A stretch of DNA of 64,000 bases from Pseudonocardia hydrocarbonoxydans (GTDB lineage Bacteria; Actinomycetota; Actinomycetes; Mycobacteriales; Pseudonocardiaceae): NCBI RefSeq assembly GCF_006539565.1, contig NZ_BJNG01000025.1, forward strand, positions 1 through 64,000. Direction: 5' to 3'. The translations under genes and the position numbers were made by a program. Shown piece after piece: positions 1 to 64,000 of the stretch. The notes under the pieces were generated by a model. That model was given only the letters and a program-made list of their open reading frames with translations, did no database searches and was not told where the DNA came from. Position 1 is the first letter of the stretch. Each line of letters starts with the position of its first letter.

Positions 1-2
1 CC

Positions 3-1118
3 CTAGCCCAGGTCCCTCAGCAGCGCCTCGGCCGGGCCGTACATCGCGCGGACCGTCTTGCCGTCGTGGAACTCGCCGATCGCGGTCATCGTCCAGGCGG
101 CGCCCGCGCGGCGCAGCACGCACATGATCACGCCGGTGTGCGGCTCGGAGTCGGTCAGCTCGAAGCGGACGAGCTCGGCGCGGGTGTCGAGGTCGACGAG
201 GCGGCAGTAGGCCCGGCTGACCTCGGTGAACTTCTGCCCCTGGAAGGAGTTGACGACGAACACGATCGCCTGCGCGTCGTCGGGGAGCTTCGCGAGGTCG
301 ACCTGGATGGTCTCGTCGTCGCCGTCCCCGTCGCCGGTGAGGTTGTCGCCGGAGTGCTCCAGCGCCCCCTTGAACGCGCTCTTGGACATGAACCACACCG
401 AGTCGGTCTTCTTGCCGCGGCTGCCGATCACGACGGCGGACGCGTCGAGGTCGATGCTGCGCCCGCCCCGCGCCGGGTCCCAGCCCAGGCCCATCGCGAC
501 GCGGCGCAGCGGCGGCGCGCCGGTCTTGACCAGCGACACCGTCTGCCGCTTGGCCAGCGACACCTTCCCCTTGTCCAGGTTGACGACCGAGGGAGCCTGC
601 GGCGTGGGCGGCGCCTGCTCCACCGGGGCGGGCTCGTCGTCGACGGTGATGCCGTAGTCGGTGGCGATCCCGCCCAGTCCGTTCGCATAGCCCTGCCCGA
701 CCGCCCGCACCTTCCACTGCGCCCCGCGGCGGTAGATCTCGACGCACAGCAGCGCCGTCTCCGGGCCCAGACCGTCGGGGGTGAAGTCCGCGACCGGCGT
801 CCCGCCGACGGCCACGTCCATCCGCAGCCCGCCCAGCGCCCCGAACGTGGTGGGCCCGCGGCCGTCGAGGCTCGCCGTGACCACGACCTTGTCGATCGCG
901 TCCTCGACCGCGGCCGGGTCGACGTCGACACCGGCGGGGTCGTAGCGCACACCGGGCGCGGTGGGCTGGTTGTAGAACACGAAGTCGGCGTCGCTGCGGA
1001 CCTTCCCGGTGGCGGCCACCAGCAGCGCGGAGATGTCGACGGGCGCGGCGGCCGTGACGCGCACCGAGACCGGACCGGGCGGGAGGGGCGCGTTCGCGCC
1101 CTTCGGCAGGGAGTGCAC
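3..1118 (-). CDS. TerD-family protein with two TerD domains
   Basis: 371 aa. Two TerD-like domains are visible. An N-terminal one opens with LPKGANAPLPPG and contains a DADFVFYNQP stretch. A second opens with KGKVSLAKRQTVSL and contains GLGWDP and a DLDASAVV calcium-site-like segment. A proline-rich linker of about 20 residues separates them. TerD proteins are cytoplasmic calcium-binding proteins linked to tellurite and stress resistance; the exact role here is unknown. The GTG start at 1116-1118 was chosen because it has AGGA eight bases upstream and begins just before the first domain. Upstream sequence in the same open frame runs through a tandem repeat and looks non-coding. Confidence 0.88.
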   Translation of the reverse strand: MHSLPKGANAPLPPGPVSVRVTAAAPVDISALLVAATGKVRSDADFVFYNQPTAPGVRYDPAGVDVDPAAVEDAIDKVVVTASLDGRGPTTFGALGGLRMDVAVGGTPVADFTPDGLGPETALLCVEIYRRGAQWKVRAVGQGYANGLGGIATDYGITVDDEPAPVEQAPPTPQAPSVVNLDKGKVSLAKRQTVSLVKTGAPPLRRVAMGLGWDPARGGRSIDLDASAVVIGSRGKKTDSVWFMSKSAFKGALEHSGDNLTGDGDGDDETIQVDLAKLPDDAQAIVFVVNSFQGQKFTEVSRAYCRLVDLDTRAELVRFELTDSEPHTGVIMCVLRRAGAAWTMTAIGEFHDGKTVRAMYGPAEALLRDLG

Positions 1119-1140
1119 GATGGCGATCCTGCCAGCACGC

Positions 1141-1245
1141 GCGACCCCCCGTTCCCGACCCGACCCCGCGAGTCCCCCGTTCCCCGCCCGCGAGTCCCCA
1201 GTTCCGCGCCCGCGAGTCCCCCGTTCCGCGGCCCCGCGAGACGGG
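1141..1245. repeat. 22-bp tandem repeat, GCGAGTCCCCCGTTCC family
   Basis: Three clear copies of a unit close to GCGAGTCCCCCGTTCCCC plus GCCC start at 1168, 1190 and 1212. A degenerate copy lies at 1141 and a partial one at 1236. The array sits between the TerD gene and the membrane protein upstream of it. The same unit reappears as the arm of a hairpin at 24526-24595, so this is a dispersed intergenic repeat rather than local slippage only. Confidence 0.75.
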
Positions 1246-1278
1246 CGGTGTCGCCGGGCCCCGCCGCCACTGCGCGAC

Positions 1279-1926
1279 CTACGACGAGGACGGGACCGGC
1301 GCGGTGCCGCCGGGCTGCGGAGCGGGACGCGTCCCCGCCGCCCAGGCGAGTGCCGCGCACCCCCCGGCCACCGCCACCATCGCGAGCCCACCGGAGGGCC
1401 AGTAGATGTGGCCGTGCAGGAAGCTCGCCGCGCCACCGAAGAGGATCGCGGCTCCGGGCAGCGCGGCCCACCCGTCCCGGCGCACCAGCACGAACCCGGT
1501 GAGCACCACGGCGACGAGGAACGACCAGGACCCGATCATGCCGAGGTCGTTGCCGAGCGAGCGCAGGTCGTTCGCCTCCTGGCTGCCGCTCTGCGCCCGG
1601 TCGACGAGGTACCCGGCGCCGATGCCGGCCAGCACGTCGAGCGCGGTGTAGAACGCGGCGTAGGAGTAGGCGGCGATCCGGGCGAGCCACGCCACCACAC
1701 CGGTCTCGCCGCGCAGCAGCACCCACAGCGCGACCGCCAGCAGCGGGAACAACGGCAGGGCGACGACGTGCAGCTGCCACCACGCCCCCGCCGTCGACTG
1801 GGCCAGCACGCGGGGATGGAACAGCCCGAGCACCGCGAGCACCAGCCCCGGGGCGGCCACGGCGACGGCCCGTCCGACCCGGTGGAGGGAGGTCGTCCGG
1901 GCACCCGCGGTCACCGTGTCCGTCAC
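1279..1926 (-). CDS. Predicted multi-pass membrane protein
   Basis: 215 aa, not recognised as a named family. About six hydrophobic segments are visible, beginning AVAVAAPGLVLAVLGLFHP and ending near ASFLHGHIYWPSGGLAMVAVAGG, followed by a short proline-rich tail. Histidines near predicted membrane edges (FHP, QLHVV, FLHGHIYWP) are notable, but no cofactor can be assigned. The GTG at 1924-1926 is taken as the start; the open frame continues upstream into a GTGCACAC-rich repeat. A DUF4386-like or small integral membrane family is possible. Confidence 0.7.
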   Translation of the reverse strand: MTDTVTAGARTTSLHRVGRAVAVAAPGLVLAVLGLFHPRVLAQSTAGAWWQLHVVALPLFPLLAVALWVLLRGETGVVAWLARIAAYSYAAFYTALDVLAGIGAGYLVDRAQSGSQEANDLRSLGNDLGMIGSWSFLVAVVLTGFVLVRRDGWAALPGAAILFGGAASFLHGHIYWPSGGLAMVAVAGGCAALAWAAGTRPAPQPGGTAPVPSSS

Positions 1927-1984
1927 CGCCCCAGCGTCGCAGACCGGTGGCCGTCCCGCCGTCCGGTCGCCCGTCCCGCCCGCG

Positions 1985-2056
1985 GTGCACACCAGGCCGT
2001 CGCCGTGCACACGTCACGGGGTGTGCAGCGCGACCGCCGGGTGTGCACGGTGCGGC
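1985..2056. repeat. GTGCACAC-rich intergenic repeat, copy 1
   Basis: A stretch with several GTGCACAC/TGTGTGCAC-like words lies between the membrane protein and menB. It contains GTCGCCGTGCACACG, GGTGTGCA and GGTGTGCAC in the same order and spacing as a second copy near 56.8 kb. It could be a small dispersed repeat or contain operator sites; no protein is supported here. Confidence 0.55.
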
Positions 2057-2123
2057 AGGCGGCGCTCCCCGCGGTCCGGTGGTCCCGCCGCCCGCCGCGT
2101 ACCGGATCCGTAGTGTGCGTGCC

Positions 2124-3032
<909 letters not shown>

Positions 3033-3285
3033 GCCCCCGCACGCAGGCCGATCGCGGCACCGCGCCGCCCACCCGGATGGCGGCGCCCGCGACGAGCCCC
3101 ACCAGCACCGACGCCGCCAGCCACACCACCGCCCCGACCGCGACCCAGCCCACCGTCCCCATACCCGGCATATCGGGTCGGGGTGCGGAGCCGTTGCGTC
3201 ACGACCGAGTGACCGGCCGTGACCCACGGTCGCCGGTCGTGCCCCGGATGGCCCCCGGTCGCGCCGACGGTGTGGACTCACGCCC

Positions 3286-4404
3286 ATGCGGACGATCGCC
3301 CTCGACGGCTCCCCCGGCGGCGTCGACGCGCTGGTCGACGCCCTCGCCGCCGCGCTCGACGGCGGGCCCGCCGTCCTGCCGCACACCGGTCCGGCACCGG
3401 CGACGCCCGGGCCCCCGCCCGCGACCGCCGTCGTCATCGCGACGTCCGGCTCCACCGGCCGGCCGCGGCACGTCGCGCTGACGGCGGCCGCGCTGCGGGC
3501 GTCGGCAGGCGCCACCGCCGCCCGGCTCGGCGGTCCCGCCCGCTGGCTGCTGGCGCTGCCGGCCGAGCACGTCGCCGGGGTGCAGGTGATCGTGCGGGCA
3601 CTGCTGGCCGGGGCCCCGCCCGCGGTGCAGGACCTGCGCCCGGGCTTCCGCGCCGACGCCTTCGCCGCCGTCACCGACGGTCTGGGCCCCGGCCCGCGGC
3701 ACACCAGCCTGGTCCCCACCCAGCTGCTGCGCCTGCTCGACGCCGGCGGTCCCGCCCTCGACGCGCTGCGCTCCTACCGCGCGGTGCTCGTCGGCGGCGC
3801 GGCCCTGGACGCCGACCTGCGCCGCCGCGCGCTCGACGCGGGCGTCGCCGTCGTCACCACCTACGGCATGAGCGAGACGGCGGGGGGGTGCGTCTACGAC
3901 GGGGTGCCGCTCGACGGCGTCACGGTCGATCTCGAGGCCGACGGCCGCATCGTGCTCGGCGGGCCGACGCTGGCCACCGGCTACCTCGGCGGGCCCCCGT
4001 TCGGCGGGCGGTTCCGCACCGGCGACCTCGGCCGTCTCGTCGGCGGGCGGCTGGAGGTGCTGGGCCGGGCCGACGACGTGATCGTCACCGGCGGGGAGAA
4101 CGTGGCCCCCGCGGCCGTCGAGCGGGTGCTGGTCGCGCAGCCCGGGGTGCGCGCGGCGTGCGTCGTCGGGATCCCCGACGTGCGGTGGGGGCAGGTCGTC
4201 GCGGCCGCCGTCGTGCCGGGGCCGGGCCGCCCCGGCGACGACGGGCTGCGCGACGCCGTGCGCGCGGCGCTCGGCCGGGCCGCGGTGCCGCGCCGGATCG
4301 TCGACGTGGCGGAGATCCCGGTGCGGGGGATCGGCAAGCCCGATCGTGCGGCGGTGACCCGACTCGTCACGGTGACGGGCGGCCTGGAGCCCCCGAGCGG
4401 GTGA
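3286..4404 (+). CDS. menE: o-Succinylbenzoate-CoA ligase
   Basis: 372 aa, short for an ANL-superfamily adenylate-forming enzyme but normal for actinobacterial MenE. It activates o-succinylbenzoate to its CoA ester, the substrate for MenB. Motifs in order: the P-loop-like IATSGSTGRPRHV near residue 50, YGMSETAGG (A5), TGDLGRLVGGRLEVLGRADD (A7/A8), GGENVAPAAVE and the C-terminal GIGKPDRAA containing the catalytic lysine. It lies 250 bp after menB on the same strand. The ATG start directly precedes a conserved-looking N-terminus. Confidence 0.93.
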   Translation: MRTIALDGSPGGVDALVDALAAALDGGPAVLPHTGPAPATPGPPPATAVVIATSGSTGRPRHVALTAAALRASAGATAARLGGPARWLLALPAEHVAGVQVIVRALLAGAPPAVQDLRPGFRADAFAAVTDGLGPGPRHTSLVPTQLLRLLDAGGPALDALRSYRAVLVGGAALDADLRRRALDAGVAVVTTYGMSETAGGCVYDGVPLDGVTVDLEADGRIVLGGPTLATGYLGGPPFGGRFRTGDLGRLVGGRLEVLGRADDVIVTGGENVAPAAVERVLVAQPGVRAACVVGIPDVRWGQVVAAAVVPGPGRPGDDGLRDAVRAALGRAAVPRRIVDVAEIPVRGIGKPDRAAVTRLVTVTGGLEPPSG

Positions 4405-4533
4405 CGGATTGCGCCATCACATCAGGTCGCTCACTCTGCGTTGATTGACCACTACTCCCTCATCCGGTCTGCTGCGCCAGCAGGAGCAACACAGGCACCA
4501 GCAGTCACAGAAACCACACGGGGAGTTCTCAGT

Positions 4534-5997
4534 ATGCGGATGAGGTTGCGCACCGCGACCCTGCTGGCCGTCGTCGGCGCGGTCGCGCTCGGCACGGCCG
4601 CACCGGCCGCCGCCACCGAGACCGGCACGGCGTCCTGGAACCCCGACCTCGTCGCCGGGGAGAGCGCGGGCGTGGTGGTCGCCGACGGCACCGCGCGGCT
4701 CGACCGCTCGGGCACCCACCTGCTCCCCGCCGACGACGACGGCGCGCCCGTCCCGACCGGCCTGCTCACGTTGCCCGCACAGACCCTCGACACGCCGACC
4801 GACCGCGTCGGCACCGCCGTCGACGGCGACCTGCCCGAGGGCAGCACCGCCACGGTTGACGTCCGGGGGCTCCGCGCCTCGGGCGGATGGACGGAATGGA
4901 TACCCGCGACGTCCGGCACGGCGACGTTGCCCGAGACGACCTCGCAGGTGCAGACCCGCCTCGTGCTGACCGGCGAGCCGGCCACGGAGCCGGCCGTCCG
5001 GGGGGTGACGGTCACCGCCCTTCCAGCGGCGGCGCGCACCGAGGCAGTGGTGGAGTCGGCGGCGCTGAACTACCGCGTGTTCGCCACCCGCGAGGGGCTC
5101 GTCGGCGGCACCACCGCGAACGGCCACGTGATCGCCGAGCGCGACCAGTTCGTCGCCCTCCCCTCCCGTCGCGCACTGTCGCCCCGCGGCACCAGCGACT
5201 ACTCCGTCAAGGTGTGTGCGCCCAACGGACGCTGCGCGTTCGCCCCCGTCTGGGACGTGGGCCCGTGGAACACCCGCGACGACTACTGGAACCCCGCGGA
5301 TCAGCGCCAGGAGTGGAAGGACCTCCCGCAGGGCCTCCCGCAGGCCCAGGCCGCGTACGCCGACGGCTACAACGGCGGCCGTGACCAGTACGGCCGCACC
5401 CCCTCCAACCCCGCAGGCATCGACCTCGGCGACGGCCTGTTCTGGGACGCGCTCGGCCTGACCGACAACTCCTGGGTCACCGTCGACTACCTGTGGACCG
5501 GCTCCGTCCGTCTGTCGCTGGTGAGCGCCGAGGAGCCGATCGACGTCCTGTCCGCACCCGACGCCGCCGCCGACGTCGTGGGCGTGGCAGCGGAGAGCGC
5601 CGCCGTGCCGGTGGAGTGCGCCCTCACCACGGACGCGGCCACCTGGCTGCGGATCGGGACCGACCAGTACATCGACGCCGACGTCGTGTCCGACGCCGAG
5701 GGGGTCGCCGCGTGCGACACCGCCCCCGCCGACGCTGCCGGCCCCACCGACACGGCCGGCCCCACCGACACGGCCGGCCCCACCGACGCCGCCGGCCCCA
5801 CCAGCGCGACCGATCCCGGCGACGAAGCGACCGGCGACGCAGCGACGGGCGACGCCCCCGCGGCCGGGACCCCCTCGTCCGGTACATCCACGTCCGACGC
5901 CCCCACCGGCTCGGAGAGCCGCGCGAGCAACAGCCCCGCAACCACCGACCCGACCGGCTCCCCCGCACCGACCGCGGAACCCACCTCCCCGCAGTGA
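4534..5997 (+). CDS. Secreted protein with beta-barrel-like core and SH3-like region
   Basis: 487 aa. The ATG at 4534 has GGGGAG eight bases upstream. A Sec signal peptide covers about residues 1-28, with cleavage likely after AAPAAA. A central region (NYRVFATREGLVGG ... DYSVKVCAPNGRCAF ... VWDVGPWNTRDDYW) resembles a widespread actinobacterial extracellular domain of double-psi-barrel type, with a Cys pair in VCAPNGRC. It is followed by an SH3b-like stretch with two further cysteines. The tail of about 90 residues is Thr/Pro/Ala-rich and begins with four AGPTDT-like hexapeptides. Likely cell-wall-associated; enzymatic activity unknown. Confidence 0.8.
   Translation: MRMRLRTATLLAVVGAVALGTAAPAAATETGTASWNPDLVAGESAGVVVADGTARLDRSGTHLLPADDDGAPVPTGLLTLPAQTLDTPTDRVGTAVDGDLPEGSTATVDVRGLRASGGWTEWIPATSGTATLPETTSQVQTRLVLTGEPATEPAVRGVTVTALPAAARTEAVVESAALNYRVFATREGLVGGTTANGHVIAERDQFVALPSRRALSPRGTSDYSVKVCAPNGRCAFAPVWDVGPWNTRDDYWNPADQRQEWKDLPQGLPQAQAAYADGYNGGRDQYGRTPSNPAGIDLGDGLFWDALGLTDNSWVTVDYLWTGSVRLSLVSAEEPIDVLSAPDAAADVVGVAAESAAVPVECALTTDAATWLRIGTDQYIDADVVSDAEGVAACDTAPADAAGPTDTAGPTDTAGPTDAAGPTSATDPGDEATGDAATGDAPAAGTPSSGTSTSDAPTGSESRASNSPATTDPTGSPAPTAEPTSPQ
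5737..5808 (+). repeat. 18-bp in-frame tandem repeat (four units)
   Basis: Four copies of an 18-base unit starting GCCGGCCCCACCGAC encode AGPTDT, AGPTDT, AGPTDA and AGPTSA in the low-complexity tail of the secreted protein. The copy number is likely variable between strains. Confidence 0.85.
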
Positions 5998-6058
5998 TCG
6001 TTCCGAGGTGGGCATCGCGGCGGTTCGAACGACCACCACCCCCACCTCGGAACGATCA
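5995..6058. terminator. 18-bp-arm inverted repeat beginning at the stop codon
   Basis: TGATCGTTCCGAGGTGGG (5995-6012) pairs perfectly with CCCACCTCGGAACGATCA (6041-6058) around a 28-base loop. The left arm starts with the TGA stop of the secreted-protein gene. It probably separates this gene from menA. No U-tract follows, as is common for actinobacterial terminators. Confidence 0.7.
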
Positions 6059-6109
6059 CCGGAGGTGCCGACCACCCACTCCGAGGACCGGGCCGGATAG
6101 CGTTCCGGT

Positions 6110-6991
6110 GTGGCCACGCTGAACCAGTGGGTGCAGGGCGCCCGCCCGCGCACCCTGCCGACCGCCGTCTCCCCGGTCGTGGTCGGGACGGGCGCCGCGA
6201 TCGGGGCCGGGACCGTCGCGCCGGGGCGGGCGCTGCTCGCCCTGCTCGTGGCGGTGGCGCTGGTGGTCGGGGTGAACTATGCCAACGACTACTCCGACGG
6301 CATCCGCGGCACCGACGACGACCGGGTCGGCCCGCTGCGGCTGGTCGGGTCGAAGCTGGCCGAGGCCTCGGCCGTCCGCTCCGTGGCCTTCGGATGCTTC
6401 GTCGTGGCCGGGCTGGCCGGGCTCACGCTGGTCTCGCTCGCGCAGCAGTGGTGGCTGATCGCGGTCGGGGCGCTGTGCATCGCGGGCGCCTGGTTCTACA
6501 CCGGCGGCTCGCGGCCCTACGGCTACGCCGGCCTCGGCGAGGTGGCCGTCTTCGTGTTCTTCGGGCCCGTCGCGGTGCTCGGCACGGTCGTCACGCAGAG
6601 CGGCCCGCCGAGCCCGCTCGCCGTCATCGGGGCCGTGGGGGTCGGGCTGCTGGCCTGCGCGCTGCTCGTCGCCAACAACCTGCGCGACATCCCCACTGAC
6701 ACCGCCTCGGGCAAGCGGACCCTCGCGGTCCTGCTCGGCGACGCCGACACCCGCCGCCTCTACGTCGCGCTGGTCGCGGTCCCGTTCGTGCTCTCCGCGC
6801 TGGCCGGGCTGCGCAGCTGGCCGATGCTGCTGGCTCTGCTGGCGCTGCCGCTCGCGGTGCCGCCCGCCCGTCAGGTACTGGGCGGGGCGGACGGCCGCGC
6901 GCTCGTCCGCGTGCTGGGGGCGACGGGGCTGCTGCTGCTGGCGTGGTCGGTGCTGACCGGCGTCGGTACCGCGCTCGGCGGCCTGCGCTGA
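6110..6991 (+). CDS. menA: 1,4-dihydroxy-2-naphthoate polyprenyltransferase
   Basis: 293 aa integral membrane UbiA-family prenyltransferase. It attaches the polyprenyl chain to dihydroxynaphthoate, giving demethylmenaquinone. The first aspartate-rich motif is NYANDYSDGIRGTD (about residues 56-69) and the second is NNLRDIPTDTASGKRT (about 190-205). About eight hydrophobic segments are present. The start is GTG at 6110 (MATLNQWVQGARPRTLP), the typical N-terminus of the family. It is isolated from menB/menE by the secreted-protein gene and a strong inverted repeat, so it probably has its own promoter. Confidence 0.95.
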   Translation: MATLNQWVQGARPRTLPTAVSPVVVGTGAAIGAGTVAPGRALLALLVAVALVVGVNYANDYSDGIRGTDDDRVGPLRLVGSKLAEASAVRSVAFGCFVVAGLAGLTLVSLAQQWWLIAVGALCIAGAWFYTGGSRPYGYAGLGEVAVFVFFGPVAVLGTVVTQSGPPSPLAVIGAVGVGLLACALLVANNLRDIPTDTASGKRTLAVLLGDADTRRLYVALVAVPFVLSALAGLRSWPMLLALLALPLAVPPARQVLGGADGRALVRVLGATGLLLLAWSVLTGVGTALGGLR

Positions 6992-6996
6992 CGCCG

Positions 6997-7272
6997 CTAC
7001 CGGTCCTCCCCGCGCAGCCGCGAGCGCAGCGCCTCGCGTTCCACCGACCGCCGCCGCGACGACTCGGCGAGCGCCGCGTCGAGGCGGGAGCGCAGGCCGC
7101 GGAACAGCACCATCGACAGCGGCAGTGCCACGATCAACGCCACCAGCAGCGCCACGACGACCGGCACCCCCGCCAGCATCAACAGGGCGGCGACGACGGC
7201 GAGCAGACCCGAACGCGCGAGCGTGTAGAGCCCCACTGCGGACAACAGGCCCGGGGCGGTCGGAGAGGTCAT
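6997..7272 (-). CDS. DUF4229-type small membrane protein
   Basis: 91 aa with two hydrophobic helices (GLYTLARSGLLAVVAALLML and VVVALLVALIVALPLSMVLF) and a charged, arginine-rich tail. This matches the actinobacterial DUF4229 pattern found next to menA. It is convergent with menA, with only five bases between the stops. Function unknown. Confidence 0.8.
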   Translation of the reverse strand: MTSPTAPGLLSAVGLYTLARSGLLAVVAALLMLAGVPVVVALLVALIVALPLSMVLFRGLRSRLDAALAESSRRRSVEREALRSRLRGEDR

Positions 7273-7663
7273 ACCCCAAGCCTACGACCCCTCGGGCCGG
7301 CCGGACCGTGAAGCTGACACGACAGTAAGGCCATGACCGCTACCGACCTCGTCATGCGCGACGGCGGCCGGTCCTGGCGACGTGATCGGGTCATCGCGCT
7401 CGGTGCGATCGTCGCCCCCACCATACGTCGTGGCCCATTTCGGCAACGCCACCGACTTCACACCGGACTTCAGGACCTGGGCCACCGGGTATCTCTCGGG
7501 CGGCCTGATTCGTGCTCGGCCTGATCGTCCTGGCACGTCGATGGAGCGGGAACCGGCCCGCCCCTGGTAGTCGGGGCGTGACGGTCGGTGGCGCGTGCCG
7601 TGCCGCCCAGCAGGGTCGCACGGGCCGGGCGGGTTCGCCGGCCGGGCGACTGCCGAGCGGCGG
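7273..7663. other. Intergenic, no supported gene
   Basis: 391 bases between the DUF4229 gene and mntH. Several short frames are open on both strands, including a minus-strand one containing PVAQVLKSGVKSVALPKWATTYGG. None has a convincing start, ribosome binding site or recognised domain. It may include remnants of mobile DNA, given the IS debris nearby. Confidence 0.5.
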
Positions 7664-8950
7664 TCAGGCGCCGGTGGCGGTCTGCCAGATCAGGAACACG
7701 TTGAGCCCGATGATCAGCGCGGCGGCCAGCCCGGCGACGGTGGTGGTGAGGCGGTGGTTGACCAGCTCCGCCATGACGTCGCGGCGGCGGGTGAGCAGCA
7801 CCAGCGGGACCAGCGCGAACGGGATGCCGAAGGACAGCACGACCTGGGACAGCACCAGCGCGCGGGTGGGGTCGATCCCGATGCCCAGCACGACCAGCGC
7901 GGGGGCGAGGGTGAGTGCCCGGCGCAGCAGCAGCGGGATCTGGCGCCGGATGAAGCCCTGCATGACCACCTGGCCCGCGTAGGTCCCCACCCCGGATGAG
8001 GCGAAACCGGACGCGAGCAGGGCGATCGCGAACGCGAACGCGGCCGGCTGGTCGAGGACCCGGGCGAGGCCGGCGTAGGCGCCGTCGAGGGTGTCGGTGT
8101 CGGGGATGTCGGTGCCGAAGAACAGGGTGGCCGCGATGACCAGCATGGCAGCGTTGACCAGCCCGGCCAGCCCCATCCCGACGACGACGTCGGTCTGCTG
8201 GCGGCGCAGCAGGAACTTGCGGTCTTGCGCGGTGTCGGCGCGGATCCGGGTCTGGGTGAGCGCGGAGTGCAGGTAGACCACGTGCGGCATCACCGTGGCG
8301 CCGATGATGCCGGTGGCCAGCAGCAGGCTGTCGGTGCCGTCGAACCGGGGGACGAGCCCGGCGACGGCGTCGGCCGGGACGATCTCGATGCGGACCACGG
8401 TGCTCAGGAAGCCGAGCAGGATGACGAAGAAGAGCCCGGCGATGGCCCGCTCGAACGGCCGGAAGCCCCGGCTCTGCAGCGCCAGCAGCGCGAACGCGAC
8501 GATCCCGGTGATCACTCCGCCGGTGAACAGCGGGATCCCGAACAGCAGATTCAGCGCGATCGCGCCGCCGATCACCTCGGCCAGGTCGGTGGCGATGGCA
8601 ACGATCTCGGCCTGCACCCACATCCCGCGCGACACCGGGCGGGGGAACCGGTCACGGCACATCTCCGGCAGGTTGCGGCCGGTGGCCAGACCCAGCTTGG
8701 CCGAGAGCGACTGGATGAGCATCGCCAGCAGGTTGGCGCCGACGATCACCCACAGCAGCAGATAGCCGAACTGGGCGCCGGCGGAGAAGTTGGTGGCGAA
8801 GTTGCCCGGGTCGACGTAGGCGATCGCAGCGACGATCGCCGGTCCGAAGAACAACAACCGGCCCCGCCACGGACCGCGGGCCCGGATCTCGGCGATCGTG
8901 AGAGTGGTATCACCGGTTGTCGGGCGCTGGGTGGAGTCGGTAGTTGTCAT
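7664..8950 (-). CDS. mntH: Nramp-family divalent metal (Mn2+) transporter
   Basis: 428 aa, eleven predicted membrane segments, full family length. The hallmark metal-site motif DPGN is present in YVDPGNFATNF (helix 1). The helix 6 site is ATVMPHVVYLHS, matching the MPH signature. A conserved acidic helix reads IVAIATDLAEVIGGAIALN. It imports Mn2+ or other divalent metals coupled to protons. The ATG at 8948-8950 is 9 bases from an imperfect dyad resembling a DtxR/MntR-type operator, so metal-dependent repression is likely. Confidence 0.94.
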   Translation of the reverse strand: MTTTDSTQRPTTGDTTLTIAEIRARGPWRGRLLFFGPAIVAAIAYVDPGNFATNFSAGAQFGYLLLWVIVGANLLAMLIQSLSAKLGLATGRNLPEMCRDRFPRPVSRGMWVQAEIVAIATDLAEVIGGAIALNLLFGIPLFTGGVITGIVAFALLALQSRGFRPFERAIAGLFFVILLGFLSTVVRIEIVPADAVAGLVPRFDGTDSLLLATGIIGATVMPHVVYLHSALTQTRIRADTAQDRKFLLRRQQTDVVVGMGLAGLVNAAMLVIAATLFFGTDIPDTDTLDGAYAGLARVLDQPAAFAFAIALLASGFASSGVGTYAGQVVMQGFIRRQIPLLLRRALTLAPALVVLGIGIDPTRALVLSQVVLSFGIPFALVPLVLLTRRRDVMAELVNHRLTTTVAGLAAALIIGLNVFLIWQTATGA

Positions 8951-8959
8951 CGCCTACAT

Positions 8960-8998
8960 GTTAGCCTACGTTCACCTACAAAGGTAGACGAATCTAAC
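8960..8998 (-). promoter_or_regulatory. Candidate MntR/DtxR-type operator upstream of mntH
   Basis: An imperfect 39-bp dyad runs from GTTAGCCTACGTTCACCTA to AAGGTAGACGAATCTAAC, with outer arms GTTAG/CTAAC and inner CACCTA/AGGTAG words. It is an AT-rich island immediately upstream of mntH, where a manganese-sensing repressor would bind. The assignment rests on position and symmetry only. Confidence 0.45.
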
Positions 8999-9049
8999 TC
9001 CTGAGAATGACAGGGCTGCTGGCTGGCCACAGGGACGCACACCGAGATT

Positions 9050-9914
9050 CACGGTCGACATGGCCGGCCGGCTCGTCCTCGGAGTTCCTCGCAGCGGACA
9101 CGGCCGCCGGTGACGGCGTGGCTTGAGCCTGGCCGGTCGGCGACGGCTGGGCGAGTGAGACCCCGAGCAACTGGGTGGTCCGCCCGTCGACGGCGGTGCA
9201 GTAGACGGTGGCGGCCAGCGCGGTGATCCAGGTGGCGGCCGCGACAGTTCCGGTCGGCCAGCACGATCATCCCGGGCCGGGTCGACCCGAGCAGGTGGTG
9301 GGCGTAGCCGAGTTCATGAGTGCGGTCGGTGCCGAACACCGCGTCGATGATCGGGCGGGTGCCACAGGCCACCAGCGCCCGGACCATCGGATAGCCGGTG
9401 GTGGCGCAGCGGCTGCTGCCGCCCTTGCTGAACTCGATCGGGTTGGCCGGGGTGTCGGGGCAGCACAGGATCGGGCCGTCCACCGCAGTGACCAGTCGAC
9501 CCCGCTAGAACACCCCTCGGCGGCCCGCGCGGGCGACACCCACCTGCACGCAACCGGTTCCGCGCCGCCCAGCAGGCGAACAACGCTCGCAGCGGCGCCA
9601 CTCCCACCCGGGCCCGGGCGGCGGCCAACGCGCTCGCGCTCGGGGTGGCCGGGGCGAGCCCGTCCAGGCCCGTGCACAGCCGGGCCCAGAACTGTGGCCA
9701 GCCGATCTTGGTGAACAGACCGCCGGCGAGCAGCAGGTAGACCACTACCTGCGAGGGCGACAACCGTAGCCGCCGCTGCACGCTGCGGGTCTCGGCCAGC
9801 GCGGCGTCGCCCATCTCGAAAGGCACGATCCGGGTCGACTCGCCCAGATGCCCAGGAGCGAAGTACCCGCCGGCCACGGTGACGACCCGGGTGATGACAG
9901 AATCGGCGCTCAGC
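9050..9914 (-). pseudogene. Decayed IS4-family transposase
   Basis: The N-terminal part reads YFAPGHLGESTRIVPFEMGDAALAETR in pieces, followed by QRRLRLSPSQVVVYLLLAGG and a GLDGLAPATPSASALAAARARVGVAPLRALF stretch. That is the N-terminal domain of an actinobacterial IS4-type transposase. The match then shifts frame near 9500. It continues in the other frame as CCPDTPANPIEF ... GYPMVRALVACGTRPIIDAVFG and PGMIVLADRN, the start of the catalytic domain. It then degenerates with no C-terminus. At least two frameshifts or deletions are needed, so the gene is inactive. Terminal inverted repeats were not identified. Confidence 0.8.
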
Positions 9915-10127
9915 GAAGCTCCCGGTAGGTGTCGAGGCAGTCTTGGAGGACCACCTCTCCTACCGGAGCTCCGCTCCCATCTCCGGCAACGACACGCCGC
10001 AACAAGATCCTTGACCAGCAGCAGTGACCGCAACTGAACGGCTTTGAGCCTAGAGGCGCAGGCCCGGACGATCGCAGCGACACCCCACCGAGCGCGAGCA
10101 ACTCCATGGCCATGGCCACGGGTCCGC

Positions 10128-11663
10128 TCAGATCACCGTTACGTCCACCTTGTGCAGGCCGGTGGCGCCCTGCGGGACCACACCCCGCTCGTCGATGATT
10201 TGCCGGCCGCCGTCCTGATCGGTGGCGCGGACGACGAGCTGGGTGACCCCGGCGGTGTTCGGCCGCCAGTCGTGGCTCCACAACGCCCAGGACAGGCGGG
10301 TGCCGGGGTAGGTGATGCGGGCGTCGGTCCAGGTGCGGGCGCCGTCGACGCTGATCTCCACCCGGGCCACGCCGCGGTTGCCGCCGTGCGCGGTGCCGGT
10401 GAGCACCGTGGTGGAGGTGCGTGGGACCTGCGCGCCGGAGGTGAGCGAGGCGATCCGGGACCGGGTGGGGATCTCGAAGTTCGGGCCCCAGCCCTGGGTC
10501 TCGTAGAAGCCCTTGCGCTCCTCGGTCACCAGTTCCACCCGGGTGATCCACTTGAGGCACTTCTCACCGTACATGCCGGGCACGACCAGCCGCGCCGGGA
10601 AGCCGTGCCGGCGCGGGAGGTCGACGCCGTTCATCCCGAAAGCGAGCAGGGTGGTGGGGTCGAGCGCTTTGTCGATCGGGAACGTGTCGGTGTAGCCGTC
10701 GACGGCGGTGAGCAGCACCTCGACGGTGGCGTCGGACGGGCCCGCGGCCGCGATCAGGTCGGCGAGCGGGATGCCGGTCCACATCGCGTTGCTCTCCAGC
10801 CCGTCTCCGACGCCGTTGCTGATGCAGCTCAGCGTCGTCTCCTGGGTGAGCTGGGGCATCGCACGCAGGTCGCCGAGGTTCCAGGTGGTGGGGGTGGCGA
10901 CGGCGCCGTCGATGCCGAAGTTCCAGCGGGACGGGGTGATCCGCGGGTCGATCACGTTCTTGGTGACGGTGTAGAACGCCTCGTTGGCCGTGATCGGGGT
11001 GATGCCCGGGCCGCCGACGCGCAGGCCGTCGTAGGAGAAGGTCGACTCGCGCACCAGCGCCGCGCCGATCCCGCCGGTGGCCGCGGCGAGACCCACCCCG
11101 ACGACCCCGGCCCCGACTCCGCCGAGCACCGCGCGGCGCCCCGGTGACACGGGCCCCGGTGAGGTGGGTGCGGCCGGCCGCGCGGTGAGTACCCGCAGCA
11201 CCACCGCCACTGCTGCACCGAACAGCGCGAACCCGACGACCATGGTGGCGATGGTGATCGCCCGGGCCGGGCCGGGCGTCCATCCACCGTAGTTGGTGGA
11301 CAGGTTCGGCCACAGCACCGCCAGCGCGGCGGCGAGGAACAGCGCGGTGAGGATCACCAGCAGCCGAAGTGGGCGCCGCGACACCACCGCCACCGCGATC
11401 GCGATGACGAAGCCGACCGCTAGCTGCCCGGCCGTCCCGCCGAGGATCCCGGCCTGCTTGAGCCCGTTGTAACCGCCGAAGACCCCGAACAGCCCGAAGA
11501 ACTGGTCGATCGACAGCAGCGGGGCGATCCGGTCGCCGAGCAGCTCGGCGGGCGGGGGGACGCCGAGCCACAGGCGGGCCAGGGCCTGGATCGTGGTGAG
11601 GAGCAGTCCGGCGACGAGGCCGGCCAGCAGTCCGCGACCGGGTGCGGCGAGCGATGAACGCAT
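10128..11663 (-). CDS. Membrane-anchored molybdopterin-dependent oxidoreductase, copy 1
   Basis: 511 aa. Residues 1-205 hold about five hydrophobic segments. A twin arginine (PGRRAVLGG, residues 176-177) lies just before the last one. A sulfite-oxidase-fold molybdopterin domain follows, with the metal-ligating Cys in TTLSCISNGVGD (C280), MNGVDLPRRHGFPARLVVPGMYGEKCLKWI and a C-terminal dimerisation-like Ig fold (GVARVEISVDGARTWTDA). The active site is predicted outside the membrane. The architecture is like the Streptomyces proteins with five helices that use both Sec and Tat. The electron donor and substrate are unknown. A paralogue lies at 30479-32095. Confidence 0.88.
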   Translation of the reverse strand: MRSSLAAPGRGLLAGLVAGLLLTTIQALARLWLGVPPPAELLGDRIAPLLSIDQFFGLFGVFGGYNGLKQAGILGGTAGQLAVGFVIAIAVAVVSRRPLRLLVILTALFLAAALAVLWPNLSTNYGGWTPGPARAITIATMVVGFALFGAAVAVVLRVLTARPAAPTSPGPVSPGRRAVLGGVGAGVVGVGLAAATGGIGAALVRESTFSYDGLRVGGPGITPITANEAFYTVTKNVIDPRITPSRWNFGIDGAVATPTTWNLGDLRAMPQLTQETTLSCISNGVGDGLESNAMWTGIPLADLIAAAGPSDATVEVLLTAVDGYTDTFPIDKALDPTTLLAFGMNGVDLPRRHGFPARLVVPGMYGEKCLKWITRVELVTEERKGFYETQGWGPNFEIPTRSRIASLTSGAQVPRTSTTVLTGTAHGGNRGVARVEISVDGARTWTDARITYPGTRLSWALWSHDWRPNTAGVTQLVVRATDQDGGRQIIDERGVVPQGATGLHKVDVTVI

Positions 11664-12214
11664 GTGACCGACCGTAGGCGTCCGGCCGGATCCCCCGGTC
11701 CGATCCGATTGGACCGTCAGGGACCGGTAAGGGGTACGGTCAGCGGCAGCCGCACCTGCACCCGCTAGCCCAGCCGGTGGTTGCGCACGGGGCTCGCCTC
11801 GACGAGCCCCTCCGCGATGGACAGCCCGAGTCTGCCGCGAGACTCGTCGTCGGAAGCTCGCCGGAGGACATCAGCGAGGTCGACGTCGACTACCGGCTCC
11901 GCACCGGGGGAAGTCCGAGGTATCCGGCTCGGTGCGCGGCACCCTGAGCGCGGCGCACGCGGCAGCGCTGGTCGCGGATGCCCCACCTCCCGCGACGACA
12001 TCGGGATCCGCACACCCCTGCGCCGCGGCGATCTGCGGGTGACCATGCCGATTCGCAGCACGGCAGGAGTCACACGTGCAGCTGCTTGGCCCGCGTGGCC
12101 GACGGGCTCGACACGGTGCCCGACGAGGGGTCACGCGGTGGCAGCCACCCCCATTCGGCTGTCGTGCGGTCTGCGGTGGGGCTCTGCCTTGTTTGCCTCG
12201 ACTGCTCGCGATGG
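11664..12214 (-). pseudogene. Intergenic region with a histidine-kinase C-terminal remnant
   Basis: No intact gene is supported in these 551 bases. On the minus strand around 11765-11870 the frame reads DLADVLRRASDDESRGRLGLSIAEGLVEA. This resembles the GTGLGLSIARGLVEA ATP-binding block of sensor kinases. Just downstream, in another frame, comes VQVRLPLT, like the end of such a domain. This fits a frameshifted remnant of a sensor kinase 3' end. The rest, about 11880-12214, shows nothing recognisable. Confidence 0.4.
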
Positions 12215-13342
12215 TCAGTGGCCCGGGCCCGGGCTGCCCGAGTTGGTCGTGATGCCGTAGCGCTCCTCGATCCGACCGAACTTCCAGATCGCCAACGCGA
12301 CGAGCCAGGTCATCACGAACAGGGCGACGACGGTGTAGCCGACGTAGTTGAGGTCGAGGGTGCCGATGGCGGCCAGCGGGCCGGTGTCGATGCCGAGCTT
12401 CTCCGTGAGCAGCCCGATCAGCAGGATGACGCCGACGACCAGCGCGACGATGACGGAGAGCACGGTGACGGTCAGGTTGTAGAAGACCTTCCGGACGGGT
12501 TTGAGGAATGCCCAGCCGTAGGCGCGGGCCATGAAGATGCCGTCGGCGGTGTCGAACAGGCTCATTCCGGCGGCGAAGAGCACGGGCAGGACGAGGATGG
12601 CGTACCAGGGCAGGGTGAGCGCGGAGCCGGCGGCGAGCACGAGCAGGGCGACCTGGGTGGCGGTGTCGAAGCCCAGTCCCATGAGCAGCCCGACCGGGTA
12701 CATGTGCCAGGGCTTGCTGACCCGGCGCATCACCCGGCCGAGCAGCCGGGCCAGGAAGCCGCGGTTGTGCAGCTGGCGCTCCAGCTCGGCCTCGTCGAGT
12801 TCGCCGGTGCGCATCCGGCGGAACACCCGGGCGATACCGATCACGGCGAACAGGTTCATCAGCCCGATCAGGATGAGGAACACCCCGGCCACGATGGTGC
12901 CGATCAGCCCCAGGGTCTGCTGGAGCTGGGAGTTCTCGTCCTGGACCGGGCCGGCGAGCACGCCGACCCCCACAGCAAGTAGCAGCGACAGCCCGAACAC
13001 CACGCTGGAGTGGCCCAGGGAGAACCAGAAGCCGGTGCCGAGCGCGGGCTTGCCCTCGCCGACCAGCTTGCGGGTGGTGTTGTCGATCGCGGCGATGTGG
13101 TCGGCGTCGAAGGCGTGGCGCACCCCGAGCAGGAACGCGGTCAACCCCAGGCCCACCCCGAACGCCCCGGTGCTGCCCAGCGCCAGGTTCTGCGGGGCGA
13201 TCACCAGGACCAGCACGCCCCAGCCCACGACGTTGAGCAGCAGGACGAACCCGACCATGCCGAGGATGGACACCTTGTCGGCCCGGCCCCACCGGGCGGC
13301 GGCGCGTGTGGTGGCCACCGGGGGCGCGATCGTGTCACTCAT
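12215..13342 (-). CDS. NiCoT-family nickel/cobalt permease
   Basis: 375 aa, eight predicted helices. All NiCoT signatures are present: RHAFDADHIAAIDNTTRKL in helix 2, GFWFSLGHSSVVF, LLMGLGFDTATQ and AGMSLFDTADGIFM. The histidine/aspartate motif in helix 2 forms the metal selectivity site of the family. The protein imports Ni2+ and/or Co2+; selectivity cannot be told from sequence. The start ATG at 13340-13342 follows MSDTIAPP. A Nur-like dyad 30 bases upstream suggests nickel-responsive control. Confidence 0.93.
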   Translation of the reverse strand: MSDTIAPPVATTRAAARWGRADKVSILGMVGFVLLLNVVGWGVLVLVIAPQNLALGSTGAFGVGLGLTAFLLGVRHAFDADHIAAIDNTTRKLVGEGKPALGTGFWFSLGHSSVVFGLSLLLAVGVGVLAGPVQDENSQLQQTLGLIGTIVAGVFLILIGLMNLFAVIGIARVFRRMRTGELDEAELERQLHNRGFLARLLGRVMRRVSKPWHMYPVGLLMGLGFDTATQVALLVLAAGSALTLPWYAILVLPVLFAAGMSLFDTADGIFMARAYGWAFLKPVRKVFYNLTVTVLSVIVALVVGVILLIGLLTEKLGIDTGPLAAIGTLDLNYVGYTVVALFVMTWLVALAIWKFGRIEERYGITTNSGSPGPGH

Positions 13343-13371
13343 GCTCCCAACTATCCGACATCAGATGGCCG

Positions 13372-13388
13372 TTGCATAGATCGTGCGA
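13372..13388 (-). promoter_or_regulatory. Candidate Nur-type nickel operator
   Basis: TTGCAT-AGATC-GTGCGA has the TTGCAA-N5-TTGCAA layout described for the Streptomyces nickel uptake regulator, with most conserved positions kept. It lies 30 bases upstream of the Ni/Co permease start, a position suited to repression. A chance match is possible at this length. Confidence 0.35.
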
Positions 13389-13707
13389 TAAAGCGGGCGA
13401 GGCGATGCCCGCCAACCGCGCTGCTGTACACCCCCAGCAACACCGCGCCCGCGCCCGATCGGGACACGTCATCGTCATCGCGAGGCGGTTCGACAGTGAC
13501 AACTCAGCTCGTGAACCCGCGGCCGCCCCACGATGTCGAACCGACCGACGACCGCCACACCTCCCGTCGGAAACGCCTTCGCCGACGCTCGACGAGCAGC
13601 GTTCGTCTGATTCGTCCTTTAAACACCCTTTACCTCCGGCCAACCGTTCGAGTACCCGGGGTCCCGAGTGTCACGATGTATCAGGACATTCCACCTGGAG
13701 GCGCACC
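13389..13707. other. Divergent intergenic region upstream of bldC
   Basis: No gene is supported. It contains the window's most AT-rich short stretch, around 13614-13632 (CCTTTAAACACCCTTTACC), which may be part of the bldC promoter or a regulator site. Open frames crossing it have no convincing start. Confidence 0.45.
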
Positions 13708-13926
13708 ATGGCAGCACCGACGAGCAGCGACGAGAGACTCCTCACCCCCGGCGAGGTCGCGAGCCTGTTCCGCGTCGACCCCAAGACCGTCACGCGCTGG
13801 GCCTCGGCCGGCCGGATCGGCTCGATCCGCACCCCCGGCGGGCACCGCCGGTTCCGCGAGTCCGAGGTCCGGAGCCTGCTGGCCGACCTCACCAGCGAGG
13901 CCACCCTCCCCGTCGCGCACGGCTGA
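13708..13926 (+). CDS. bldC: BldC-like MerR-family developmental regulator
   Basis: 72 aa, essentially only a winged helix-turn-helix: LLTPGEVASLFRVDPKTVTRW, then the GRIGSIRTPGGHRRFRESEV wing. This is the BldC signature and length (Streptomyces BldC is 68 aa). BldC binds direct repeats cooperatively and controls entry into development in Streptomyces; that role is inferred here. ATG 13708 has GGAGGCGCACC directly upstream. The longer upstream open frame is spurious. Confidence 0.93.
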   Translation: MAAPTSSDERLLTPGEVASLFRVDPKTVTRWASAGRIGSIRTPGGHRRFRESEVRSLLADLTSEATLPVAHG

Positions 13927-13995
13927 GCACCCACCCACCGGCTTCACTCCCGTCACGCCCCACCTCCGCTAACCTCGACGGTGGAGGTGGTAGCC

Positions 13996-14205
13996 ATGCT
14001 GTTCTTCATCGCGTTCGTCGGCGCCGCGATCATCGCTCTGGTGCTCTGGAAGGCGATGAGCACCGTGCGCGGTGACGCTCCGCCCACCGGAGAGCGGGCC
14101 GTCCCCGGCCCGGCGCGCCCACGCGTCAGCGGGCCGGACGACGACCCCGATTTCCTGCGCCAGCTCGACGAGCGGGTCCGGCGCCAGGACGACCCGCCGG
14201 CCTGA
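13996..14205 (+). CDS. Small single-span membrane protein
   Basis: 69 aa: an N-terminal hydrophobic helix (MLFFIAFVGAAIIALVLWK), then a hydrophilic tail ending PDFLRQLDERVRRQDDPP. The ATG at 13996 is preceded by GGAGGTGG, a near-ideal ribosome binding site that decides the start over an in-frame GTG at 13981. It follows bldC by 69 bases and is convergent with the ParA-like gene. Function unknown. Confidence 0.75.
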   Translation: MLFFIAFVGAAIIALVLWKAMSTVRGDAPPTGERAVPGPARPRVSGPDDDPDFLRQLDERVRRQDDPPA

Positions 14206-14206
14206 G

Positions 14207-15868
14207 TCACCCGCTGCTGTGGGCCGACGCGAACGCGTCGGCCACGGCGGCGGCCAGCTCCAGCAACGCCAGCCGCGTCTCCGGCTCCAGCCGGTCCAGA
14301 TCGACCTCCGCGCCCTCCTGCAGGTGCGCGTCGAAGGGGATCCGCACGACGGCCCGGCAGCGGGCCGCGAAGTGCTCCGCCACCCGGTCCAGATCCACCC
14401 CGCCCGACGCCCGGCTCACGTTGTTGACCACCGCCACCGCGTTGCGCACGAGGTCCTGGTGGCCGTGCGCGTCGAGCCAGTCCATCGTGGCCGACGCGCT
14501 GCGCGCCCCGTCGATGGAGCTGGACGACACGATGATCAGCTGGTCGGCCACGCCCAGCACGCCGTACATGGCCGAGTGCATCAGTCCGGTGCCGCAGTCG
14601 GTGAGGACGATGTTGTAGAAGTGCTCGAGCAGGTTGACGGTGCGACGGTAGTCGTCCTCGCTGAACGCCTCCGACACCGCCGGGTCCTGCTCGCTGGCCA
14701 GCACCTCCAGCCGCGACGCCCCCTGCGAGGTGTACGCCCGGACGTCGGTGTAGCGGCGGACGCGCTGGGCGTCGCGCAGCAGGTTGCGCACGGTGGCGCT
14801 GGTCTCCAGCGGGATCTTCTGGCTCAGCGTGCCGCGGTCGGGGTTGGCGTCGACGGCCACCACGCGGTCGCCGCGCAGCGACGCGAACGTGGCCCCGAGC
14901 GTGGCCGTCATCGTGGTCTTGCCGACACCGCCCTTGAGGCTCAGCACCCCGATCTTGTAGCAGCCCAGCAACGGCTGGTTGACGCGCACGGTGAGCTCGC
15001 GGCGGCGGATGTCGAGCGGGCTCTCGCCCGGGTTGATGAGCCGGCCGGACAGGACGTAGACGAGCCGGCGCCAGCCCGACTGCGGCGGCCGCTTGGTGGG
15101 GCGCAGCAGCCGCGCCGAGGACAGGTCGGGCTGCTCGGGGTTGCGCGCCTGCTGGGCCTCCTGCGCAGCGACGGCGCCCGGGTCGGTCCAGCGCGGGGCC
15201 CCGCGCGGCGGGGTCCGCTGGCCCGCCTCGGACTCGCCGGACGGGCCGGGGCGCATCGGGGGCCGCGGGGGCCGGGGCGGCTCCGGGAGCGGAACCACGG
15301 GGCCGGGGCGGTCGTCGACGGGCGGTCCGGCGTGGCGGGCGTCGGCCGTCCACCCGTCACCGGCGCGGGGGGCCACGACCCGCGGGTCGACAGCACGCGG
15401 GTCGGCACGGGGATCGACGGCACGCCGGTCGACGGCACGAGGATCAGCGTGCGGGTCGGCGGCGCGCGGGTCGACGGCACGGGAGTCGACCCCACGCGGG
15501 TCCGCCGTGCGCGCCTCGGGAACGCGGGCCTCCGGCACCCCACCGTGCGACGCACCCGTACCGCGGGCCGGACCGGTGTCGACGGGCGTCCGCGCGCTCG
15601 CCGCCCGGCCCCGCTCGGCCCAGGCCGCGACGTCGTCGTCGAACTCCTCGAGACGGTGGGCCGGGGGGCGCAGGGGCAGCGACGCGTCACCCGCCGGCGC
15701 GTCGGGCTCCTCCCCCGGCGGGGGCTCGGGCGGCGAGGGCGGCTGTACCGGCGCCACGTACGGGCGGGTCTTGCGGGGCGTCGTCGACGCACCCCACTGC
15801 TCACGGACGTACCGGCCGACGGAGCCGTCGGGGTAGTCCGCGTCGTTCTCGGAATCACGCTCCGTCAT
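14207..15868 (-). CDS. MinD/ParA-type ATPase with long disordered N-terminus
   Basis: 553 aa. Residues 1-285 are Pro/Arg/Asp-rich, with a degenerate ADPRAVD-type repeat (encoded about 15380-15510). The C-terminal half is a P-loop ATPase with deviant Walker A GVLSLKGGVGKTTMTATLG, VVAVDANPDRGTLSQK and a late NIVLTDCGTGLMHSAMYG block. The layout resembles mycobacterial EspI (Rv3876), but no type VII secretion genes are nearby, so that role is not claimed. ATG 15868 (MTERDSEND) was chosen; longer frames run into the intergenic region upstream. The gene stands alone between bldC and the cytochrome c genes. Confidence 0.85.
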   Translation of the reverse strand: MTERDSENDADYPDGSVGRYVREQWGASTTPRKTRPYVAPVQPPSPPEPPPGEEPDAPAGDASLPLRPPAHRLEEFDDDVAAWAERGRAASARTPVDTGPARGTGASHGGVPEARVPEARTADPRGVDSRAVDPRAADPHADPRAVDRRAVDPRADPRAVDPRVVAPRAGDGWTADARHAGPPVDDRPGPVVPLPEPPRPPRPPMRPGPSGESEAGQRTPPRGAPRWTDPGAVAAQEAQQARNPEQPDLSSARLLRPTKRPPQSGWRRLVYVLSGRLINPGESPLDIRRRELTVRVNQPLLGCYKIGVLSLKGGVGKTTMTATLGATFASLRGDRVVAVDANPDRGTLSQKIPLETSATVRNLLRDAQRVRRYTDVRAYTSQGASRLEVLASEQDPAVSEAFSEDDYRRTVNLLEHFYNIVLTDCGTGLMHSAMYGVLGVADQLIIVSSSSIDGARSASATMDWLDAHGHQDLVRNAVAVVNNVSRASGGVDLDRVAEHFAARCRAVVRIPFDAHLQEGAEVDLDRLEPETRLALLELAAAVADAFASAHSSG

Positions 15869-15978
15869 CAACGCTTCCCGCCGAGCCCGTCGTTCCGACC
15901 GCTGGTCCCCGTCACGGGGGCCGACGGTAGTCGCGTCGCCGCCCGCGGTCGAGGCGCGTACGGGTGGCCTCGCCGCGA

Positions 15979-16863
15979 TCAGCCCAGACCGGCGTAGGAG
16001 TGCAGGCCCGCGACCACCATGTTGATGAAGAACAGGTTGAACAGCACGGTGGCGAACCCGGCCACGTTGATCCAGGCCGCACGGGTGGCGCGCCACCCCG
16101 CGGTGGCCCGGGCGTGCAGGTAGGCCGCGTAGATCACCCAGGAGACGAACGCGACGGTCTCCTTGGGGTCCCAGCCCCAGAACCGGCCCCACGCCGCCTC
16201 GGCCCAGATCGCCCCGGCGATGACGGCGAAGGTGAACAGCGGGAACGCGATGATCGTGACGCGGTAGGCGAGGCGGTCGAGCACGTCGGAGGACGGGAGG
16301 CGGTCGGTCAGCCATCCGGCGCCGCGCACCAGGAACAGCACGCTCGCCACGCCGGGCACCAGCAGCAGCCCCGACGAGATCGTGATCGTGGTGACGTGGA
16401 TCACGAGCCAGTACGACTGCAGCGCGGGCACGACCGGCGCGGCCTGGGCGTAGAGGACGGTGCCGGCGAGGAACAGCAGCACCACGACCGGCAGCAGGAC
16501 GAACGGGCCGACCGCGCGCGTGACCGGCGAGCGGCGCAGCATCACCAGCCACCCGACGACCGCGGCCAGGCAGATCGCCGAGGTGAACTCGTACATGTTG
16601 CCCAGCGGCCAGCGCTGCGCGGCGATCCCGCGCGCGACGATCGAGGCGGTGTGCAGCGCCGCGCCCAGCACCGTGAGCGAGACGGCCATGCGCGCGTAGC
16701 GCTCACCGCGCGCCGGCCGCTCGACGGTGTCCGGCCCACCGGCGCCGACCAGCACGGGCTTCGCGGAGCGCGCGACCGCGAACTCCGCGGCGTGCAGCAC
16801 CATCGCCAGCACGTAGACGCCGACGGCGGCCATGAACAGGAGGTCGCTGTACTGAGCGAGCAT
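15979..16863 (-). CDS. ccsB: Cytochrome c maturation protein CcsB/CcsA-type
   Basis: 294 aa integral membrane protein of system II cytochrome c biogenesis, which with ResB delivers and ligates heme to apocytochromes. The WWD-like signature is AWGRFWGWDPKETVAFVSW (about residues 218-236). Conserved histidines occur in HAAEF, LVIHVTTI and GLHSYAGLG. About eight helices are predicted. The ATG overlaps the resB stop by one base (TGATG), so translation is coupled. The last gene of the ccdA-resB-ccsB run. Confidence 0.94.
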   Translation of the reverse strand: MLAQYSDLLFMAAVGVYVLAMVLHAAEFAVARSAKPVLVGAGGPDTVERPARGERYARMAVSLTVLGAALHTASIVARGIAAQRWPLGNMYEFTSAICLAAVVGWLVMLRRSPVTRAVGPFVLLPVVVLLFLAGTVLYAQAAPVVPALQSYWLVIHVTTITISSGLLLVPGVASVLFLVRGAGWLTDRLPSSDVLDRLAYRVTIIAFPLFTFAVIAGAIWAEAAWGRFWGWDPKETVAFVSWVIYAAYLHARATAGWRATRAAWINVAGFATVLFNLFFINMVVAGLHSYAGLG

Positions 16864-18461
16864 CAGGGGTCCTTCACCACGTCGGGCTCCAACAGGTCCG
16901 CCCGGAGGCGGTCGAACTCCTCGCCGTACCCGGCGCGGTCGGTGCGGGCGAGCCCACCGAGCTCCACCACGGTACGTCCGGGCTGGTCGGACGGGGTGAG
17001 GCGGGCCCAGAAGCGGCGGCGCCGCACCCCGAGCGAGGCCGCGAGACCGGCCAGCATCGTCACCGCGAAGACCAGCACCCAGACCTGCCCGGGATCGTGG
17101 CTGATCTGCAGGTTGACCCACCGGCGCACACCGTCGAACCGGATCTCCGTGCCGTCGTCGAGCGTGACCGACTGCCCCGGCACCAAATTCTCCCGCGCCA
17201 CCCGCACCAGCTCGCCGGACTCGACCTGCGCCGCGTCCACCTCGAAGATCGACTGCCCGCGCCCGTCGTCGAGGCCGAGGTCGCCGCGCAGCACGTCGAT
17301 CGCGACCTCCGGATCGCGCAGGTCGGGGAACACCGAGGTGACGACGTCGCCGCCGGAGGTGGTGGGCGCGAGCAACCCGGTGACGGCGAGCTGCCCGGTG
17401 CGCCGCTGCTCGTCGTCGGTGACGCCGGGCGGCTCGAACTTCGTGGCCCCCTCCGAGAGCAGCGTCGCCTGGTCGACCGGCCGCCACTGGACGTCGCCGG
17501 TGCGCACGTCGCCGTTCGGGAAGGTGACGGTGAAGATCGGCGCGTAACCGTTGCCGAGCAGGTAGACGCGCGCCCCGTCCGTGCGCAGCGGGTTGTTCAC
17601 CGACAGCGGGAAGGAGCGCCACTCGTCGGCCCGGCCGGCGTCGAGGTCGGCACCGGTCTGGTAGCCCAGCGCGGCGTCGTAGCGGTCGGGCTGGCCGGTG
17701 GGCAGGTAGGTGGCGGTGAAGTCGTCGACGCGGACGCAGAACGGCGCCAGGTCGGTGCCGTCGACGAGGGTGCCGGCACGGAAGGAGTCATAGCCCAGGA
17801 TCCCGGTGTTGCAGAACTCGCCGCCGCCGGCGGGGACGATCACCTGCCCCTCGTAGCCGAACAGCTTGCCCGCCGCGAACCCGATCAGCAGCCCCACCAG
17901 CGACAGGTGGAAGACCAGGTTGCCGACCTCGCGCGAGTAGCCCTTCTCCGCCGACAGCGTGCGCCCCGCCCCCTCCTCGCGCTCGGCCACCCGCCAGCCG
18001 CGCAGGCGACCGCGCACCCGCGCCGCGGCGTCGTCGAGCCCGGCGTCGACGGTGCCCCCGCCGTGGTGCGGCAGCCGGGCCAGGTTGCGCGGGGTGGCGA
18101 CGGGCCGCGCCCGCAGCGCGCGGGCGTCGTCGAAGGTGCGGGGCAGGACGCAGCCGATCAGCGACGTCATCAGCAGCAGGTAGATCGCCGCGAACCAGGG
18201 CGCGGCGAACACGTCGAAGGCGCCGACGCGGTCGAGCAGCGGGGCGAGCGTCGGGTAGTCGGTGAAGTACTGGTCGACCAGGCGCTGGTTGAGCGAGCGC
18301 TGCGGCAGCAGCGCGCCGGGCATCGCGGCCAGGGCCAGCAGGAACAGCAGCACCAGTGCGGTGCGCATCGAGGTCAGCGAGCGCCAGGCGTTGCGCAGGG
18401 CCGTCCAGCCCGGCGGCGGGGTGCGCGCGGGGGTGGCGCGGACCGGGGTGTCGGTGACCAT
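16863..18461 (-). CDS. resB: ResB-family cytochrome c biogenesis protein
   Basis: 532 aa. Three N-terminal helices (ALVLLFLLALAAMPGALLPQRS, FAAIYLLLMTSLIGCVLPR, NLVFHLSLVGLLIGFAAGK) precede a large extracytoplasmic domain, with a final helix WVLVFAVTMLAGLAASLGV near residue 460. The conserved FHLSLVG histidine is present. It forms the heme-handling complex with CcsB. Its ATG directly abuts the ccdA stop (TAGATG). System II is expected, since menaquinone-dependent respiration needs c-type cytochromes of the bc1 branch. Confidence 0.94.
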   Translation of the reverse strand: MVTDTPVRATPARTPPPGWTALRNAWRSLTSMRTALVLLFLLALAAMPGALLPQRSLNQRLVDQYFTDYPTLAPLLDRVGAFDVFAAPWFAAIYLLLMTSLIGCVLPRTFDDARALRARPVATPRNLARLPHHGGGTVDAGLDDAAARVRGRLRGWRVAEREEGAGRTLSAEKGYSREVGNLVFHLSLVGLLIGFAAGKLFGYEGQVIVPAGGGEFCNTGILGYDSFRAGTLVDGTDLAPFCVRVDDFTATYLPTGQPDRYDAALGYQTGADLDAGRADEWRSFPLSVNNPLRTDGARVYLLGNGYAPIFTVTFPNGDVRTGDVQWRPVDQATLLSEGATKFEPPGVTDDEQRRTGQLAVTGLLAPTTSGGDVVTSVFPDLRDPEVAIDVLRGDLGLDDGRGQSIFEVDAAQVESGELVRVARENLVPGQSVTLDDGTEIRFDGVRRWVNLQISHDPGQVWVLVFAVTMLAGLAASLGVRRRRFWARLTPSDQPGRTVVELGGLARTDRAGYGEEFDRLRADLLEPDVVKDP

Positions 18462-19238
18462 CTAGAGCACCGGGGTGAATCCGGCGATCGAGACCTGCAG
18501 CTGCGCCAGCATGCCGCCCCAGAGCCCGCTGACGAGCAGGACGCCGACCCCGACCATCAGCACGCCGCCGCCGATCTGGATGGCGCGGGTGTGGCGGCGC
18601 AGCCAGCCCAGCGCGGTGACCGCCCGGGAGGCGCCGAGGGCGATGACGACGAACGGCAGCCCGAGCCCGGCGCAGTAGGCCAGCGTGAGGACCACCCCGC
18701 GCAGCGATCCGCCCCCGGTGCCCGCCGCGACGGCGACGACCCCGGCCAGCGTCGGGCCGATGCACGGCACCCAGCCCAGCCCGAACACCGCGCCCAGCAG
18801 CGGGGCCCCCCACAGCCCGGCGCGCGGCACCCAGTGCACGCGGCGCTCGTTCTGCAGCACCGGGATCAGCCCGACGAACGCGAGCCCCATCGCGATCATG
18901 ACGACCCCGCCGACGCGCTGCAGCACCGCCTCGTTGGCCACCAGCGTGTCGGCCAGCCACACGACGCCGGTGAGGATGGCGCCGAACACCACGGTGAACC
19001 CGGCGACGAACAGCCCCGCCGCCCCGGCCACCCGCCACCTCCCGCTGCGCCGCTCCCGCGCCTGTGCCGGGCTCGCCGGCGGGGCGTCGGCCCCGACCAG
19101 ACCGGCCAGGTAGGCGAGGTAGCCGGGGACCAGCGGCACGACGCACGGGGACGCGAAACTCACCGCTCCCGCCAGTACGGCCACGAGGGCCGCGACCAGC
19201 AGCGGGCCGGAGACCGCGAGGGTGGTCGAGGGGTCCAT
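18462..19238 (-). CDS. ccdA: CcdA/DsbD-type thiol-reducing membrane protein
   Basis: 258 aa, six helices. The paired cysteines of the family are SFASPCVVPLVPGYL (helix 1) and LGWVPCIGPTL (helix 4). It moves electrons from cytoplasmic thioredoxin to the outer face to keep apocytochrome CXXCH cysteines reduced. ATG 19238 gives the normal N-terminus; the region further upstream is a repeat array. It precedes resB and ccsB with no spacing, so the three form one transcription unit with the TlpA-like gene close upstream. Confidence 0.94.
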   Translation of the reverse strand: MDPSTTLAVSGPLLVAALVAVLAGAVSFASPCVVPLVPGYLAYLAGLVGADAPPASPAQARERRSGRWRVAGAAGLFVAGFTVVFGAILTGVVWLADTLVANEAVLQRVGGVVMIAMGLAFVGLIPVLQNERRVHWVPRAGLWGAPLLGAVFGLGWVPCIGPTLAGVVAVAAGTGGGSLRGVVLTLAYCAGLGLPFVVIALGASRAVTALGWLRRHTRAIQIGGGVLMVGVGVLLVSGLWGGMLAQLQVSIAGFTPVL

Positions 19239-19289
19239 CGGGCTCCAGGGTAGGCCCGCCCGCCCCGCCTGCGCGCGCCGGGTTCTACA

Positions 19290-19615
19290 ACGTGTAGTGC
19301 GCGGACTCCCCCGCACGCTCGATCCCCCGCGCCCGGTCGACCCCGCGCACCCCCGATCCCCCGCGCCCGGTCGACCCCGCGCACCCTCGATCCCCACGCG
19401 CACCGTCTACCTCCCGCGCACACGCTCGACGGTGCGCGCAGGCCCGAAGGATGCGCGCGGGCCCCCACGCGCACCCTCGATCCCCACGCGCACCCTCCAT
19501 CCCCACGCGCACGGTCTGCCCCCACGCGCACAGTCGACGGTGCGCGCAGGCCCGAAGGATGCGCGCGGGCCCCGGGGCGCGCGGGGCCGACCGGTGCGCG
19601 CGGGTGCCGGGGCCG
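19290..19615. repeat. GCGCACCCTCGATCCCCAC repeat array
   Basis: About 0.33 kb of degenerate tandem units around GCGCACCCTCGATCCCCAC and GCGCCCGGTCGACCCC. It includes two nearly identical blocks CGACGGTGCGCGCAGGCC followed by CGAAGGATGCGCGCGGGCCC, near 19429 and 19527. Frames open through it on both strands are low-complexity and not credible genes. It fills the whole space between ccdA and the TlpA-like gene. Confidence 0.75.
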
Positions 19616-19621
19616 GCCGCG

Positions 19622-20194
19622 TCAGGCCGGCTCGGCCACCAGCCGCTCGACGACGGGGATCAGCTCGGGGACCCGGATCTGCGTCAGGTACACCGCGGCC
19701 ACCCGGTGCTGCTTGTCGAGCACCAGCGTCGACGGCGTGGTGTTGCGCGGGTAGCCCGAGAGCTGCGCGAGCGTGCGGGCCGGGCTGTCGTAGATCGAGT
19801 CGAAGGTCAGGCCGCGGTCGCGGACGAAGTCGGCGGCGGCGTCGCGGGAGTCGCGGACGTCGAGCCCGAGCACCGACACCCCCTCGACGGTGTCCTGCAC
19901 GAACTGCAGGTCGGGCATCTCCTCGCGGCACGGCCCGCACCACGAGCCCCACACGTTGAGCACCACGACCTGGCCCTGGTAGTCCTCGAGACCGATCTCG
20001 GTGCCCGGGTTCAGCAGGCTCTCCCCCGAGATCCCGGTGACGCGCCCGCGCTCGGCTGGCGGGTCGTAGAGGATCGTGGTCTGCCCGCCGGGCGCGACGA
20101 AGGTGAACTCGCCGTCGCTCGCCACGGCGTCCTGGCTGCTGGAGCAACCGGCCAGGGCCAGCAGCGCGACGAGCGCGAGCGCGAGCCGCCTCAT
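19622..20194 (-). CDS. TlpA/ResA-like thioredoxin lipoprotein
   Basis: 190 aa. A signal peptide with lipobox LLALAGC (Cys at about residue 17) predicts an outer-face lipid anchor. A thioredoxin fold follows with the active site WGSWCGPCREEMPDLQ. In system II pathways such proteins receive electrons from CcdA and reduce apocytochrome c, which fits its place just upstream of ccdA-resB-ccsB. Its ATG overlaps the stop of the preceding phosphatase gene by four bases. Confidence 0.9.
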   Translation of the reverse strand: MRRLALALVALLALAGCSSSQDAVASDGEFTFVAPGGQTTILYDPPAERGRVTGISGESLLNPGTEIGLEDYQGQVVVLNVWGSWCGPCREEMPDLQFVQDTVEGVSVLGLDVRDSRDAAADFVRDRGLTFDSIYDSPARTLAQLSGYPRNTTPSTLVLDKQHRVAAVYLTQIRVPELIPVVERLVAEPA

Positions 20195-20817
20195 GCGCCG
20201 GTCTGCCGCGGGTCGCTCGACCCGGCGGGTTCGCTGTAGCGCAGCTGGACGAGCGCGGCGTCGTCGAACACCAGGGTGGTGAGCGAGGCGAGTCCGCACT
20301 GCCGCTTGCGGGGGTCGTGCCACAGGCGCTGCCCGGTGACGAACCGCCGCAACGTCCAGATCGGCAGCTGGTGCGACACGCACAGCACCTCGCGGCCCGG
20401 CGCCAGCTCGCGCGCGCGGTGCACGGCGCCGAGCATCCGGTGCGCGATCTGCAGGTACGGCTCGCCCCACGACGGCGTGAACGGGTCGCGCAGCTTCGGC
20501 CAGTGCCACGGGCTGCGCAGCGCCCCGTCGCCGACGGCGACCTTGAGCCCTTCGAACCGGTTGTCCGCCTCGATCAGCCCGTCGTCGGTGCCGACGTCGA
20601 GGCCGTGCGCGGCCGCGATCGGCGCCGCGGTCTCCTGCGCGCGCTGCAGCGGCGAGGCGACGACGGCGCCCAGGTCGGCGTCACCGAGCGCCTTCGCGAC
20701 GAGCCCCGCCTGGTGGCGGCCGTTCTCGGAGAGGTGGAAGCCGGGGATGCGGCCGTAGAGGATGCCCTCGGGGTTGTGCACCTCGCCGTGGCGCAACACG
20801 TGCACGGTGGTCCTCAC
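20191..20817 (-). CDS. Histidine-phosphatase superfamily protein
   Basis: 208 aa. The RHG catalytic motif is [14 protein letters not shown] at the N-terminus. [14 protein letters not shown] and [13 protein letters not shown] supply the other conserved catalytic arginine and histidine. It corresponds to Rv0525 in the hemL-ccdA block of mycobacteria; substrate unknown. GTG 20817 overlaps the hemL stop by four bases (GTGA), and its own stop overlaps the next gene, so it is part of a translationally coupled chain. Confidence 0.85.
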
Positions 20818-22130
20818 GGCGTCGCCCCGGCGGCCGCCCGCGCCGCTGTGGGCAGGGCGGCCTCGATCGTCTCCCAGCACCGGTCGTCGAGCGCCGCGGA
20901 GACGAACCACGCCTCGTAGGCGCTCGGCGGCGGGTACACCCCGCGTTCGAGCAGCGCGTGGAAGAACGCCGGGAAGCGCCAGGTGGCCGCGGCCTGCGCG
21001 CCCGCGTAGTCACGCACCTCGTCCTCGGTGAAGAACACCGACAGCATCGAGCCCGCGTACTGGACGCGGTGCGGCACCCCGGCCGCCGACAGCGCGTCGC
21101 CGAGCAGGGTGCCCAGGCGCGTCGCGTTGGCGTCGAGCGCGGCGTAGACGGCGTCGTCGGCCGCGCGCAGCGTCGCGAGACCGGCGGCGACGGCGACGGG
21201 GTTCCCGGACAGCGTGCCCGCCTGGTAGACCGGCCCGGCAGGCGCGAGGTGCGCCATGTGGGCCGCCGGGCCGCCGAACGCCGCCGCGGGCAGCCCGCCG
21301 GACATGACCTTGCCGAAGGTGTAGAGGTCACCCGCCACCCCGTCGACGCCGAACCAGCCCGACGGCGACACGCGGAACCCCGTCATCACCTCGTCGACGA
21401 CGAGCAGCGCGCCGTGGGCGTGGCAGACCTCGCGCAGCCCGGCGTTGAAGCCGGGCACCGGCGCGATCGCGCCCATGTTGCCCGCGGCCGCCTCGGTGAT
21501 GACGCAGGCGATCTCGGCGCCGCGCTCGGCGAAGACCGCGCGCACGGCGTCGAGGTCGTTGTAGGGCAGCACGACCGTGTCGGCCGCCTGCGCGCCGGTG
21601 ACGCCGGGGCTGGTCGGCAGCCCGAGCGTGGCGACGCCGGACCCGGCCTGGGCCAGCAGCGCGTCGACGTGGCCGTGGTAGCAGCCCGCGAACTTGACGA
21701 CCACCTTCCGGCCGGTGATGCCGCGGGCCAGCCGGATCGCGCTCATCGTGGCCTCGGTGCCGGAGTTGACCAGCCGCACCTGCTCCACCGGCGCGACCCG
21801 CGCGATGATCGCTTCGGCCAGCTCGATCTCGGCGGGGGTCGGGGCGCCGAAGGACAGCCCCTGCCCGGCGGCGCTGCGCACGGCGTCGACGACGGCCGGG
21901 TGCGCGTGCCCGAGGATCATCGGCCCCCAGGAGCAGATGAGGTCGACGTAGGTGGAGCCGTCGGCGTCGGTGAGCCACGGGCCCTGCGCCGAGGTCATGA
22001 ACCGCGGTGTACCGCCCACCGAGGTGAACGCGCGGACCGGGGAGTTGACCCCACCCGGGATCACGGTGCAGGCGCGGGCGAACAGTTCCTGGGACGACGA
22101 CGTGCGTGAGGCCACGACCGCCAGTCTCAC
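20814..22130 (-). CDS. hemL: Glutamate-1-semialdehyde 2,1-aminomutase
   Basis: 438 aa class III PLP aminotransferase that converts glutamate-1-semialdehyde to 5-aminolevulinate in the C5 heme pathway. Visible signatures: [44 protein letters not shown] and the PLP-lysine motif [15 protein letters not shown] 22130 is used; an in-frame GTG at 22115 is equally possible. It works downstream of HemA, encoded at 27-28.5 kb. Confidence 0.96.
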
Positions 22131-22152
22131 ATCCGCCCGGACGGGGCGCGCC

Positions 22153-22923
22153 TCAGGCCCGGGGGCGGGAGAAGTACGCGTTCGACGGAGCGAGGAACAG
22201 GATGACCGCCCCGCCGACGGCGAGCGCCACCGGCGCCAGCAGGATCACCGCGCTCGCCGGGTCGGCCGCACCGCCGGAGACGGCGCCGAACACCAGGAAC
22301 ACCGAGAAGCCGCCGGTCATGACGGCGAGCAGGATGCGCGCCCAGTTGCGGCCGGTGAAGGCCAGCACGGCGAACAGGATGTAGATCAGCGCGAGCGCGG
22401 CGAAGATCCCGCCGAACACCCGCAGGAACGACAGCAGCGACTCGGGTGTGAGCCCGGCCTGGGCCAGCTCCGGCGCGTCGAGCAGTTCCGGCGGGATGAC
22501 CGAGGTGTCGAGCGGCACCACCAGGAACAGCACGCCGAACGCGAGGAAGGGCAGCGCCGAGAGGATCGACAGGACCAGCCCGACGACCATGATGCCGGGC
22601 CGCGACACCGGCGCCGGCCGGTCGCCCATTCCGGCCGGGTAGCCGCCGTAGGGCGACTGGCCGTACGGCGACGCCTGGGCGTAGGGGTTGTACGGGTAGG
22701 GCGATCCGCCCTGCGGGGACTGGCCGGGATAGGGCTGGCCGGGACCGGGCTGGCCGGGACCGGGCTGACCGGGATGCGGCTGGCCGGGGTAGGGCGTCTG
22801 CTGGGTCGGCCCGTCACCGGCCGGGTACGGGTACTGCACGCCGCCGTACCCGGTGCCGTAGGTCGGCTGGCCCTGTTGGCCGGGGTACGGCTGACCCTTC
22901 TCGGGGTCCGGCGGAGTGCTCAC
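22153..22923 (-). CDS. Membrane protein with Pro/Gly/Gln-rich N-terminus
   Basis: 256 aa. The first 105 residues are low complexity with YPGQP and GPGQP repeats. The rest has about four hydrophobic helices ([57 protein letters not shown]). The GTG at 22923 is the likely start. It resembles other actinobacterial proline-rich-tailed membrane proteins of unknown function, such as the neighbouring DUF4282 gene. Confidence 0.75.
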
Positions 22924-22987
22924 CGGGCCACCGTAGATCCCGGCCCGGGCGCTGTCCACGCGGCTCCCCGGACCGGGACCATGATCG

Positions 22988-23416
22988 TCAGCGGCGGTGG
23001 TGGATGTCCTCGGACATGCGCACGACGGCGTAGTAGAACTCCAGCGACACCCGCAGCAGCGCGATGGCGAACAGCGCGAAGATCGCCCCGAAGATGAGGA
23101 TGCCGATCCCGGCCGCCGCACCCAGCGCGCTGAACCCGATGACGACGTAGCCGAGCCAGCCGAGCACGATCAGCACGGTGCCGATGATGTAGAGGATCCG
23201 GATCAGGCCGGGCGTCGCGAAGCTGTCGAAGGTGAAGTCGAACAGCGCCGAGAAGAAGCTCTTCTGCGCGGGCGCGCCGGACGGGCCGCCGGGGGGCGGC
23301 CCCCAGCCGGCGGGCTGCTGCTGGCCGTAGCCACCGGGAGGCGGCGGGTAGGGCGGCTGCTGCCCACCCTGCCAACCCTGGTTTCCGGGCTGGCCGCCTG
23401 CGGGGTCGTAGCTCAT
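22988..23416 (-). CDS. DUF4282-type membrane protein
   Basis: 142 aa. A Gly/Pro/Gln-rich N-terminus (about 50 residues) is followed by FFSALFDFTFDSFATPGLIRILYIIG and two membrane helices, ending RVSLEFYYAVVRMSEDIHH. That C-terminal block is the DUF4282 signature. It probably sits in the cytoplasmic membrane. The ATG is preceded by GAGGAGAACG. It is in the same direction as the gene at 22153 and separated by 64 bases. Confidence 0.82.
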   Translation of the reverse strand: MSYDPAGGQPGNQGWQGGQQPPYPPPPGGYGQQQPAGWGPPPGGPSGAPAQKSFFSALFDFTFDSFATPGLIRILYIIGTVLIVLGWLGYVVIGFSALGAAAGIGILIFGAIFALFAIALLRVSLEFYYAVVRMSEDIHHRR

Positions 23417-23517
23417 CGTTCTCCTCGGTGCGCTCGCTCGGCGCTTCGCAGAAGCCCCGTGATCAATTGGCGGCGGCAGCGTACACCCGATAACCGCCGG
23501 TGAGGGGGCGTCGACGC

Positions 23518-24498
23518 TCAGCCGCGACCGAGTCGCAACGCCGCCTCCGTGGCCCAGTAGGTGAGAACCAGATCGGCCCCGGCCCGGCGGATCGAGGTGA
23601 GCGTCTCGGCGATCGTGCGCTCGCGGTCGAGCCAGCCGTTCGCCGCCGCCGCCTCGACCATCGCGTACTCCCCCGACACCTGGTAGGCCGCCACCGGCAC
23701 GTCGGCCACCTCGGCGACCGCGCGCAGCACGTCGAGATAGGACATCGCGGGCTTGACCATCACCAGGTCGGCGCCCTCCTCGAGGTCCAGCGCGAGCTCG
23801 CGCAGCGACTCCCGCACGTTGGCCGGATCCTGCTGGTAGGCCTTGCGGTCGCCCTTGAGCTGGGAGTCGACGGCCTCGCGGAACGGCCCGAAGAAGGCGG
23901 AGGCGTACTTCGCGGTGTAGGCGAGGATGCCGGTGTCGGTGTGCCCCGCCGCGTCGAGCGCGTCGCGGATGACGCCGACCTGGCCGTCCATCATGCCGCT
24001 GGGCCCGAGCAGGTGGGCCCCCGCGTCGGCCTGGGCCACGGCCATCTCGGCGTAGACGGCGAGGGTGGCATCGTTGTCCACGCCCCCCTGCGCGTCGAGC
24101 AGCCCGCAGTGGCCGTGGTCGGTGAACTCGTCGAGGCAGGTGTCGGCCATCAGCACCGACGCGTCGCCGATCTCGGCGCGGACGTCGCGCAGCGCGGCGT
24201 TGAGCACGCCGTCCGGGTCGACGCCCGCGGAGCCGGTGGCGTCGCGCACCGCGGGGACGCCGAACAGCATCAGCCCCCCGACGCCCGCCTCGACGGCCTC
24301 CACGCACGCCTTGCGCAGCGAGTCGCGGGTGTGCTGGACGACCCCCGGCATCGACGCGATCGGCGCCGGCTCCGTGATGCCCTCCCGCACGAACAGCGGG
24401 AGCACCAGGTGCCGGGGCCGCAGGTCGGTCTCGGCGACGAGCCGCCGCAGGGCCGGGGTGGAACGCAGCCGGCGCGGCCGGTGGGAGGGGAAGGCCAT
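23518..24498 (-). CDS. hemB: Porphobilinogen synthase (ALA dehydratase)
   Basis: 326 aa; condenses two 5-aminolevulinates to porphobilinogen. Schiff-base lysines are in [17 protein letters not shown] and [12 protein letters not shown]. The metal-site loop reads [15 protein letters not shown], with two of the three cysteines of zinc enzymes and Asp at the middle position, the usual actinobacterial form. It follows hemD in the same direction but is separated from it by a terminator-like hairpin and a large repeat hairpin, so it may have its own promoter. Confidence 0.96.
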
Positions 24499-24525
24499 GG
24501 GGCCACCCTACGACCGCCCCGCCCC

Positions 24526-24595
24526 GGACTCGGGGGCGGGAAACGGGGGACTCGCGGGGGTGGGCGCGAGTCCCCCGTTTCCCGTCCGCGAGTCC
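24526..24595. repeat. 30-bp-arm hairpin of the GCGAGTCCCCCGTTTCC family
   Basis: The left arm, 24526-24555, and right arm, 24566-24595, are complementary over 30 bases with two mismatches, around a 10-base G-rich loop. The arm contains GCGAGTCCCCCGTTTCCC, the same unit as the tandem array at 1141-1245. It lies between hemB and hemD. Confidence 0.75.
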
Positions 24596-24659
24596 CCGGA
24601 TCTCCGCACCGCCGCGGGCCGGTGGCCACCCCGGGGTCGCTCCGTGGGCACGAACACGA

Positions 24660-24690
24660 CCGCCCTCCCACCGACGAGGTGGGAGGGCGG
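24660..24690 (-). terminator. Hairpin terminator after hemD
   Basis: CCGCCCTCCCACC and GGTGGGAGGGCGG form a perfect 13-bp stem with the loop GACGA, 17 bases past the hemD stop. It is a strong candidate for ending or attenuating the rex-hemA-hemC-hemD transcript. Confidence 0.75.
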
Positions 24691-24707
24691 CTCCGTGACG
24701 GGCACGG

Positions 24708-26246
24708 TCAGCGGCGGCGGGCCTTGGCCTTGCGCGGGGGCGGGAGGGCCCCCTCGGCCCGGAGCCGGGCGGCGTGTGCGGCGAGGGCGTCGACCAGGGC
24801 GGGGACGCGGGCCTCCTCCGGCTGCACGTCGACGCGCAGGCCGAACTCGCGCGCCGTCTCCGCGGTCTGCGGGCCGATGCACGCGACGATCGTGCGGGCG
24901 TGCGGCTTGCCCGCGATCCCGACGAGGTTGCGCACGGTGGACGAGCTGGTGAAGCACACCGCGTCGAACCCGCCGGTCTTGATCGCCTCGCGGATCGGCG
25001 CGGGCGGCGGGGCGGCCCGGACGGTGCGGTAGGCGGTGACGTCGTCGATCTCCCAGCCGCGCTCCTGCAGGCCGGCGGAGAGGGTCTCGGTGGCGATGTC
25101 AGCACGCGGGAGCAGCACGCGGTCGACCGGGTCGAGCACGTCGTCGTAGGGCGGGAAGATCCCCAGCAGGCCCTCGGAGCTGGACTCCTGCGACTCCTCG
25201 ATGTCGGGCACCAGCTCGGGCACGATGCCGAACCCGCGCACCTTCTCCGCGGTGGCCGTGCCGACGCAGGCGATCTTGACGCCGGAGAACGCGCGGGCGT
25301 CGAGGCCGAACTCGGCGAACTTCTCCCACACGGCCTTGACGGCGTTGGTCGAGGTGAACACGACCCACTGGTAGCGCCCGTCGACCAGGCCCTTGACGGC
25401 GCGCTCCATCTGGGTGGGCGAGCGCGGGGGCTCGACGGCGATCGTCGGCACCTCCTCGGCGCTGGCCCCGTGGACGGCGAGCCGGTCGCTCATGGCGCCC
25501 GCCTGGTCCTTCGTCCGCGGGACGAGCACGCGCCACCCGTACAGGGCACGCGACTCCCACCAGGACAGCTCCGCGCGCATGCCGACCTCGTCGCCGATCG
25601 TGACGACCAGCGGTCCCTCCAGCTCGGCGGCGTCGGCCGCGAGCGTGGCCAGGGTGGCCTGCACGGTCTTCTGCGTGGTCTGCGAGCCACCCGAGGTGAC
25701 CGCGACGGGCGTCTGCGCCGCGCGGCCGTGCTCGGTGAGGCGGCTGGCGATCTCGGCCAGGTGCGTGGGGCCCGCGTGCAGCACCAGTACCCCGGGCGCC
25801 ACCGCGAGCGCGGCCCAGTCGACGCCCGCACGGACGTCGGCCTCGATGTGCGCCGACCCGAGCGGGACGCCCGCGTAGGCGGGGACCGCGGTGCCCGACG
25901 GCACGCCGGGTACGACGTCGAACGCCACCTCGGCGCCGGACACCGCGAGGGCCTCGGCCACCACGGCGTCGACGGTCAGCGGGTCGCCGCTGACCAGTCG
26001 CGTCACGGTGCGCCCGGCGCGGGCCTCGGCGACCAGGTCACGCGCGACGTCGGCGGGCTGACCCACCGCCGGCCGTACCTCGGCGCCCTCCGCGGCGAGC
26101 GCGAGGATGGCCTCGGGCACGTCGGGGTCGGTGACGATCAGCGGCGCGGACGCGATGGCGTCGCGCGCACGCACGGTGAGCAGACCGGGATCGCCGGGGC
26201 CACTGCCCACGAAGGCTACCCGTCCGGTGGAAGGTGCTCGGTTCAT
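24708..26246 (-). CDS. hemD: Uroporphyrinogen-III C-methyltransferase / uroporphyrinogen-III synthase fusion
   Basis: 512 aa bifunctional protein of the common actinobacterial form. The N-terminal half is a tetrapyrrole methylase ([41 protein letters not shown]). It is followed by a HemD domain beginning [16 protein letters not shown], with [12 protein letters not shown] and [12 protein letters not shown]. The methylase supports precorrin-2/siroheme formation; the synthase closes uroporphyrinogen III. Its start overlaps the hemC stop by four bases. A lysine/arginine-rich tail ends the protein. Confidence 0.93.
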
Positions 26247-27186
26247 CTGTTCTCTGAACTCCTGTTGGCGGTTCCCAGGGACAGCGAGCTGCCCCCCAGG
26301 TCGAGCAGCTCGGCGGCGAGTGCCGCTCCGAGCTTCTCGGCGACGTCCATGTCTCCGGTGATCGAGGCGCGGATCAGCGCCCCGTCATCGGTGCCCACCA
26401 CGGCGCGTAGTGAGATGCGGTCGAGAATGTGGCCGTCGTCGTCGAGGTCGGAGACGACGTCGGCGAGCGCCCCGACGGGCGCCTGGCAGCCGGCCTCCAG
26501 GGTGGCCAGCACCGCCCGCTCCGCGACGACGGCGGCCCGGGTGAGCGGGTCGTCGAGCGCGGAGGCGAGCGCGTCGGACAGGGCGGCGTCGTCGGCGAGA
26601 CACTCGATCGCCAACGCCCCCTGCGCCGGTGCGGAGAGCATCTGCACCGGGTCGAGCAGCTCGGTGGCGTCGCCGATCCGGCCGAGCCTGCGCAGCCCGG
26701 CCGCGGCCACGACGACCGCGTCCAGCTCGCCGGAGCGCACCTTCCCGACGCGGGTGTCGACGTTGCCGCGGATCGCCACGACCTCCCACTCCGGCCCCAG
26801 CGCCAGCAGCTGCGACGCCCGGCGCGGCGACCCCGTCCCGATGCGCGAGCCGGCGGGCAGCTGGCCCAGCACCAGGCCGTCACGGGCCACCAGTGCGTCG
26901 CGGGGGTCCTCCCGCGGCGGCACGGCGGCGACGACGAGCCGGGGGTCCGGCGCCGTCGGCAGGTCCTTGTAGGAGTGCACGGCCACGTCGATCCGGCCGT
27001 CCACCAGCGCCTCGCGCAGCGACGAGACGAACACCCCGACGCCCAGCTCGACGACGGGCGCGAGCGAGCGGTCGCCCGGCGAGCTGATCTCGACGAGCTC
27101 GCACTCGTGGCCCGCGTCGCGCAGGCGCTGCGCGACGTGCCCGGACTGGGCGACGGCGAGCGCGCTGGGCCGGGTACCGACACGGA

Positions 27187-27190
<4 letters not shown>
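26243..27190 (-). CDS. hemC: Hydroxymethylbilane synthase
   Basis: 315 aa. Polymerises four porphobilinogens using a dipyrromethane cofactor attached to the cysteine in [11 protein letters not shown]. Other signatures are [29 protein letters not shown] and [15 protein letters not shown] 27190 overlaps the hemA stop and its own stop overlaps hemD, so rex-hemA-hemC-hemD is one coupled operon. Confidence 0.96.
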
Positions 27191-28538
<1,348 letters not shown>

Positions 28539-28542
<4 letters not shown>

Positions 28543-29324
28543 GCCCGTCCCTCCGACGCCGACGCCCCGTCCACAAGAGGGAACGTGCGCACGGCTGATC
28601 CGTGCCCGTTGCGGCCGTGACCGTTGCCACCGGCGACGGCCTGCGGGTGCTCCGCGACGTGCCGGCGGGCGACGTGGAACGCCAGCACCTGCAGCTCGAC
28701 GGCCAGGTCGACCTTGCGCACCTCGACCTCGTCGGGCACCTGGAGCACCACGGGCGCGAAGTTGAGGATGCAGCGCACGCCGGACTCGACGAGCAGGTCG
28801 CAGACGCCCTGCGCGGCCGGCCCGGGCGTCGCGATCATCCCGATGGTGACCCCGCGCGCCGCGCAGACCGACGGGATCGCGTCGACGTGCTCGACCAGGA
28901 TGCCGTTGATGTGGATGCCGACCAGGTCGGGGTCGACGTCGAACAGCGCGGTGACGGGGAACCCGCGCCCGCCGAAGCCGGTGTAGCCGGCCAGCGCGTG
29001 GCCGAGGTTGCCCACCCCCACCAGCGCGACGGCCTGGCGGTGGTTGAGGCCCAGCACGCGCTCGAGCTGGTGCAGCAGCGAGGAGACCTCGTAGCCGACG
29101 CCGCGGATGCCGTAGGAGCCGATGTAGGACAGGTCCTTGCGCAGCTTCGCCGGGTTGACGCCGGTGACGCCGGCCAGCTCCTCGCTGGACACGGTCTCCG
29201 CGCCCTGCTCGGCGAGCTCCCCGAGCACGCGCAGGTACAGCGCGAGCCGGGCGACGCTGGCCTCCGGTATGGTCCGCGACCTGACCGCCCCGTCGTCGGG
29301 GTCGGCCTGCGGCGGCACGGTCAC
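28539..29324 (-). CDS. rex: Redox-sensing transcriptional repressor Rex
   Basis: 261 aa. An N-terminal winged helix ([16 protein letters not shown] ... [27 protein letters not shown]) precedes a Rossmann NADH-binding domain with [16 protein letters not shown] and [17 protein letters not shown]. It senses the NADH/NAD+ ratio and represses respiratory and heme genes. The GTG at 29324 has GAGGAG nine bases upstream; an alternative GTG lies at 29318. The C-terminal 30 residues are Gly/His/Asn-rich, an addition not needed for the fold. A Rex-operator match lies about 120 bases upstream. Confidence 0.95.
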
Positions 29325-29446
29325 GGGCGGTAACTCCTCGGGCGGGTCGGTGGCGGGCCGTCGACGACCCACGGGCCTGGCCCGGGAGATGCGACACCCG
29401 GCCGGTCGAAGGGGTCTTGACGGCGACTGGAAGACACGGTAGCCGC

Positions 29447-29464
29447 TTGTGAAGACCCGCACAA
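29447..29464 (-). promoter_or_regulatory. Rex operator (ROP-like) upstream of rex-hemACD
   Basis: TTGTGAAGACCCGCACAA is an 18-bp site with perfect TTGTG/CACAA ends and exact consensus spacing (TTGTGA-N6-TCACAA type). The left half TTGTGAA is complete; the right half lacks the TT before CACAA. It lies upstream of rex in the position expected for autoregulation of the rex-hem operon. Confidence 0.65.
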
Positions 29465-29567
29465 AGTTGCGATCTTGAACTTGACCGTGCTCACGCCGGG
29501 CCGCTCCGGCCCCGACCGGCCGTCGCTCCCCACGCCCCGTTCGTCGCCGGCGGTCCGTCCCACAACG

Positions 29568-29608
29568 CCGCAGGGGCGGCCCCGGGAGACCCGGGACCGC
29601 CCCTGCGG
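29568..29608 (-). terminator. Terminator after the fasciclin gene
   Basis: Nineteen-base arms CCGCAGGGGCGGCCCCGGG and CCCGGGACCGCCCCTGCGG pair with one mismatch around the loop AGA. It begins 22 bases past the stop of the fasciclin lipoprotein gene and isolates it from the rex operon promoter. Confidence 0.8.
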
Positions 29609-29630
29609 ACGTCGTGCTGGCGTGTGGAGA

Positions 29631-30296
29631 TCAGGCCGCCGGCATGAGGATGGTGTCGATCACGAACACGGTGGCGTTCGCGGTCGGGACGTTGCCACAG
29701 AGGTTCGTGGCGGCGGTGCCGTTGCCACCGTCGAAGGTGGGGGCGTCGGCGGTGCCACCGATGGTGACGGTGCCACCCGACAGGACGTCGACGGTGCCGG
29801 CCTCGACCAGGCCCGCGGCGTCGTAACGGGTCGAGGAGACGTGGCCCTGGAGGATCGGGGCCAGCTGGTCGGGGTTGGCGACCAGGGTCTCGACGGTGCC
29901 CGCGGGGAGCGCCTCGAACGCGCCGTTGAACGGGGCGAACACGGTGAGCGCCGGGGCGGCGTTCAGGGTATCGGCCAGGCCGTCGACGGCACCGACGGCG
30001 GTGACCAGCGTGGACAGCAGCGGGTTGTTCGACGCGGCGGTGGCCACCGGGTCGTCGATCATGCCCTGGGCGGAGCCTTCGCCCTCGGTGGGGACCTGGT
30101 CGCAGGCCGGGCCGAAGATGTCCTCGATGGTGGTGACGCCGTCGGACGACATCTGCATCTCACTGGACGCCGCGGCGGACGGGGCCGACGAGGCGGGGGC
30201 CTCGGCGGAGGGGGTCTCGGAGCTGCTGCACGCGCCCAGCGCCACGGTCAGGGCAGCCATGGCGCCGACGGCGGCCAGTCGCTGGATCTTTCGCAC
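29631..30296 (-). CDS. Fasciclin-domain lipoprotein (MPT70/MPT83-like)
   Basis: 221 aa. The signal peptide ends in a lipobox VALGACSSS. A Ser/Ala-rich linker leads to a FAS1 domain with DPVATAASNNPLLSTLVTAV, LTVFAPFNGAFEALP and the H-box-like ILQGHV, ending VFVIDTILMPAA. FAS1 lipoproteins are cell-surface adhesion or matrix proteins. GTG 30296 has GAGGAGGACACACC upstream. It follows a molybdopterin oxidoreductase on the same strand, 182 bases downstream. Confidence 0.88.
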   Translation of the reverse strand: MRKIQRLAAVGAMAALTVALGACSSSETPSAEAPASSAPSAAASSEMQMSSDGVTTIEDIFGPACDQVPTEGEGSAQGMIDDPVATAASNNPLLSTLVTAVGAVDGLADTLNAAPALTVFAPFNGAFEALPAGTVETLVANPDQLAPILQGHVSSTRYDAAGLVEAGTVDVLSGGTVTIGGTADAPTFDGGNGTAATNLCGNVPTANATVFVIDTILMPAA

Positions 30297-30478
30297 GGTG
30301 TGTCCTCCTCGAGCTCGACCCGGTCTGTCCGGGTCGCTACATAGAAACCTTCGACATCGAGCCGAAGGTGGTTCACTCACTGGACGTAACGTTTCGGCTA
30401 CGACAACCGTGGCCCCACGAACACGAGCTCGGCTCCGACGAATCGGCCGAACGGCCTAAGATTCGCCCTCCCAATGGA

Positions 30479-32095
30479 CTACGCAACGGTGAAGATAGTG
30501 GCAGGCCACCCGGATGCTCCATCCGGGATCGGATCGGCCCGCATCTCGGTCTGGGTAACGCCGTTACGGTCGGTAGCGCGCGTCTGGACGGTGTGGCTGC
30601 CCGGAGCCAGCTCGAAGTCGGTGCGCCACATCCGCCAGGTGCGGGTGTTGACCTCCTCGGCCAGCTCCGCGTCCTGCCACTCGCCGCCGTCCATCCGCAC
30701 CTCGACGCGGCTGATCCCGGTGGGCTGCGACCAGGCGATCCCGGCCACGGTGAGCCGGCCGGCCGGCTGCGTCGACAGGCCCTTGGGGAAGTCGATCCGC
30801 GACTGGGTCTTGATCGGCGCGAACTGCCCCCACCCGCGCTGCAGCCAGTAGCCCTGGTCGGCGGCGAAGGTGGTGAGCTCGATGTCGGTGACCCACTTGG
30901 TCGCCGACAGGAAGCCGTAGAGCCCGGGGACGATCAGCCGCACCGGGAAGCCGTGCTCGGCGGGCAGCGCCTCGCCGTTCATCCCGACCGCGACCAGCGC
31001 ACCGCGTCCCGGTTCCATGATCACGTCGGTGGGCGAGCCCGCCGTCCAGCCGTCGAGGCTGGTGGAGAGCACCTGGTCGGCGCCGGGCTGCACGCCCGCC
31101 TCGAGCAGCAGGTCGCGCAGCTCCACCCCGACGAAGTCGGCGGTGGAGATGTAGGGGCCGCCGACGACGTTCGACACGCACGTCATCGTGATCGTCCGCT
31201 CGACCAGCGGGCGGGCCATGAGGTCGTCGAAGTTCAGCGAGAGCGGCCGGTCGACCATCCCGCCGATGCGCAGCGACCACGTCTGCTCCGACTGCAGCGG
31301 CAGCGAGAGCGCGGTGTCGACGCGGTAGAACTCGGCGTTGGAGGTGAGGAACGGCGGCGTCCCGCTCTCGACGAACGCCGCGCCCGCGGGCACCGGCGGC
31401 GCGGTCTCGGCCAGCGACGCGGCCGCCAGGCGGGCCGTGACCCGCGCCCGGGACTGGTCGATGCTCGGCGCCAGCAGGACCCCTCCCCCGCCGGCGACCA
31501 CCGCCCCCGCCCCGACCGCGGCGGTGCCGATCAGCACGCTGCGCCGCGACACCTCCGGACCGCCCGACCGCGCGAGGGCCGACCGGCTCGCGAGCCGGTG
31601 CAGCCAGGCGAACGACCCGACCCCGGCGACGATCGACGCCAGCGGCGCGAGCACCGAGAGCGGCCCGAACGTCGGCGAGGCCACCACGACCGCCAGCCCG
31701 ACCAGACCCAGCACGACCACGACGGCCAGTCCGGGGCGCGCGCCGCGCCGCGACAGCAGGCCGGCCACCGCCGCGACGGCCGCGATGACGACCGCCATGC
31801 CGCCCAGCAGGATCGGCTTGTCGGCGGTGCCGAAGGTGGTCTTGGCGAACTCGGTGAGCCACTGCGGCGAGAACCGGATGACGGTGTCGCCCACCGCCAG
31901 GAACGGCGACGAGCCCGGGGCGACCAGCGCCACCAGGTGCCCGACGCCCAGCGCCGCCGCGACGGCGAGCACCCCGATCAGCGCGGCGAGCCCGCGCGGG
32001 ATCTCGGCGGGACGGGCGTGGTCGGTGGCGTGCTCGGGCGGGGCCGCGGTGGTGCTCACGGCGGAAGGTTCGGCCCCTGACGCCCGGCGGTTCAC
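30479..32095 (-). CDS. Membrane-anchored molybdopterin-dependent oxidoreductase, copy 2
   Basis: 538 aa. About five N-terminal helices; the last is preceded by a twin-arginine motif SRRSVLIGT (R184-R185). The sulfite-oxidase-type molybdopterin domain has its Mo-ligating cysteine in MTCVSNVVGGPY (C306). It also has GMNGEALPAEHGFPVRLIVPGLYG and a C-terminal Ig-like domain (ISRVEVRMDGGEWQDA). It shares layout and motifs with the 10128-11663 protein, so the two are paralogues. GTG 32095 is used; GTG 32059 is an alternative, and neither has a strong ribosome binding site. Likely a respiratory or repair oxidoreductase on the outer face. Confidence 0.9.
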   Translation of the reverse strand: MNRRASGAEPSAVSTTAAPPEHATDHARPAEIPRGLAALIGVLAVAAALGVGHLVALVAPGSSPFLAVGDTVIRFSPQWLTEFAKTTFGTADKPILLGGMAVVIAAVAAVAGLLSRRGARPGLAVVVVLGLVGLAVVVASPTFGPLSVLAPLASIVAGVGSFAWLHRLASRSALARSGGPEVSRRSVLIGTAAVGAGAVVAGGGGVLLAPSIDQSRARVTARLAAASLAETAPPVPAGAAFVESGTPPFLTSNAEFYRVDTALSLPLQSEQTWSLRIGGMVDRPLSLNFDDLMARPLVERTITMTCVSNVVGGPYISTADFVGVELRDLLLEAGVQPGADQVLSTSLDGWTAGSPTDVIMEPGRGALVAVGMNGEALPAEHGFPVRLIVPGLYGFLSATKWVTDIELTTFAADQGYWLQRGWGQFAPIKTQSRIDFPKGLSTQPAGRLTVAGIAWSQPTGISRVEVRMDGGEWQDAELAEEVNTRTWRMWRTDFELAPGSHTVQTRATDRNGVTQTEMRADPIPDGASGWPATIFTVA

Positions 32096-32117
32096 CGCGG
32101 GCGCGCGCCGTCACCGG

Positions 32118-32354
32118 TCAGGGGGCGAGGTCGCGCCGCAGCCGCGGTTCGTCGACGCGCCAGAACCCGTGCTCCCGGTCGTCGACGACGATCACCGGCA
32201 CCCGGTCGCCGTACTCGGCCCGCAGCTCCGGGTCGGAGTCGACGTCGACCGCGCCCCAGCCGACGCCCAGCTCACCGCAGATGCGCTCGACGTCGGCCTC
32301 GGCCGCGACGCACGACGGGCACCCGGCGCGCGTGTAGACCGTCACCCGGCCCAC
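32118..32354 (-). CDS. Glutaredoxin-like small thioredoxin-fold protein
   Basis: 78 aa, starting GTG at 32354. VTVYTRAGCPSCVAAE carries a CPSC redox motif; VPVIVVDDREHGFWRVDE supplies the cis-proline region (VPV). Similar to Rv0508 of the conserved mycobacterial order. Reduces disulfides or serves as an electron donor. It sits immediately upstream of the molybdopterin oxidoreductase gene (22 bases apart). Confidence 0.85.
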   Translation of the reverse strand: MGRVTVYTRAGCPSCVAAEADVERICGELGVGWGAVDVDSDPELRAEYGDRVPVIVVDDREHGFWRVDEPRLRRDLAP

Positions 32355-32384
32355 GACGACGCCCCACTCACGACGACACCCCGC

Positions 32385-33947
32385 TCACGAGGCGGCCAGC
32401 TGCCGCCGCGCGACCTTGCCGGTCGGCGTGCGCGGCAGCTCGTCGACGAACGCGATCACCGACGGCGCCTTGAACCGGGCCAGGCGCAGCGTGCAGTGCG
32501 CCCGCACCTCCTCCTCGGTGAGCGTGGATCCCGCGGCGCGCACCAGCACCGCCTTCACGGCCTCCCCGGTGCGGTCGTCGGCGACCCCGACGACGGCCGC
32601 CTCGGCCACGCCGTCGATCTCGGCGAGCACCCGCTCGACCTCGCGCGGGTAGACGTTGAAGCCGTTGACGATGACCAGGTCCGACGAGCGGTCGACCAGG
32701 TGCAGGTCGCCGTCGGCGTCGAGGAACCCGACGTCGGCGGTGCGGAACCAGCCGTCCGCGTCGGGGCCGCCCGCGCCGTCGGGCCAGTAGCCGGAGAACA
32801 GGTTGGGCCCGCGCACGGCCACCAGCCCGGTGTCGTGGCTGGGCTCGGAGACCGCGTCGAGCTCCTCGTCGTCGTCGGGGTCCTCGGTGTCGATCGGGCG
32901 CCCCTCGGCGTCGACGAGGCGCAGCTCGATCCCGGGCAGTGCTCGCCCGACCGACCCCGGCTTCGCGACGCCGCCGACGCCGTTGGTCGTCAGCACCGGT
33001 CCGCCCTCCGTGAGGCCGTAGCCCTCGAAGATCCACAGTCCGGTGGCGTCCCGGAAGTCGGCCAACCAGCGCGCCGGCAGCGGCGCGCCGCCGGAGGTGC
33101 ACATGCGGACGTTGGCGGTGGCCGCGCGCAGGTCGGCCGGCGGGAGGTCGAGCAGCGACCGGAACATCGACGGCACCCCGGCCACCCCGCTGACCCGGTG
33201 CGCCACCAGCACCTCGGCGGTGTGCTCCGGGTCGAACCGCCCGGTCAGCACGGCGGTGGCCCCGGCCCAGCACACCTGCAGGAAGCCCGCGGCCAGCCCG
33301 AACACGTGGAACATCGGCAGCGACAGCAGCACGCGGTCGACCGGGGTGACCGGCGCCGGACGCAGCTCCGCGGCCTGGGCGCGGTTGGCCAGCAGCGCCC
33401 GGTGGGACAGCCGGACACCGCGCGGCGTGCCCGTCGTGCCCGAGGTGTAGACGAGCAGGGCGATGTCCTCGCCGCCGACACCGTGCGTGACCGTCTCCCC
33501 GTCGGAGACCCGGCCGGAGAGCTCCGGCGGCCCGATCAGGGCGGCCCCCACGGCGGCCGCGCAGCCCGCCGCGTCGAGGTCGTCGGGGGGTGCGACCACG
33601 ATCGACGGCGTGCAGTCGGCGAACACGATCCCCAGCTCGCGCGGCACCGCCACCGGCCCGATCGGGACGGCCACGGCGTCGGCGCGCACCGCGCCTAGCA
33701 CGGCCACGCAGAACGGGGCGCCGTTGGCCAGGCGCACCACGACGCGGTCGCCGGGCCGCACCCCGGCCGCGCGCAGCCGCGCGGCCTCCGCAGCACTCGC
33801 CGCGTCGATATCGGCCCAGGTCAGCGTGGTGCCACCGGTGACGTCGACGATCGCGGGGTGATCGGGAGTGCGGGCGGCGGCGCGCGTCACGAGCTCGGCG
33901 AGGTGCCGGGGGGCGCCGGTCCCGTGCGGGCTGGTCGGGCTGTCCAC
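32385..33947 (-). CDS. Acyl-CoA synthetase (AMP-forming, fatty-acid type)
   Basis: 520 aa ANL-family ligase. Motifs: LLVYTSGTTGTPRGVRLSHR (P-loop), FEGYGLTEGGPVLT (A5), WFRTADVGFLDADGDLHLVDRSSDLVIVNG (A7/A8) and the C-terminal RTPTGKVARRQL catalytic lysine. The GTG at 33947 (VDSPTSPHGTG) has AGGAG four bases before it; sequence further upstream in frame is Arg/Pro-rich and not convincing. The specific acid is unknown; a medium- or long-chain fatty acid is the family norm. Divergent from bldN. Confidence 0.88.
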   Translation of the reverse strand: MDSPTSPHGTGAPRHLAELVTRAAARTPDHPAIVDVTGGTTLTWADIDAASAAEAARLRAAGVRPGDRVVVRLANGAPFCVAVLGAVRADAVAVPIGPVAVPRELGIVFADCTPSIVVAPPDDLDAAGCAAAVGAALIGPPELSGRVSDGETVTHGVGGEDIALLVYTSGTTGTPRGVRLSHRALLANRAQAAELRPAPVTPVDRVLLSLPMFHVFGLAAGFLQVCWAGATAVLTGRFDPEHTAEVLVAHRVSGVAGVPSMFRSLLDLPPADLRAATANVRMCTSGGAPLPARWLADFRDATGLWIFEGYGLTEGGPVLTTNGVGGVAKPGSVGRALPGIELRLVDAEGRPIDTEDPDDDEELDAVSEPSHDTGLVAVRGPNLFSGYWPDGAGGPDADGWFRTADVGFLDADGDLHLVDRSSDLVIVNGFNVYPREVERVLAEIDGVAEAAVVGVADDRTGEAVKAVLVRAAGSTLTEEEVRAHCTLRLARFKAPSVIAFVDELPRTPTGKVARRQLAAS

Positions 33948-34416
33948 GGTGCTCCTGGGTGCGGTCGGTGGGACGACGCGGGCGCGCGTGCCGGAGGGGT
34001 GCCGGGCCCGCCCCCCGAGTCTGGCACGGGGGGCCTGTCGGTCGGATGTGTGCCGCGCGACGCCGGAGGCGCGCGACGGGCGGCCGACACACCCCGCGAT
34101 CGTGACGTTGACCGCGCGTAACCGTCCGCTCACCGGAACAGGACCACGGCAAGTGGATGCTGCGTGCTTCACCACATCGGTTCGCCCGTATGCTTCGGCC
34201 CACCTTCAGACGTCTCAACGCGTCAGCTCCCCCATAGACGCGGCGACTCACCCAAGGGAGTGGCATGCAGCCTGTAGCCAGCGCACCGCGAGCCGACCCC
34301 TGGCGTGCCGACCGACGTACCCGACCTCCCGGTCGGGAGGCATGACCCGCCCGATGCGACCGTCCCGGCTGCTCCGTACCGACACCGCCCGCGGACCCGC
34401 GGGTGGAGAGGTCGAC
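33948..34416. other. Divergent intergenic region upstream of bldN
   Basis: 469 bases without a supported gene between the acyl-CoA synthetase and bldN. It contains a BldD-box-like palindrome at 34108-34122 and a short dyad CCTCCCGGTCGGGAGG at 34325-34340, just before an in-frame ATG at 34342 that is rejected as the bldN start. Long regulatory regions upstream of bldN are also seen in Streptomyces. Confidence 0.5.
34108..34122 (+). promoter_or_regulatory. Candidate BldD-box upstream of bldN
   Basis: TTGACCGCGCGTAAC fits the BldD consensus nTnACnCWGnGTnAn at seven of nine fixed positions, including the outer T-AC and GT-A elements. bldN is a known BldD target in Streptomyces. The match is imperfect and unscored. 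Confidence 0.3.
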
Positions 34417-35106
34417 ATGTCACCGATTGCACCACCGGCCGCCCCCGAGGCCGCCATGCCGCTGCCCCGGCAGCGCCCCCGCGAGACCGCACCGCCCGAG
34501 CCGCCCGCCCCCGGGCCGGCCGCGGCCGTCGACGGGCCCGATCCGGTCGACGAACCGGACACCGCAGGCGCCTGGTCGCTGGTCCGTGCCGCCCAGGAGG
34601 GCGACATGGACGCGTTCAGTCAGCTCTACGACCGCTACTACGACGTCGTGTTCCGCTACGTCCTGTTCCGCATGAACGACCGGACGCTGGCCGAGGACAT
34701 CACGCAGGAGGCCTTCGTCCGGGCGCTGCGGCGCATCGGCTCGGTCACCTATCAGGGCCGCGACATCGCCGCGTGGTTCGTCACCATCGCGCGCAACCTG
34801 ATCTTCGACCACGTGAAGTCGAGCCGGTACCGGCTGGAGTCCACGACGGCCGACATCATCGACCTCTCGCCGAGCACGCACGGTCCCGAGCAGCAGGTGC
34901 TCGACGGCGCCACCAACGACGAGCTCATCCGCTGCGTGCGCAAACTGAACCCCGACCAGCAGGAATGCATCACCCTGCGGTTCCTGCAGGGGCTCTCGGT
35001 CGCCGAGACGGCGCGCATCATGGATCGCAACGAGGGCGCCGTCAAGGCCCTGCAGCACCGCGCGGTCCGCCGGCTCGCCCAGCTGCTGCCGGAGGGCCTG
35101 CGATGA
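34417..35106 (+). CDS. bldN: ECF RNA polymerase sigma factor, BldN-like
   Basis: 229 aa. A Pro/Ala-rich N-terminal extension of about 50 residues precedes region 2 (DAFSQLYDRYYDVVFRYVLF, TLAEDITQEAFVRALRRI). Region 4 follows (LIRCVRKLNPDQQECITLRF, LSVAETARIMDRNEGAVKAL). The extension, the position near rex-hem, and the RsbN-like membrane gene immediately downstream match Streptomyces sigma-BldN, which drives aerial-development genes. ATG 34417 has GGAG eight bases upstream. An in-frame ATG at 34342 would add 25 residues but has its ribosome binding site too close. Confidence 0.85.
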   Translation: MSPIAPPAAPEAAMPLPRQRPRETAPPEPPAPGPAAAVDGPDPVDEPDTAGAWSLVRAAQEGDMDAFSQLYDRYYDVVFRYVLFRMNDRTLAEDITQEAFVRALRRIGSVTYQGRDIAAWFVTIARNLIFDHVKSSRYRLESTTADIIDLSPSTHGPEQQVLDGATNDELIRCVRKLNPDQQECITLRFLQGLSVAETARIMDRNEGAVKALQHRAVRRLAQLLPEGLR

Positions 35107-35293
35107 CTCGGCGCCTTATCGTCCCACCAGCCGTAGGCGTTACGGGTGCGGCGAACGAACAACTCGATGCGGTGAACGGTCTCACAGCCGTAACCCCTCG
35201 CCCGGAGCCTCGTTGTACCGGCGACAGTCGAGAAAGCGCAGCAGGCCCGGGCGCCGCGACACAGAGCGCAGGGATGCAGTGAGGACGGCCAAC

Positions 35294-36697
35294 ATGCCCG
35301 CCGGACAGGGCAAGGACGCAGAGCAGCTGGACGCGGCGATCGAGCAGGGGACACCCCCCGGCTCCGTCGCCGATCCCGAGCTCGCGCGTGATCTGGAGAT
35401 CGTGGCGATGCTGCGGACGCGCCGTGCGGAGTTCGATCCGCACCCCGCGGCCCGCTCCGACGCCAAGCAGCGGCTGATGGCCGCGCTGCTGGCGGCACAG
35501 GCCGAGGACCGCGCCGCCGCGGCGCCCCGCGCGCCGCACCCCGCCGAGCTCACCGCGCCCCTGCCGTCCCTCGCCGGACCCCCCGTACCGGTCGGCGCCG
35601 CCGACGAGACCGCCGTCATCGGCCGGGTCACCGACGAGGTCCTCGACGGGGAGGCCGGCCCCGCGGTCGAGTCCCCCGCCGCCGAGTCCCCCGCCGCGGA
35701 GTCCCCCGCCGTCGAGGCGCCGGTGGTCCGGTCCGCCCGGCCCGGCCGGCACAGCCTGCCGACGCGCCCCGGTTCGCGCGCCCGCTCCCGGGCCGCCGCG
35801 CGCCCGCCGTCCCGTGGCCTGCGGCGCCGGTTCGCCGTCGTCGGGGCGGCCGCGATGGTCGCCATGGTCGCGATCGCGACGGTGGGGGACTTCGCCAGCC
35901 GCAACGCGCTGCCCGGCGACGCGCTGTACGGCGTCAAGCGCGTGGCCGAGAACACCGGCCTCGCCTTCACCTTCGACGACACCGAGCGCGCCCAGCGCCA
36001 CCTCGCGATCGCCACCACGCGCCTCGACGAGGTCGAGCAGCTCGTCCAGCTGGGCGCCGGCGCCACGAGCGTCGACCCCACGCTGGTGGAGAGCACGATG
36101 CGCGACTTCGACACCTCCACCGGTGAGGGCTCGCGGATGCTGCTGGGCGCCGACGAGGCCGCCGCGGCACCCGCGCTGGGCGACCTGCGCACCTGGGCCG
36201 CCGAGCAGGCCGCACGCCTGTCGGTGCTGCGCTCCTCGCTGCCGGAGCCTGCCGTGGCCGAGGCCGACAGCTCCCTCGCCCTGCTCGACCGCCTGGTCGG
36301 GCGCACCGAGGCGCTGGAGGCGCGCAGCTCCTGCTCCGAGGTCGCCTCCGCGTCCTCCGACGACCTGGGCCGGCTCCCGGCCGACGGCACGTGCTCCCCG
36401 CGGGCGCAGGTCGCCGACGACCCGTCGACCGCCGTCGACGAGAGCGTGACCCCGACGACGAGCCCGGGCGGGTCCTCGTCGAGCACCACCCCGGGCACGA
36501 CCACCCCCCAGACCCCGACCCCCGACGGCGGCCTGCTGCCCGAGCTGGGCCCCGACGGCCTCCCGCTGCCCGGCCAGGAGGGTCTGTCCACCAGCGGCGG
36601 GGAGGGCGAGGGGGACGTCTCGATCCCGCTGCCGCTGGTGCCGCCGATCCTGCTGCCGCCGTTGCTCCCGGGCATGCCGGGCGTGTCGATCGGCTGA
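35294..36697 (+). CDS. rsbN: RsbN-like transmembrane anti-sigma factor (DUF5667)
   Basis: 467 aa. A cytoplasmic N-terminal region of about 175 residues starts with ELARDLEIVAMLRTRR and contains ESPAAESPAAESPAVE repeats. One membrane helix follows (FAVVGAAAMVAMVAIATVG). The extracellular part has NALPGDALYGVKRVAENTGLAFTFDDTERAQRHLAIA, typical of DUF5667, then a long Thr/Ser/Pro-rich tail. This is the RsbN arrangement: the N-terminus binds sigma-BldN. ATG 35294 has GAGG nine bases upstream; GTG 35279 is an alternative. It follows bldN by 187 bases. Confidence 0.82.
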   Translation: MPAGQGKDAEQLDAAIEQGTPPGSVADPELARDLEIVAMLRTRRAEFDPHPAARSDAKQRLMAALLAAQAEDRAAAAPRAPHPAELTAPLPSLAGPPVPVGAADETAVIGRVTDEVLDGEAGPAVESPAAESPAAESPAVEAPVVRSARPGRHSLPTRPGSRARSRAAARPPSRGLRRRFAVVGAAAMVAMVAIATVGDFASRNALPGDALYGVKRVAENTGLAFTFDDTERAQRHLAIATTRLDEVEQLVQLGAGATSVDPTLVESTMRDFDTSTGEGSRMLLGADEAAAAPALGDLRTWAAEQAARLSVLRSSLPEPAVAEADSSLALLDRLVGRTEALEARSSCSEVASASSDDLGRLPADGTCSPRAQVADDPSTAVDESVTPTTSPGGSSSSTTPGTTTPQTPTPDGGLLPELGPDGLPLPGQEGLSTSGGEGEGDVSIPLPLVPPILLPPLLPGMPGVSIG

Positions 36698-36720
36698 TGT
36701 CGCCGCTCCTGCTCGGGCCC

Positions 36721-36752
36721 GGGCCGCCGCGAAGGATCCTTCGCGGCGGCCC
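36721..36752. terminator. 32-bp perfect palindrome after rsbN
   Basis: GGGCCGCCGCGAAGGA followed by TCCTTCGCGGCGGCCC is a perfect 32-bp palindrome centred on GGATCC, 24 bases past the rsbN stop. It can fold into a long stem with a minimal loop and most likely terminates bldN-rsbN transcription. Confidence 0.75.
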
Positions 36753-36802
36753 TGCTCGTTAGGGTGGTGCTCCCGACCGTCGTCGAAACCGGAGGAGCGC
36801 AG

Positions 36803-37693
36803 GTGACCGGCGCAGCAGACGCCCCGATCGGGATCGACGCATCCACGGCGCTCGATCCGGCCGTCCGGGCCGGGGAGGCCTCGGCCGCCGCCGCGGTCGC
36901 CGCGGGCGACGGCGGCCCCGCCGACGTCCCGCTGACCGACCTCACGGCGGCGGCGTTCTTCGACGTCGACAACACGATGATGGTCGGCGCCTCGATCTTC
37001 CACTTCGCCCGCGGCCTGGCCGCGCGCAAGTTCTTCACCAGCTCCGACCTGGCCGGGTTCGCCTGGCAGCAGGTGAAGTTCCGGGTCGGCGGCCGGGAGA
37101 GCACCTACTCGACGACCACCGGGCGCGACACGGCGCTGTCGTTCGTCGCCGGGCGGGGGGTCGAGGAGATCACCGAGCTCGGCGAGGAGATCTACGACGA
37201 GCTGATGGCCGACCGGATCTGGGCCGGCACCCGGGCGCTGGCGCAGATGCATCTCGACGCCGGCCAGCGCGTCTGGCTGGTCACCGCCACCCCGGTGGAG
37301 CTGGCGCTGATCATCGCGCGGCGGCTCGGGCTCACCGGGGCGCTCGGCACGGTCGCGGAGAGCGTCGACGGGGTCTACACCGGCCGGCTGGTCGGGGAGA
37401 TCCTGCACGGGCCCGCCAAGGGGCACGCCGTGCGCGCACTGGCCGCCGGCGAGGGTCTGGACCTGCGCCGCTGCACGGCCTACTCCGACTCGGTCAACGA
37501 CGTGCCGATGCTCTCGGCCGTCGGCACCGCGGTGGCGGTGAACCCCGACTCCGCGCTGCGCGACATCGCGCGGGCCCGCGGCTGGCAGATCCGCGACTTC
37601 CGCACCGGCCGCAAGGCCGCCCGCATCGGCGTGCCGTCGATGCTGGGGGCGGCCGCCGTCGCCGCGGCCGGGATGGCCGTGCGCAGGCGCTGA
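36803..37693 (+). CDS. HAD-IB family phosphatase (SerB1-like)
   Basis: 296 aa. HAD motif I is [16 protein letters not shown], motif [14 protein letters not shown], and the motif III/IV region [18 protein letters not shown]. It corresponds to Rv0505c (annotated SerB1); whether it acts on phosphoserine or a phospholipid intermediate is open. Its neighbour is a glycerolipid acyltransferase, convergent with it. The GTG at 36803 follows GGAGGAG with five-base spacing; an upstream GTG at 36764 lacks one. The C-terminus ends in a hydrophobic stretch and MAVRRR. Confidence 0.87.
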
Positions 37694-37700
37694 GCGCCGG

Positions 37701-38699
<999 letters not shown>

Positions 38700-38725
38700 G
38701 GAGGCTCCCCTCGCGTCGGCGTGCG

Positions 38726-39763
38726 TCACCGCAGGCTCCGGGCGGCGGCCAGCACGCCACGCTCCACCGACTCGATCTGCTCGGCGGAGATCACCGGCCG
38801 CAGGGCGCGGCCGCGCACGTAGTCGTCGAAGGCCTGGGTGGTGGTCCAGCGCGGGGTGAAGCCGAACTGGCGGCGCAGCCGCCCGGTGTCGACGACCCGG
38901 CCGAAGTTGAGGAAGCGCATCTGTTCCGGGGAGAAGTCGACGAGCCGCGCGCTGCGGAACAGCCGGCTCACCGGCCCGACGGCGCCGCTGGGCACCGGCA
39001 GCGGGACGCGCCCGGCCCGGCGGATGGCCTGGGACAGCAGCAGCACGCCGTCGGCGGCCACGTTGTAGACGCCCGGGATGTCGTGGCTCGTGGCGCGCTC
39101 CAGCACCGCCAGCGCGTCCTCCTCGTGCAGCAGCTGCACGCGGGCGTCGTAGCCCAGGACGGTGGGGATCACGGGCAGCGCGAAGTAGCGCGTGAGCACG
39201 GTGTCGATGCGCGGGCCGATGAAGTTCGAGAACCGCAGCACGGTGACCGAGACGTCGGGGCGGCGGCGGCCGAACCCGCGCAGGTACCCCTCGATCTCGA
39301 CGGCGTCCTTGGCGTAGCCGCCCGACGGGAGGTCCTTGGGGGTGGTGGTCTCGTCGAACAGCGCCGGGTCGCGCGGGCTCGACCCGTACACCGACGTCGT
39401 CGACTTGAGCACCATGCGCCGCACCGTCGGCGCCTTCTGGCACGCCGCGAGCAGCTGCATCGTGCCGATGACATTCATCTCCTTCATCGTGGCGCGCCCC
39501 CCGGAGGATCCCGGGTTGGCCGAGAGCGACGCGTGCACGACGGTGTCGACCGAGGCGTGCTCGATGACCTTGGAGATGAGCGGGTTGCGGATGTCGGCGC
39601 GCACGAACTCGGCGCGGCCCATCCGGCGCAGCAGGTCGCGCGGCGGCGGCACGGTGTCGACGCCGAGCACCCGGTCGATGTCGGGGTTGGCCGCGAGCCG
39701 GGCGGCGAGGTGCCCGCCCAGGAACCGGCTGACCCCCGTGACGAGCACGACGGAAGGAGCCAC
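38726..39763 (-). CDS. NAD-dependent epimerase/dehydratase (SDR) family
   Basis: 345 aa extended SDR protein. The Rossmann motif is VLVTGVSRFLGGHLAARLA, and the region SVYGSSP ... GGYAKDAVEIE supplies the YxxxK catalytic pair (Tyr and Lys in GGYAKDA). It corresponds to Rv0501 (galE2), but sugar-nucleotide specificity cannot be read from the sequence. GTG 39763 has GGAGGAG five bases upstream. It is followed at once by the acyltransferase gene. Confidence 0.88.
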   Translation of the reverse strand: MAPSVVLVTGVSRFLGGHLAARLAANPDIDRVLGVDTVPPPRDLLRRMGRAEFVRADIRNPLISKVIEHASVDTVVHASLSANPGSSGGRATMKEMNVIGTMQLLAACQKAPTVRRMVLKSTTSVYGSSPRDPALFDETTTPKDLPSGGYAKDAVEIEGYLRGFGRRRPDVSVTVLRFSNFIGPRIDTVLTRYFALPVIPTVLGYDARVQLLHEEDALAVLERATSHDIPGVYNVAADGVLLLSQAIRRAGRVPLPVPSGAVGPVSRLFRSARLVDFSPEQMRFLNFGRVVDTGRLRRQFGFTPRWTTTQAFDDYVRGRALRPVISAEQIESVERGVLAAARSLR

Positions 39764-39894
39764 GGAATCTCCTCCGGAGAACGAGCGATGCGGTGAGTGG
39801 CCGATGCTAGACCCTGCGCACCCACCCCGGGCCGGGTCGTGGTCACCGACACCCTGCACCGCGGGGGCCGCCGGCGGTCACCCGCCGGCGTGCC

Positions 39895-39996
39895 TCACTT
39901 GCCGAGCTTGCGACGCTGCACGCGGGTCTTGCGGAGAAGCTTGCGGTGCTTCTTCTTCGACATCCGCTTGCGGCGCTTCTTGATGACTGAACCCAT
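39895..39996 (-). CDS. 30S ribosomal protein bS22
   Basis: 33 aa, extremely basic: [18 protein letters not shown] then [15 protein letters not shown]. It matches the tiny actinobacterial ribosomal protein of the AURKAIP1/COX24 family (Rv0500B in M. tuberculosis), which binds near the decoding region of the small subunit. Too short to be found by length-filtered gene calling. AGGAAGG lies 10-16 bases upstream of the ATG. It keeps its conserved place between the HTH gene and the epimerase. Confidence 0.93.
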
Positions 39997-40109
39997 GCTG
40001 GGTGCCTTCCTGGTCTACGGGTGGAGCGGACGGGCCCGGCGGCGGGTGGATCTGGGCAGCGCGGGAGGACGACCGGTGGTCCACCTTACCGGGGCACCCC
40101 GGCCGGCAC

Positions 40110-40313
40110 TCAGCCCGCGTCGAAGTAGGCGTTGCGGAGGTAGTCCTCGACCGCGGGCCGGGGCACGCGGAAGGAGCGGCCGACCCGGGCCGCCGGCAGC
40201 TCGCCGGAGTGCACGAGGCGGTACACCGTCATCTTGGAGACCCGCATGGTCGCCGCGACCTCGGCCACGGTCAGGAACTGCACCTGGGCGAACCCGTGCT
40301 GCTCGGACGCCAT
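40110..40313 (-). CDS. Excisionase-family helix-turn-helix protein (Rv0500A-like)
   Basis: 67 aa. LTVAEVAATMRVSKMTVYRLVHSGELPAARVGRSFRV is a winged HTH of MerR/Xis type, as in BldC. Despite the family name, this is a conserved chromosomal gene between proC and bS22 in actinobacteria, not part of a mobile element. ATG 40313 starts MASEQHGFAQVQF. Target sites unknown. Confidence 0.88.
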   Translation of the reverse strand: MASEQHGFAQVQFLTVAEVAATMRVSKMTVYRLVHSGELPAARVGRSFRVPRPAVEDYLRNAYFDAG

Positions 40314-40462
40314 CGCGCTCACCGCTTTCGACTGGTCACCAGTCCACGGCACTGGTGTTCCCGGAGAGCTTAGCGGTGCCGCTGTGACGACTTCGACACG
40401 CATCGCCACACGAGCGTGTCCTTCAGCCTCGCGTCAGGGTGATAAGGGGTCGTCCGATCGGG

Positions 40463-41275
40463 TCACCGTCCTGCCGCCGAGCGACCCAGCTCGACCGATC
40501 GGTCGCGCGCCGCCTCGATCGCGTCGATCAACGCGGCCCGCACGCCGTGCTTCTCCAGCTCCCGGATCGCGGCGATCGTGGTGCCCGCCGGGGAGGTGAC
40601 GGCCTCGCGCAGGATCACCGGGTGGTCGTCGGACTCGCGCAGCATCCGGGCCGCCCCGAACGCCGACTGGACGATCAGCTCGGCGGCCGTCGCGCGGGGC
40701 AGGCCGAGCAGGATCCCGGCGTCGATCATGGCCTCGACCAAGTAGAAGAAGTACGCCGGGCCGGAGCCGGACAGGGCAGTCACCGCGTCCTGCTGCGACT
40801 CCGGGACCCGCACGACCCGCCCCACCGACCCGAGGATCTTCTCGACGGCGGCGACCTGGTCGTCGCTGCTGTGGGCGCCGCCGGAGACCGCGCTCATCGC
40901 CTCACCGACCAGCATCGGGGTGTTCGGCATGACCCGGACGGCCGCCGTGCCGTCGGGCAGCGCGCCCTCGATGACGGCCAGCGGGATGCCCGCGCACAGC
41001 GACACCACCAGCGTGCCCGGCCGGATCACCGCGCGCAGGTCGGCCAGCACGGGCACGATGTCCTGCGGCTTGACGGCGACGACGACGATCTCGGCGTGCG
41101 CGGCGGCCCCGGCGACGTCGACCGCGGCCACGCCCAGGCGTGCGGTCAGCTCCGCGGCCCGCTCGGGGTGCCGCTCGGTGAACACCAGCTCGCCCGGCGC
41201 CCGCCCGGCGGCCAGCAGCCCCGCCAGCAGCGCCTCACCGATCTTCCCCGCCCCGAGCACCGCGATCCGTGTCAT
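40463..41275 (-). CDS. proC: Pyrroline-5-carboxylate reductase
   Basis: 270 aa; NAD(P)H-dependent last step of proline synthesis. The N-terminal Rossmann motif is IAVLGAGKIGEALLAGLL. The signature block is VTALSGSGPAYFFYLVEAMIDAG, with LREAVTSPAGTTIAAI near the C-terminus. Length and motif order are standard. It lies in the conserved actinobacterial order between the thioesterase and HTH genes. Confidence 0.96.
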   Translation of the reverse strand: MTRIAVLGAGKIGEALLAGLLAAGRAPGELVFTERHPERAAELTARLGVAAVDVAGAAAHAEIVVVAVKPQDIVPVLADLRAVIRPGTLVVSLCAGIPLAVIEGALPDGTAAVRVMPNTPMLVGEAMSAVSGGAHSSDDQVAAVEKILGSVGRVVRVPESQQDAVTALSGSGPAYFFYLVEAMIDAGILLGLPRATAAELIVQSAFGAARMLRESDDHPVILREAVTSPAGTTIAAIRELEKHGVRAALIDAIEAARDRSVELGRSAAGR

Positions 41276-41294
41276 GGGTCCAGACGGTAGCCCG

Positions 41295-42113
41295 CTACCC
41301 CAGCGGGGCCAGGGCCAGCTGGCGGGCCTGGCAGACCAGCCGGCCCGCGGCGTCGACGACGGTGGCGTCCTCGTCGAACCAGGTGCCGGCGACGACGCGC
41401 GAGCGCGACTCCACCCGCAGCCACCCCGGGGCCGGCTTCGCGCGGAGCAGGGCCGTCAGCTGGACGGTGGGGGCCCAGCCGAAGCGGCCGCCGACGTTGA
41501 ACACGGTGGGCGGCAGGATGTCGCCGGCCAGCAGGGCGAACAGGACGTCGGTGGGCTCGTCGCGCGGGCGGGTCCAGCCGCGGACCACCGGCGGGCCCTG
41601 CTCGCGGCGCATGAACGTCATCGACGACTCGTCGAAGCGCAGGTCGCACGACGTCGACAGGCCGAAGACGCTCTGCCCGGCGCCGGGGTCGAACGCGTCG
41701 GCGGGCGGCTCCGGGGCCAGGTCCGGCAGGTCGGCGTGCTGCGGCTCGTCGTCGGGCAGGACCCCCGCGGTGACGGTGGCCGCGAGCATCGCCTTCCCGC
41801 CCTGGCTCATCCGCACGGCCACCACCGACACCGTGCGGCCGAGCTTGAGCACCTCCGTCGTCATCTCGACGGGGCCGGGGTCGGGCGCGCGCAGGAAGTC
41901 GGCGGCGACGGCCAGCGGGTCGGGGGCCGCGCCGGGGGCGTCGGCGTCGAGGCGGGCCAGCCCGGCGCGGGTGAGCAGCACCAGCAGCAGCCCGCCGTGC
42001 GCCTTGGGCCCCACCGTCCAGTGCGGGCCCAGCTCGGCGGCGAAGCGGCCGCCGCCGAGGTCGTCGATGGCGATGGCGCGGCGGAAGGGCGCCGTCTCCG
42101 TCCCGGTCGTCAT
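41295..42113 (-). CDS. Acyl-CoA thioesterase-like double-hotdog protein
   Basis: 272 aa. Two hotdog-like halves: GPHWTVGPKAHGGLLLVLLTRAG with PDPLAVAADFLRAPDPGPVEM first, then FALLAGDILPPTVFNVG and WLRVESRSRVVAGTWFDEDATV. This resembles the TesB-like thioesterase family of actinobacteria. It probably hydrolyses an acyl-CoA, substrate unknown. ATG 42113 starts MTTGTETAPF. It is 19 bases upstream of proC on the same strand. Confidence 0.83.
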   Translation of the reverse strand: MTTGTETAPFRRAIAIDDLGGGRFAAELGPHWTVGPKAHGGLLLVLLTRAGLARLDADAPGAAPDPLAVAADFLRAPDPGPVEMTTEVLKLGRTVSVVAVRMSQGGKAMLAATVTAGVLPDDEPQHADLPDLAPEPPADAFDPGAGQSVFGLSTSCDLRFDESSMTFMRREQGPPVVRGWTRPRDEPTDVLFALLAGDILPPTVFNVGGRFGWAPTVQLTALLRAKPAPGWLRVESRSRVVAGTWFDEDATVVDAAGRLVCQARQLALAPLG

Positions 42114-42154
42114 GGGAGAAGCTCTATCACGCGCCCGCGCCCGACCCGGTGTGA

Positions 42155-42976
42155 TCAGGGCAACGCGGGGTCCGGAGCGGCCTGCAGGTGCAGCCGGGCG
42201 AACAGCAGCGACTCGGCGAGCAGCGACGTGCGCTCGTAGCGGGTGCGGCAGCGCCGGGTGCTGATCTCCAGCACCACGACACCGCTGAAGCCGGACGCCG
42301 CCAGCCGCTCGCAGACCTCCGCGCACGGCTGGGCGCCGCGCCCGGGCACCAGGTGCTCGTCGCGGGGGGAGCCGCTGCCGTCGGCGAGGTGCAGGTGCCG
42401 CAGGCCCTCGCCCATGCGGTCGAGCATGGCGAGGGCGTCGGAACCGGCGGCGGCGGTGTGGGAGAGGTCGAGCGTGTAGTGCGCGTGGCCGACCTCGGTG
42501 GGGTCGTAGCCGGGGCTGTAGGGCACCGCGCGCACGGGGCCGCGCTGCACCGGGAACATGTTCTCGACGGCCAGCGCGACGGCCCCCTCTCCCGACGTAC
42601 CGGCCTCGCCCGCCCTGGCCACCTCGTCGGCGAAGGCCGCGGCGTAGCGGCGCTGCCAGCGGAACGGCGGGTGCAGCACCACAGTCCCGGCACCGAGCTT
42701 CCTGGCCGCATCGACGGAACGTCGGATGCGGACGATCGGGTCGGCCCCCCACACCCGTTGGGTGACCGCGAGACAGGGAGCATGCACGGCCAGTACCGGC
42801 ACCCCGTACCGCCGGGCGAGGCGGTCGACGGCGGCGACGTCCTGGCTCACCGGGTCCGACCACACCATCAGCTCGACGCCGTCGTAGCCCAGCTCGGCGG
42901 CCACCTCGAAGCCCGCGGCGACCGGCTCGGGGTAGACCGACGCCGTCGACAGGGCGACGGGGGGCGAGGGGCTCAT
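42155..42976 (-). CDS. Sugar-phosphate isomerase/epimerase-like TIM barrel
   Basis: 273 aa xylose-isomerase-type TIM barrel (AP endonuclease 2 superfamily), corresponding to Rv0498. Putative metal-binding residues are in YDGVELMVW, LAVHAPCLAV, TVVLHPPFRW, LAVENMFP and HYTLDLSHTAAAG. Substrate unknown. Its ATG overlaps the stop of the upstream membrane-protein gene (ATGA), making a coupled set with that gene and the Ppx/GppA gene. Confidence 0.85.
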   Translation of the reverse strand: MSPSPPVALSTASVYPEPVAAGFEVAAELGYDGVELMVWSDPVSQDVAAVDRLARRYGVPVLAVHAPCLAVTQRVWGADPIVRIRRSVDAARKLGAGTVVLHPPFRWQRRYAAAFADEVARAGEAGTSGEGAVALAVENMFPVQRGPVRAVPYSPGYDPTEVGHAHYTLDLSHTAAAGSDALAMLDRMGEGLRHLHLADGSGSPRDEHLVPGRGAQPCAEVCERLAASGFSGVVVLEISTRRCRTRYERTSLLAESLLFARLHLQAAPDPALP

Positions 42977-44145
42977 CTGCCCATGAGTACCAGGATCGCC
43001 GGCGACACGGTGAGCAGGAGCCCGACGAGGACCGCGAAGATCGTGGTGCGGCGGTCGTCGTTGTGCAGCAGCGCCCGCACGATGACGACGAGCCCCACCG
43101 TGACCAGCACCGCGGAGGCGAGCGCGACGACCGGCAGGTTGCGCCACAGGAAACGGAACAGCACCCACAGCACGGCCCCGCCGAGCGCCCCGGCGACCCA
43201 CTGGACCACCACCGCCGCCCAGGTCGGGGCGGCGGCCCCCTTCGCCGCGGCACCGCGCCCGAGGCGGCGCTCGCGCGGGGGCGGGCCGTCGGGGTGCTTG
43301 CGCAGGTCGACCGGTGCGCCGAGCCCGGCGGGCTCCTCGCCCGCGCCGACGGGCCCCGCGGGCAGCGGCGGGGCGTCGTCGACCTCGGCGCCGTCGCGCA
43401 CGGCGTCCTGGGTGCGGGCCCGGTGCCAGGCCTCCGCGCCGACGGGGGCGGCGCCGACCATCGTCGACGGGCCGGCGTCGGGGTCGTCGGCCGGTGCGGA
43501 CTGCTGCTGCGGGATCGGCCGCGTGAAGAGGTCCTCCTCCACCGGCGCGTCGTCGCGGTAGCGCGGCATGACGTCGGTGGGGCGGTCGCGCTCGGGCCCG
43601 GCGTCGGGCTGCGCGCGGTCGGGCTGCACGCGGTCGGGCCGCGCAGCGGGGGGTCGGGGCGCCGCGGCGCGGCCGGCCGGCGGCTCGGCAGGGCGGACGG
43701 GCGGCAGGGCCCTGACCGCGGGGGGCCGGGCCGGGGCGGGGGCGGCCGGGGCCGGGCCGAAGACCGGCTGCGGGGGCGCGCTCCGGCCGTTCGCCGGACG
43801 GCCGTTCGGGACCTGGCCGTCGCCGGCCGGGGCGGTGAACAGGTCGGGTTCGGGCGCGGCGGGGCCCGGGCCGTCGGCGGGACGGCCGGTCGGCGGGACG
43901 GCGGCGGGTGCGGGCCCCTGCCGGGGGACGACCCCGGGCGCGACCGGGTCGCGGGGCTCCGCGCGGTCGGTGACCGGCGGCCCCGGCTCCCGCGTGGCGA
44001 GCGGTGGCCGACCGGGCGGGGCACCCTCGTCCGGGTCGTCGCTCTCCCGGCGGCGGCGACGCCGTCCGCTGGCACCGCCGTTGCCGTGCTCGGCGAGCAG
44101 CTCGGCGACGGTGCGCTGACGGGGGTGGTCGGTCTCGGAACTCAT
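42973..44145 (-). CDS. Proline-rich protein with C-terminal membrane domain (Rv0497-like)
   Basis: 390 aa. It starts [21 protein letters not shown] with an arginine cluster [12 protein letters not shown] Pro/Ala-rich disordered region runs to about residue 300, then three hydrophobic helices ([61 protein letters not shown]). Corresponds in position and layout to Rv0497. The N-terminal motif is typical of actinobacterial proteins that may be phosphorylated or recruit partners. No enzyme domain is seen. Overlaps both neighbours by four bases. Confidence 0.83.
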
Positions 44146-45167
44146 CCAGTACACCGTGCCTCGTACGACGTCAAGCGTCCAAGTCCGTCCGGCGCGTCCT
44201 GCGCCGAGCGGTCGGTCTGTGCCGAGGGCGGGCGGGTCGAGGCCTCCAACGTGTCGAGCCTGCGGAGGATGACGCCCTCCCGCAGCGCCCACGGACAGAT
44301 CTCCAGCTGCGTGATGTGCATCGCCCGCATCGCCGCCTCCGCGACCAGCGCACCGGCGACGAGCTGGTGCGCGCGGCTCGGGCTGACGCCCTCCAGCTCG
44401 GCGAGGTCGCCCGCCGACATCCGGGTGATGAACGCGGCGAGCTGGCGCAGCCCGACGTCGGTGAGCAGGCGCCGCGCCCGCGGCCCCGCGCTCGACGGCG
44501 CCGCCCCGGTGAGCCGGGCCAGCGAGCGGAACGTCTTCGACGTGCCGACGGCGAGGTCGGGCGCGCCGGCCCGCTTCATCCGCCGCGCGACGGGGGCCAG
44601 CTCGGTGTCGAGGTGGGCGCGCAGGGCGTCGATCTCGCGGCGCGAGGGCGGGTCGGACCGGAACCACTCGCGGGTGAGCCGACCGGCCCCCAGCGGCAGC
44701 GACGCGGCGACGGCCGGGTGCTCGTCGCGCCCGGCCGCGAGCTCCAGCGAACCGCCCCCGATGTCGAGCACCAGCAACCGGCCCGCCGACCATCCGTACC
44801 AGCGGCGGACGGCGAGGAAGGTGTAGCGCGCCTCGTCGTCGCCGGGCAGGACGTGCAGGCCCACGCCGGTCTCGTCGCGGACGCGGGCGAGGACGGCCGC
44901 GGAGTTGGTGGCGTCGCGCAGGGCGGAGGTGGCGAAGGCGAGCAGGTCGGAACAGCCCGCCTTCTGCGCCGCGGCCCCGGCCTTGGCGACGGCGCGGACC
45001 AGCGCGTCGGCCCCGGCCGGGGTCAGCGCGCCGGCGGCGTCGAGGTTCTCGGCGAGGCGCAGCTCGTCCTTCTCCGACGTCATCGGCGTGGGGTGCCCAC
45101 CCCGATGGGCGTCCACCACGAGCAGATGGACGGTGTTGGAGCCGACGTCGAGCACACCCAGGCGCAC
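44142..45167 (-). CDS. Ppx/GppA-family phosphatase
   Basis: 341 aa ASKHA-fold phosphatase, corresponding to Rv0496 (Ppx1). Motifs: [20 protein letters not shown] at the N-terminus, the second phosphate loop [16 protein letters not shown], and [14 protein letters not shown]. Hydrolyses exopolyphosphate or pppGpp. In the intact arrangement it would follow the senX3-regX3 phosphate-response genes directly; here a 7.1-kb mobile element separates them. The ATG is at 45167. Confidence 0.92.
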
Positions 45168-45231
45168 CGGCCCAGGCTACTGCCCGGTCGTGATGCGGCC
45201 GTGACGCGGCCGTGATCGAACCCGTCTCACC

Positions 45232-45244
45232 CCTCGAACTTGTA
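45232..45244. repeat. Left attachment-site copy (att core)
   Basis: CCTCGAACTTGTA, identical to 52368-52380. On the minus strand the surrounding bases read GGC TAC AAG TTC GAG GGG TGA, i.e. the last codons (GYKFEG stop) of a RegX3-type gene with nothing upstream. This is the displaced original 3' end of regX3 left by integration. Confidence 0.8.
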
Positions 45245-45408
45245 GCCACGCCTCCCCCGCCCTGACCAGCCAGAACGCCGTACGAACGGCGGTGACCTGG
45301 GAGAACGAGCGGTGAGCACGGGTGGCGAGGTGTGACGAGGGGTCCCCCGGTTGGGGACTTCTGCGGGACCGGCGGGACTCACGTGGGACTGCTCGCGCCC
45401 ATCAGAAC

Positions 45409-45445
45409 GGCCCGGACCGGTGCTCGAACACCGGTGGCCCGGGCC
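45409..45445 (+). promoter_or_regulatory. Leader hairpin before the left recombinase operon
   Basis: GGCCCGGACCGGTG pairs with CACCGGT and CCGGGCC (three-base bulge) around CTCGAA, ending 24 bases before the ATG at 45470. It could be an attenuator or a terminator for transcription entering from the att side. Confidence 0.5.
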
Positions 45446-45469
45446 TTGATCGCCACCAGGAGGCGACCC

Positions 45470-45553
45470 ATGAACGAGGATCTCACCAGCCACGCGGCCG
45501 GGCGGCCGCACCTCGACTTCGACGCGACGCCCGCGTCGGGGAGCACTTCGTGA
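45470..45553 (+). CDS. 27-aa leader-like ORF overlapping the recombinase start
   Basis: MNEDLTSHAAGRPHLDFD plus ATPASGSTS. The ATG has one of the best ribosome binding sites in the element (AGGAGG-CGACCC-ATG). Its stop overlaps the GTG of the recombinase in the form GTGA, so the small ORF may deliver ribosomes to the recombinase by coupling. Alternatively, it marks an old frameshift at the recombinase N-terminus. No domain is recognisable. Confidence 0.5.
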   Translation: MNEDLTSHAAGRPHLDFDATPASGSTS

Positions 45554-46500
45554 CCGCGGCGGACCGCGTGCCGCCGCAGCACCGCGTGCCGGTGCACCGC
45601 AGAGCCAAGGTGCACCGGCTGCCGGCGATCGTCGACAACCTGCCGGGCGCGGTGTACCGCACGCAGCCCACGCGCTACCTCATCGAGCACCTGGACTGGA
45701 TGCGCCGGGCCGGGCGCGCGGACTCGACGATCAAGGCGCGCACGATGGCGCTGCACTTCCTCGCGCTGTGGCTGCACGGTGACCCGTTCGACGCGACGAG
45801 CCAGCAGCTCGACGCGTGGCAGTCGACGCTGAAGCCGTTGATCAAGATGCGCCATCAGACCTCGCTGATCCGGCCCTACTACCGCTTCGTGCAGGACCGC
45901 GGCTACCGCCTCGACAACCCGGCCGCGCTGCTGCCGCTCCCGCCTGCGCCGCGCCGGCTCCCTCGGCCGATCTCGGAGGAGCGGCTGATGGCCGCGGTCG
46001 CCGCGGCGCGGCCGCGGGTGCTGCGGTGGCTGCTGCTCGCTGGCTGGTCGGGTCTGCGGGCGGCCGAGATCGCCGGCCTGACCGTCGAGTCGTTCGCGGC
46101 GGACGGCACTGGCCAGGTGTGGGCCCGAGTGATGGGCAAGGGCTCGAAGGAGCGCGAGGTCCCGGTGCCCGCGTGGTGCTGGGAGCTGATCGAGCCGGCC
46201 CTGCCCGCGTCGGGGCCGTGCTGGGCGCGCGAGAAGGGCACCGGCCCGGTGACGGCGCAGCACGTGAGCCAGCTGTGCAACGACTACCTGCGCTCGCAGG
46301 GGATGTCGGACACCTTCCACGCGCTGCGCCACCGCGCGGCGACGGAGACCCTGCACGCCACCGGTGGCGACCTGCGCGCGGTGCAGGACCTGCTAGGGCA
46401 CTCGAACCTGGGGACGCTGCACGTCTACACCCGGGTGCGGCCGGGGACGCTTGCCGGCGCGGTGGCCGCGCTGGGCCGGCCCACGGACGAGCTGCGGTGA
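45550..46500 (+). CDS. Tyrosine recombinase (XerC/D-like), left end of element
   Basis: 316 aa. Core-binding domain around residues 40-125 (TRYLIEHLDWMRRAGRADST). The catalytic set is complete: R170 (SGLRAAEI), K177-region MGKGSKE, H257-R260 (HALR), H284 (LLGHSN) and nucleophile Y293 (HVYTRV). It cuts and rejoins DNA by a covalent phosphotyrosine; its site is unknown. The start GTG at 45550 is coupled to the 27-aa ORF. It is the second recombinase of the element and may resolve multimers or act with the other in integration. Confidence 0.88.
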   Translation: MTAADRVPPQHRVPVHRRAKVHRLPAIVDNLPGAVYRTQPTRYLIEHLDWMRRAGRADSTIKARTMALHFLALWLHGDPFDATSQQLDAWQSTLKPLIKMRHQTSLIRPYYRFVQDRGYRLDNPAALLPLPPAPRRLPRPISEERLMAAVAAARPRVLRWLLLAGWSGLRAAEIAGLTVESFAADGTGQVWARVMGKGSKEREVPVPAWCWELIEPALPASGPCWAREKGTGPVTAQHVSQLCNDYLRSQGMSDTFHALRHRAATETLHATGGDLRAVQDLLGHSNLGTLHVYTRVRPGTLAGAVAALGRPTDELR

Positions 46501-46655
46501 GCGCGGCCGTGGCGTGGTGGTGCATGGCGGCGGGCAGCGCCGGCGTGGTGCTCGGGCTGCTCGCGGGCCGGTGGCGGTGGGCCGGGCGAGCCCGGCACCG
46601 TGGCGGGCTGCAGCTGCGTCCGCCCCGGCGGCGCCGGCGACGAGGCGCGCGCTGA
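46497..46655 (+). CDS. Small one-span membrane peptide
   Basis: 52 aa: a hydrophobic N-terminus (AAVAWWCMAAGSAGVVLGLLAG), then a very basic tail ending RPPRRRRRRGAR. The GTG at 46497 overlaps the recombinase stop in the GTGA form, supporting real translation. Function unknown; a small phage membrane protein is possible. Confidence 0.55.
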   Translation: MSAAVAWWCMAAGSAGVVLGLLAGRWRWAGRARHRGGLQLRPPRRRRRRGAR

Positions 46656-46795
46656 GTAGCCGTCGAGGATTCAGCGGTGCGCCGGGCCGCGTTCTGGCAT
46701 GATCCGGCTGGTAGCGCAGCGGTTCGAGTGATCTCGCCGGGTGCGCAGGGCCCCGCGCTCGTGTGATCACGCCGGGGGTTGATCATCCCCTTCAT

Positions 46796-46838
46796 GCCGC
46801 CCGGCTGGTCCTCCCTGGCTCGGAGCCAGCCGGGCGGC
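46796..46838 (+). promoter_or_regulatory. Perfect 13-bp-arm hairpin before the capsid gene
   Basis: GCCGCCCGGCTGG (46796-46808) and CCAGCCGGGCGGC (46826-46838) pair perfectly around a 17-base loop, 29 bases before the capsid ATG. It may end upstream transcription or shape the capsid mRNA leader. The remaining sequence from 46656 to 46795 shows no gene. Confidence 0.55.
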
Positions 46839-46867
46839 CCCTGACACACCGTGAGGACCCCTTCCCG

Positions 46868-48061
46868 ATGAACCCGTTCCTGCACGCCGCTCTGACGCGC
46901 TACAACTCCGCGCGCGACGACACGACCGAGATCCAGAACCGCGCCAAGACCGAGGAGCGCGACCTCACCAAGGAGGAGGTCGCGACGATCGAGGGGCACG
47001 TCGCCGCGATGAACCAGATGGGCCCGCTGATCGAGCAGTTCGCCCACGAGGAGAAGCGGACGCGCGCCGTCGCCGACGCGGCCGCGGCGATCGACGCCGG
47101 CAACCGCGGCGAGCTCGTCGACGAGCTGGTGCCCGCGCTGGTCCCGGGCCGCACCCAGCTCAGCGAGATGCTGCGCTCGATCGACGAGCAGCGCACGCAC
47201 CGGTGGTCCGTCCAGCCCGAGCGCAGGGGCGTCAGCCTGGCCGGCGGCGACGCCGAGCACCGGGCGCTGGTGACGACCTCGACGACCGGTGCGCCGGTCG
47301 CGGCCGGCGGCGGCACGCCGCTGCGCGAGCCGCGCCGGATCGCGACCGCGGCCGGCCTGCCGGTGCAGCGGGTCAGCGGCGTCGAGGGCGTGACGTGGCC
47401 GGTGTTCGGGTCGGCCGACGCCGCGGACATCGTCGCCGAGGGCGCGACGAAGCCCGAGTACGACAACATCACCAGCGCCACCGCGACGCCGCAGATGATC
47501 GCGATGTGGACCGACTTCACCCGGCAGGTCGGGATGACCCTGCCGAACTTCGAGCGCCGGCTGCAGGCCAAGCTCAGCGCCCGCGTGGCCCGCCGTGAGG
47601 ACGTCCTGATGGTCGCCCGGGTGCTGGCCACCACCGGGATCCAGACCTACGCCGCCGGCGCGGACCAGCCGTTCGCGGACTCGCTGCTCCAGGCCGCAGC
47701 GCTGGTGCTGGCCTCCGACGTCGCGGCCGCGCCGAACCTGGCCGTCGTGCACCCCACTGACGTCGTGGCGATCTTCGGCGGCTCGGCCACCGGGACGGCC
47801 GGGGAGACCCCGCAGAGCGAGCTGCGCCTAGACCTGCACGGCATGACGGTCTACCCGTCCACCGCGGTCACGGCCGGCACGGCGATCGTCGGGGCGTGGC
47901 CGGCGGCCGCGGAGCTGATCGTCGGCCTGCCGCCCACCGTGTTCGTCGACGCCGTGTCCGGGCTGAAGACGAACAAGATCACGGTCCTGCTGGAGGAGGC
48001 CGTCACGCTGGGCGTGACCGAGCCCGAGGGGTTCGTCAGCGTGGACTTCGTCCCGGCGTAG
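46868..48061 (+). CDS. HK97-fold phage major capsid protein
   Basis: 397 aa. The N-terminal 90 residues are charged and helical (NRAKTEERDLTKEEVATIEGH), like the delta/scaffold domain of HK97-type capsids. The main fold follows: GTPLREPRRIATAAGLPVQ, WPVFGSADAADIVAEGATKPEYD, MWTDFTRQVGMTLPNFER, FADSLLQAAALVLASD, NLAVVHPTDVVAIFGGSA and a C-terminal LLEEAVTLGVTEPEGFVSVDF. ATG 46868 follows a GTGAGGACCCC leader. Encapsulins share the fold but normally lack the delta-like domain and do not sit with recombinases. No protease, portal or terminase neighbours it. Confidence 0.85.
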   Translation: MNPFLHAALTRYNSARDDTTEIQNRAKTEERDLTKEEVATIEGHVAAMNQMGPLIEQFAHEEKRTRAVADAAAAIDAGNRGELVDELVPALVPGRTQLSEMLRSIDEQRTHRWSVQPERRGVSLAGGDAEHRALVTTSTTGAPVAAGGGTPLREPRRIATAAGLPVQRVSGVEGVTWPVFGSADAADIVAEGATKPEYDNITSATATPQMIAMWTDFTRQVGMTLPNFERRLQAKLSARVARREDVLMVARVLATTGIQTYAAGADQPFADSLLQAAALVLASDVAAAPNLAVVHPTDVVAIFGGSATGTAGETPQSELRLDLHGMTVYPSTAVTAGTAIVGAWPAAAELIVGLPPTVFVDAVSGLKTNKITVLLEEAVTLGVTEPEGFVSVDFVPA

Positions 48062-48075
48062 CCCCGGCCCCTCAC

Positions 48076-48105
48076 GCGGCCCCCTGTCGTCCGGCAGGGG
48101 GCCGC
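48076..48105. terminator. Bidirectional terminator after capsid gene
   Basis: GCGGCCCCCTG and CAGGGGGCCGC form a perfect 11-bp stem with the loop TCGTCCGG, 14 bases past the capsid stop and 16 bases before the stop of the convergent zinc-finger gene. It probably ends both transcripts. Confidence 0.8.
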
Positions 48106-48121
48106 GCTGCGTCCTGGCCAG

Positions 48122-48310
48122 CTAGGCACGCCGGCGGCGGCCAGCGGCGCGCTGACGGGCCCGGCGGGCATCGAGGTGCGCGGCGTCGTAGGCGCGGCTG
48201 CTCGCGGCGTCGCAGAGCTTGCAGGCGCTCTTGTGGCCCGAGGCCTTCGACCGGTCGACGGCGAACGCCTCGCGCGGCTTGGTCGTCGAGCAGGTGGGGC
48301 ACGTGGGCAC
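48122..48310 (-). CDS. Zinc-finger mini-protein (endonuclease VII N-terminus-like)
   Basis: 62 aa: VPTCPTCSTTKPREAFAVD and GHKSACKLCDAASSRAYDAAH give a four-Cys finger (CPTC ... CKLC). Spacing and the KPxxxF and RAYDAAH elements resemble the N-terminal finger of phage recombination endonuclease VII/HNH proteins. The nuclease domain that normally follows is absent; instead a basic tail RRARQRAAGRRRRA ends the protein. GTG 48310 has GGAG six bases upstream. Possibly a DNA-binding accessory or a truncated nuclease. Confidence 0.6.
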   Translation of the reverse strand: MPTCPTCSTTKPREAFAVDRSKASGHKSACKLCDAASSRAYDAAHLDARRARQRAAGRRRRA

Positions 48311-48686
48311 GGTCGGCTCCGATCGGTTGTTGATCTTACTCTGAGCGCCGTTGTCACCCAGAGCGATGGTCACGGCGGGTAGTTGAACGCTCGGAGTACT
48401 CCGAGTCCCCGACGCCGGGGGTCGCCGACACCCTCGGCGATCGCGGCGGGCCGCCAGCGGCCAGCAGGGCCGGCCCGGTGCTGGCCGCGCTCAGCGGCCG
48501 CAGGACGGCCGTCCCCGGTGCTCCGGAGAGCGCCCGGGGCCGCTCAGCGGCGCGCTGAACGCCAGCAGCGCGGCCGCCGGACGCCGGCCGGGTCGCCGTC
48601 CCCGGCTGGGCCGGGGGCTCGGAGGGAGAGATCCATACGGGCCTAGCTGTCCGGCCCTGCCGGGCCCCAGCAAAAACCGGGGTCGG
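48311..48686. other. Palindrome-rich non-coding region of the element
   Basis: 376 bases with no supported gene. It holds a perfect 16-bp palindrome CTCGGAGTACTCCGAG (48391-48406), a CCCCGACGCCGGGG stem just after it and two copies of CGCTCAGCGG (48488 and 48541). A hairpin-like GGCCCTGCCGGGCC lies near 48653. It may contain the element's replication origin or a control region, but nothing proves this. Confidence 0.45.
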
Positions 48687-48842
48687 TCACGCATCGTGAC
48701 CGCCGAGCCGGCGGCGCTGCTGCTCGGCGAGCAGCTCGGCCGCGGGCCGGTACTTCAGCGGTGAGTCCGCCGGCGGCTGCTCGTCGACGTCGACGAGCGC
48801 CTGGTCCTCGACGAGCGGCTGCGCCGTCTCGGTCTCGGTCAC
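48687..48842 (-). CDS. Small acidic-then-basic protein of the element
   Basis: 51 aa: an acidic N-terminal half (VTETETAQPLVEDQALVDVD) and a basic end (AAELLAEQQRRRLGGHDA). GTG 48842 overlaps the preceding stop as GTGA, supporting coupled translation. No family recognised. Confidence 0.5.
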   Translation of the reverse strand: MTETETAQPLVEDQALVDVDEQPPADSPLKYRPAAELLAEQQRRRLGGHDA

Positions 48843-49246
48843 GCGCCCGTACCGCCCTCGGTCAGCCACTCGGTGGGCACGTGGTCGGGCGCCGGCTGCG
48901 CCTGGGCCAGCAGGTCACGGGCGGTGGCGCGCGGGTCGACGGGCCGCCCGTGCGCATCCACGAGGTCCCGGACGCGGACCCGGCACAGCTCGACAACGCC
49001 GAGGCTGGTGGACAGCCACACGATCGCGAACGTGGACCGGGTGTCCTTGCGGCCGCTCCTGGTCAGCTCGACGCGCAGCTCGATGCTCAGGCGCTCCTCG
49101 ATCGTCTCGTACCACTGGGCGAGCTGCTCGCGCACCGCCCGGCCGTGCTCGTCGTCGACGACGCCGGCGAGGATGCGCCGGGTCTGGGCGAGCAGGGCGT
49201 CCTCGATGTGCTCGGTCAGCGTGCGGCCGGCCGTTGGTGCGGTCAT
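48839..49246 (-). CDS. Hypothetical protein of the element
   Basis: 135 aa, largely helical in appearance (LTEHIEDALLAQTRRILAG, AVREQLAQWYETIEERLSIEL), with a central beta-like stretch STFAIVWLSTSLGVVELCRVRVRDLV. No recognised domain. It sits in a chain of four overlapping minus-strand genes running away from the operator region, so it is probably an early function of the element. ATG 49246 overlaps the previous stop by four bases. Confidence 0.6.
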   Translation of the reverse strand: MTAPTAGRTLTEHIEDALLAQTRRILAGVVDDEHGRAVREQLAQWYETIEERLSIELRVELTRSGRKDTRSTFAIVWLSTSLGVVELCRVRVRDLVDAHGRPVDPRATARDLLAQAQPAPDHVPTEWLTEGGTGA

Positions 49247-49467
49247 GACAGGTTCCTTCCGGGTGGGTCGTCGGTGGGTCGTGCTACGAGCGCCTTTAGC
49301 TCGTCCTTCGTGGGCGGCCTGGGCGGCCGTTCAGCCAGCCAGGGACGGCAGTGTGGGCACGGGCGCGGCTGCGACGCGTTGCGGTCGAGCCAGCCCCGCC
49401 GGCAGGTATGCCCGTGCTCGTCGCCGGCGTCGTCCTCGATCGGCTCGCCGGTCCGGTCACGACGCAC
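49243..49467 (-). CDS. Small zinc-ribbon-like protein of the element
   Basis: 74 aa. GHTCRRGWLDRNASQPRPCPHCRPWL has a Cys-x-many-CPHC pattern with a nearby His, suggesting a bound metal. The C-terminus is polar (PTKDELKALVARPTDDP). The GTG start lies within the last codons of the upstream winged-helix gene (11-base overlap). Such short CxxC proteins are common beside replication genes in actinobacterial integrative elements. Confidence 0.5.
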   Translation of the reverse strand: MRRDRTGEPIEDDAGDEHGHTCRRGWLDRNASQPRPCPHCRPWLAERPPRPPTKDELKALVARPTDDPPGRNLS

Positions 49468-50329
49468 GGGCCACCGCGCTTGGGTGACAGCGCGGGCACG
49501 GGTCTCCGGAGCCGGACGTGACGCCGGGCGGGTAGGTGACGCGTGCGGTCGGTGCGTCCAGCGGGCCCGCGTTGCACTGACCGCACGGAGGCGGCAGGTG
49601 CGCGCGAGCCGGGCTCGCCATCTTCTCCGCCTTCAGCAGGCGCTCGATGACGTCCTTCCGCGTGCCCTTGCGCACGAGCGACGCCATGAGCGCCTCGACG
49701 CTGTTCGGCGGCCTTGGGCCCGTCTCGATGCTCAGCAGGGCCGCTCGCACCCGATCGGCCGACCACACGTCCGGGAGGTCGATCAGCTCGACGACGTCGT
49801 CCACGATCGCCTCGCGGCCGCGCCACGGCTCGCGCGCGCCGGCGCGCGCGGCTGGAGGTGGTGATGAAGGAGGAGGTACTGAGGAGGTGGGCTCCCGGTT
49901 TCCGGTGGCCTCGGGCACCGGAAACCGGTGGGTCGCCTCCTCCGTTTCCGGTGGTACCCCCTGAATCCGGTACCTACCGATTTCCGGTGGTATCCCGGTG
50001 AAGCCTGCAGCTGTGCCGACGTCGGCCGGCACGGTCAGGACGTACTCCCGCGCTCGGTCGCGATACGACACGGCTTCTCCGACCCGCAGGAACAGTCGTG
50101 CGTCCTCCAGCTTGCGCAGGTGGCCCCGAACGGCCTCCTCGTTGCCGAAGCCGGCGTGCTCCTTGATCTTCTTCTGGCCCGGGAAGATCGCCGAGCCGTC
50201 TGGATCGCCGTAGGCCGCCACGAAGAACCCGAAGAGGAACGTCCCGGCCGGCACCAGGCGTCGGCCCAGCAGCGCCCGACGCCACTCGAACAGGCCGAGG
50301 CGCATCAGGTCGGCGGGCAGCTCGTACAT
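49457..50329 (-). CDS. Winged-helix replication-like protein of the element
   Basis: 290 aa. Residues 1-105 look like a winged helix (PADLMRLGLFEWRRALLGRR, IKEHAGFGNEEAVRGHLRKLEDARLFLRVG), the type found in prophage and plasmid replication initiators. A proline-rich linker follows (SSVPPPSSPPPAAR), then a helical region, and a C-terminal four-Cys zinc site (CGQCNAGP ... CPRCHP). Proposed role: replication initiation or copy control of the excised element. ATG 50329; the excisionase-like gene lies six bases upstream. Confidence 0.65.
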   Translation of the reverse strand: MYELPADLMRLGLFEWRRALLGRRLVPAGTFLFGFFVAAYGDPDGSAIFPGQKKIKEHAGFGNEEAVRGHLRKLEDARLFLRVGEAVSYRDRAREYVLTVPADVGTAAGFTGIPPEIGRYRIQGVPPETEEATHRFPVPEATGNREPTSSVPPPSSPPPAARAGAREPWRGREAIVDDVVELIDLPDVWSADRVRAALLSIETGPRPPNSVEALMASLVRKGTRKDVIERLLKAEKMASPARAHLPPPCGQCNAGPLDAPTARVTYPPGVTSGSGDPCPRCHPSAVARAS

Positions 50330-50335
50330 GGCAGA

Positions 50336-50545
50336 TCAGGCCGCCGAGCCGTCGCCGGCGGCGCGCTGCGCAGCCTGGCGCTGCTCATCGAGCCAGGCGT
50401 CGAGGGCACTCAGGTCGTATGCGACCTTCCGGCCGAGCCTGAAGAACGCAGGGCCCTGCCTGCGGTACCGCCAGTGCTTCAAGGTCTCGACGGGGACGCC
50501 GAGGTACTCGGCGACCTCTGCGGATCCCAGGATCTTGCGCTCCAC
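50336..50545 (-). CDS. Excisionase/AlpA-like helix-turn-helix protein
   Basis: 69 aa: ILGSAEVAEYLGVPVETLKHWRYRRQGPAFFRLGRKVAYDLSALDAWL in pieces, a MerR/Xis-type winged HTH with the W-R-Y-R-x-Q-G-P-x-F block typical of integrative-element excisionases. It likely directs the recombinase toward excision. The GTG at 50545 is the first gene leftward from the operator region. It reads in the same direction as the replication-like gene. Confidence 0.85.
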   Translation of the reverse strand: MERKILGSAEVAEYLGVPVETLKHWRYRRQGPAFFRLGRKVAYDLSALDAWLDEQRQAAQRAAGDGSAA

Positions 50546-50594
50546 GCGTCCTCCTCGTGCTGATGCGGTCTCGGTGAGCCAGTTCAGCGGAACC

Positions 50595-50649
50595 GACTCA
50601 CGGCGCGGAACGTACTCCGCCGTGAGTCACCCTCGCAACACCGACTCAC
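50595..50649. promoter_or_regulatory. Operator-like repeats between divergent xis and repressor-like genes
   Basis: GACTCACGGCG (50595-50605) and its exact inverse CGCCGTGAGTC (50618-50628) flank a 12-base spacer. A third half-site GACTCAC lies at 50643-50649. All are within the 122-base space between two divergent genes, as expected for a lysogeny-type switch. Confidence 0.65.
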
Positions 50650-50667
50650 CCGTGGTTAGGTAGGCGG

Positions 50668-51162
50668 GTGCCGAAGAGGACCTGGATTACCCCGGAGGGC
50701 GAGCACATCTCGTCCGCGATGCCGTCGACCGGGTACCTGCCGGACGCGGGCACCATCGAGCTGACCGACTGGGACGGCTACTTCGTCCAGCTCTCGGTCG
50801 AACTGGTCAACGGCCGCTACCGGTGCAACGAGCTGCGCGTGCGCGAGGGCGAGGCGGGCAAGGAGATCACCGGCGAGGCGATCCGCAACCTGTCCCTCTC
50901 GCGCATGATCCGCGAGGGCGTTCTGCACGTGCGCCGGTTCGTCAGGCCGCCCGAGGCGCCGACGGACGTCGACGAGGACCTGCGCAAGCTCCAGTGGGTG
51001 GCGGAGGTCTACCGGTTCGCCTACGCGGTGGGCGACCCACCCAAGCAGGCAGTGGCGGAGGGACTGCAGGTGTCGCCTGCGACGGCGGGCCGCTGGATCG
51101 CGAGGTCGCGCAAGGCTGGTCTGCTAGGGCCGGCTGAGGGCCCCGGACGAGCGGGAGGCTGA
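50668..51162 (+). CDS. Repressor-like helix-turn-helix protein
   Basis: 164 aa. The N-terminal 110 residues have no recognised fold (a beta-rich stretch TIELTDWDGYFVQLSVELV, then a helical one). The C-terminal part PPKQAVAEGLQVSPATAGRWIARSRKAGLL is a clear helix-turn-helix. It is transcribed away from the excisionase and directly into the integrase (two bases between stop and start), with the operator repeats just upstream. This suggests an autoregulated control protein. GTG 50668. Confidence 0.65.
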   Translation: MPKRTWITPEGEHISSAMPSTGYLPDAGTIELTDWDGYFVQLSVELVNGRYRCNELRVREGEAGKEITGEAIRNLSLSRMIREGVLHVRRFVRPPEAPTDVDEDLRKLQWVAEVYRFAYAVGDPPKQAVAEGLQVSPATAGRWIARSRKAGLLGPAEGPGRAGG

Positions 51163-51164
51163 GG

Positions 51165-52319
51165 GTGGGAAGCGTAGCCAAGCGCCCGAACGGCCGGTGG
51201 CGCGCTCGGTACCGGGCACCGGACGGCGCGTGGCGGGCGAAGCACTTCACGCGCAAGGTCGACGCGGAGCGGTTCGTCGCGACGATCGAGACGGCAAAGC
51301 TGCGGGGCGCCTACATCGACCCGGACGACCGGACGACCGTCGCGGAGTACGCGCGCCGGTGGGCGGCGGCGCGGCCGTACCGGGCCACCACGGCGCGGCG
51401 GGTGGAGGCGCAGATCCGGTGCCACCTGGAGGGCAAGGCGCTGGGCGGGCGCCGGCTCGCGGCCGTCCTGCCCTCGGATGTGCAGGCCTGGTCGGCCGAG
51501 CTCGCGCAGACGATGGCGCCGGCGACGGTGCAGCTGCAGGTGAACCTGCTGAAGGCGGTCTACGCCAGCGCCGTGCTCGATCGGCTCGTCGCGTCCTCGC
51601 CCGTCGTGCGGATCGCTCTGCCGCGCGCTGAGCGCGACCGCGTCGTGCCCCTGACGATCGACCAGGTGCAGGCGTTGGCCAGGGAGGTGCCGGAGCGGTG
51701 CTCGGCGATGGTCGTCGTGCAGGCCGCGCTAGGCCTGCGCGTCGGGGAGCTGCTCGCCCTGCGCGACCAGGACGTGAACTTCCTCGGTCGCAGCGTCCGC
51801 ATCGAGCACCAGCTCGAGCGCGGCACGCGGCGGCGGGTGCCGCCGAAGACACCGCGATCGCGACGAGCCGTGCCGCTCCCCCAGGTCGCCGCTGAGGCGC
51901 TGTCGGAGCACATGCGGAACTGGCCGGCGCTCGACGACGGCACGCTGTTCTACGGCGCCAGCGGGCGGCCCTACGACCACGCCTACTACGGGACCAAGGT
52001 GTTCACCGCGGCCGCGCGACGTCTCGCCGGCGCGAAGGGCTCGACGTTCCCGCCGGAGGTCACGACCCACGACCTCCGCCACCACTACGCCAGCGTGCTG
52101 CTCGCCGGCGGTGAGAGCGTCGTCGCCGTCGCCGAGCGCCTGGGCCACGACAACGCGGGCATGGTCCTGCGGGTGTACGGGCACCTGATGCCCGACTCCG
52201 AGGACCACACGCGCCGCGTCATCGACGCCGCCTGGGCACCCCTCGACGGCGCTGCTCGTGTGTCCACGGGTGGCAGCGGCAGGGACGGATCAGGGACACC
52301 CGCGGGGGTGCGGCCATGA
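51165..52319 (+). CDS. Tyrosine-recombinase integrase adjacent to right att site
   Basis: 384 aa phage-type integrase. An AP2-like arm-binding N-terminus (SVAKRPNGRWRARYRAPDG) is followed by a SAM-like core-binding domain near 60-140. The catalytic domain has R192 (LGLRVGELLAL), H302-R305 (HDLRHHYAS), H328 (RLGHDN) and Y338 (RVYGH). It lies 48 bases from the right att repeat, as expected for the gene that performed integration into regX3. The GTG start follows the upstream stop by two bases. Confidence 0.93.
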   Translation: MGSVAKRPNGRWRARYRAPDGAWRAKHFTRKVDAERFVATIETAKLRGAYIDPDDRTTVAEYARRWAAARPYRATTARRVEAQIRCHLEGKALGGRRLAAVLPSDVQAWSAELAQTMAPATVQLQVNLLKAVYASAVLDRLVASSPVVRIALPRAERDRVVPLTIDQVQALAREVPERCSAMVVVQAALGLRVGELLALRDQDVNFLGRSVRIEHQLERGTRRRVPPKTPRSRRAVPLPQVAAEALSEHMRNWPALDDGTLFYGASGRPYDHAYYGTKVFTAAARRLAGAKGSTFPPEVTTHDLRHHYASVLLAGGESVVAVAERLGHDNAGMVLRVYGHLMPDSEDHTRRVIDAAWAPLDGAARVSTGGSGRDGSGTPAGVRP

Positions 52320-52362
52320 CCTAGACCCCTGACCTGCGTGAATGCCGCCAGATCCGCCCCGA

Positions 52363-53067
52363 TCAGGCCTCGAACTTGTATCCCAGGCCACGCACCGTCA
52401 CCAGGTGCTTCGGCGCGCCGGGGTCGGTCTCGACCTTGCTGCGCAGGCGCTTGACGTGCACGTCGAGGGTCTTGGTGTCGCCCACGTAGTCGGCGCCCCA
52501 GACGCGGTCGATGAGCTGGCCGCGGGTGAGCACCCGGCCGACGTTGCGCAGCAGGTACTCCAGCAGGTCGAACTCCTTGAGCGGCAGCGCCACGTCGGTG
52601 CCCCCGACGGAGACGACGTGCCGCTCCACGTCCATCCGCACCGGCCCGGCCTCGAGCACGGCGCCGCTGCCCCAGCCGCCCGCCCCGTCGAGCTCGGGGC
52701 CGCCCTCCCCGCCGCGGCGCAGGACGGCGCGCACGCGCGCGATCAGCTCGCGGGCGGAGTAGGGCTTGGTGACGTAGTCGTCGGCCCCCAGCTCCAGGCC
52801 CACGACCTTGTCGATCTCGCTGTCCCGCGCCGTCACCATGATCACCGGGACGGCGGAGCGGGTGCGCAGCGCCTTGCAGACGTCGGTGCCGCTCATCCCG
52901 GGGAGCATGAGGTCGAGCAGCACGATGTCGGCGCCGTTGCGGTCGAACTCCTCCAGCGCGTCCTGGCCGGTGGCGGCCACGGCCGTCGTGAAGCCCTCCT
53001 TGCGCAGCAGGAACGCGAGCGGGTCGGCGAAGGACTCCTCGTCCTCGACGATCAGCACCCTGGTCAT
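52363..53067 (-). CDS. regX3: Response regulator RegX3 (OmpR/PhoB type)
   Basis: 234 aa. Receiver domain with phospho-acceptor D52 (IVLLDLMLPGMSG) and K101 (YVTKPYSARE). The C-terminal winged helix has EFDLLEYLLRNVGRVLTRGQLIDRVWG and ends TVRGLGYKFEA. It controls phosphate-limitation genes in mycobacteria and relatives. Its start overlaps the senX3 stop by four bases. The last codons are a hybrid: an element is integrated at its 3' end and supplies the final Ala codon and stop in place of the former Gly. Confidence 0.96.
   Translation of the reverse strand: MTRVLIVEDEESFADPLAFLLRKEGFTTAVAATGQDALEEFDRNGADIVLLDLMLPGMSGTDVCKALRTRSAVPVIMVTARDSEIDKVVGLELGADDYVTKPYSARELIARVRAVLRRGGEGGPELDGAGGWGSGAVLEAGPVRMDVERHVVSVGGTDVALPLKEFDLLEYLLRNVGRVLTRGQLIDRVWGADYVGDTKTLDVHVKRLRSKVETDPGAPKHLVTVRGLGYKFEA
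52368..52380. repeat. Right attachment-site copy (att core) within regX3
   Basis: CCTCGAACTTGTA lies inside the last codons of the intact regX3, which now ends GGA TAC AAG TTC GAG GCC TGA. The bases after the core, including the GCC codon and TGA, come from the element. Confidence 0.8.
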
Positions 53068-54275
53068 CCGGTCCTCCTCGGTTCGCCCTGGAGCGCGATG
53101 CCCTCGGCACCGTCGATGTCGTCGTCGTCGATCTCGTCGAGCTCGGCGACGTGCGCGGGCAGCCGCATCGTGAACGTCGACCCGGTGCCCGGGCTGCTCC
53201 ACAGCCGCACCTCGCCGCCGTGGTTGGCCAGCACGTGCTTGACGATCGCGAGCCCCAGCCCGGTGCCGCCGGTGGCCCGCGAGCGGGCCGGGTCGACGCG
53301 GAAGAACCGCTCGAAGACCCGCGTCTGGTGCTCGGGGGCGATGCCGATGCCGCGGTCGGTCACCGAGATCTCCACCCAGTCGCCGACGCGGCGCCGCGAC
53401 ACCGACACCGACGCCTCCGACGGCGAGTAGGCGATGGCGTTCTCGACGAGGTTGGACAGCGCGGTGACCAGCAGCGTGCGGTCGCCCGCGACCTCGAGAC
53501 CGGTGGGCCGGTCGACGGTGATGTCGATGCGGGCCCCCTCGGCGGAGAGGCGGCTGCGGGCCATCGCCTCGCGCACCACGTCGTCGACGTCGACGATGCC
53601 CAGCTCCGGCAGTCGTTCGGCCCCGGTGAGCCGCGACAGCGCGATCAGTTCGGTGACCAGCGCGCCCAGCCGGTTGGCCTCGTTGAGGATCTTGGTACTG
53701 AACCGCCGGACCTCGACGGCGTCGTCGGCCGCGTCCAGCACCGCCTCGGCGAGCAGCCCGACCGCGCCGACGGGGGTCTTGAGCTCGTGGCTGACGTTGG
53801 CGACGAAGTCGCGGCGCGTGGCCTCCAGGCGCACGGCGTCGGAGGTGTCGGAGGCCTCGGCGACGGTGTAGCCGCCGCCGAGCGGCCGCACCTCGGCGAC
53901 GACGGCCGCGGGCCGGCGGCCGCGCTGCCCGTCGAGCGGCGAGAGGTCGACGGTGCCGGGCTGCCCCGAGCTCTGCGCCCGCTGGCACGCCGCCCAGGCG
54001 CGGGCGTCGGGCAGGTCGCCGCGCACCAGCCCCAGCTCGACGGCGCGGTCGTTGTGCAGCACGACGTCACCGGCCCGCGTGAGGACGGCCAGCCCGGTCT
54101 CCGACGACCGGAACACCCGCTGCAGCAGGTCGGCCATCGGTGGACCGGGCGGCGGCGGGGCCGGGACGGGAGCGGGCTCGGCCCGCCGACGCCCGATCCG
54201 CAGCCCGACGGCGACGCCGAGCACGAGGGCGGCGGCCGCGGTCAGCACGCACAGCAGCGCGGTCACGGGCGGCAT
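53064..54275 (-). CDS. senX3: Sensor histidine kinase SenX3
   Basis: 403 aa. One clear N-terminal hydrophobic segment (MPPVTALLCVLTAAAALVLG), a PAS-like region (SSETGLAVLTRAGDVVLHNDRA), the dimerisation/phospho-acceptor box FVANVSHELKTPVGAVG (H163) and ATP-binding blocks NLVENAIAYSP, DRGIGI and GGTGLGLAIVKHVLANHGG. Partner of RegX3 in phosphate sensing. The C-terminus is acidic (ELDEIDDDDIDG). The ATG at 54275 begins the operon, with a PHO-box-like repeat about 90 bases upstream. Confidence 0.95.
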   Translation of the reverse strand: MPPVTALLCVLTAAAALVLGVAVGLRIGRRRAEPAPVPAPPPPGPPMADLLQRVFRSSETGLAVLTRAGDVVLHNDRAVELGLVRGDLPDARAWAACQRAQSSGQPGTVDLSPLDGQRGRRPAAVVAEVRPLGGGYTVAEASDTSDAVRLEATRRDFVANVSHELKTPVGAVGLLAEAVLDAADDAVEVRRFSTKILNEANRLGALVTELIALSRLTGAERLPELGIVDVDDVVREAMARSRLSAEGARIDITVDRPTGLEVAGDRTLLVTALSNLVENAIAYSPSEASVSVSRRRVGDWVEISVTDRGIGIAPEHQTRVFERFFRVDPARSRATGGTGLGLAIVKHVLANHGGEVRLWSSPGTGSTFTMRLPAHVAELDEIDDDDIDGAEGIALQGEPRRTG

Positions 54276-54361
54276 CGTAGGCAGCCCGACGGCCGTGATG
54301 GCCAGTCCGAACGGGCGGAGGTGACCGCGGTGACGTCCCGGAGCGTCACATTTCGACCCCC

Positions 54362-54383
54362 GTTCACGCCGCGTTCACCGGTC
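54362..54383. promoter_or_regulatory. PHO-box-like direct repeat upstream of senX3-regX3
   Basis: Two adjacent 11-base units, GTTCACGCCGC and GTTCACCGGTC, match the GTTCACC direct-repeat pattern bound by actinobacterial PhoP/RegX3. It lies 87-108 bases upstream of the senX3 ATG. Autoregulation by RegX3 is the natural reading. Confidence 0.55.
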
Positions 54384-54401
54384 GGCGCGTCCACCCCCAT
54401 T

Positions 54402-54452
54402 GCCGGAAGGCCACCTTCACGCAACCAGATGGCGTGCAGGTGGCCTTCCGGC
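54402..54452 (-). terminator. Long hairpin downstream of gpmA
   Basis: GCCGGAAGGCCACCTTCACGC and its near-complement GCGTGCAGGTGGCCTTCCGGC pair over 21 bases with one mismatch, around AACCAGATG. It follows the gpmA stop by 15 bases and separates gpmA from senX3. Confidence 0.75.
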
Positions 54453-54467
54453 GATTCGGGAGCGGCG

Positions 54468-55202
54468 TCAGCGGCCCTGCGCCGCCACCGCGGCCGCGGC
54501 GTCGGCGGCCGCCTGCGGGTCGAGGTAGGTGCCGCCGGGCACCGTGGGGCGCATGTCGTCGTCGAGGTCGTAGCGCAGCGGCATGCCGGTGGGGATGTTG
54601 AGCCCGGCGATGTCGGCGTCGGAGATGCCGTCGAGGTGCTTGACGAGCGCGCGCAGCGAGTTGCCGTGCGCGGCGAGCAGCACCACCTTCCCGGCCGCGA
54701 CGTCGGGGACCACCTCGGACTCCCAGTACGGCAGGAAGCGCGTCACGACGTCCTTGAGGCACTCGGTGCGCGGGACGGGGACACCGGCGTAGCGCGGGTC
54801 GCCGGTCTGGTCGAACTCGGAGCCGGGCTCGATCTCCGGCGGCGGGGTGTCGTAGGAGCGGCGCCAGAGCATGAACTGCTCCTCGCCGAACTCGGCGAGG
54901 GTCTGCTTCTTGTCCTTGCCCTGCAGCGCGCCGTAGTGGCGCTCGTTGAGCCGCCAGTCGCGCTTGACCGGGATCCAGTGCCGGTCGCAGGCGTCGAGCG
55001 AGAGGTGCGCGGTGGAGATCGCGCGGCGCAGCAGCGAGGTGTGGACGACGTCGGGCAGCAGCCCGGCCTCGCGCAGCAGCTCGCCGCCGCGGCGGGCCTC
55101 CTGCTCACCGGTCTCGGTCAGCGGCACGTCCACCCAGCCGGTGAAGAGGTTCTCGGCGTTCCACACGCTCTGCCCGTGACGGAGCAGCACCAGGGTTCCC
55201 AT
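54468..55202 (-). CDS. gpmA: 2,3-bisphosphoglycerate-dependent phosphoglycerate mutase
   Basis: 244 aa glycolytic/gluconeogenic enzyme of full family length. Catalytic [20 protein letters not shown] (R8, H9, G10), [29 protein letters not shown] and the second histidine in [17 protein letters not shown]. Matches Rv0489 in the conserved order. It ends in an alanine-rich tail [13 protein letters not shown]. Confidence 0.97.
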
Positions 55203-55208
55203 GGGCGC

Positions 55209-55715
55209 TCACTCTGCCAGCCGGGCCGCCTGCGCCGGGGACCGGTCGGGGCAGGCCTGCGGGGCGTCGAGCCCGCCCAGGATCGCGGCGCCGATCTCGC
55301 GGAGCTGGGCCACCTGCTCGGCGGTGAGCCGGTCGAACACGTGCGCGCGGACCGTGGCGACGTGCCCGGGCGCCGCGGCGGCGAGGACGTCGAACCCGGC
55401 ATCGGTGAGCCGGGCCAGGGTGCTGCGCCGGTCGTCGGGGCAGGGCACGCGGCGGACCCAGCCGTTGCGCTCCAGCCGGGCCACGGCGTGCGAGAGCCGG
55501 CTCTGCGAGCTCTGCGTCATCAGCGCCAGGTCGCTCATCCGCAGCGTGCGGCCGGGTACGTCGGAGAGCATCGCGAGGATCAGGTAGTAGGCGTGCGGCA
55601 GCCCGGCGTCGCGCTGGAGCTGGCGGTCCAGGGCCGCGTCCAGGAGCGTGGAGGCCGCCCGGAACGTCAGCCAGGCGTCCAGCTGTTCGGCGGTCAGCCA
55701 CCCGTCGTCGGTCAC
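55209..55715 (-). CDS. MarR-family regulator
   Basis: 168 aa. A winged helix with TLRMSDLALMTQSSQSRLSHAVARLERNGWVRRVPCPDDRRSTLARLT is the MarR DNA-binding core; the N-terminal FRAASTLLDAALDRQLQRD helix belongs to the dimer interface. The GTG at 55715 faces the VOC-protein gene, with a 36-bp dyad between them. It probably represses both genes in response to a small ligand, possibly the VOC substrate. Confidence 0.88.
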   Translation of the reverse strand: MTDDGWLTAEQLDAWLTFRAASTLLDAALDRQLQRDAGLPHAYYLILAMLSDVPGRTLRMSDLALMTQSSQSRLSHAVARLERNGWVRRVPCPDDRRSTLARLTDAGFDVLAAAAPGHVATVRAHVFDRLTAEQVAQLREIGAAILGGLDAPQACPDRSPAQAARLAE

Positions 55716-55730
55716 GGCGCCATCCTAGCC

Positions 55731-55766
55731 GTTGAACATTCATGTGTTAATGTATGAGCGTTCAAC
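55731..55766. promoter_or_regulatory. Dyad operator between MarR and VOC genes
   Basis: GTTGAAC (55731-55737) and GTTCAAC (55760-55766) are exact inverse ends of an AT-rich dyad that also contains inner TTCAT/ATGAG words. It covers most of the 64-base divergent promoter region and is the likely MarR binding site. Confidence 0.65.
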
Positions 55767-55779
55767 CAAAGGAGACCCG

Positions 55780-56286
55780 ATGCCCGTCCAGCGCCTCAAC
55801 CACGCCGTCCTCTACGTCCGCGACCTCGACACCAGCGTCGCCTTCTACCAGGAGGCACTCGGCTTCCGGACCGTCGCAGGCGTGCCCGGCCGCGCCGCGT
55901 TCCTGCAGGCCGAGGCCTCCACCAACGACCACGACCTCGGCCTGTTCGCGATCGGCGCGCAGGCGGGCGACTCGGCCGCGGGCCGCGGCACCGTGGGCCT
56001 CTACCACCTGGCGTGGGAGGTCGACACGCTCGGCGAGCTGCGCCGCATCGCGGGCGTGCTGAGCGAGCGCGGGTCCCTGGTCGGCGCGTCGGACCACGGC
56101 AGCACCAAGGCTCTCTACGCCCGCGACCCCGACGGGATCGAGTTCGAGGTCAGCTGGCTCGTGCCGGCCGACCTGCTCGGCCCCGACACCGGCATGCGCA
56201 CCGCGGCCCTGGACGTCGAGGCCGAGATCGCCCGCTACGGCGCGGACACCCGCGGCGGGGTGGGGGTCTCGGTCCCGACCGGCTGA
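55780..56286 (+). CDS. VOC-family glyoxalase/extradiol dioxygenase-like protein
   Basis: 168 aa. LNHAVLYVRDLDTSVAFYQEALGF opens a typical vicinal-oxygen-chelate module. Metal ligand candidates are H in LNHAVL, H in YHLAWEV and E in IEFEVSW, the usual H-H-E set. Could be a dioxygenase, a glyoxalase or a resistance protein; substrate unknown. ATG 55780 has AAAGGAGACCCG before it. Divergent from a MarR regulator that likely controls it. Confidence 0.87.
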   Translation: MPVQRLNHAVLYVRDLDTSVAFYQEALGFRTVAGVPGRAAFLQAEASTNDHDLGLFAIGAQAGDSAAGRGTVGLYHLAWEVDTLGELRRIAGVLSERGSLVGASDHGSTKALYARDPDGIEFEVSWLVPADLLGPDTGMRTAALDVEAEIARYGADTRGGVGVSVPTG

Positions 56287-56738
56287 GCGGCCTCGTCCGC
56301 GCGCAGCGTGCGCGTCAGCGTGTCGAGGGTGTGCCGCAGCCGGTCGAGCTCCTCGGGCGGCATGCCGGTGGCGTCGCGGACGCGGCGGACGATGTCGGGG
56401 ACCCGGTCGCGCAGGTCGCTCCCGGCCGGGGTGAGCGAGACGAGCACCGAGCGCTCGTCGCTCTCCTGGCGGCGGCGGGAGACGAAGCCCGCCGCCTCCA
56501 GCCGCTTGAGCAGCGGCGACAGCGTGCCCGTCTCCAGCTGCAGCGCCGAGCCGATCGAGGTGACCGTGGCCTCCCCGCGCTCCCAGAGCACCAGCATCAC
56601 CAGGTACTGCGGGTAGGTGAGGCCGATCGCGTCGAGCTGCGGGCGGTAGCAGCCGACGATCGCCCGGGACGCGGCGTAGAGCGAGAAGCAGAGCTGCTCC
56701 TCCAGGGTGATCGACCACGCGGTCTCCGGCTGCGCCAT
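56235..56738 (-). CDS. OhrR-like MarR-family regulator
   Basis: 167 aa. TLEEQLCFSLYAASRAIVG contains the peroxide-sensing cysteine (C17) characteristic of OhrR. The DNA-binding part reads TSIGSALQLETGTLSPLLKRLEAAGFVSRRR. OhrR represses organic hydroperoxide resistance genes until the cysteine is oxidised, but no ohr gene lies next to it here. Its 3' end overlaps the convergent VOC gene by 52 bases. ATG 56738. Confidence 0.88.
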   Translation of the reverse strand: MAQPETAWSITLEEQLCFSLYAASRAIVGCYRPQLDAIGLTYPQYLVMLVLWERGEATVTSIGSALQLETGTLSPLLKRLEAAGFVSRRRQESDERSVLVSLTPAGSDLRDRVPDIVRRVRDATGMPPEELDRLRHTLDTLTRTLRADEAAQPVGTETPTPPRVSAP

Positions 56739-56788
56739 CGAACCACTGTAAGCCCGTCTGCGCCCGGCTCCACCCGCGGCCCCGGGGG

Positions 56789-56858
56789 CACCGTGCACAG
56801 CCCACGGTCGCCGTGCACACGCCGGGAGGTGTGCACGGCGACGCCGCGGTGTGCTCGG
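56789..56858. repeat. GTGCACAC-rich intergenic repeat, copy 2
   Basis: GGTCGCCGTGCACACGCCGG and GGTGTGCACGGCGAC followed by CGCGGTGTGC match the repeat at 1985-2056 in word order and spacing. It fills the gap between the OhrR-like gene and the AMP-ligase gene stop. Confidence 0.55.
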
Positions 56859-58430
56859 TCAGGCCTTGGCGGCCTCGCGAGCGCGCAGGTCCTTGCGCAG
56901 GATCTTGCCGCTGGCCGACTTCGGGATGACGTCGATGAACTCGACCACGCGCACCTTCTTGTGCGGGGCGATCCGCTCGGCGACGAACGCCATGACGTCG
57001 TCGGCGCTGAGCTCGACGCCGTCCTGGAGCACCACGAACGCCTTGGGCACCTCCTCGCCCTCGTCGTCGCGCACCCCGATGACCGCGGCGTCGGCGATCT
57101 TCGGGTTGGTCAGCAGCAGGGCCTCCAGCTCGGCGGGCGGCACCTGGTAGCCCTTGTACTTGATGAGCTCCTTGACCCGGTCGACGATCGAGAACACGCC
57201 GTCCTCGGTGACCTCGGCGACGTCACCGGTGTGCAGGTAGCCCTCGTCGTCCAGGGTGATCGCGGTGGCCTCGGGGTTGTTGAGGTAGCCGACCATCACG
57301 TTGGGGCCCTTGACCCACAGCTCGCCGCGCCCGCCCGGGCCGACCTCCTCGCCCGTCTCCGGGTCGACCAGCTTGCACACGATGTTGGGCAGCGCGAAGC
57401 CCGAGGAGTTGAGGTCGAGGTCGGGGCGGTCGTCGGGCATGCAGTGGCTGACCGGGGACAGCTCGGTCATGCCGTAGCCCTGCAGCACCGTGCAGCCCAG
57501 CCGCTTGCCCATCGCGTGCCCGAGCTCGGCGTCGAGCGGGGCCGCGCCGGAGAAGATGATGTCGATGCAGGACAGGTCGTACTGGTCGACGATCGGGTGC
57601 TTGGCCAGCGCTACGGCCACGGGCGGTGCGATGTAGACCCGCTGGATGCGGTGGTCGGCGATGATCCGCAGGAACTCCGGCAGGTCGAACTTCGGCATCG
57701 TGATGACGGTGGCGTTCGCGTGCAGGCCCTGGTTCATCATCACGGTCATGCCGTAGATGTGGAAGAACGGCAGCACGGCGAGGATGCGGGTGTCCCCGGT
57801 GACGGTGCCCATCTGCTGGATCTGGAGCAGGTTCGCCACCAGGTTGCGGTGGGTGAGGATGACGCCCTTGGCCAGCCCGGTGGTGCCCGAGGAGTACGGG
57901 AGCACCGCGGTGTCGGTGGGCAGCGTGTCCTGGGCCGGGGTGGCGGCGGTGGTGCCCCACAGGTCGTGCAGGGAGGTGTAGCCCTCGGCCGCGTCCAGCA
58001 CGATGATCGAGTCGGCCGGGAGCCCGGCCTGCTCGGCGGCCGCGGCGGCGCGGTCGAGGAACGGCGAGACGGTGAACAGCAGCTTCGCGCCGGAGTCCGT
58101 GAGCTGGTGGGCCAGCTCACCGGGGCTGTAGAGGGAGTTGGCGCTGGTGACGATCGCGTTGGCGCGCAGGATGCCGTGGAAGACCGCCGCGTAGTACGGG
58201 GTGTTCGGGGCGAAGATGCCGACGACGTCGCCCTTCGCGATCCCGCGCTCGGCCAGCGCGGCGGCGATCTTCTCGACCATCCCGCGCAGCTCGGCGAACG
58301 AGATCGACGCACCCGAGCCGCCGTCGATCAGGGCGGGCTCGGCGTCGCGGCCACCGAAGTCGGTGAACAGGAAGTCGAACAGGGAGATCTCGGGGATCTC
58401 GACGTCCGGGTACGGACTGCGAACGGGCAT
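56859..58430 (-). CDS. 4-Coumarate-CoA-ligase-like acyl-CoA synthetase
   Basis: 523 aa ANL enzyme with all motifs: AVLPYSSGTTGLAKGVILTHR, LQGYGMTELSPVSH (A5), GYLHTGDVAEVTEDGVFSIVDRVKELIKYKG in pieces (A7/A8) and PKSASGKILRKDLR with the catalytic lysine. The YKGYQVPPAELE hinge and overall length are those of the 4CL/luciferase-like clade. It activates an aromatic or fatty acid to CoA; the actual acid is not deducible. A single-gene unit; the start ATG is at 58430. Confidence 0.9.
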   Translation of the reverse strand: MPVRSPYPDVEIPEISLFDFLFTDFGGRDAEPALIDGGSGASISFAELRGMVEKIAAALAERGIAKGDVVGIFAPNTPYYAAVFHGILRANAIVTSANSLYSPGELAHQLTDSGAKLLFTVSPFLDRAAAAAEQAGLPADSIIVLDAAEGYTSLHDLWGTTAATPAQDTLPTDTAVLPYSSGTTGLAKGVILTHRNLVANLLQIQQMGTVTGDTRILAVLPFFHIYGMTVMMNQGLHANATVITMPKFDLPEFLRIIADHRIQRVYIAPPVAVALAKHPIVDQYDLSCIDIIFSGAAPLDAELGHAMGKRLGCTVLQGYGMTELSPVSHCMPDDRPDLDLNSSGFALPNIVCKLVDPETGEEVGPGGRGELWVKGPNVMVGYLNNPEATAITLDDEGYLHTGDVAEVTEDGVFSIVDRVKELIKYKGYQVPPAELEALLLTNPKIADAAVIGVRDDEGEEVPKAFVVLQDGVELSADDVMAFVAERIAPHKKVRVVEFIDVIPKSASGKILRKDLRAREAAKA

Positions 58431-58530
58431 TGCTGCACTCCCTCGGGCACACCCGGGCGGACCGGCTCCGGCGGGCGACCCACTCTAGAACCCGCCCGAA
58501 ACACCCGAACGGGTCCGTCCGGGCGGACGG

Positions 58531-59457
58531 TCAGGTGGACGCGGCCCGGCGGCGGCGCACCCCGCGCGCGGCCGCCCAGGCGATCCCGCCCACCACGGCG
58601 AGCACCGGGACGAACGGCAGCACGAACCCCAGCAGCGCGCCGACGCCCGTGCCGAGCGCGAGCAGGCCCGCCCAGCCCGCCGCGAGCCCGTCGAGGAAGC
58701 CCGGCGCGTCGGCGGCGGCCCCGACCGGCGGGGACTCCGGGCCGCGCAGCTCGACGGTGAGCGTGGACAGCGCCACCTGGTCGCGCAGGGCCGCGAGCCG
58801 TCCGGTGAGCGAGTCGAGGTCGGCCTCGCGGCGGGCCAGCTCGGACTCGATCGCCACCACGTCCCCGATCGAGGTGGCCTCGGCCAGCAGCGCGCGGACC
58901 CGCGCCACGCTCGCCTGCTGGCCGGCGACGCGCGCGTCGAGGTCCACGACCTCCTCCGTCGCGTCGACGACGGCGGTGCTGCGCTCGGTCACCGTGCCCA
59001 GCGCCGACACCTGCTCGGTCAGGCGGTCCAGCGCGTCGGCCGGCACCCGCAGCACCATCCACCCGGTGTCGCGCCCGGACTGCTCCTGCGCGACGAACCC
59101 GCCCGCGGCCACCGCCGCGGCGCGCACGTCCCGCGCGCCCGCCGCCGGGTCGGCCACCTCGACGGTGAGCGCGGCCGATCGCACGAGCGAGCGCTGCACG
59201 ACACCGACGGGCACACCGGGCGCGGGGTCCTCGGGCACCGCCGCCCGGTCCGCCGCGACCCCGCCCGCCGCCGCGTCCGCCCCCGGGGCCCCGACCATCC
59301 TCTCCGACGGCGCGTACTCGGCCGTCGCGGGCGAGCCGACGGAGGACGCGGAGCCCCCGCCGCCCGACCCGATCGCCACCGCCGCACCGACGAGCACCAC
59401 CAGGGCCGCGAGCACCGCGACCGCCGTCCTGCGGGACACCCTGCGCACCACCGTCAT
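58531..59457 (-). CDS. DUF4349-type membrane-anchored protein
   Basis: 308 aa. An N-terminal helix ([20 protein letters not shown]) precedes a low-complexity linker. The DUF4349 domain follows (RSLVRSAALTVEVADPAAGARDV, GFVAQEQSG, coiled-coil region VVDLDARVAGQQASVARVRALLAEATSIGDVVAIE in pieces). Its C-terminal helix is LLGFVLPFVPVLAVVGGIAW. The family is often a lipoprotein or membrane protein of unknown function. ATG 59457 has GAGGAGGC upstream. It lies 32 bases downstream of the large acyltransferase fusion. Confidence 0.85.
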   Translation of the reverse strand: MTVVRRVSRRTAVAVLAALVVLVGAAVAIGSGGGGSASSVGSPATAEYAPSERMVGAPGADAAAGGVAADRAAVPEDPAPGVPVGVVQRSLVRSAALTVEVADPAAGARDVRAAAVAAGGFVAQEQSGRDTGWMVLRVPADALDRLTEQVSALGTVTERSTAVVDATEEVVDLDARVAGQQASVARVRALLAEATSIGDVVAIESELARREADLDSLTGRLAALRDQVALSTLTVELRGPESPPVGAAADAPGFLDGLAAGWAGLLALGTGVGALLGFVLPFVPVLAVVGGIAWAAARGVRRRRAAST

Positions 59458-59489
59458 CGCCTCCTCGTGGCCCGGGGCGACCCCGGGCG

Positions 59490-62024
59490 TCACGGGGAGG
59501 ACGGCACCGCCACCGGGAACGGTTGGCCCAGCGGGGTCACGGTCCGGTGTCGGAGGGCCCGGTGGGCCCGGGCCAGCGACCGGGCCGCGGCGGAGAGCCC
59601 CGCCTGGACCCCGATCCCGGTCACCACGCAGGCGACGACGACGGGCAGCGGCGAGGCGTGGGGCAGCAGCTCGGGATAGACCGCGTAATGGGTCAGGTAG
59701 ACGGCCAGCGAGGCCCCCGCGACGGCCCCGACCGGCCGCACGAGCGGGCGGGGGACGGCGATGCGGGGCGCCAGCGCCAGCAGCAGCAGGCCCCCGGTCA
59801 CGACGGCGGCGCGCAGCGGGCTGTCGAAGAAGCCCGGCACCAGCACCACCACCAGCCCGGCGACGGCGACGCGCTGCACCGGGCCGGTGCTCCGGGCGAC
59901 GACCCAGCCCAGCACGAACAGCCACAGCACGAGGTGGGTGCTCATCAGCCGGTCGGAGAACTCGTTGCCGGGCAGCGGGAACAGCCGGCCGACCAGCGCG
60001 ACGCCGAGCAACCCGAGCGCGAAGCCGAGCGGGCGGGCCCGTTCGCAGCGCCGCACCGCGGGCACGGCCAGCAGCAGGCCCAGCACCAGCAGGATCTGGC
60101 ACAGCGACTCCACGTACCAGTAGCCCCACGCCGACGGGTCGAGGAACTGGTTGACCAGCAGCGCCTGGCTGAGGACGACGTCGTCCTCGGTACGGGCCCG
60201 CCAGGCGATCCACAGCGCGGTGGGGACCGCGATCCGGGCGGTGGCGCGCAGGATCGTCCACCGGCGCGGGCCGCCGGCCAGTACGAACCGGGCGAACGCC
60301 CACCCGGTGACGCCCATCAGCAGGTGGGCGCCGCCCTTGACGTCGAACAGGCCGACGTGCGAGCCGACGACGAGCACGATCGCCACCGCCCGCAGCACCA
60401 CCCCGGTCTCCGCCGTCACCCAGACCCGGGTGCGGCGGGGCAGCTCGCTCAGCGCGCCGATCGTCGTGGTCTCCCAGTCGGCCGGCAGGTGGCCCAGTGC
60501 CCGCTGCAGCTCCAGGGTCATCTGCACGTAGGACAGCGAGTCGCCGCCCAGGCTCGTGAACGTCGCGTCGGGGGGCAGCGCGGCCAGCGGGAACACCGCC
60601 CGGAAGGCGCCGGGCACGGTCCGCGGGCGCGCGGTGGGCCATCGCATCCGCCTGCGGGGCCGGTGGCGGGCCACGGCCGCGTAGTCGATCTTCCCGTTCG
60701 GTCGCCGGGGCAGTTCGGGGAGGCCGACCACGCGCACCGCGACGTCCGGCAGCCCGGTCCGCTCGGCCACGAACCGCCTCACCCGCGCCGTGTCCGCCCC
60801 GCCGGTGACGGCGACGACGAGCCGGGCGTCGTCGCCGGTGCAGGCCGCGGTGCACCCCTGCGCAGCGAGGAGCTGCTCGACCCGGTCGAGGTCGATCCGC
60901 AGCCCGAACGGCTTGACCACCCGGCTGCGCCGCCCCACGATCTCGATCATCCCGTCGGGTCGCCTGCGGGCCAGGTCGCCGGTGCGCAGCGCGTGCACGT
61001 CCCGCCCGCGGGTCAGGTCGGCGGGCTGCTCGGCGTACCCGAGCATGACGTTGGCGCCGCGGTAGACGAGCTCGCCGGTGCCGGTCGGGTCCGGGTCCTC
61101 GATGTCCAGGGACCCGCCGGGGATGGGGACGCCCACCGCGCCGGGGCACTCCGCGGCCCGCTCCGGGGGCAGGTAGGCCATCCGGGCCGTGGCCTCGGTC
61201 TGGCCGTACATCACGAAGAACCGCCAGCCCCGGCGCTCGCCCAGCCGGGCGTAGCGGCGCACGACGTCGGGGGCGAGGCGGCCGCCCGCCTGGGTGAGGT
61301 AGCGCAGGTGGGGCAGCTCCATCTCGGGGAACCCGACGCGGTCGAGCAGCTCGACGGTGTGCGGCACCGCGTGCAGGCTCGTCCCGGCCCCGTCGCGGAA
61401 CGCCGTCCAGAACCCCGGGTCGGTCACCGACCGGTCCGAGAGCAGCAGCGCCGCGCCGCGGGCCAGGTTCGAGTGGACGACCGACAGCCCGTAGCAGTAG
61501 TGCAGCGGCAGCGTGGTGGCCGCGCGGTCGGTGGGCCGGATGTCGAGGTACTCGCCGATGGCGTCGGCGTTGGCGACCACCCCGGACGCCGGGATCCGAA
61601 CCAGCTTCGGCGACCCCGTCGATCCCGACGTCGAGAGCAGCACCGCCAGGTCGGGGTGCAGGTCGTGGGCCGATCCGCGGCGGCGCTCGACGAGCGTCCA
61701 CGCACCGTCGACCCGGCCGGCCACGACGTCGGGGTCGTAGCGGGCGGTGAGCGCGGCGAGCGTCCGCGGGTCCTGTCCCGCGGCCAGCAGCACGGGGTGC
61801 CCGCCGCGCAGGGCGGCCAGGTGGGTCACCAGCGTGTCGACGTCGTTGCCCGCACCGAGCAGCACGAGCCGGCGCCGCGCGCCCAGCCGGTCGCCGACGT
61901 CGTCGACCCGGTCGGCGAGGTCGCGGTAGGTGAGGGATCCGCCGTCCGGACCCACGACGGCGAGCGCCGATCCCCGGGAACGCAACCGCCCAGCGAAGGG
62001 CACGCACCCCGACTCTGAGTTCAC
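59490..62024 (-). CDS. Adenylation / acyl-carrier / membrane acyltransferase fusion
   Basis: 844 aa in three parts. Residues 1-460 form an ANL adenylation domain (STSGSTGSPKLVRIPASG, VMYGQTEATARMAYLP, LRTGDLARRRPDGMIEIVGRRSRVVKPFG in pieces, PNGKIDY with K445). Residues 475-545 are a carrier domain with phosphopantetheine serine S496 in FTSLGGDSLSYVQM. Residues 560-830 hold about ten helices like an acyltransferase-3/OafA-type membrane enzyme (AIVLVVGSHVGLFDVKGGAH). This suggests activation of an acid, loading on the carrier and transfer to an extracytoplasmic acceptor in one chain. Substrate unknown. GTG 62024. Confidence 0.85.
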   Translation of the reverse strand: MNSESGCVPFAGRLRSRGSALAVVGPDGGSLTYRDLADRVDDVGDRLGARRRLVLLGAGNDVDTLVTHLAALRGGHPVLLAAGQDPRTLAALTARYDPDVVAGRVDGAWTLVERRRGSAHDLHPDLAVLLSTSGSTGSPKLVRIPASGVVANADAIGEYLDIRPTDRAATTLPLHYCYGLSVVHSNLARGAALLLSDRSVTDPGFWTAFRDGAGTSLHAVPHTVELLDRVGFPEMELPHLRYLTQAGGRLAPDVVRRYARLGERRGWRFFVMYGQTEATARMAYLPPERAAECPGAVGVPIPGGSLDIEDPDPTGTGELVYRGANVMLGYAEQPADLTRGRDVHALRTGDLARRRPDGMIEIVGRRSRVVKPFGLRIDLDRVEQLLAAQGCTAACTGDDARLVVAVTGGADTARVRRFVAERTGLPDVAVRVVGLPELPRRPNGKIDYAAVARHRPRRRMRWPTARPRTVPGAFRAVFPLAALPPDATFTSLGGDSLSYVQMTLELQRALGHLPADWETTTIGALSELPRRTRVWVTAETGVVLRAVAIVLVVGSHVGLFDVKGGAHLLMGVTGWAFARFVLAGGPRRWTILRATARIAVPTALWIAWRARTEDDVVLSQALLVNQFLDPSAWGYWYVESLCQILLVLGLLLAVPAVRRCERARPLGFALGLLGVALVGRLFPLPGNEFSDRLMSTHLVLWLFVLGWVVARSTGPVQRVAVAGLVVVLVPGFFDSPLRAAVVTGGLLLLALAPRIAVPRPLVRPVGAVAGASLAVYLTHYAVYPELLPHASPLPVVVACVVTGIGVQAGLSAAARSLARAHRALRHRTVTPLGQPFPVAVPSSP

Positions 62025-62036
62025 CCTGTCATTACA

Positions 62037-62050
62037 TAAGGCCAGCCTCA
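62037..62050 (-). promoter_or_regulatory. Weak iron-box-like palindrome upstream of the fusion gene
   Basis: TAAGGCCAGCCTCA resembles the AGG-N-AGCCT core of DtxR/IdeR boxes and lies 13-26 bases before the start codon. It is short and imperfect; iron regulation is only a suggestion. Confidence 0.25.
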
Positions 62051-62078
62051 GTTTTCCAAGAGCCGTCCCGGCAGGTGG

Positions 62079-62591
62079 TCAGCCGAACAGGTGCTCGAAC
62101 GCCTTGAGGTTGGCCGTGGACTCCCCGCGCTCGGAACGCCAGGCGTGCTCGCGCCGGATGGAGGTGGCGAAGCCCAGCTCGAGCAGGGTGTTGAAGTCGC
62201 CGTCGGCCGCCTCCAGCACCTGGCCGAGCACGCGGTCGACCTCCCCGGCGGTGACGGCGTGCAGCGCCATCCGGCCGGTGAGGTGGATGTCGCCGATCCG
62301 GTCGATCGTGTAGTGCACGCCGTAGAGCCGGGCGTTGCGCTGCAGCAGGAAGCGGTAGACGCCCTCGTGGTTCTCGTCGGGGCGCCGGCAGACGAAGGCC
62401 TGCACGAACACGGCGTGGTCGCGGACGACGAGCCAGCAGTGCGTCTGCAGGCGGGCGGTGCCGGGCAGGGTGACGAGGAACTGGCCGGGCTCGCGCCGGT
62501 GGTGGTCGACCTCGAGCTCGGCGAGCGCGGCGGCGATGACGGCCTCGGTGTCGGCGGTCTCCTGCGCGGGGTGATCGGGGCTGTCGTTCAC
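62079..62591 (-). CDS. YbjN-domain protein (Rv0487-like)
   Basis: 170 aa. Contains [61 protein letters not shown] in pieces, and the C-terminal [20 protein letters not shown]. YbjN-like proteins have a T3SS-chaperone-like fold; role unknown. GTG 62591 overlaps the mshA stop (GTGA). In mycobacteria the same pair is Rv0486-Rv0487, so a link to mycothiol metabolism or envelope stress is possible. Confidence 0.85.
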
Positions 62592-63886
62592 AGGGCGATC
62601 ATCCCCGCGGGCACCCCCTGGCGCTCGGCGAACTCCGCGGCGGCGCCGGCGTAGGTGTCGAGCAGCGACTCCGTGGTGCGGTCCCAGGAGAAGCGTCGGG
62701 CGTGCCCGACGGCGGCGGCGGCCAGCACGTCGCGCCGCCGCAGCGCGGCGCGCAGCGCGTCGGCCCACTGGCCCGCGCCGTGGCCGGGCACCAGCAGGCC
62801 GGACCGCCCGTCGTCGACGGCCACCGGGAGCCCGCCGACCCGCGCGGCGACGACGGGCGTGCCGCACGCCTGCGCCTCCAGCGCGACGAGGCCGAAGGAC
62901 TCGTTGTGGCTGGGCACGGCCACGAGGTCGGCCGCGCGGTAGACGTCGACCAGGCCGTGGCCGCGCTGCGGCGGGAGGAAGCGCACGACGTCGGTGAGGT
63001 CGAGCGCGGCGGCGAGGGCCTGCAGCGAGGTCGGTGCGGCGAGCCCGCTGCCCGACGGCCCGCCCGCCACGAGGACGACCAGCCGCGCGCGCAGCGCCGG
63101 GTCGCGCCGCAGCATCTCCGCGGCCGCGCGGAGCAGCACGTCGGGGGCCTTGAGCGGCTGGATGCGGCCGACGAAGGCGAGCACGACGGCGTCCGGGGCG
63201 AGGCCGAGCGCCCGCCGGGACGCGGTGCGGTCGCCGGGGACGAACCGGTCGAGGTCGACGCCCGGCGGGATCGTGACGACCCGGCGCGGGTCTGCCCCGT
63301 AGAGCTCGATCAGCTCCCGCGCCTCGGAGTCGGTGTTGCCGATCAGCCGGTCGGCCTCGGCGACGACCTGGTCCTCCCCGATGACCCGCACCATCGGCTC
63401 GGGCTGGTCGCCGTCGGCCAGCGCCGCGTTCTTGACGCGCGCCAGCGTGTGGGCGCTGTGCACCAGCGGTACGCCCCAGCGGTCGCGGGCCAGCCAGCCG
63501 ACCTGGCCGGAGAGCCAGTAGTGCGAGTGCACGACGTCGTAGTGGCCGGGGTCGTGGCGGGCCTCGGTGCGCAGGACGCCCGCGGTGAACGCGCACAGCT
63601 GGCTGGGCAGGTCGTTCTTCCCCAGCCCCTCGAACGGCCCGGCCGCGATGTGCCGGACCAGCACGCCGGGGGCCAGCTCCGCGACCGGCGGGTGCTCCGA
63701 GGACGTGGCCCGGGTGAAGACCTCCACCTCGACGCCGCGCTCGGCCATCCGGCGGGCGGTCTCGACGATGTAGACGTTCATGCCGCCCGCGTCACCGGTG
63801 CCCGGCTGCTCCAGCGGCGAGGTGTGCACGGAGAGCACGCTGACGCGACGGGGCCGGCGCTGGAAGGTCACGGCTCTGTGTAGCAC
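62588..63886 (-). CDS. mshA: D-inositol-3-phosphate glycosyltransferase (mycothiol synthesis)
   Basis: 432 aa GT4 (GT-B fold) enzyme that adds GlcNAc from UDP-GlcNAc to inositol-3-phosphate, the first step of mycothiol. Motifs: [51 protein letters not shown] and the nucleotide-sugar motif [24 protein letters not shown] 63886 is the longest start; a GTG at 63871 is also possible, and neither has a clear ribosome binding site. Mycothiol is the main actinobacterial low-molecular-weight thiol. Confidence 0.95.
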
Positions 63887-63907
63887 GTTCGTTCACCCGG
63901 CAATCGT

Positions 63908-64000
63908 TCACTCCGCAAGTAGTGCGAGCAGGGCCCGGAGGGGGTCCTCGGCGTGCCAGCCGCCGGTGCCGTCGGGCCAGGCCGGCACCCGGAGGCGACC
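63908..64000 (-). CDS. 3' end of an unidentified gene
   Basis: The last 30 codons of a minus-strand frame ending in TGA at 63908-63910: RLRVPAWPDGTGGWHAEDPL then RALLALLAE. The codon pattern (G/C at third positions) looks coding, and the frame is open to the window edge. Too little remains to name a family. It ends 22 bases before the mshA start, on the same strand. Confidence 0.55.
   Translation of the reverse strand, partial: GRLRVPAWPDGTGGWHAEDPLRALLALLAE

What the first reader, a model, noticed from the sequence alone, without database searches (positions are those of the whole stretch)
45232..52380. Small integrative element carrying a lone HK97-type major capsid gene
Seen in the sequence: 13-bp direct repeats, two tyrosine recombinases, an excisionase-like HTH, operator repeats, a replication-like winged helix and one capsid gene, with no portal, terminase, protease or tail gene in 7.1 kb. 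Known satellites carry capsid-size redirectors or a full capsid-packaging set; a capsid alone is unusual. Possible readings: a satellite that supplies its own shell and borrows packaging from a helper phage, a shell used for something else, or a reduced prophage. The capsid, recombinase and control genes all look intact, which argues against random decay.
Basis: partly seen in the sequence, partly recalled or inferred. Interest (0 to 1): 0.85.

Follow-up and report, generated by a model that had tools for sequence, protein, structure and literature searches.

The report
Tiny phage satellite with lone capsid
A 7.1-kilobase DNA element inserted in a Pseudonocardia-type bacterium carries one virus shell gene and no other recognisable virus-building gene; the front end of that shell protein resembles the assembly domain of viruses dormant in the same and related genomes, so the element likely builds a small shell and is predicted to borrow the remaining virus parts from such a virus.

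Summary
Window 45232-52380 is a discrete element: 13-bp repeats at the 3' end of a response-regulator gene, empty sites in 7 of 29 congener loci, two tyrosine recombinases, one HK97-family capsid gene, and no recognised portal, large terminase, protease or tail gene. A Prauserella element with a related capsid has nearly the same size (7,091 vs 7,136 bp) in another gene.

The capsid looks chimeric. Against nine local siphophage capsids its N-terminal scaffold domain is more alike (median 30%) than its shell (23%) in 9 of 9 pairs, whereas within elements the shell is the more alike part in 35 of 36 pairs. The same genome holds a siphoprophage of that family with terminase, portal, protease and tail genes. 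I read it as a satellite that makes its own small shell and is predicted to recruit a helper's remaining parts through the scaffold domain.

Induction, helper use and packaging are untested; no shared packaging site was found.

The parts
45232..45244 (.). attL, 13-bp direct repeat CCTCGAACTTGTA; the left copy keeps an alternative 3' end of the response-regulator gene (GYKFEG-stop)
45550..46500 (+). tyrosine recombinase 1 (XerC/D-like, 316 aa; start uncertain, frame open from 45322)
   Evidence: PF00589 2.5e-17, TIGR02224 9.7e-30 but below its cut-off; 57% identical homologue beside a different capsid in L129
46868..48061 (+). HK97-family major capsid protein, 397 aa
46868..47107 (+). N-terminal scaffold (delta-like) domain of the capsid, residues 1-80, two long predicted helices, related to local siphophage capsids
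48076..48105 (+). GC-rich hairpin just after the capsid gene (terminator-like; no T-run)
   Evidence: read from the sequence
48122..48373 (-). small Endo VII/HNH-like zinc-finger protein, 83 aa
   Evidence: phrog_2340 5e-7, phrog_1035 1.1e-6
48687..48869 (-). possible 60-aa ORF, no family
48839..49246 (-). conserved companion protein, 135 aa, function unknown; homologue in the L011 element
   Evidence: 49% identity over 108 aa; 3 hits among 5.8 billion proteins, one of them itself; AF2 pLDDT 77, no PDB match at E<=0.001
49243..49467 (-). 74-aa protein, related in L014 (36% over 69 aa) and L129 (72% over 53 aa)
49457..50329 (-). 290-aa predicted replication protein (winged-helix reading weak), C-terminal part related in L129
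   Evidence: HTH_12 0.033 below cut-off; 36% over 102 aa in L129; no other homologue
49892..49990 (.). iteron-like repeats TTTCCGGTGG (three direct, one inverted) inside the 290-aa gene; possible origin
50336..50545 (-). AlpA/excisionase-type HTH protein, 69 aa
   Evidence: PF12728 2.4e-11, phrog_66 4e-10
50587..50649 (.). operator-like repeats (ACCGACTCAC twice) between divergent genes
50668..51162 (+). 164-aa predicted DNA-binding regulator
   Evidence: weak HTH hits only, HTH_17 0.038
51165..52319 (+). tyrosine recombinase 2, likely element integrase next to attR, 384 aa
   Evidence: PF00589 4.9e-18, phrog_1 2.4e-59; 70% identical homologue downstream of the same gene in G293 (L053)
52368..52380 (.). 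attR, 13-bp direct repeat inside the intact response-regulator gene 52363-53067

Best explanation
This 7.1-kb integrated element is likely a phage satellite whose only recognised structural gene joins an HK97-family shell to an N-terminal domain that resembles the scaffold domain of local siphophage capsids, and it is predicted to build its own small shell and use that domain to recruit a helper phage's portal, protease, terminase and tail. Shown here: element boundaries and empty sites, the lone capsid gene, the HK97 family match, scaffold similarity alongside a distant shell, and a siphoprophage of that phage family in the same genome. Inferred: the 384-aa integrase with the HTH protein excises the element; the 290-aa protein starts replication at its own in-gene repeats; the scaffold domain (in HK97 it contacts the portal, PMC10275583) docks a helper portal and is trimmed by the helper protease; the helper terminase fills the head and the helper tail is added. 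Untested: induction, particles, packaging.
For: Discrete element with empty sites (7 of 29). Same-size element (7,091 bp, 31-bp repeats, GDPD gene 3' end) with a related capsid in Prauserella. Related capsids in L011 (Pseudonocardia MAG) and L012 (Phytoactinopolyspora), again with no portal seen in the held stretch. No portal, large terminase, protease or tail family in the window element. HK97 fold predicted. Chimera, median identity of scaffold and shell: element vs phage 32.5% and 23.5% (shell higher in 2 of 81 pairs); phage vs phage 45.6% and 52.0% (24 of 36); element vs element 31.3% and 54.3% (35 of 36). In shuffle z: window vs phages 13.2 and 1.3; phage vs phage 22.0 and 120.5; element vs element 11.0 and 82.1 (z grows with length, so one search is the fair comparison). 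24 of 31 family proteins have scaffold median z >5 and 1 of 31 shell median z >5; 18 of 31 exceed the best of 22 control capsids (9.5). Resident prophage: large terminase (PHROG 9, 1.1e-71), portal (PF04860 1.2e-28), protease (PF04586 5.8e-14), tape measure (PHROG 1272, 9.4e-49), serine integrase. Both genus members with this lone capsid (G000, G1028) hold such a phage capsid, against 6 of the 60 others (Fisher p 0.015). Family proteins with a protease of their own (fused P0026, P0028; separate in L014) lack the phage-like scaffold, which suggests that the shell can stand alone.
Against: No experiment, induction or particle data. No packaging site shared with the resident prophage: longest exact match 15 bp, 19 control stretches 16-18 bp; the best BLASTN match (38 bp, 84%, E 2e-5) lies in the scaffold-domain coding of both capsids. 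The shells are distant, not unrelated: both are PF05065, and some full-length pairs align at 22-28%. Part of the scaffold signal is generic: controls reach 5.9, 6.9 and 9.5. The scaffold tree does not settle direction (p-AU 0.086). The nearest scaffold to the window's is a phage in another genome (G1028, 42% over 90 aa), not the resident one (32% over 72 aa). Hosts of L012, L014 and L023 hold no capsid of this prophage family, and the L012, L014 and L129 capsids do not share its scaffold. G1028 has 9% contamination and its contig is titled MAG, so the p value is soft; it was also computed after the pattern was noticed. 7 kb is small for a T=3 or T=4 head filled once (own arithmetic).
Confidence: 0.5

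Rival explanations
1. Ccm-like capsid redirector: the element's capsid protein does not make a shell alone but co-assembles with the helper's capsid protein (as SaPIbov5 Ccm, which forms the pentamers) and forces small heads.
For: Closest experimentally solved precedent that I found of a lone HK97-type capsid homologue in a satellite, 24% identical to the helper capsid protein, with its own delta domain (PMC8569155, abstract and passages; PMC5052747, passages). Window capsid vs phage capsids is in the same range over full length (22% over 413 aa with G265's), and a shared scaffold domain suits co-assembly.
Against: Relatives carry a protease fused to or beside the capsid (P0026, P0028, L014), which suggests a self-contained shell.
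Confidence: 0.25
2. Interference or decoy: the protein poisons helper assembly by joining through the scaffold domain, protecting the host, without packaging the element.
For: Expression of ccm cut helper titre 1,000- to 10,000-fold (PMC5052747); no packaging site found here.
Against: Integrase, excisionase-like HTH and in-gene repeats point to a mobile, replicating element; a relative (L011) shows a tRNA-3'-end-like, attP-like stretch flanked by element genes on both sides.
Confidence: 0.1
3. Reduced, decaying prophage that has lost portal, terminase and tail.
For: Small size; an actinobacterial survey classed 47% of prophages as remnant (PMC10023795, passages).
Against: No broken gene seen in the element; same-size relative at another site; backbone parts reused with another capsid in L129; shell not that of local phages; no DNA similarity to the resident prophage above control outside 38 bp of scaffold coding.
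Confidence: 0.08
4. Non-viral compartment (encapsulin-like shell) carried by a mobile element.
Confidence: 0.03

Closest known systems
SaPIbov5 Ccm (cos-type SaPI capsid homologue)
   Same: [quoted passage not shown] PMC8569155 (abstract and passages), PMC5052747 (passages).
   Different: Staphylococcus; SaPIbov5 carries the helper's cos site, none found here; Ccm is 355 aa and forms no capsids alone; here some relatives carry their own protease.
Mycobacterium candidate PICIs including phiRv1/phiRv2
   Same: Integrase plus major capsid gene in actinobacterial elements, tyrosine or serine integrases, varied capsids (PMC10654092, passages).
   Different: Some of those carry terminase or scaffold genes (same passages); this shell family and backbone were not compared with them here; activity is undemonstrated there too.
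Capsid-forming PICIs (cf-PICI) and Streptomyces satellites MulchRoom/MiniFlayer
   Different: Those encode portal, connectors and terminases as well (cf-PICI also protease); this one only the capsid.
PICMI
   Same: Minimal integrative satellite with integrase, AlpA-like HTH and replication gene (PMC10803314, passages).
   Different: PICMI encodes no capsid-remodelling gene and its search model requires a DUF3987/DUF5906 primase and Fis; neither was found here.

Membership tests
capsid-forming PICI | capsid, protease, portal, connectors, TerS and TerL all encoded | tested here: not met
   only the capsid found; definition from PMC10690885
Mycobacterium-type candidate PICI | integration machinery plus major capsid gene | tested here: met
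   definition in the methods of PMC10654092
Mycobacterium-type candidate PICI | induced and transduced by a phage | not testable with these tools
   also undemonstrated in PMC10654092
Ccm-type redirecting satellite | lone HK97-type capsid homologue with N-terminal delta domain | tested here: met
   the delta domain is inferred from predicted helices and similarity
Ccm-type redirecting satellite | helper packaging (cos) site in the satellite | tested here: inconclusive
   no shared site above control with the resident prophage; the true helper is unknown
Ccm-type redirecting satellite | changes helper capsid size | not testable with these tools
   needs particles
PICMI | primase DUF3987/DUF5906, AlpA, Fis, no capsid gene | tested here: not met
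   capsid present, no primase or Fis hit in the window element
Encapsulin | shell without viral scaffold domain, with cargo gene | tested here: not met
   scaffold-like domain present; no cargo gene recognised; definition recalled
phage satellite in general | discrete integrated element with own integrase and replication genes, dependent on a helper | tested here: inconclusive
   element, integrase and empty sites met; replication gene inferred; dependence not testable here

The most novel reading that the evidence does not exclude
Actinobacterial satellites carry chimeric capsids: a shell lineage of their own fused to the scaffold domain of the phages they exploit, so that about 80 residues act as the handshake that captures a helper's portal and protease, and the scaffold domain moves between phages and satellites as a module independent of the shell.
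Probability: 0.33. Interest if true: 0.8.

Novelty: new variant of a known kind. Interest (0 to 1): 0.56.

Why it matters
How a satellite with one structural gene gets into virus particles is a minimal case of molecular piracy. Here the capsid itself suggests an answer: own shell, helper-like scaffold. It makes helper use a testable property of one domain. The survey here also suggests that lone-capsid elements are nearly as common as tailed prophages in this genus (11 against 15 of 34 capsid loci), so they may be a large, poorly described class of actinobacterial mobile DNA.

Tried and rejected
Whole-prophage remnant: rejected on shell, DNA and gene content. Shared packaging site with the resident prophage: none above 19 control stretches. 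Capsid in known phages: none at 1e-5; at E<=10, 44 records, of which the 15 listed match residues 156-245 or 184-245 of enterobacterial-type head proteins at E about 1-2. Relatives in IMG/VR: none with A1, A2 or A3, a pattern-based scan of limited reach. Genome contigs with the single protein: none; with A1: 3 loci. Phylum and order surveys with A1 at 1e-30: only the window (1 of 396 and 1 of 397). L011 circularity: no terminal overlap. Scaffold-domain tree: phages not one clade in any of 200 bootstrap trees, but the AU test does not reject one clade (p 0.086). Companion protein: AF2 model with no PDB match at E<=0.001. 290-aa protein: no homologue besides itself at E<=0.001. Defence genes: no PADLOC hit among 6 element proteins. 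The large terminases of L016 and of the resident prophage gave no Pfam hit but clear PHROG hits; my gene caller had missed the resident one, and it was found by similarity. SaPIbov5 Ccm was not among the listed sequence or structure matches, which excludes nothing. Tycheposons: the library search found papers that mention them, not the primary paper; capsid-bearing tycheposons are recalled only. Papers on lone-capsid elements in this genus: none among the rows listed for the terms.

Rows dropped: P0013 (the L011 protein, entered as L011), P0026 and P0028 left out of the scaffold tree, which was built from A1 and so also lacks P0005, P0008, P0010, P0015, P0027 and P0029. One search used 12 element capsids (5 from loci, 7 of the 31 database proteins); its element-element figures, and those, leave out L012, L014 and L023. 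One search used all 31 proteins, the window's own record among them. Of the phages, G122's capsid was not called as an ORF, G187's was used only in the tree, and G212's and the second G260 copy were left out as near-copies. Of the 24 capsid places without a portal within 10 kb, G1030:C2, G212:C21 and G1028:C719 were not fetched; L137, L141 and L144 were left out of the controls, and L101's capsid was not called.
Full report
What is there. The repeats are at 45232-45244 and 52368-52380. They lie at the 3' end of a regX3-like response-regulator gene (52363-53067, minus strand), which now ends GYKFEA-stop; the left copy keeps GYKFEG-stop, like an intact congener gene (L028). A 13-bp repeat alone is weak: 23.8% of 500 random pairs of 800-bp stretches do as well. 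The empty site is the stronger evidence: 7 of 29 other congener loci align through the joined flanks. In many of the others the two flanks are apart; one (G293) has a 70% identical integrase downstream of the same gene.

Relatives. 31 proteins in the 5.8-billion collection match the capsid, its own record included (8,000 candidates scored). None was found in 50,697 phage records at 1e-5 or in IMG/VR by pattern scan. Named hosts with context: a Pseudonocardia MAG contig (L011), Phytoactinopolyspora endophytica (L012) and Prauserella aidingensis (L013/L014). The genus of the window follows from G1028, a same-genus genome that holds the 6,836-base L011 contig. The Prauserella element is bounded by 31-bp repeats at the 3' end of a glycerophosphodiesterase-like gene and is 7,091 bp long, against 7,136 bp here. 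It adds a prohead protease (PF04586 3.3e-11). L011 has the companion (49%), a tyrosine recombinase, two genes that look like a helicase and a primase by eye (no Pfam hit), and a tRNA-3'-end-like stretch at about 2609 flanked on both sides by element genes, which suggests an attP of an excised form. L012 has a serine recombinase. Two database proteins, P0026 and P0028, have the protease fused to the capsid.

The chimera. By identity over residues 1-80 and from 121 on, element and phage capsids have medians of 32.5% and 23.5% (shell higher in 2 of 81 pairs); phages among themselves 45.6% and 52.0% (24 of 36); nine close elements among themselves 31.3% and 54.3% (35 of 36). So within each group the shell tends to be the better-conserved part, while between groups it is the scaffold. 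That fits exchange of the scaffold domain better than unequal rates. Shuffle z-scores say the same. Of all 31 database proteins, 24 have scaffold median z above 5 and 1 has shell median z above 5. Calibration on 22 other capsids of the genus gives scaffold medians from -0.7 to 9.5; 18 of 31 exceed 9.5, and the groups differ (Mann-Whitney 4.9e-6; 0.002 against the 12 controls with long N-termini). One control phage (G1013) has the prophage family's shell (z 95) but a different scaffold (6.9), so the domain also varies independently among phages. The tree of 80 residues cannot give the direction.

The candidate helper. The window's own genome holds a siphoprophage on another contig (C26, about 36.6-56.5 kb) with large terminase, portal, protease, capsid, tape measure and a serine integrase. 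In 62 congeners, 8 have a capsid matching A1 at 1e-8; both genomes with the lone capsid (G000, G1028) also have a phage capsid of this family, against 6 of 60 others (p 0.015). In G1028 that capsid lies on a 7.9-kb contig with protease-, connector- and tape-measure-like genes, judged by order and size. Caveats: G1028 has 9% contamination; G149, G293 and G1032 have no such phage; no common packaging site was found, and the only notable DNA match to the resident prophage is 38 bp at 84% inside the scaffold coding.

How common. In 62 congeners PF05065 rings at 34 places in 27 genomes and the PF04860 portal at 16 places in 15 genomes. 10 capsid places have a portal within 10 kb; an eleventh (G1030:C2) would if its 61-kb contig is circular. 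Four more are tailed phages by long tape-measure-like genes (L140, L142, L143, L146), with portal or terminase PHROG hits in the three that I tested. Of the other 19, 11 have a recombinase within 10 kb and no portal, terminase or tape-measure gene seen: the window, L023, L128-L134, L136 and L139. Recombinases were recognised by Pfam or by similarity. Ten large proteins and capsids were checked in Pfam, and 36 large non-capsid proteins of 12 fetched phages found nothing in these loci by tblastn at 1e-4. Diverged portals are not excluded, and L023 is cut by a contig end 2 kb past its capsid. The remaining 8 (L135, L137, L138, L141, L144, L145, G212:C21, G1028:C719) are truncated, unclear or not fetched. 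L129 in G104 keeps parts of the window's backbone (recombinase 1 at 57%, the 74-aa protein at 72%, the 290-aa protein's C-terminus at 36%) with a capsid outside this family, so the capsid slot looks exchangeable.

Mechanism. In HK97 the scaffold domain surrounds and contacts the portal (PMC10275583, passages). A satellite capsid with a helper-like scaffold could therefore build around a helper portal and be trimmed by its protease. I prefer an own shell to a mixed one because some relatives carry a protease with the capsid. The solved precedent, SaPIbov5 Ccm, forms a mixed shell, and that stays the main rival.

Comparison with what is known. By the definition in PMC10654092 this is a candidate PICI; it is not a cf-PICI or PICMI. 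What is added here is a shell family absent from the phage collections searched, the repeated 7.1-kb size (two bounded elements), and the scaffold-domain chimera.

Noticed in passing
L129 (G104:C108) 3246-8531: Sister element: recombinase 1, 74-aa protein and C-terminal part of the 290-aa protein as in the window, but a capsid outside this family.
   Followed up: partly
P0026, P0028: Prohead protease fused in frame to the same capsid shell family, with no phage-like scaffold domain.
   Followed up: partly
G000 contig C26, about 36.6-56.5 kb (L069, L070): Siphoprophage with serine integrase in the window's genome; its protease protein also carries a DUF305 domain.
   Followed up: partly
regX3 3' end in congeners (L025-L053): The place downstream of the response regulator holds different DNA in many congeners; possible integration hotspot.
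   Followed up: partly
L132, L135, L139: Other small elements with short (about 280-300 aa) capsids, next to primase-like genes and, in L132 and L139, serine recombinases.
   Followed up: partly
window 45550-46500: Second, XerC/D-like recombinase beside the capsid, kept in L129; possible resolution of multimers.
   Followed up: no
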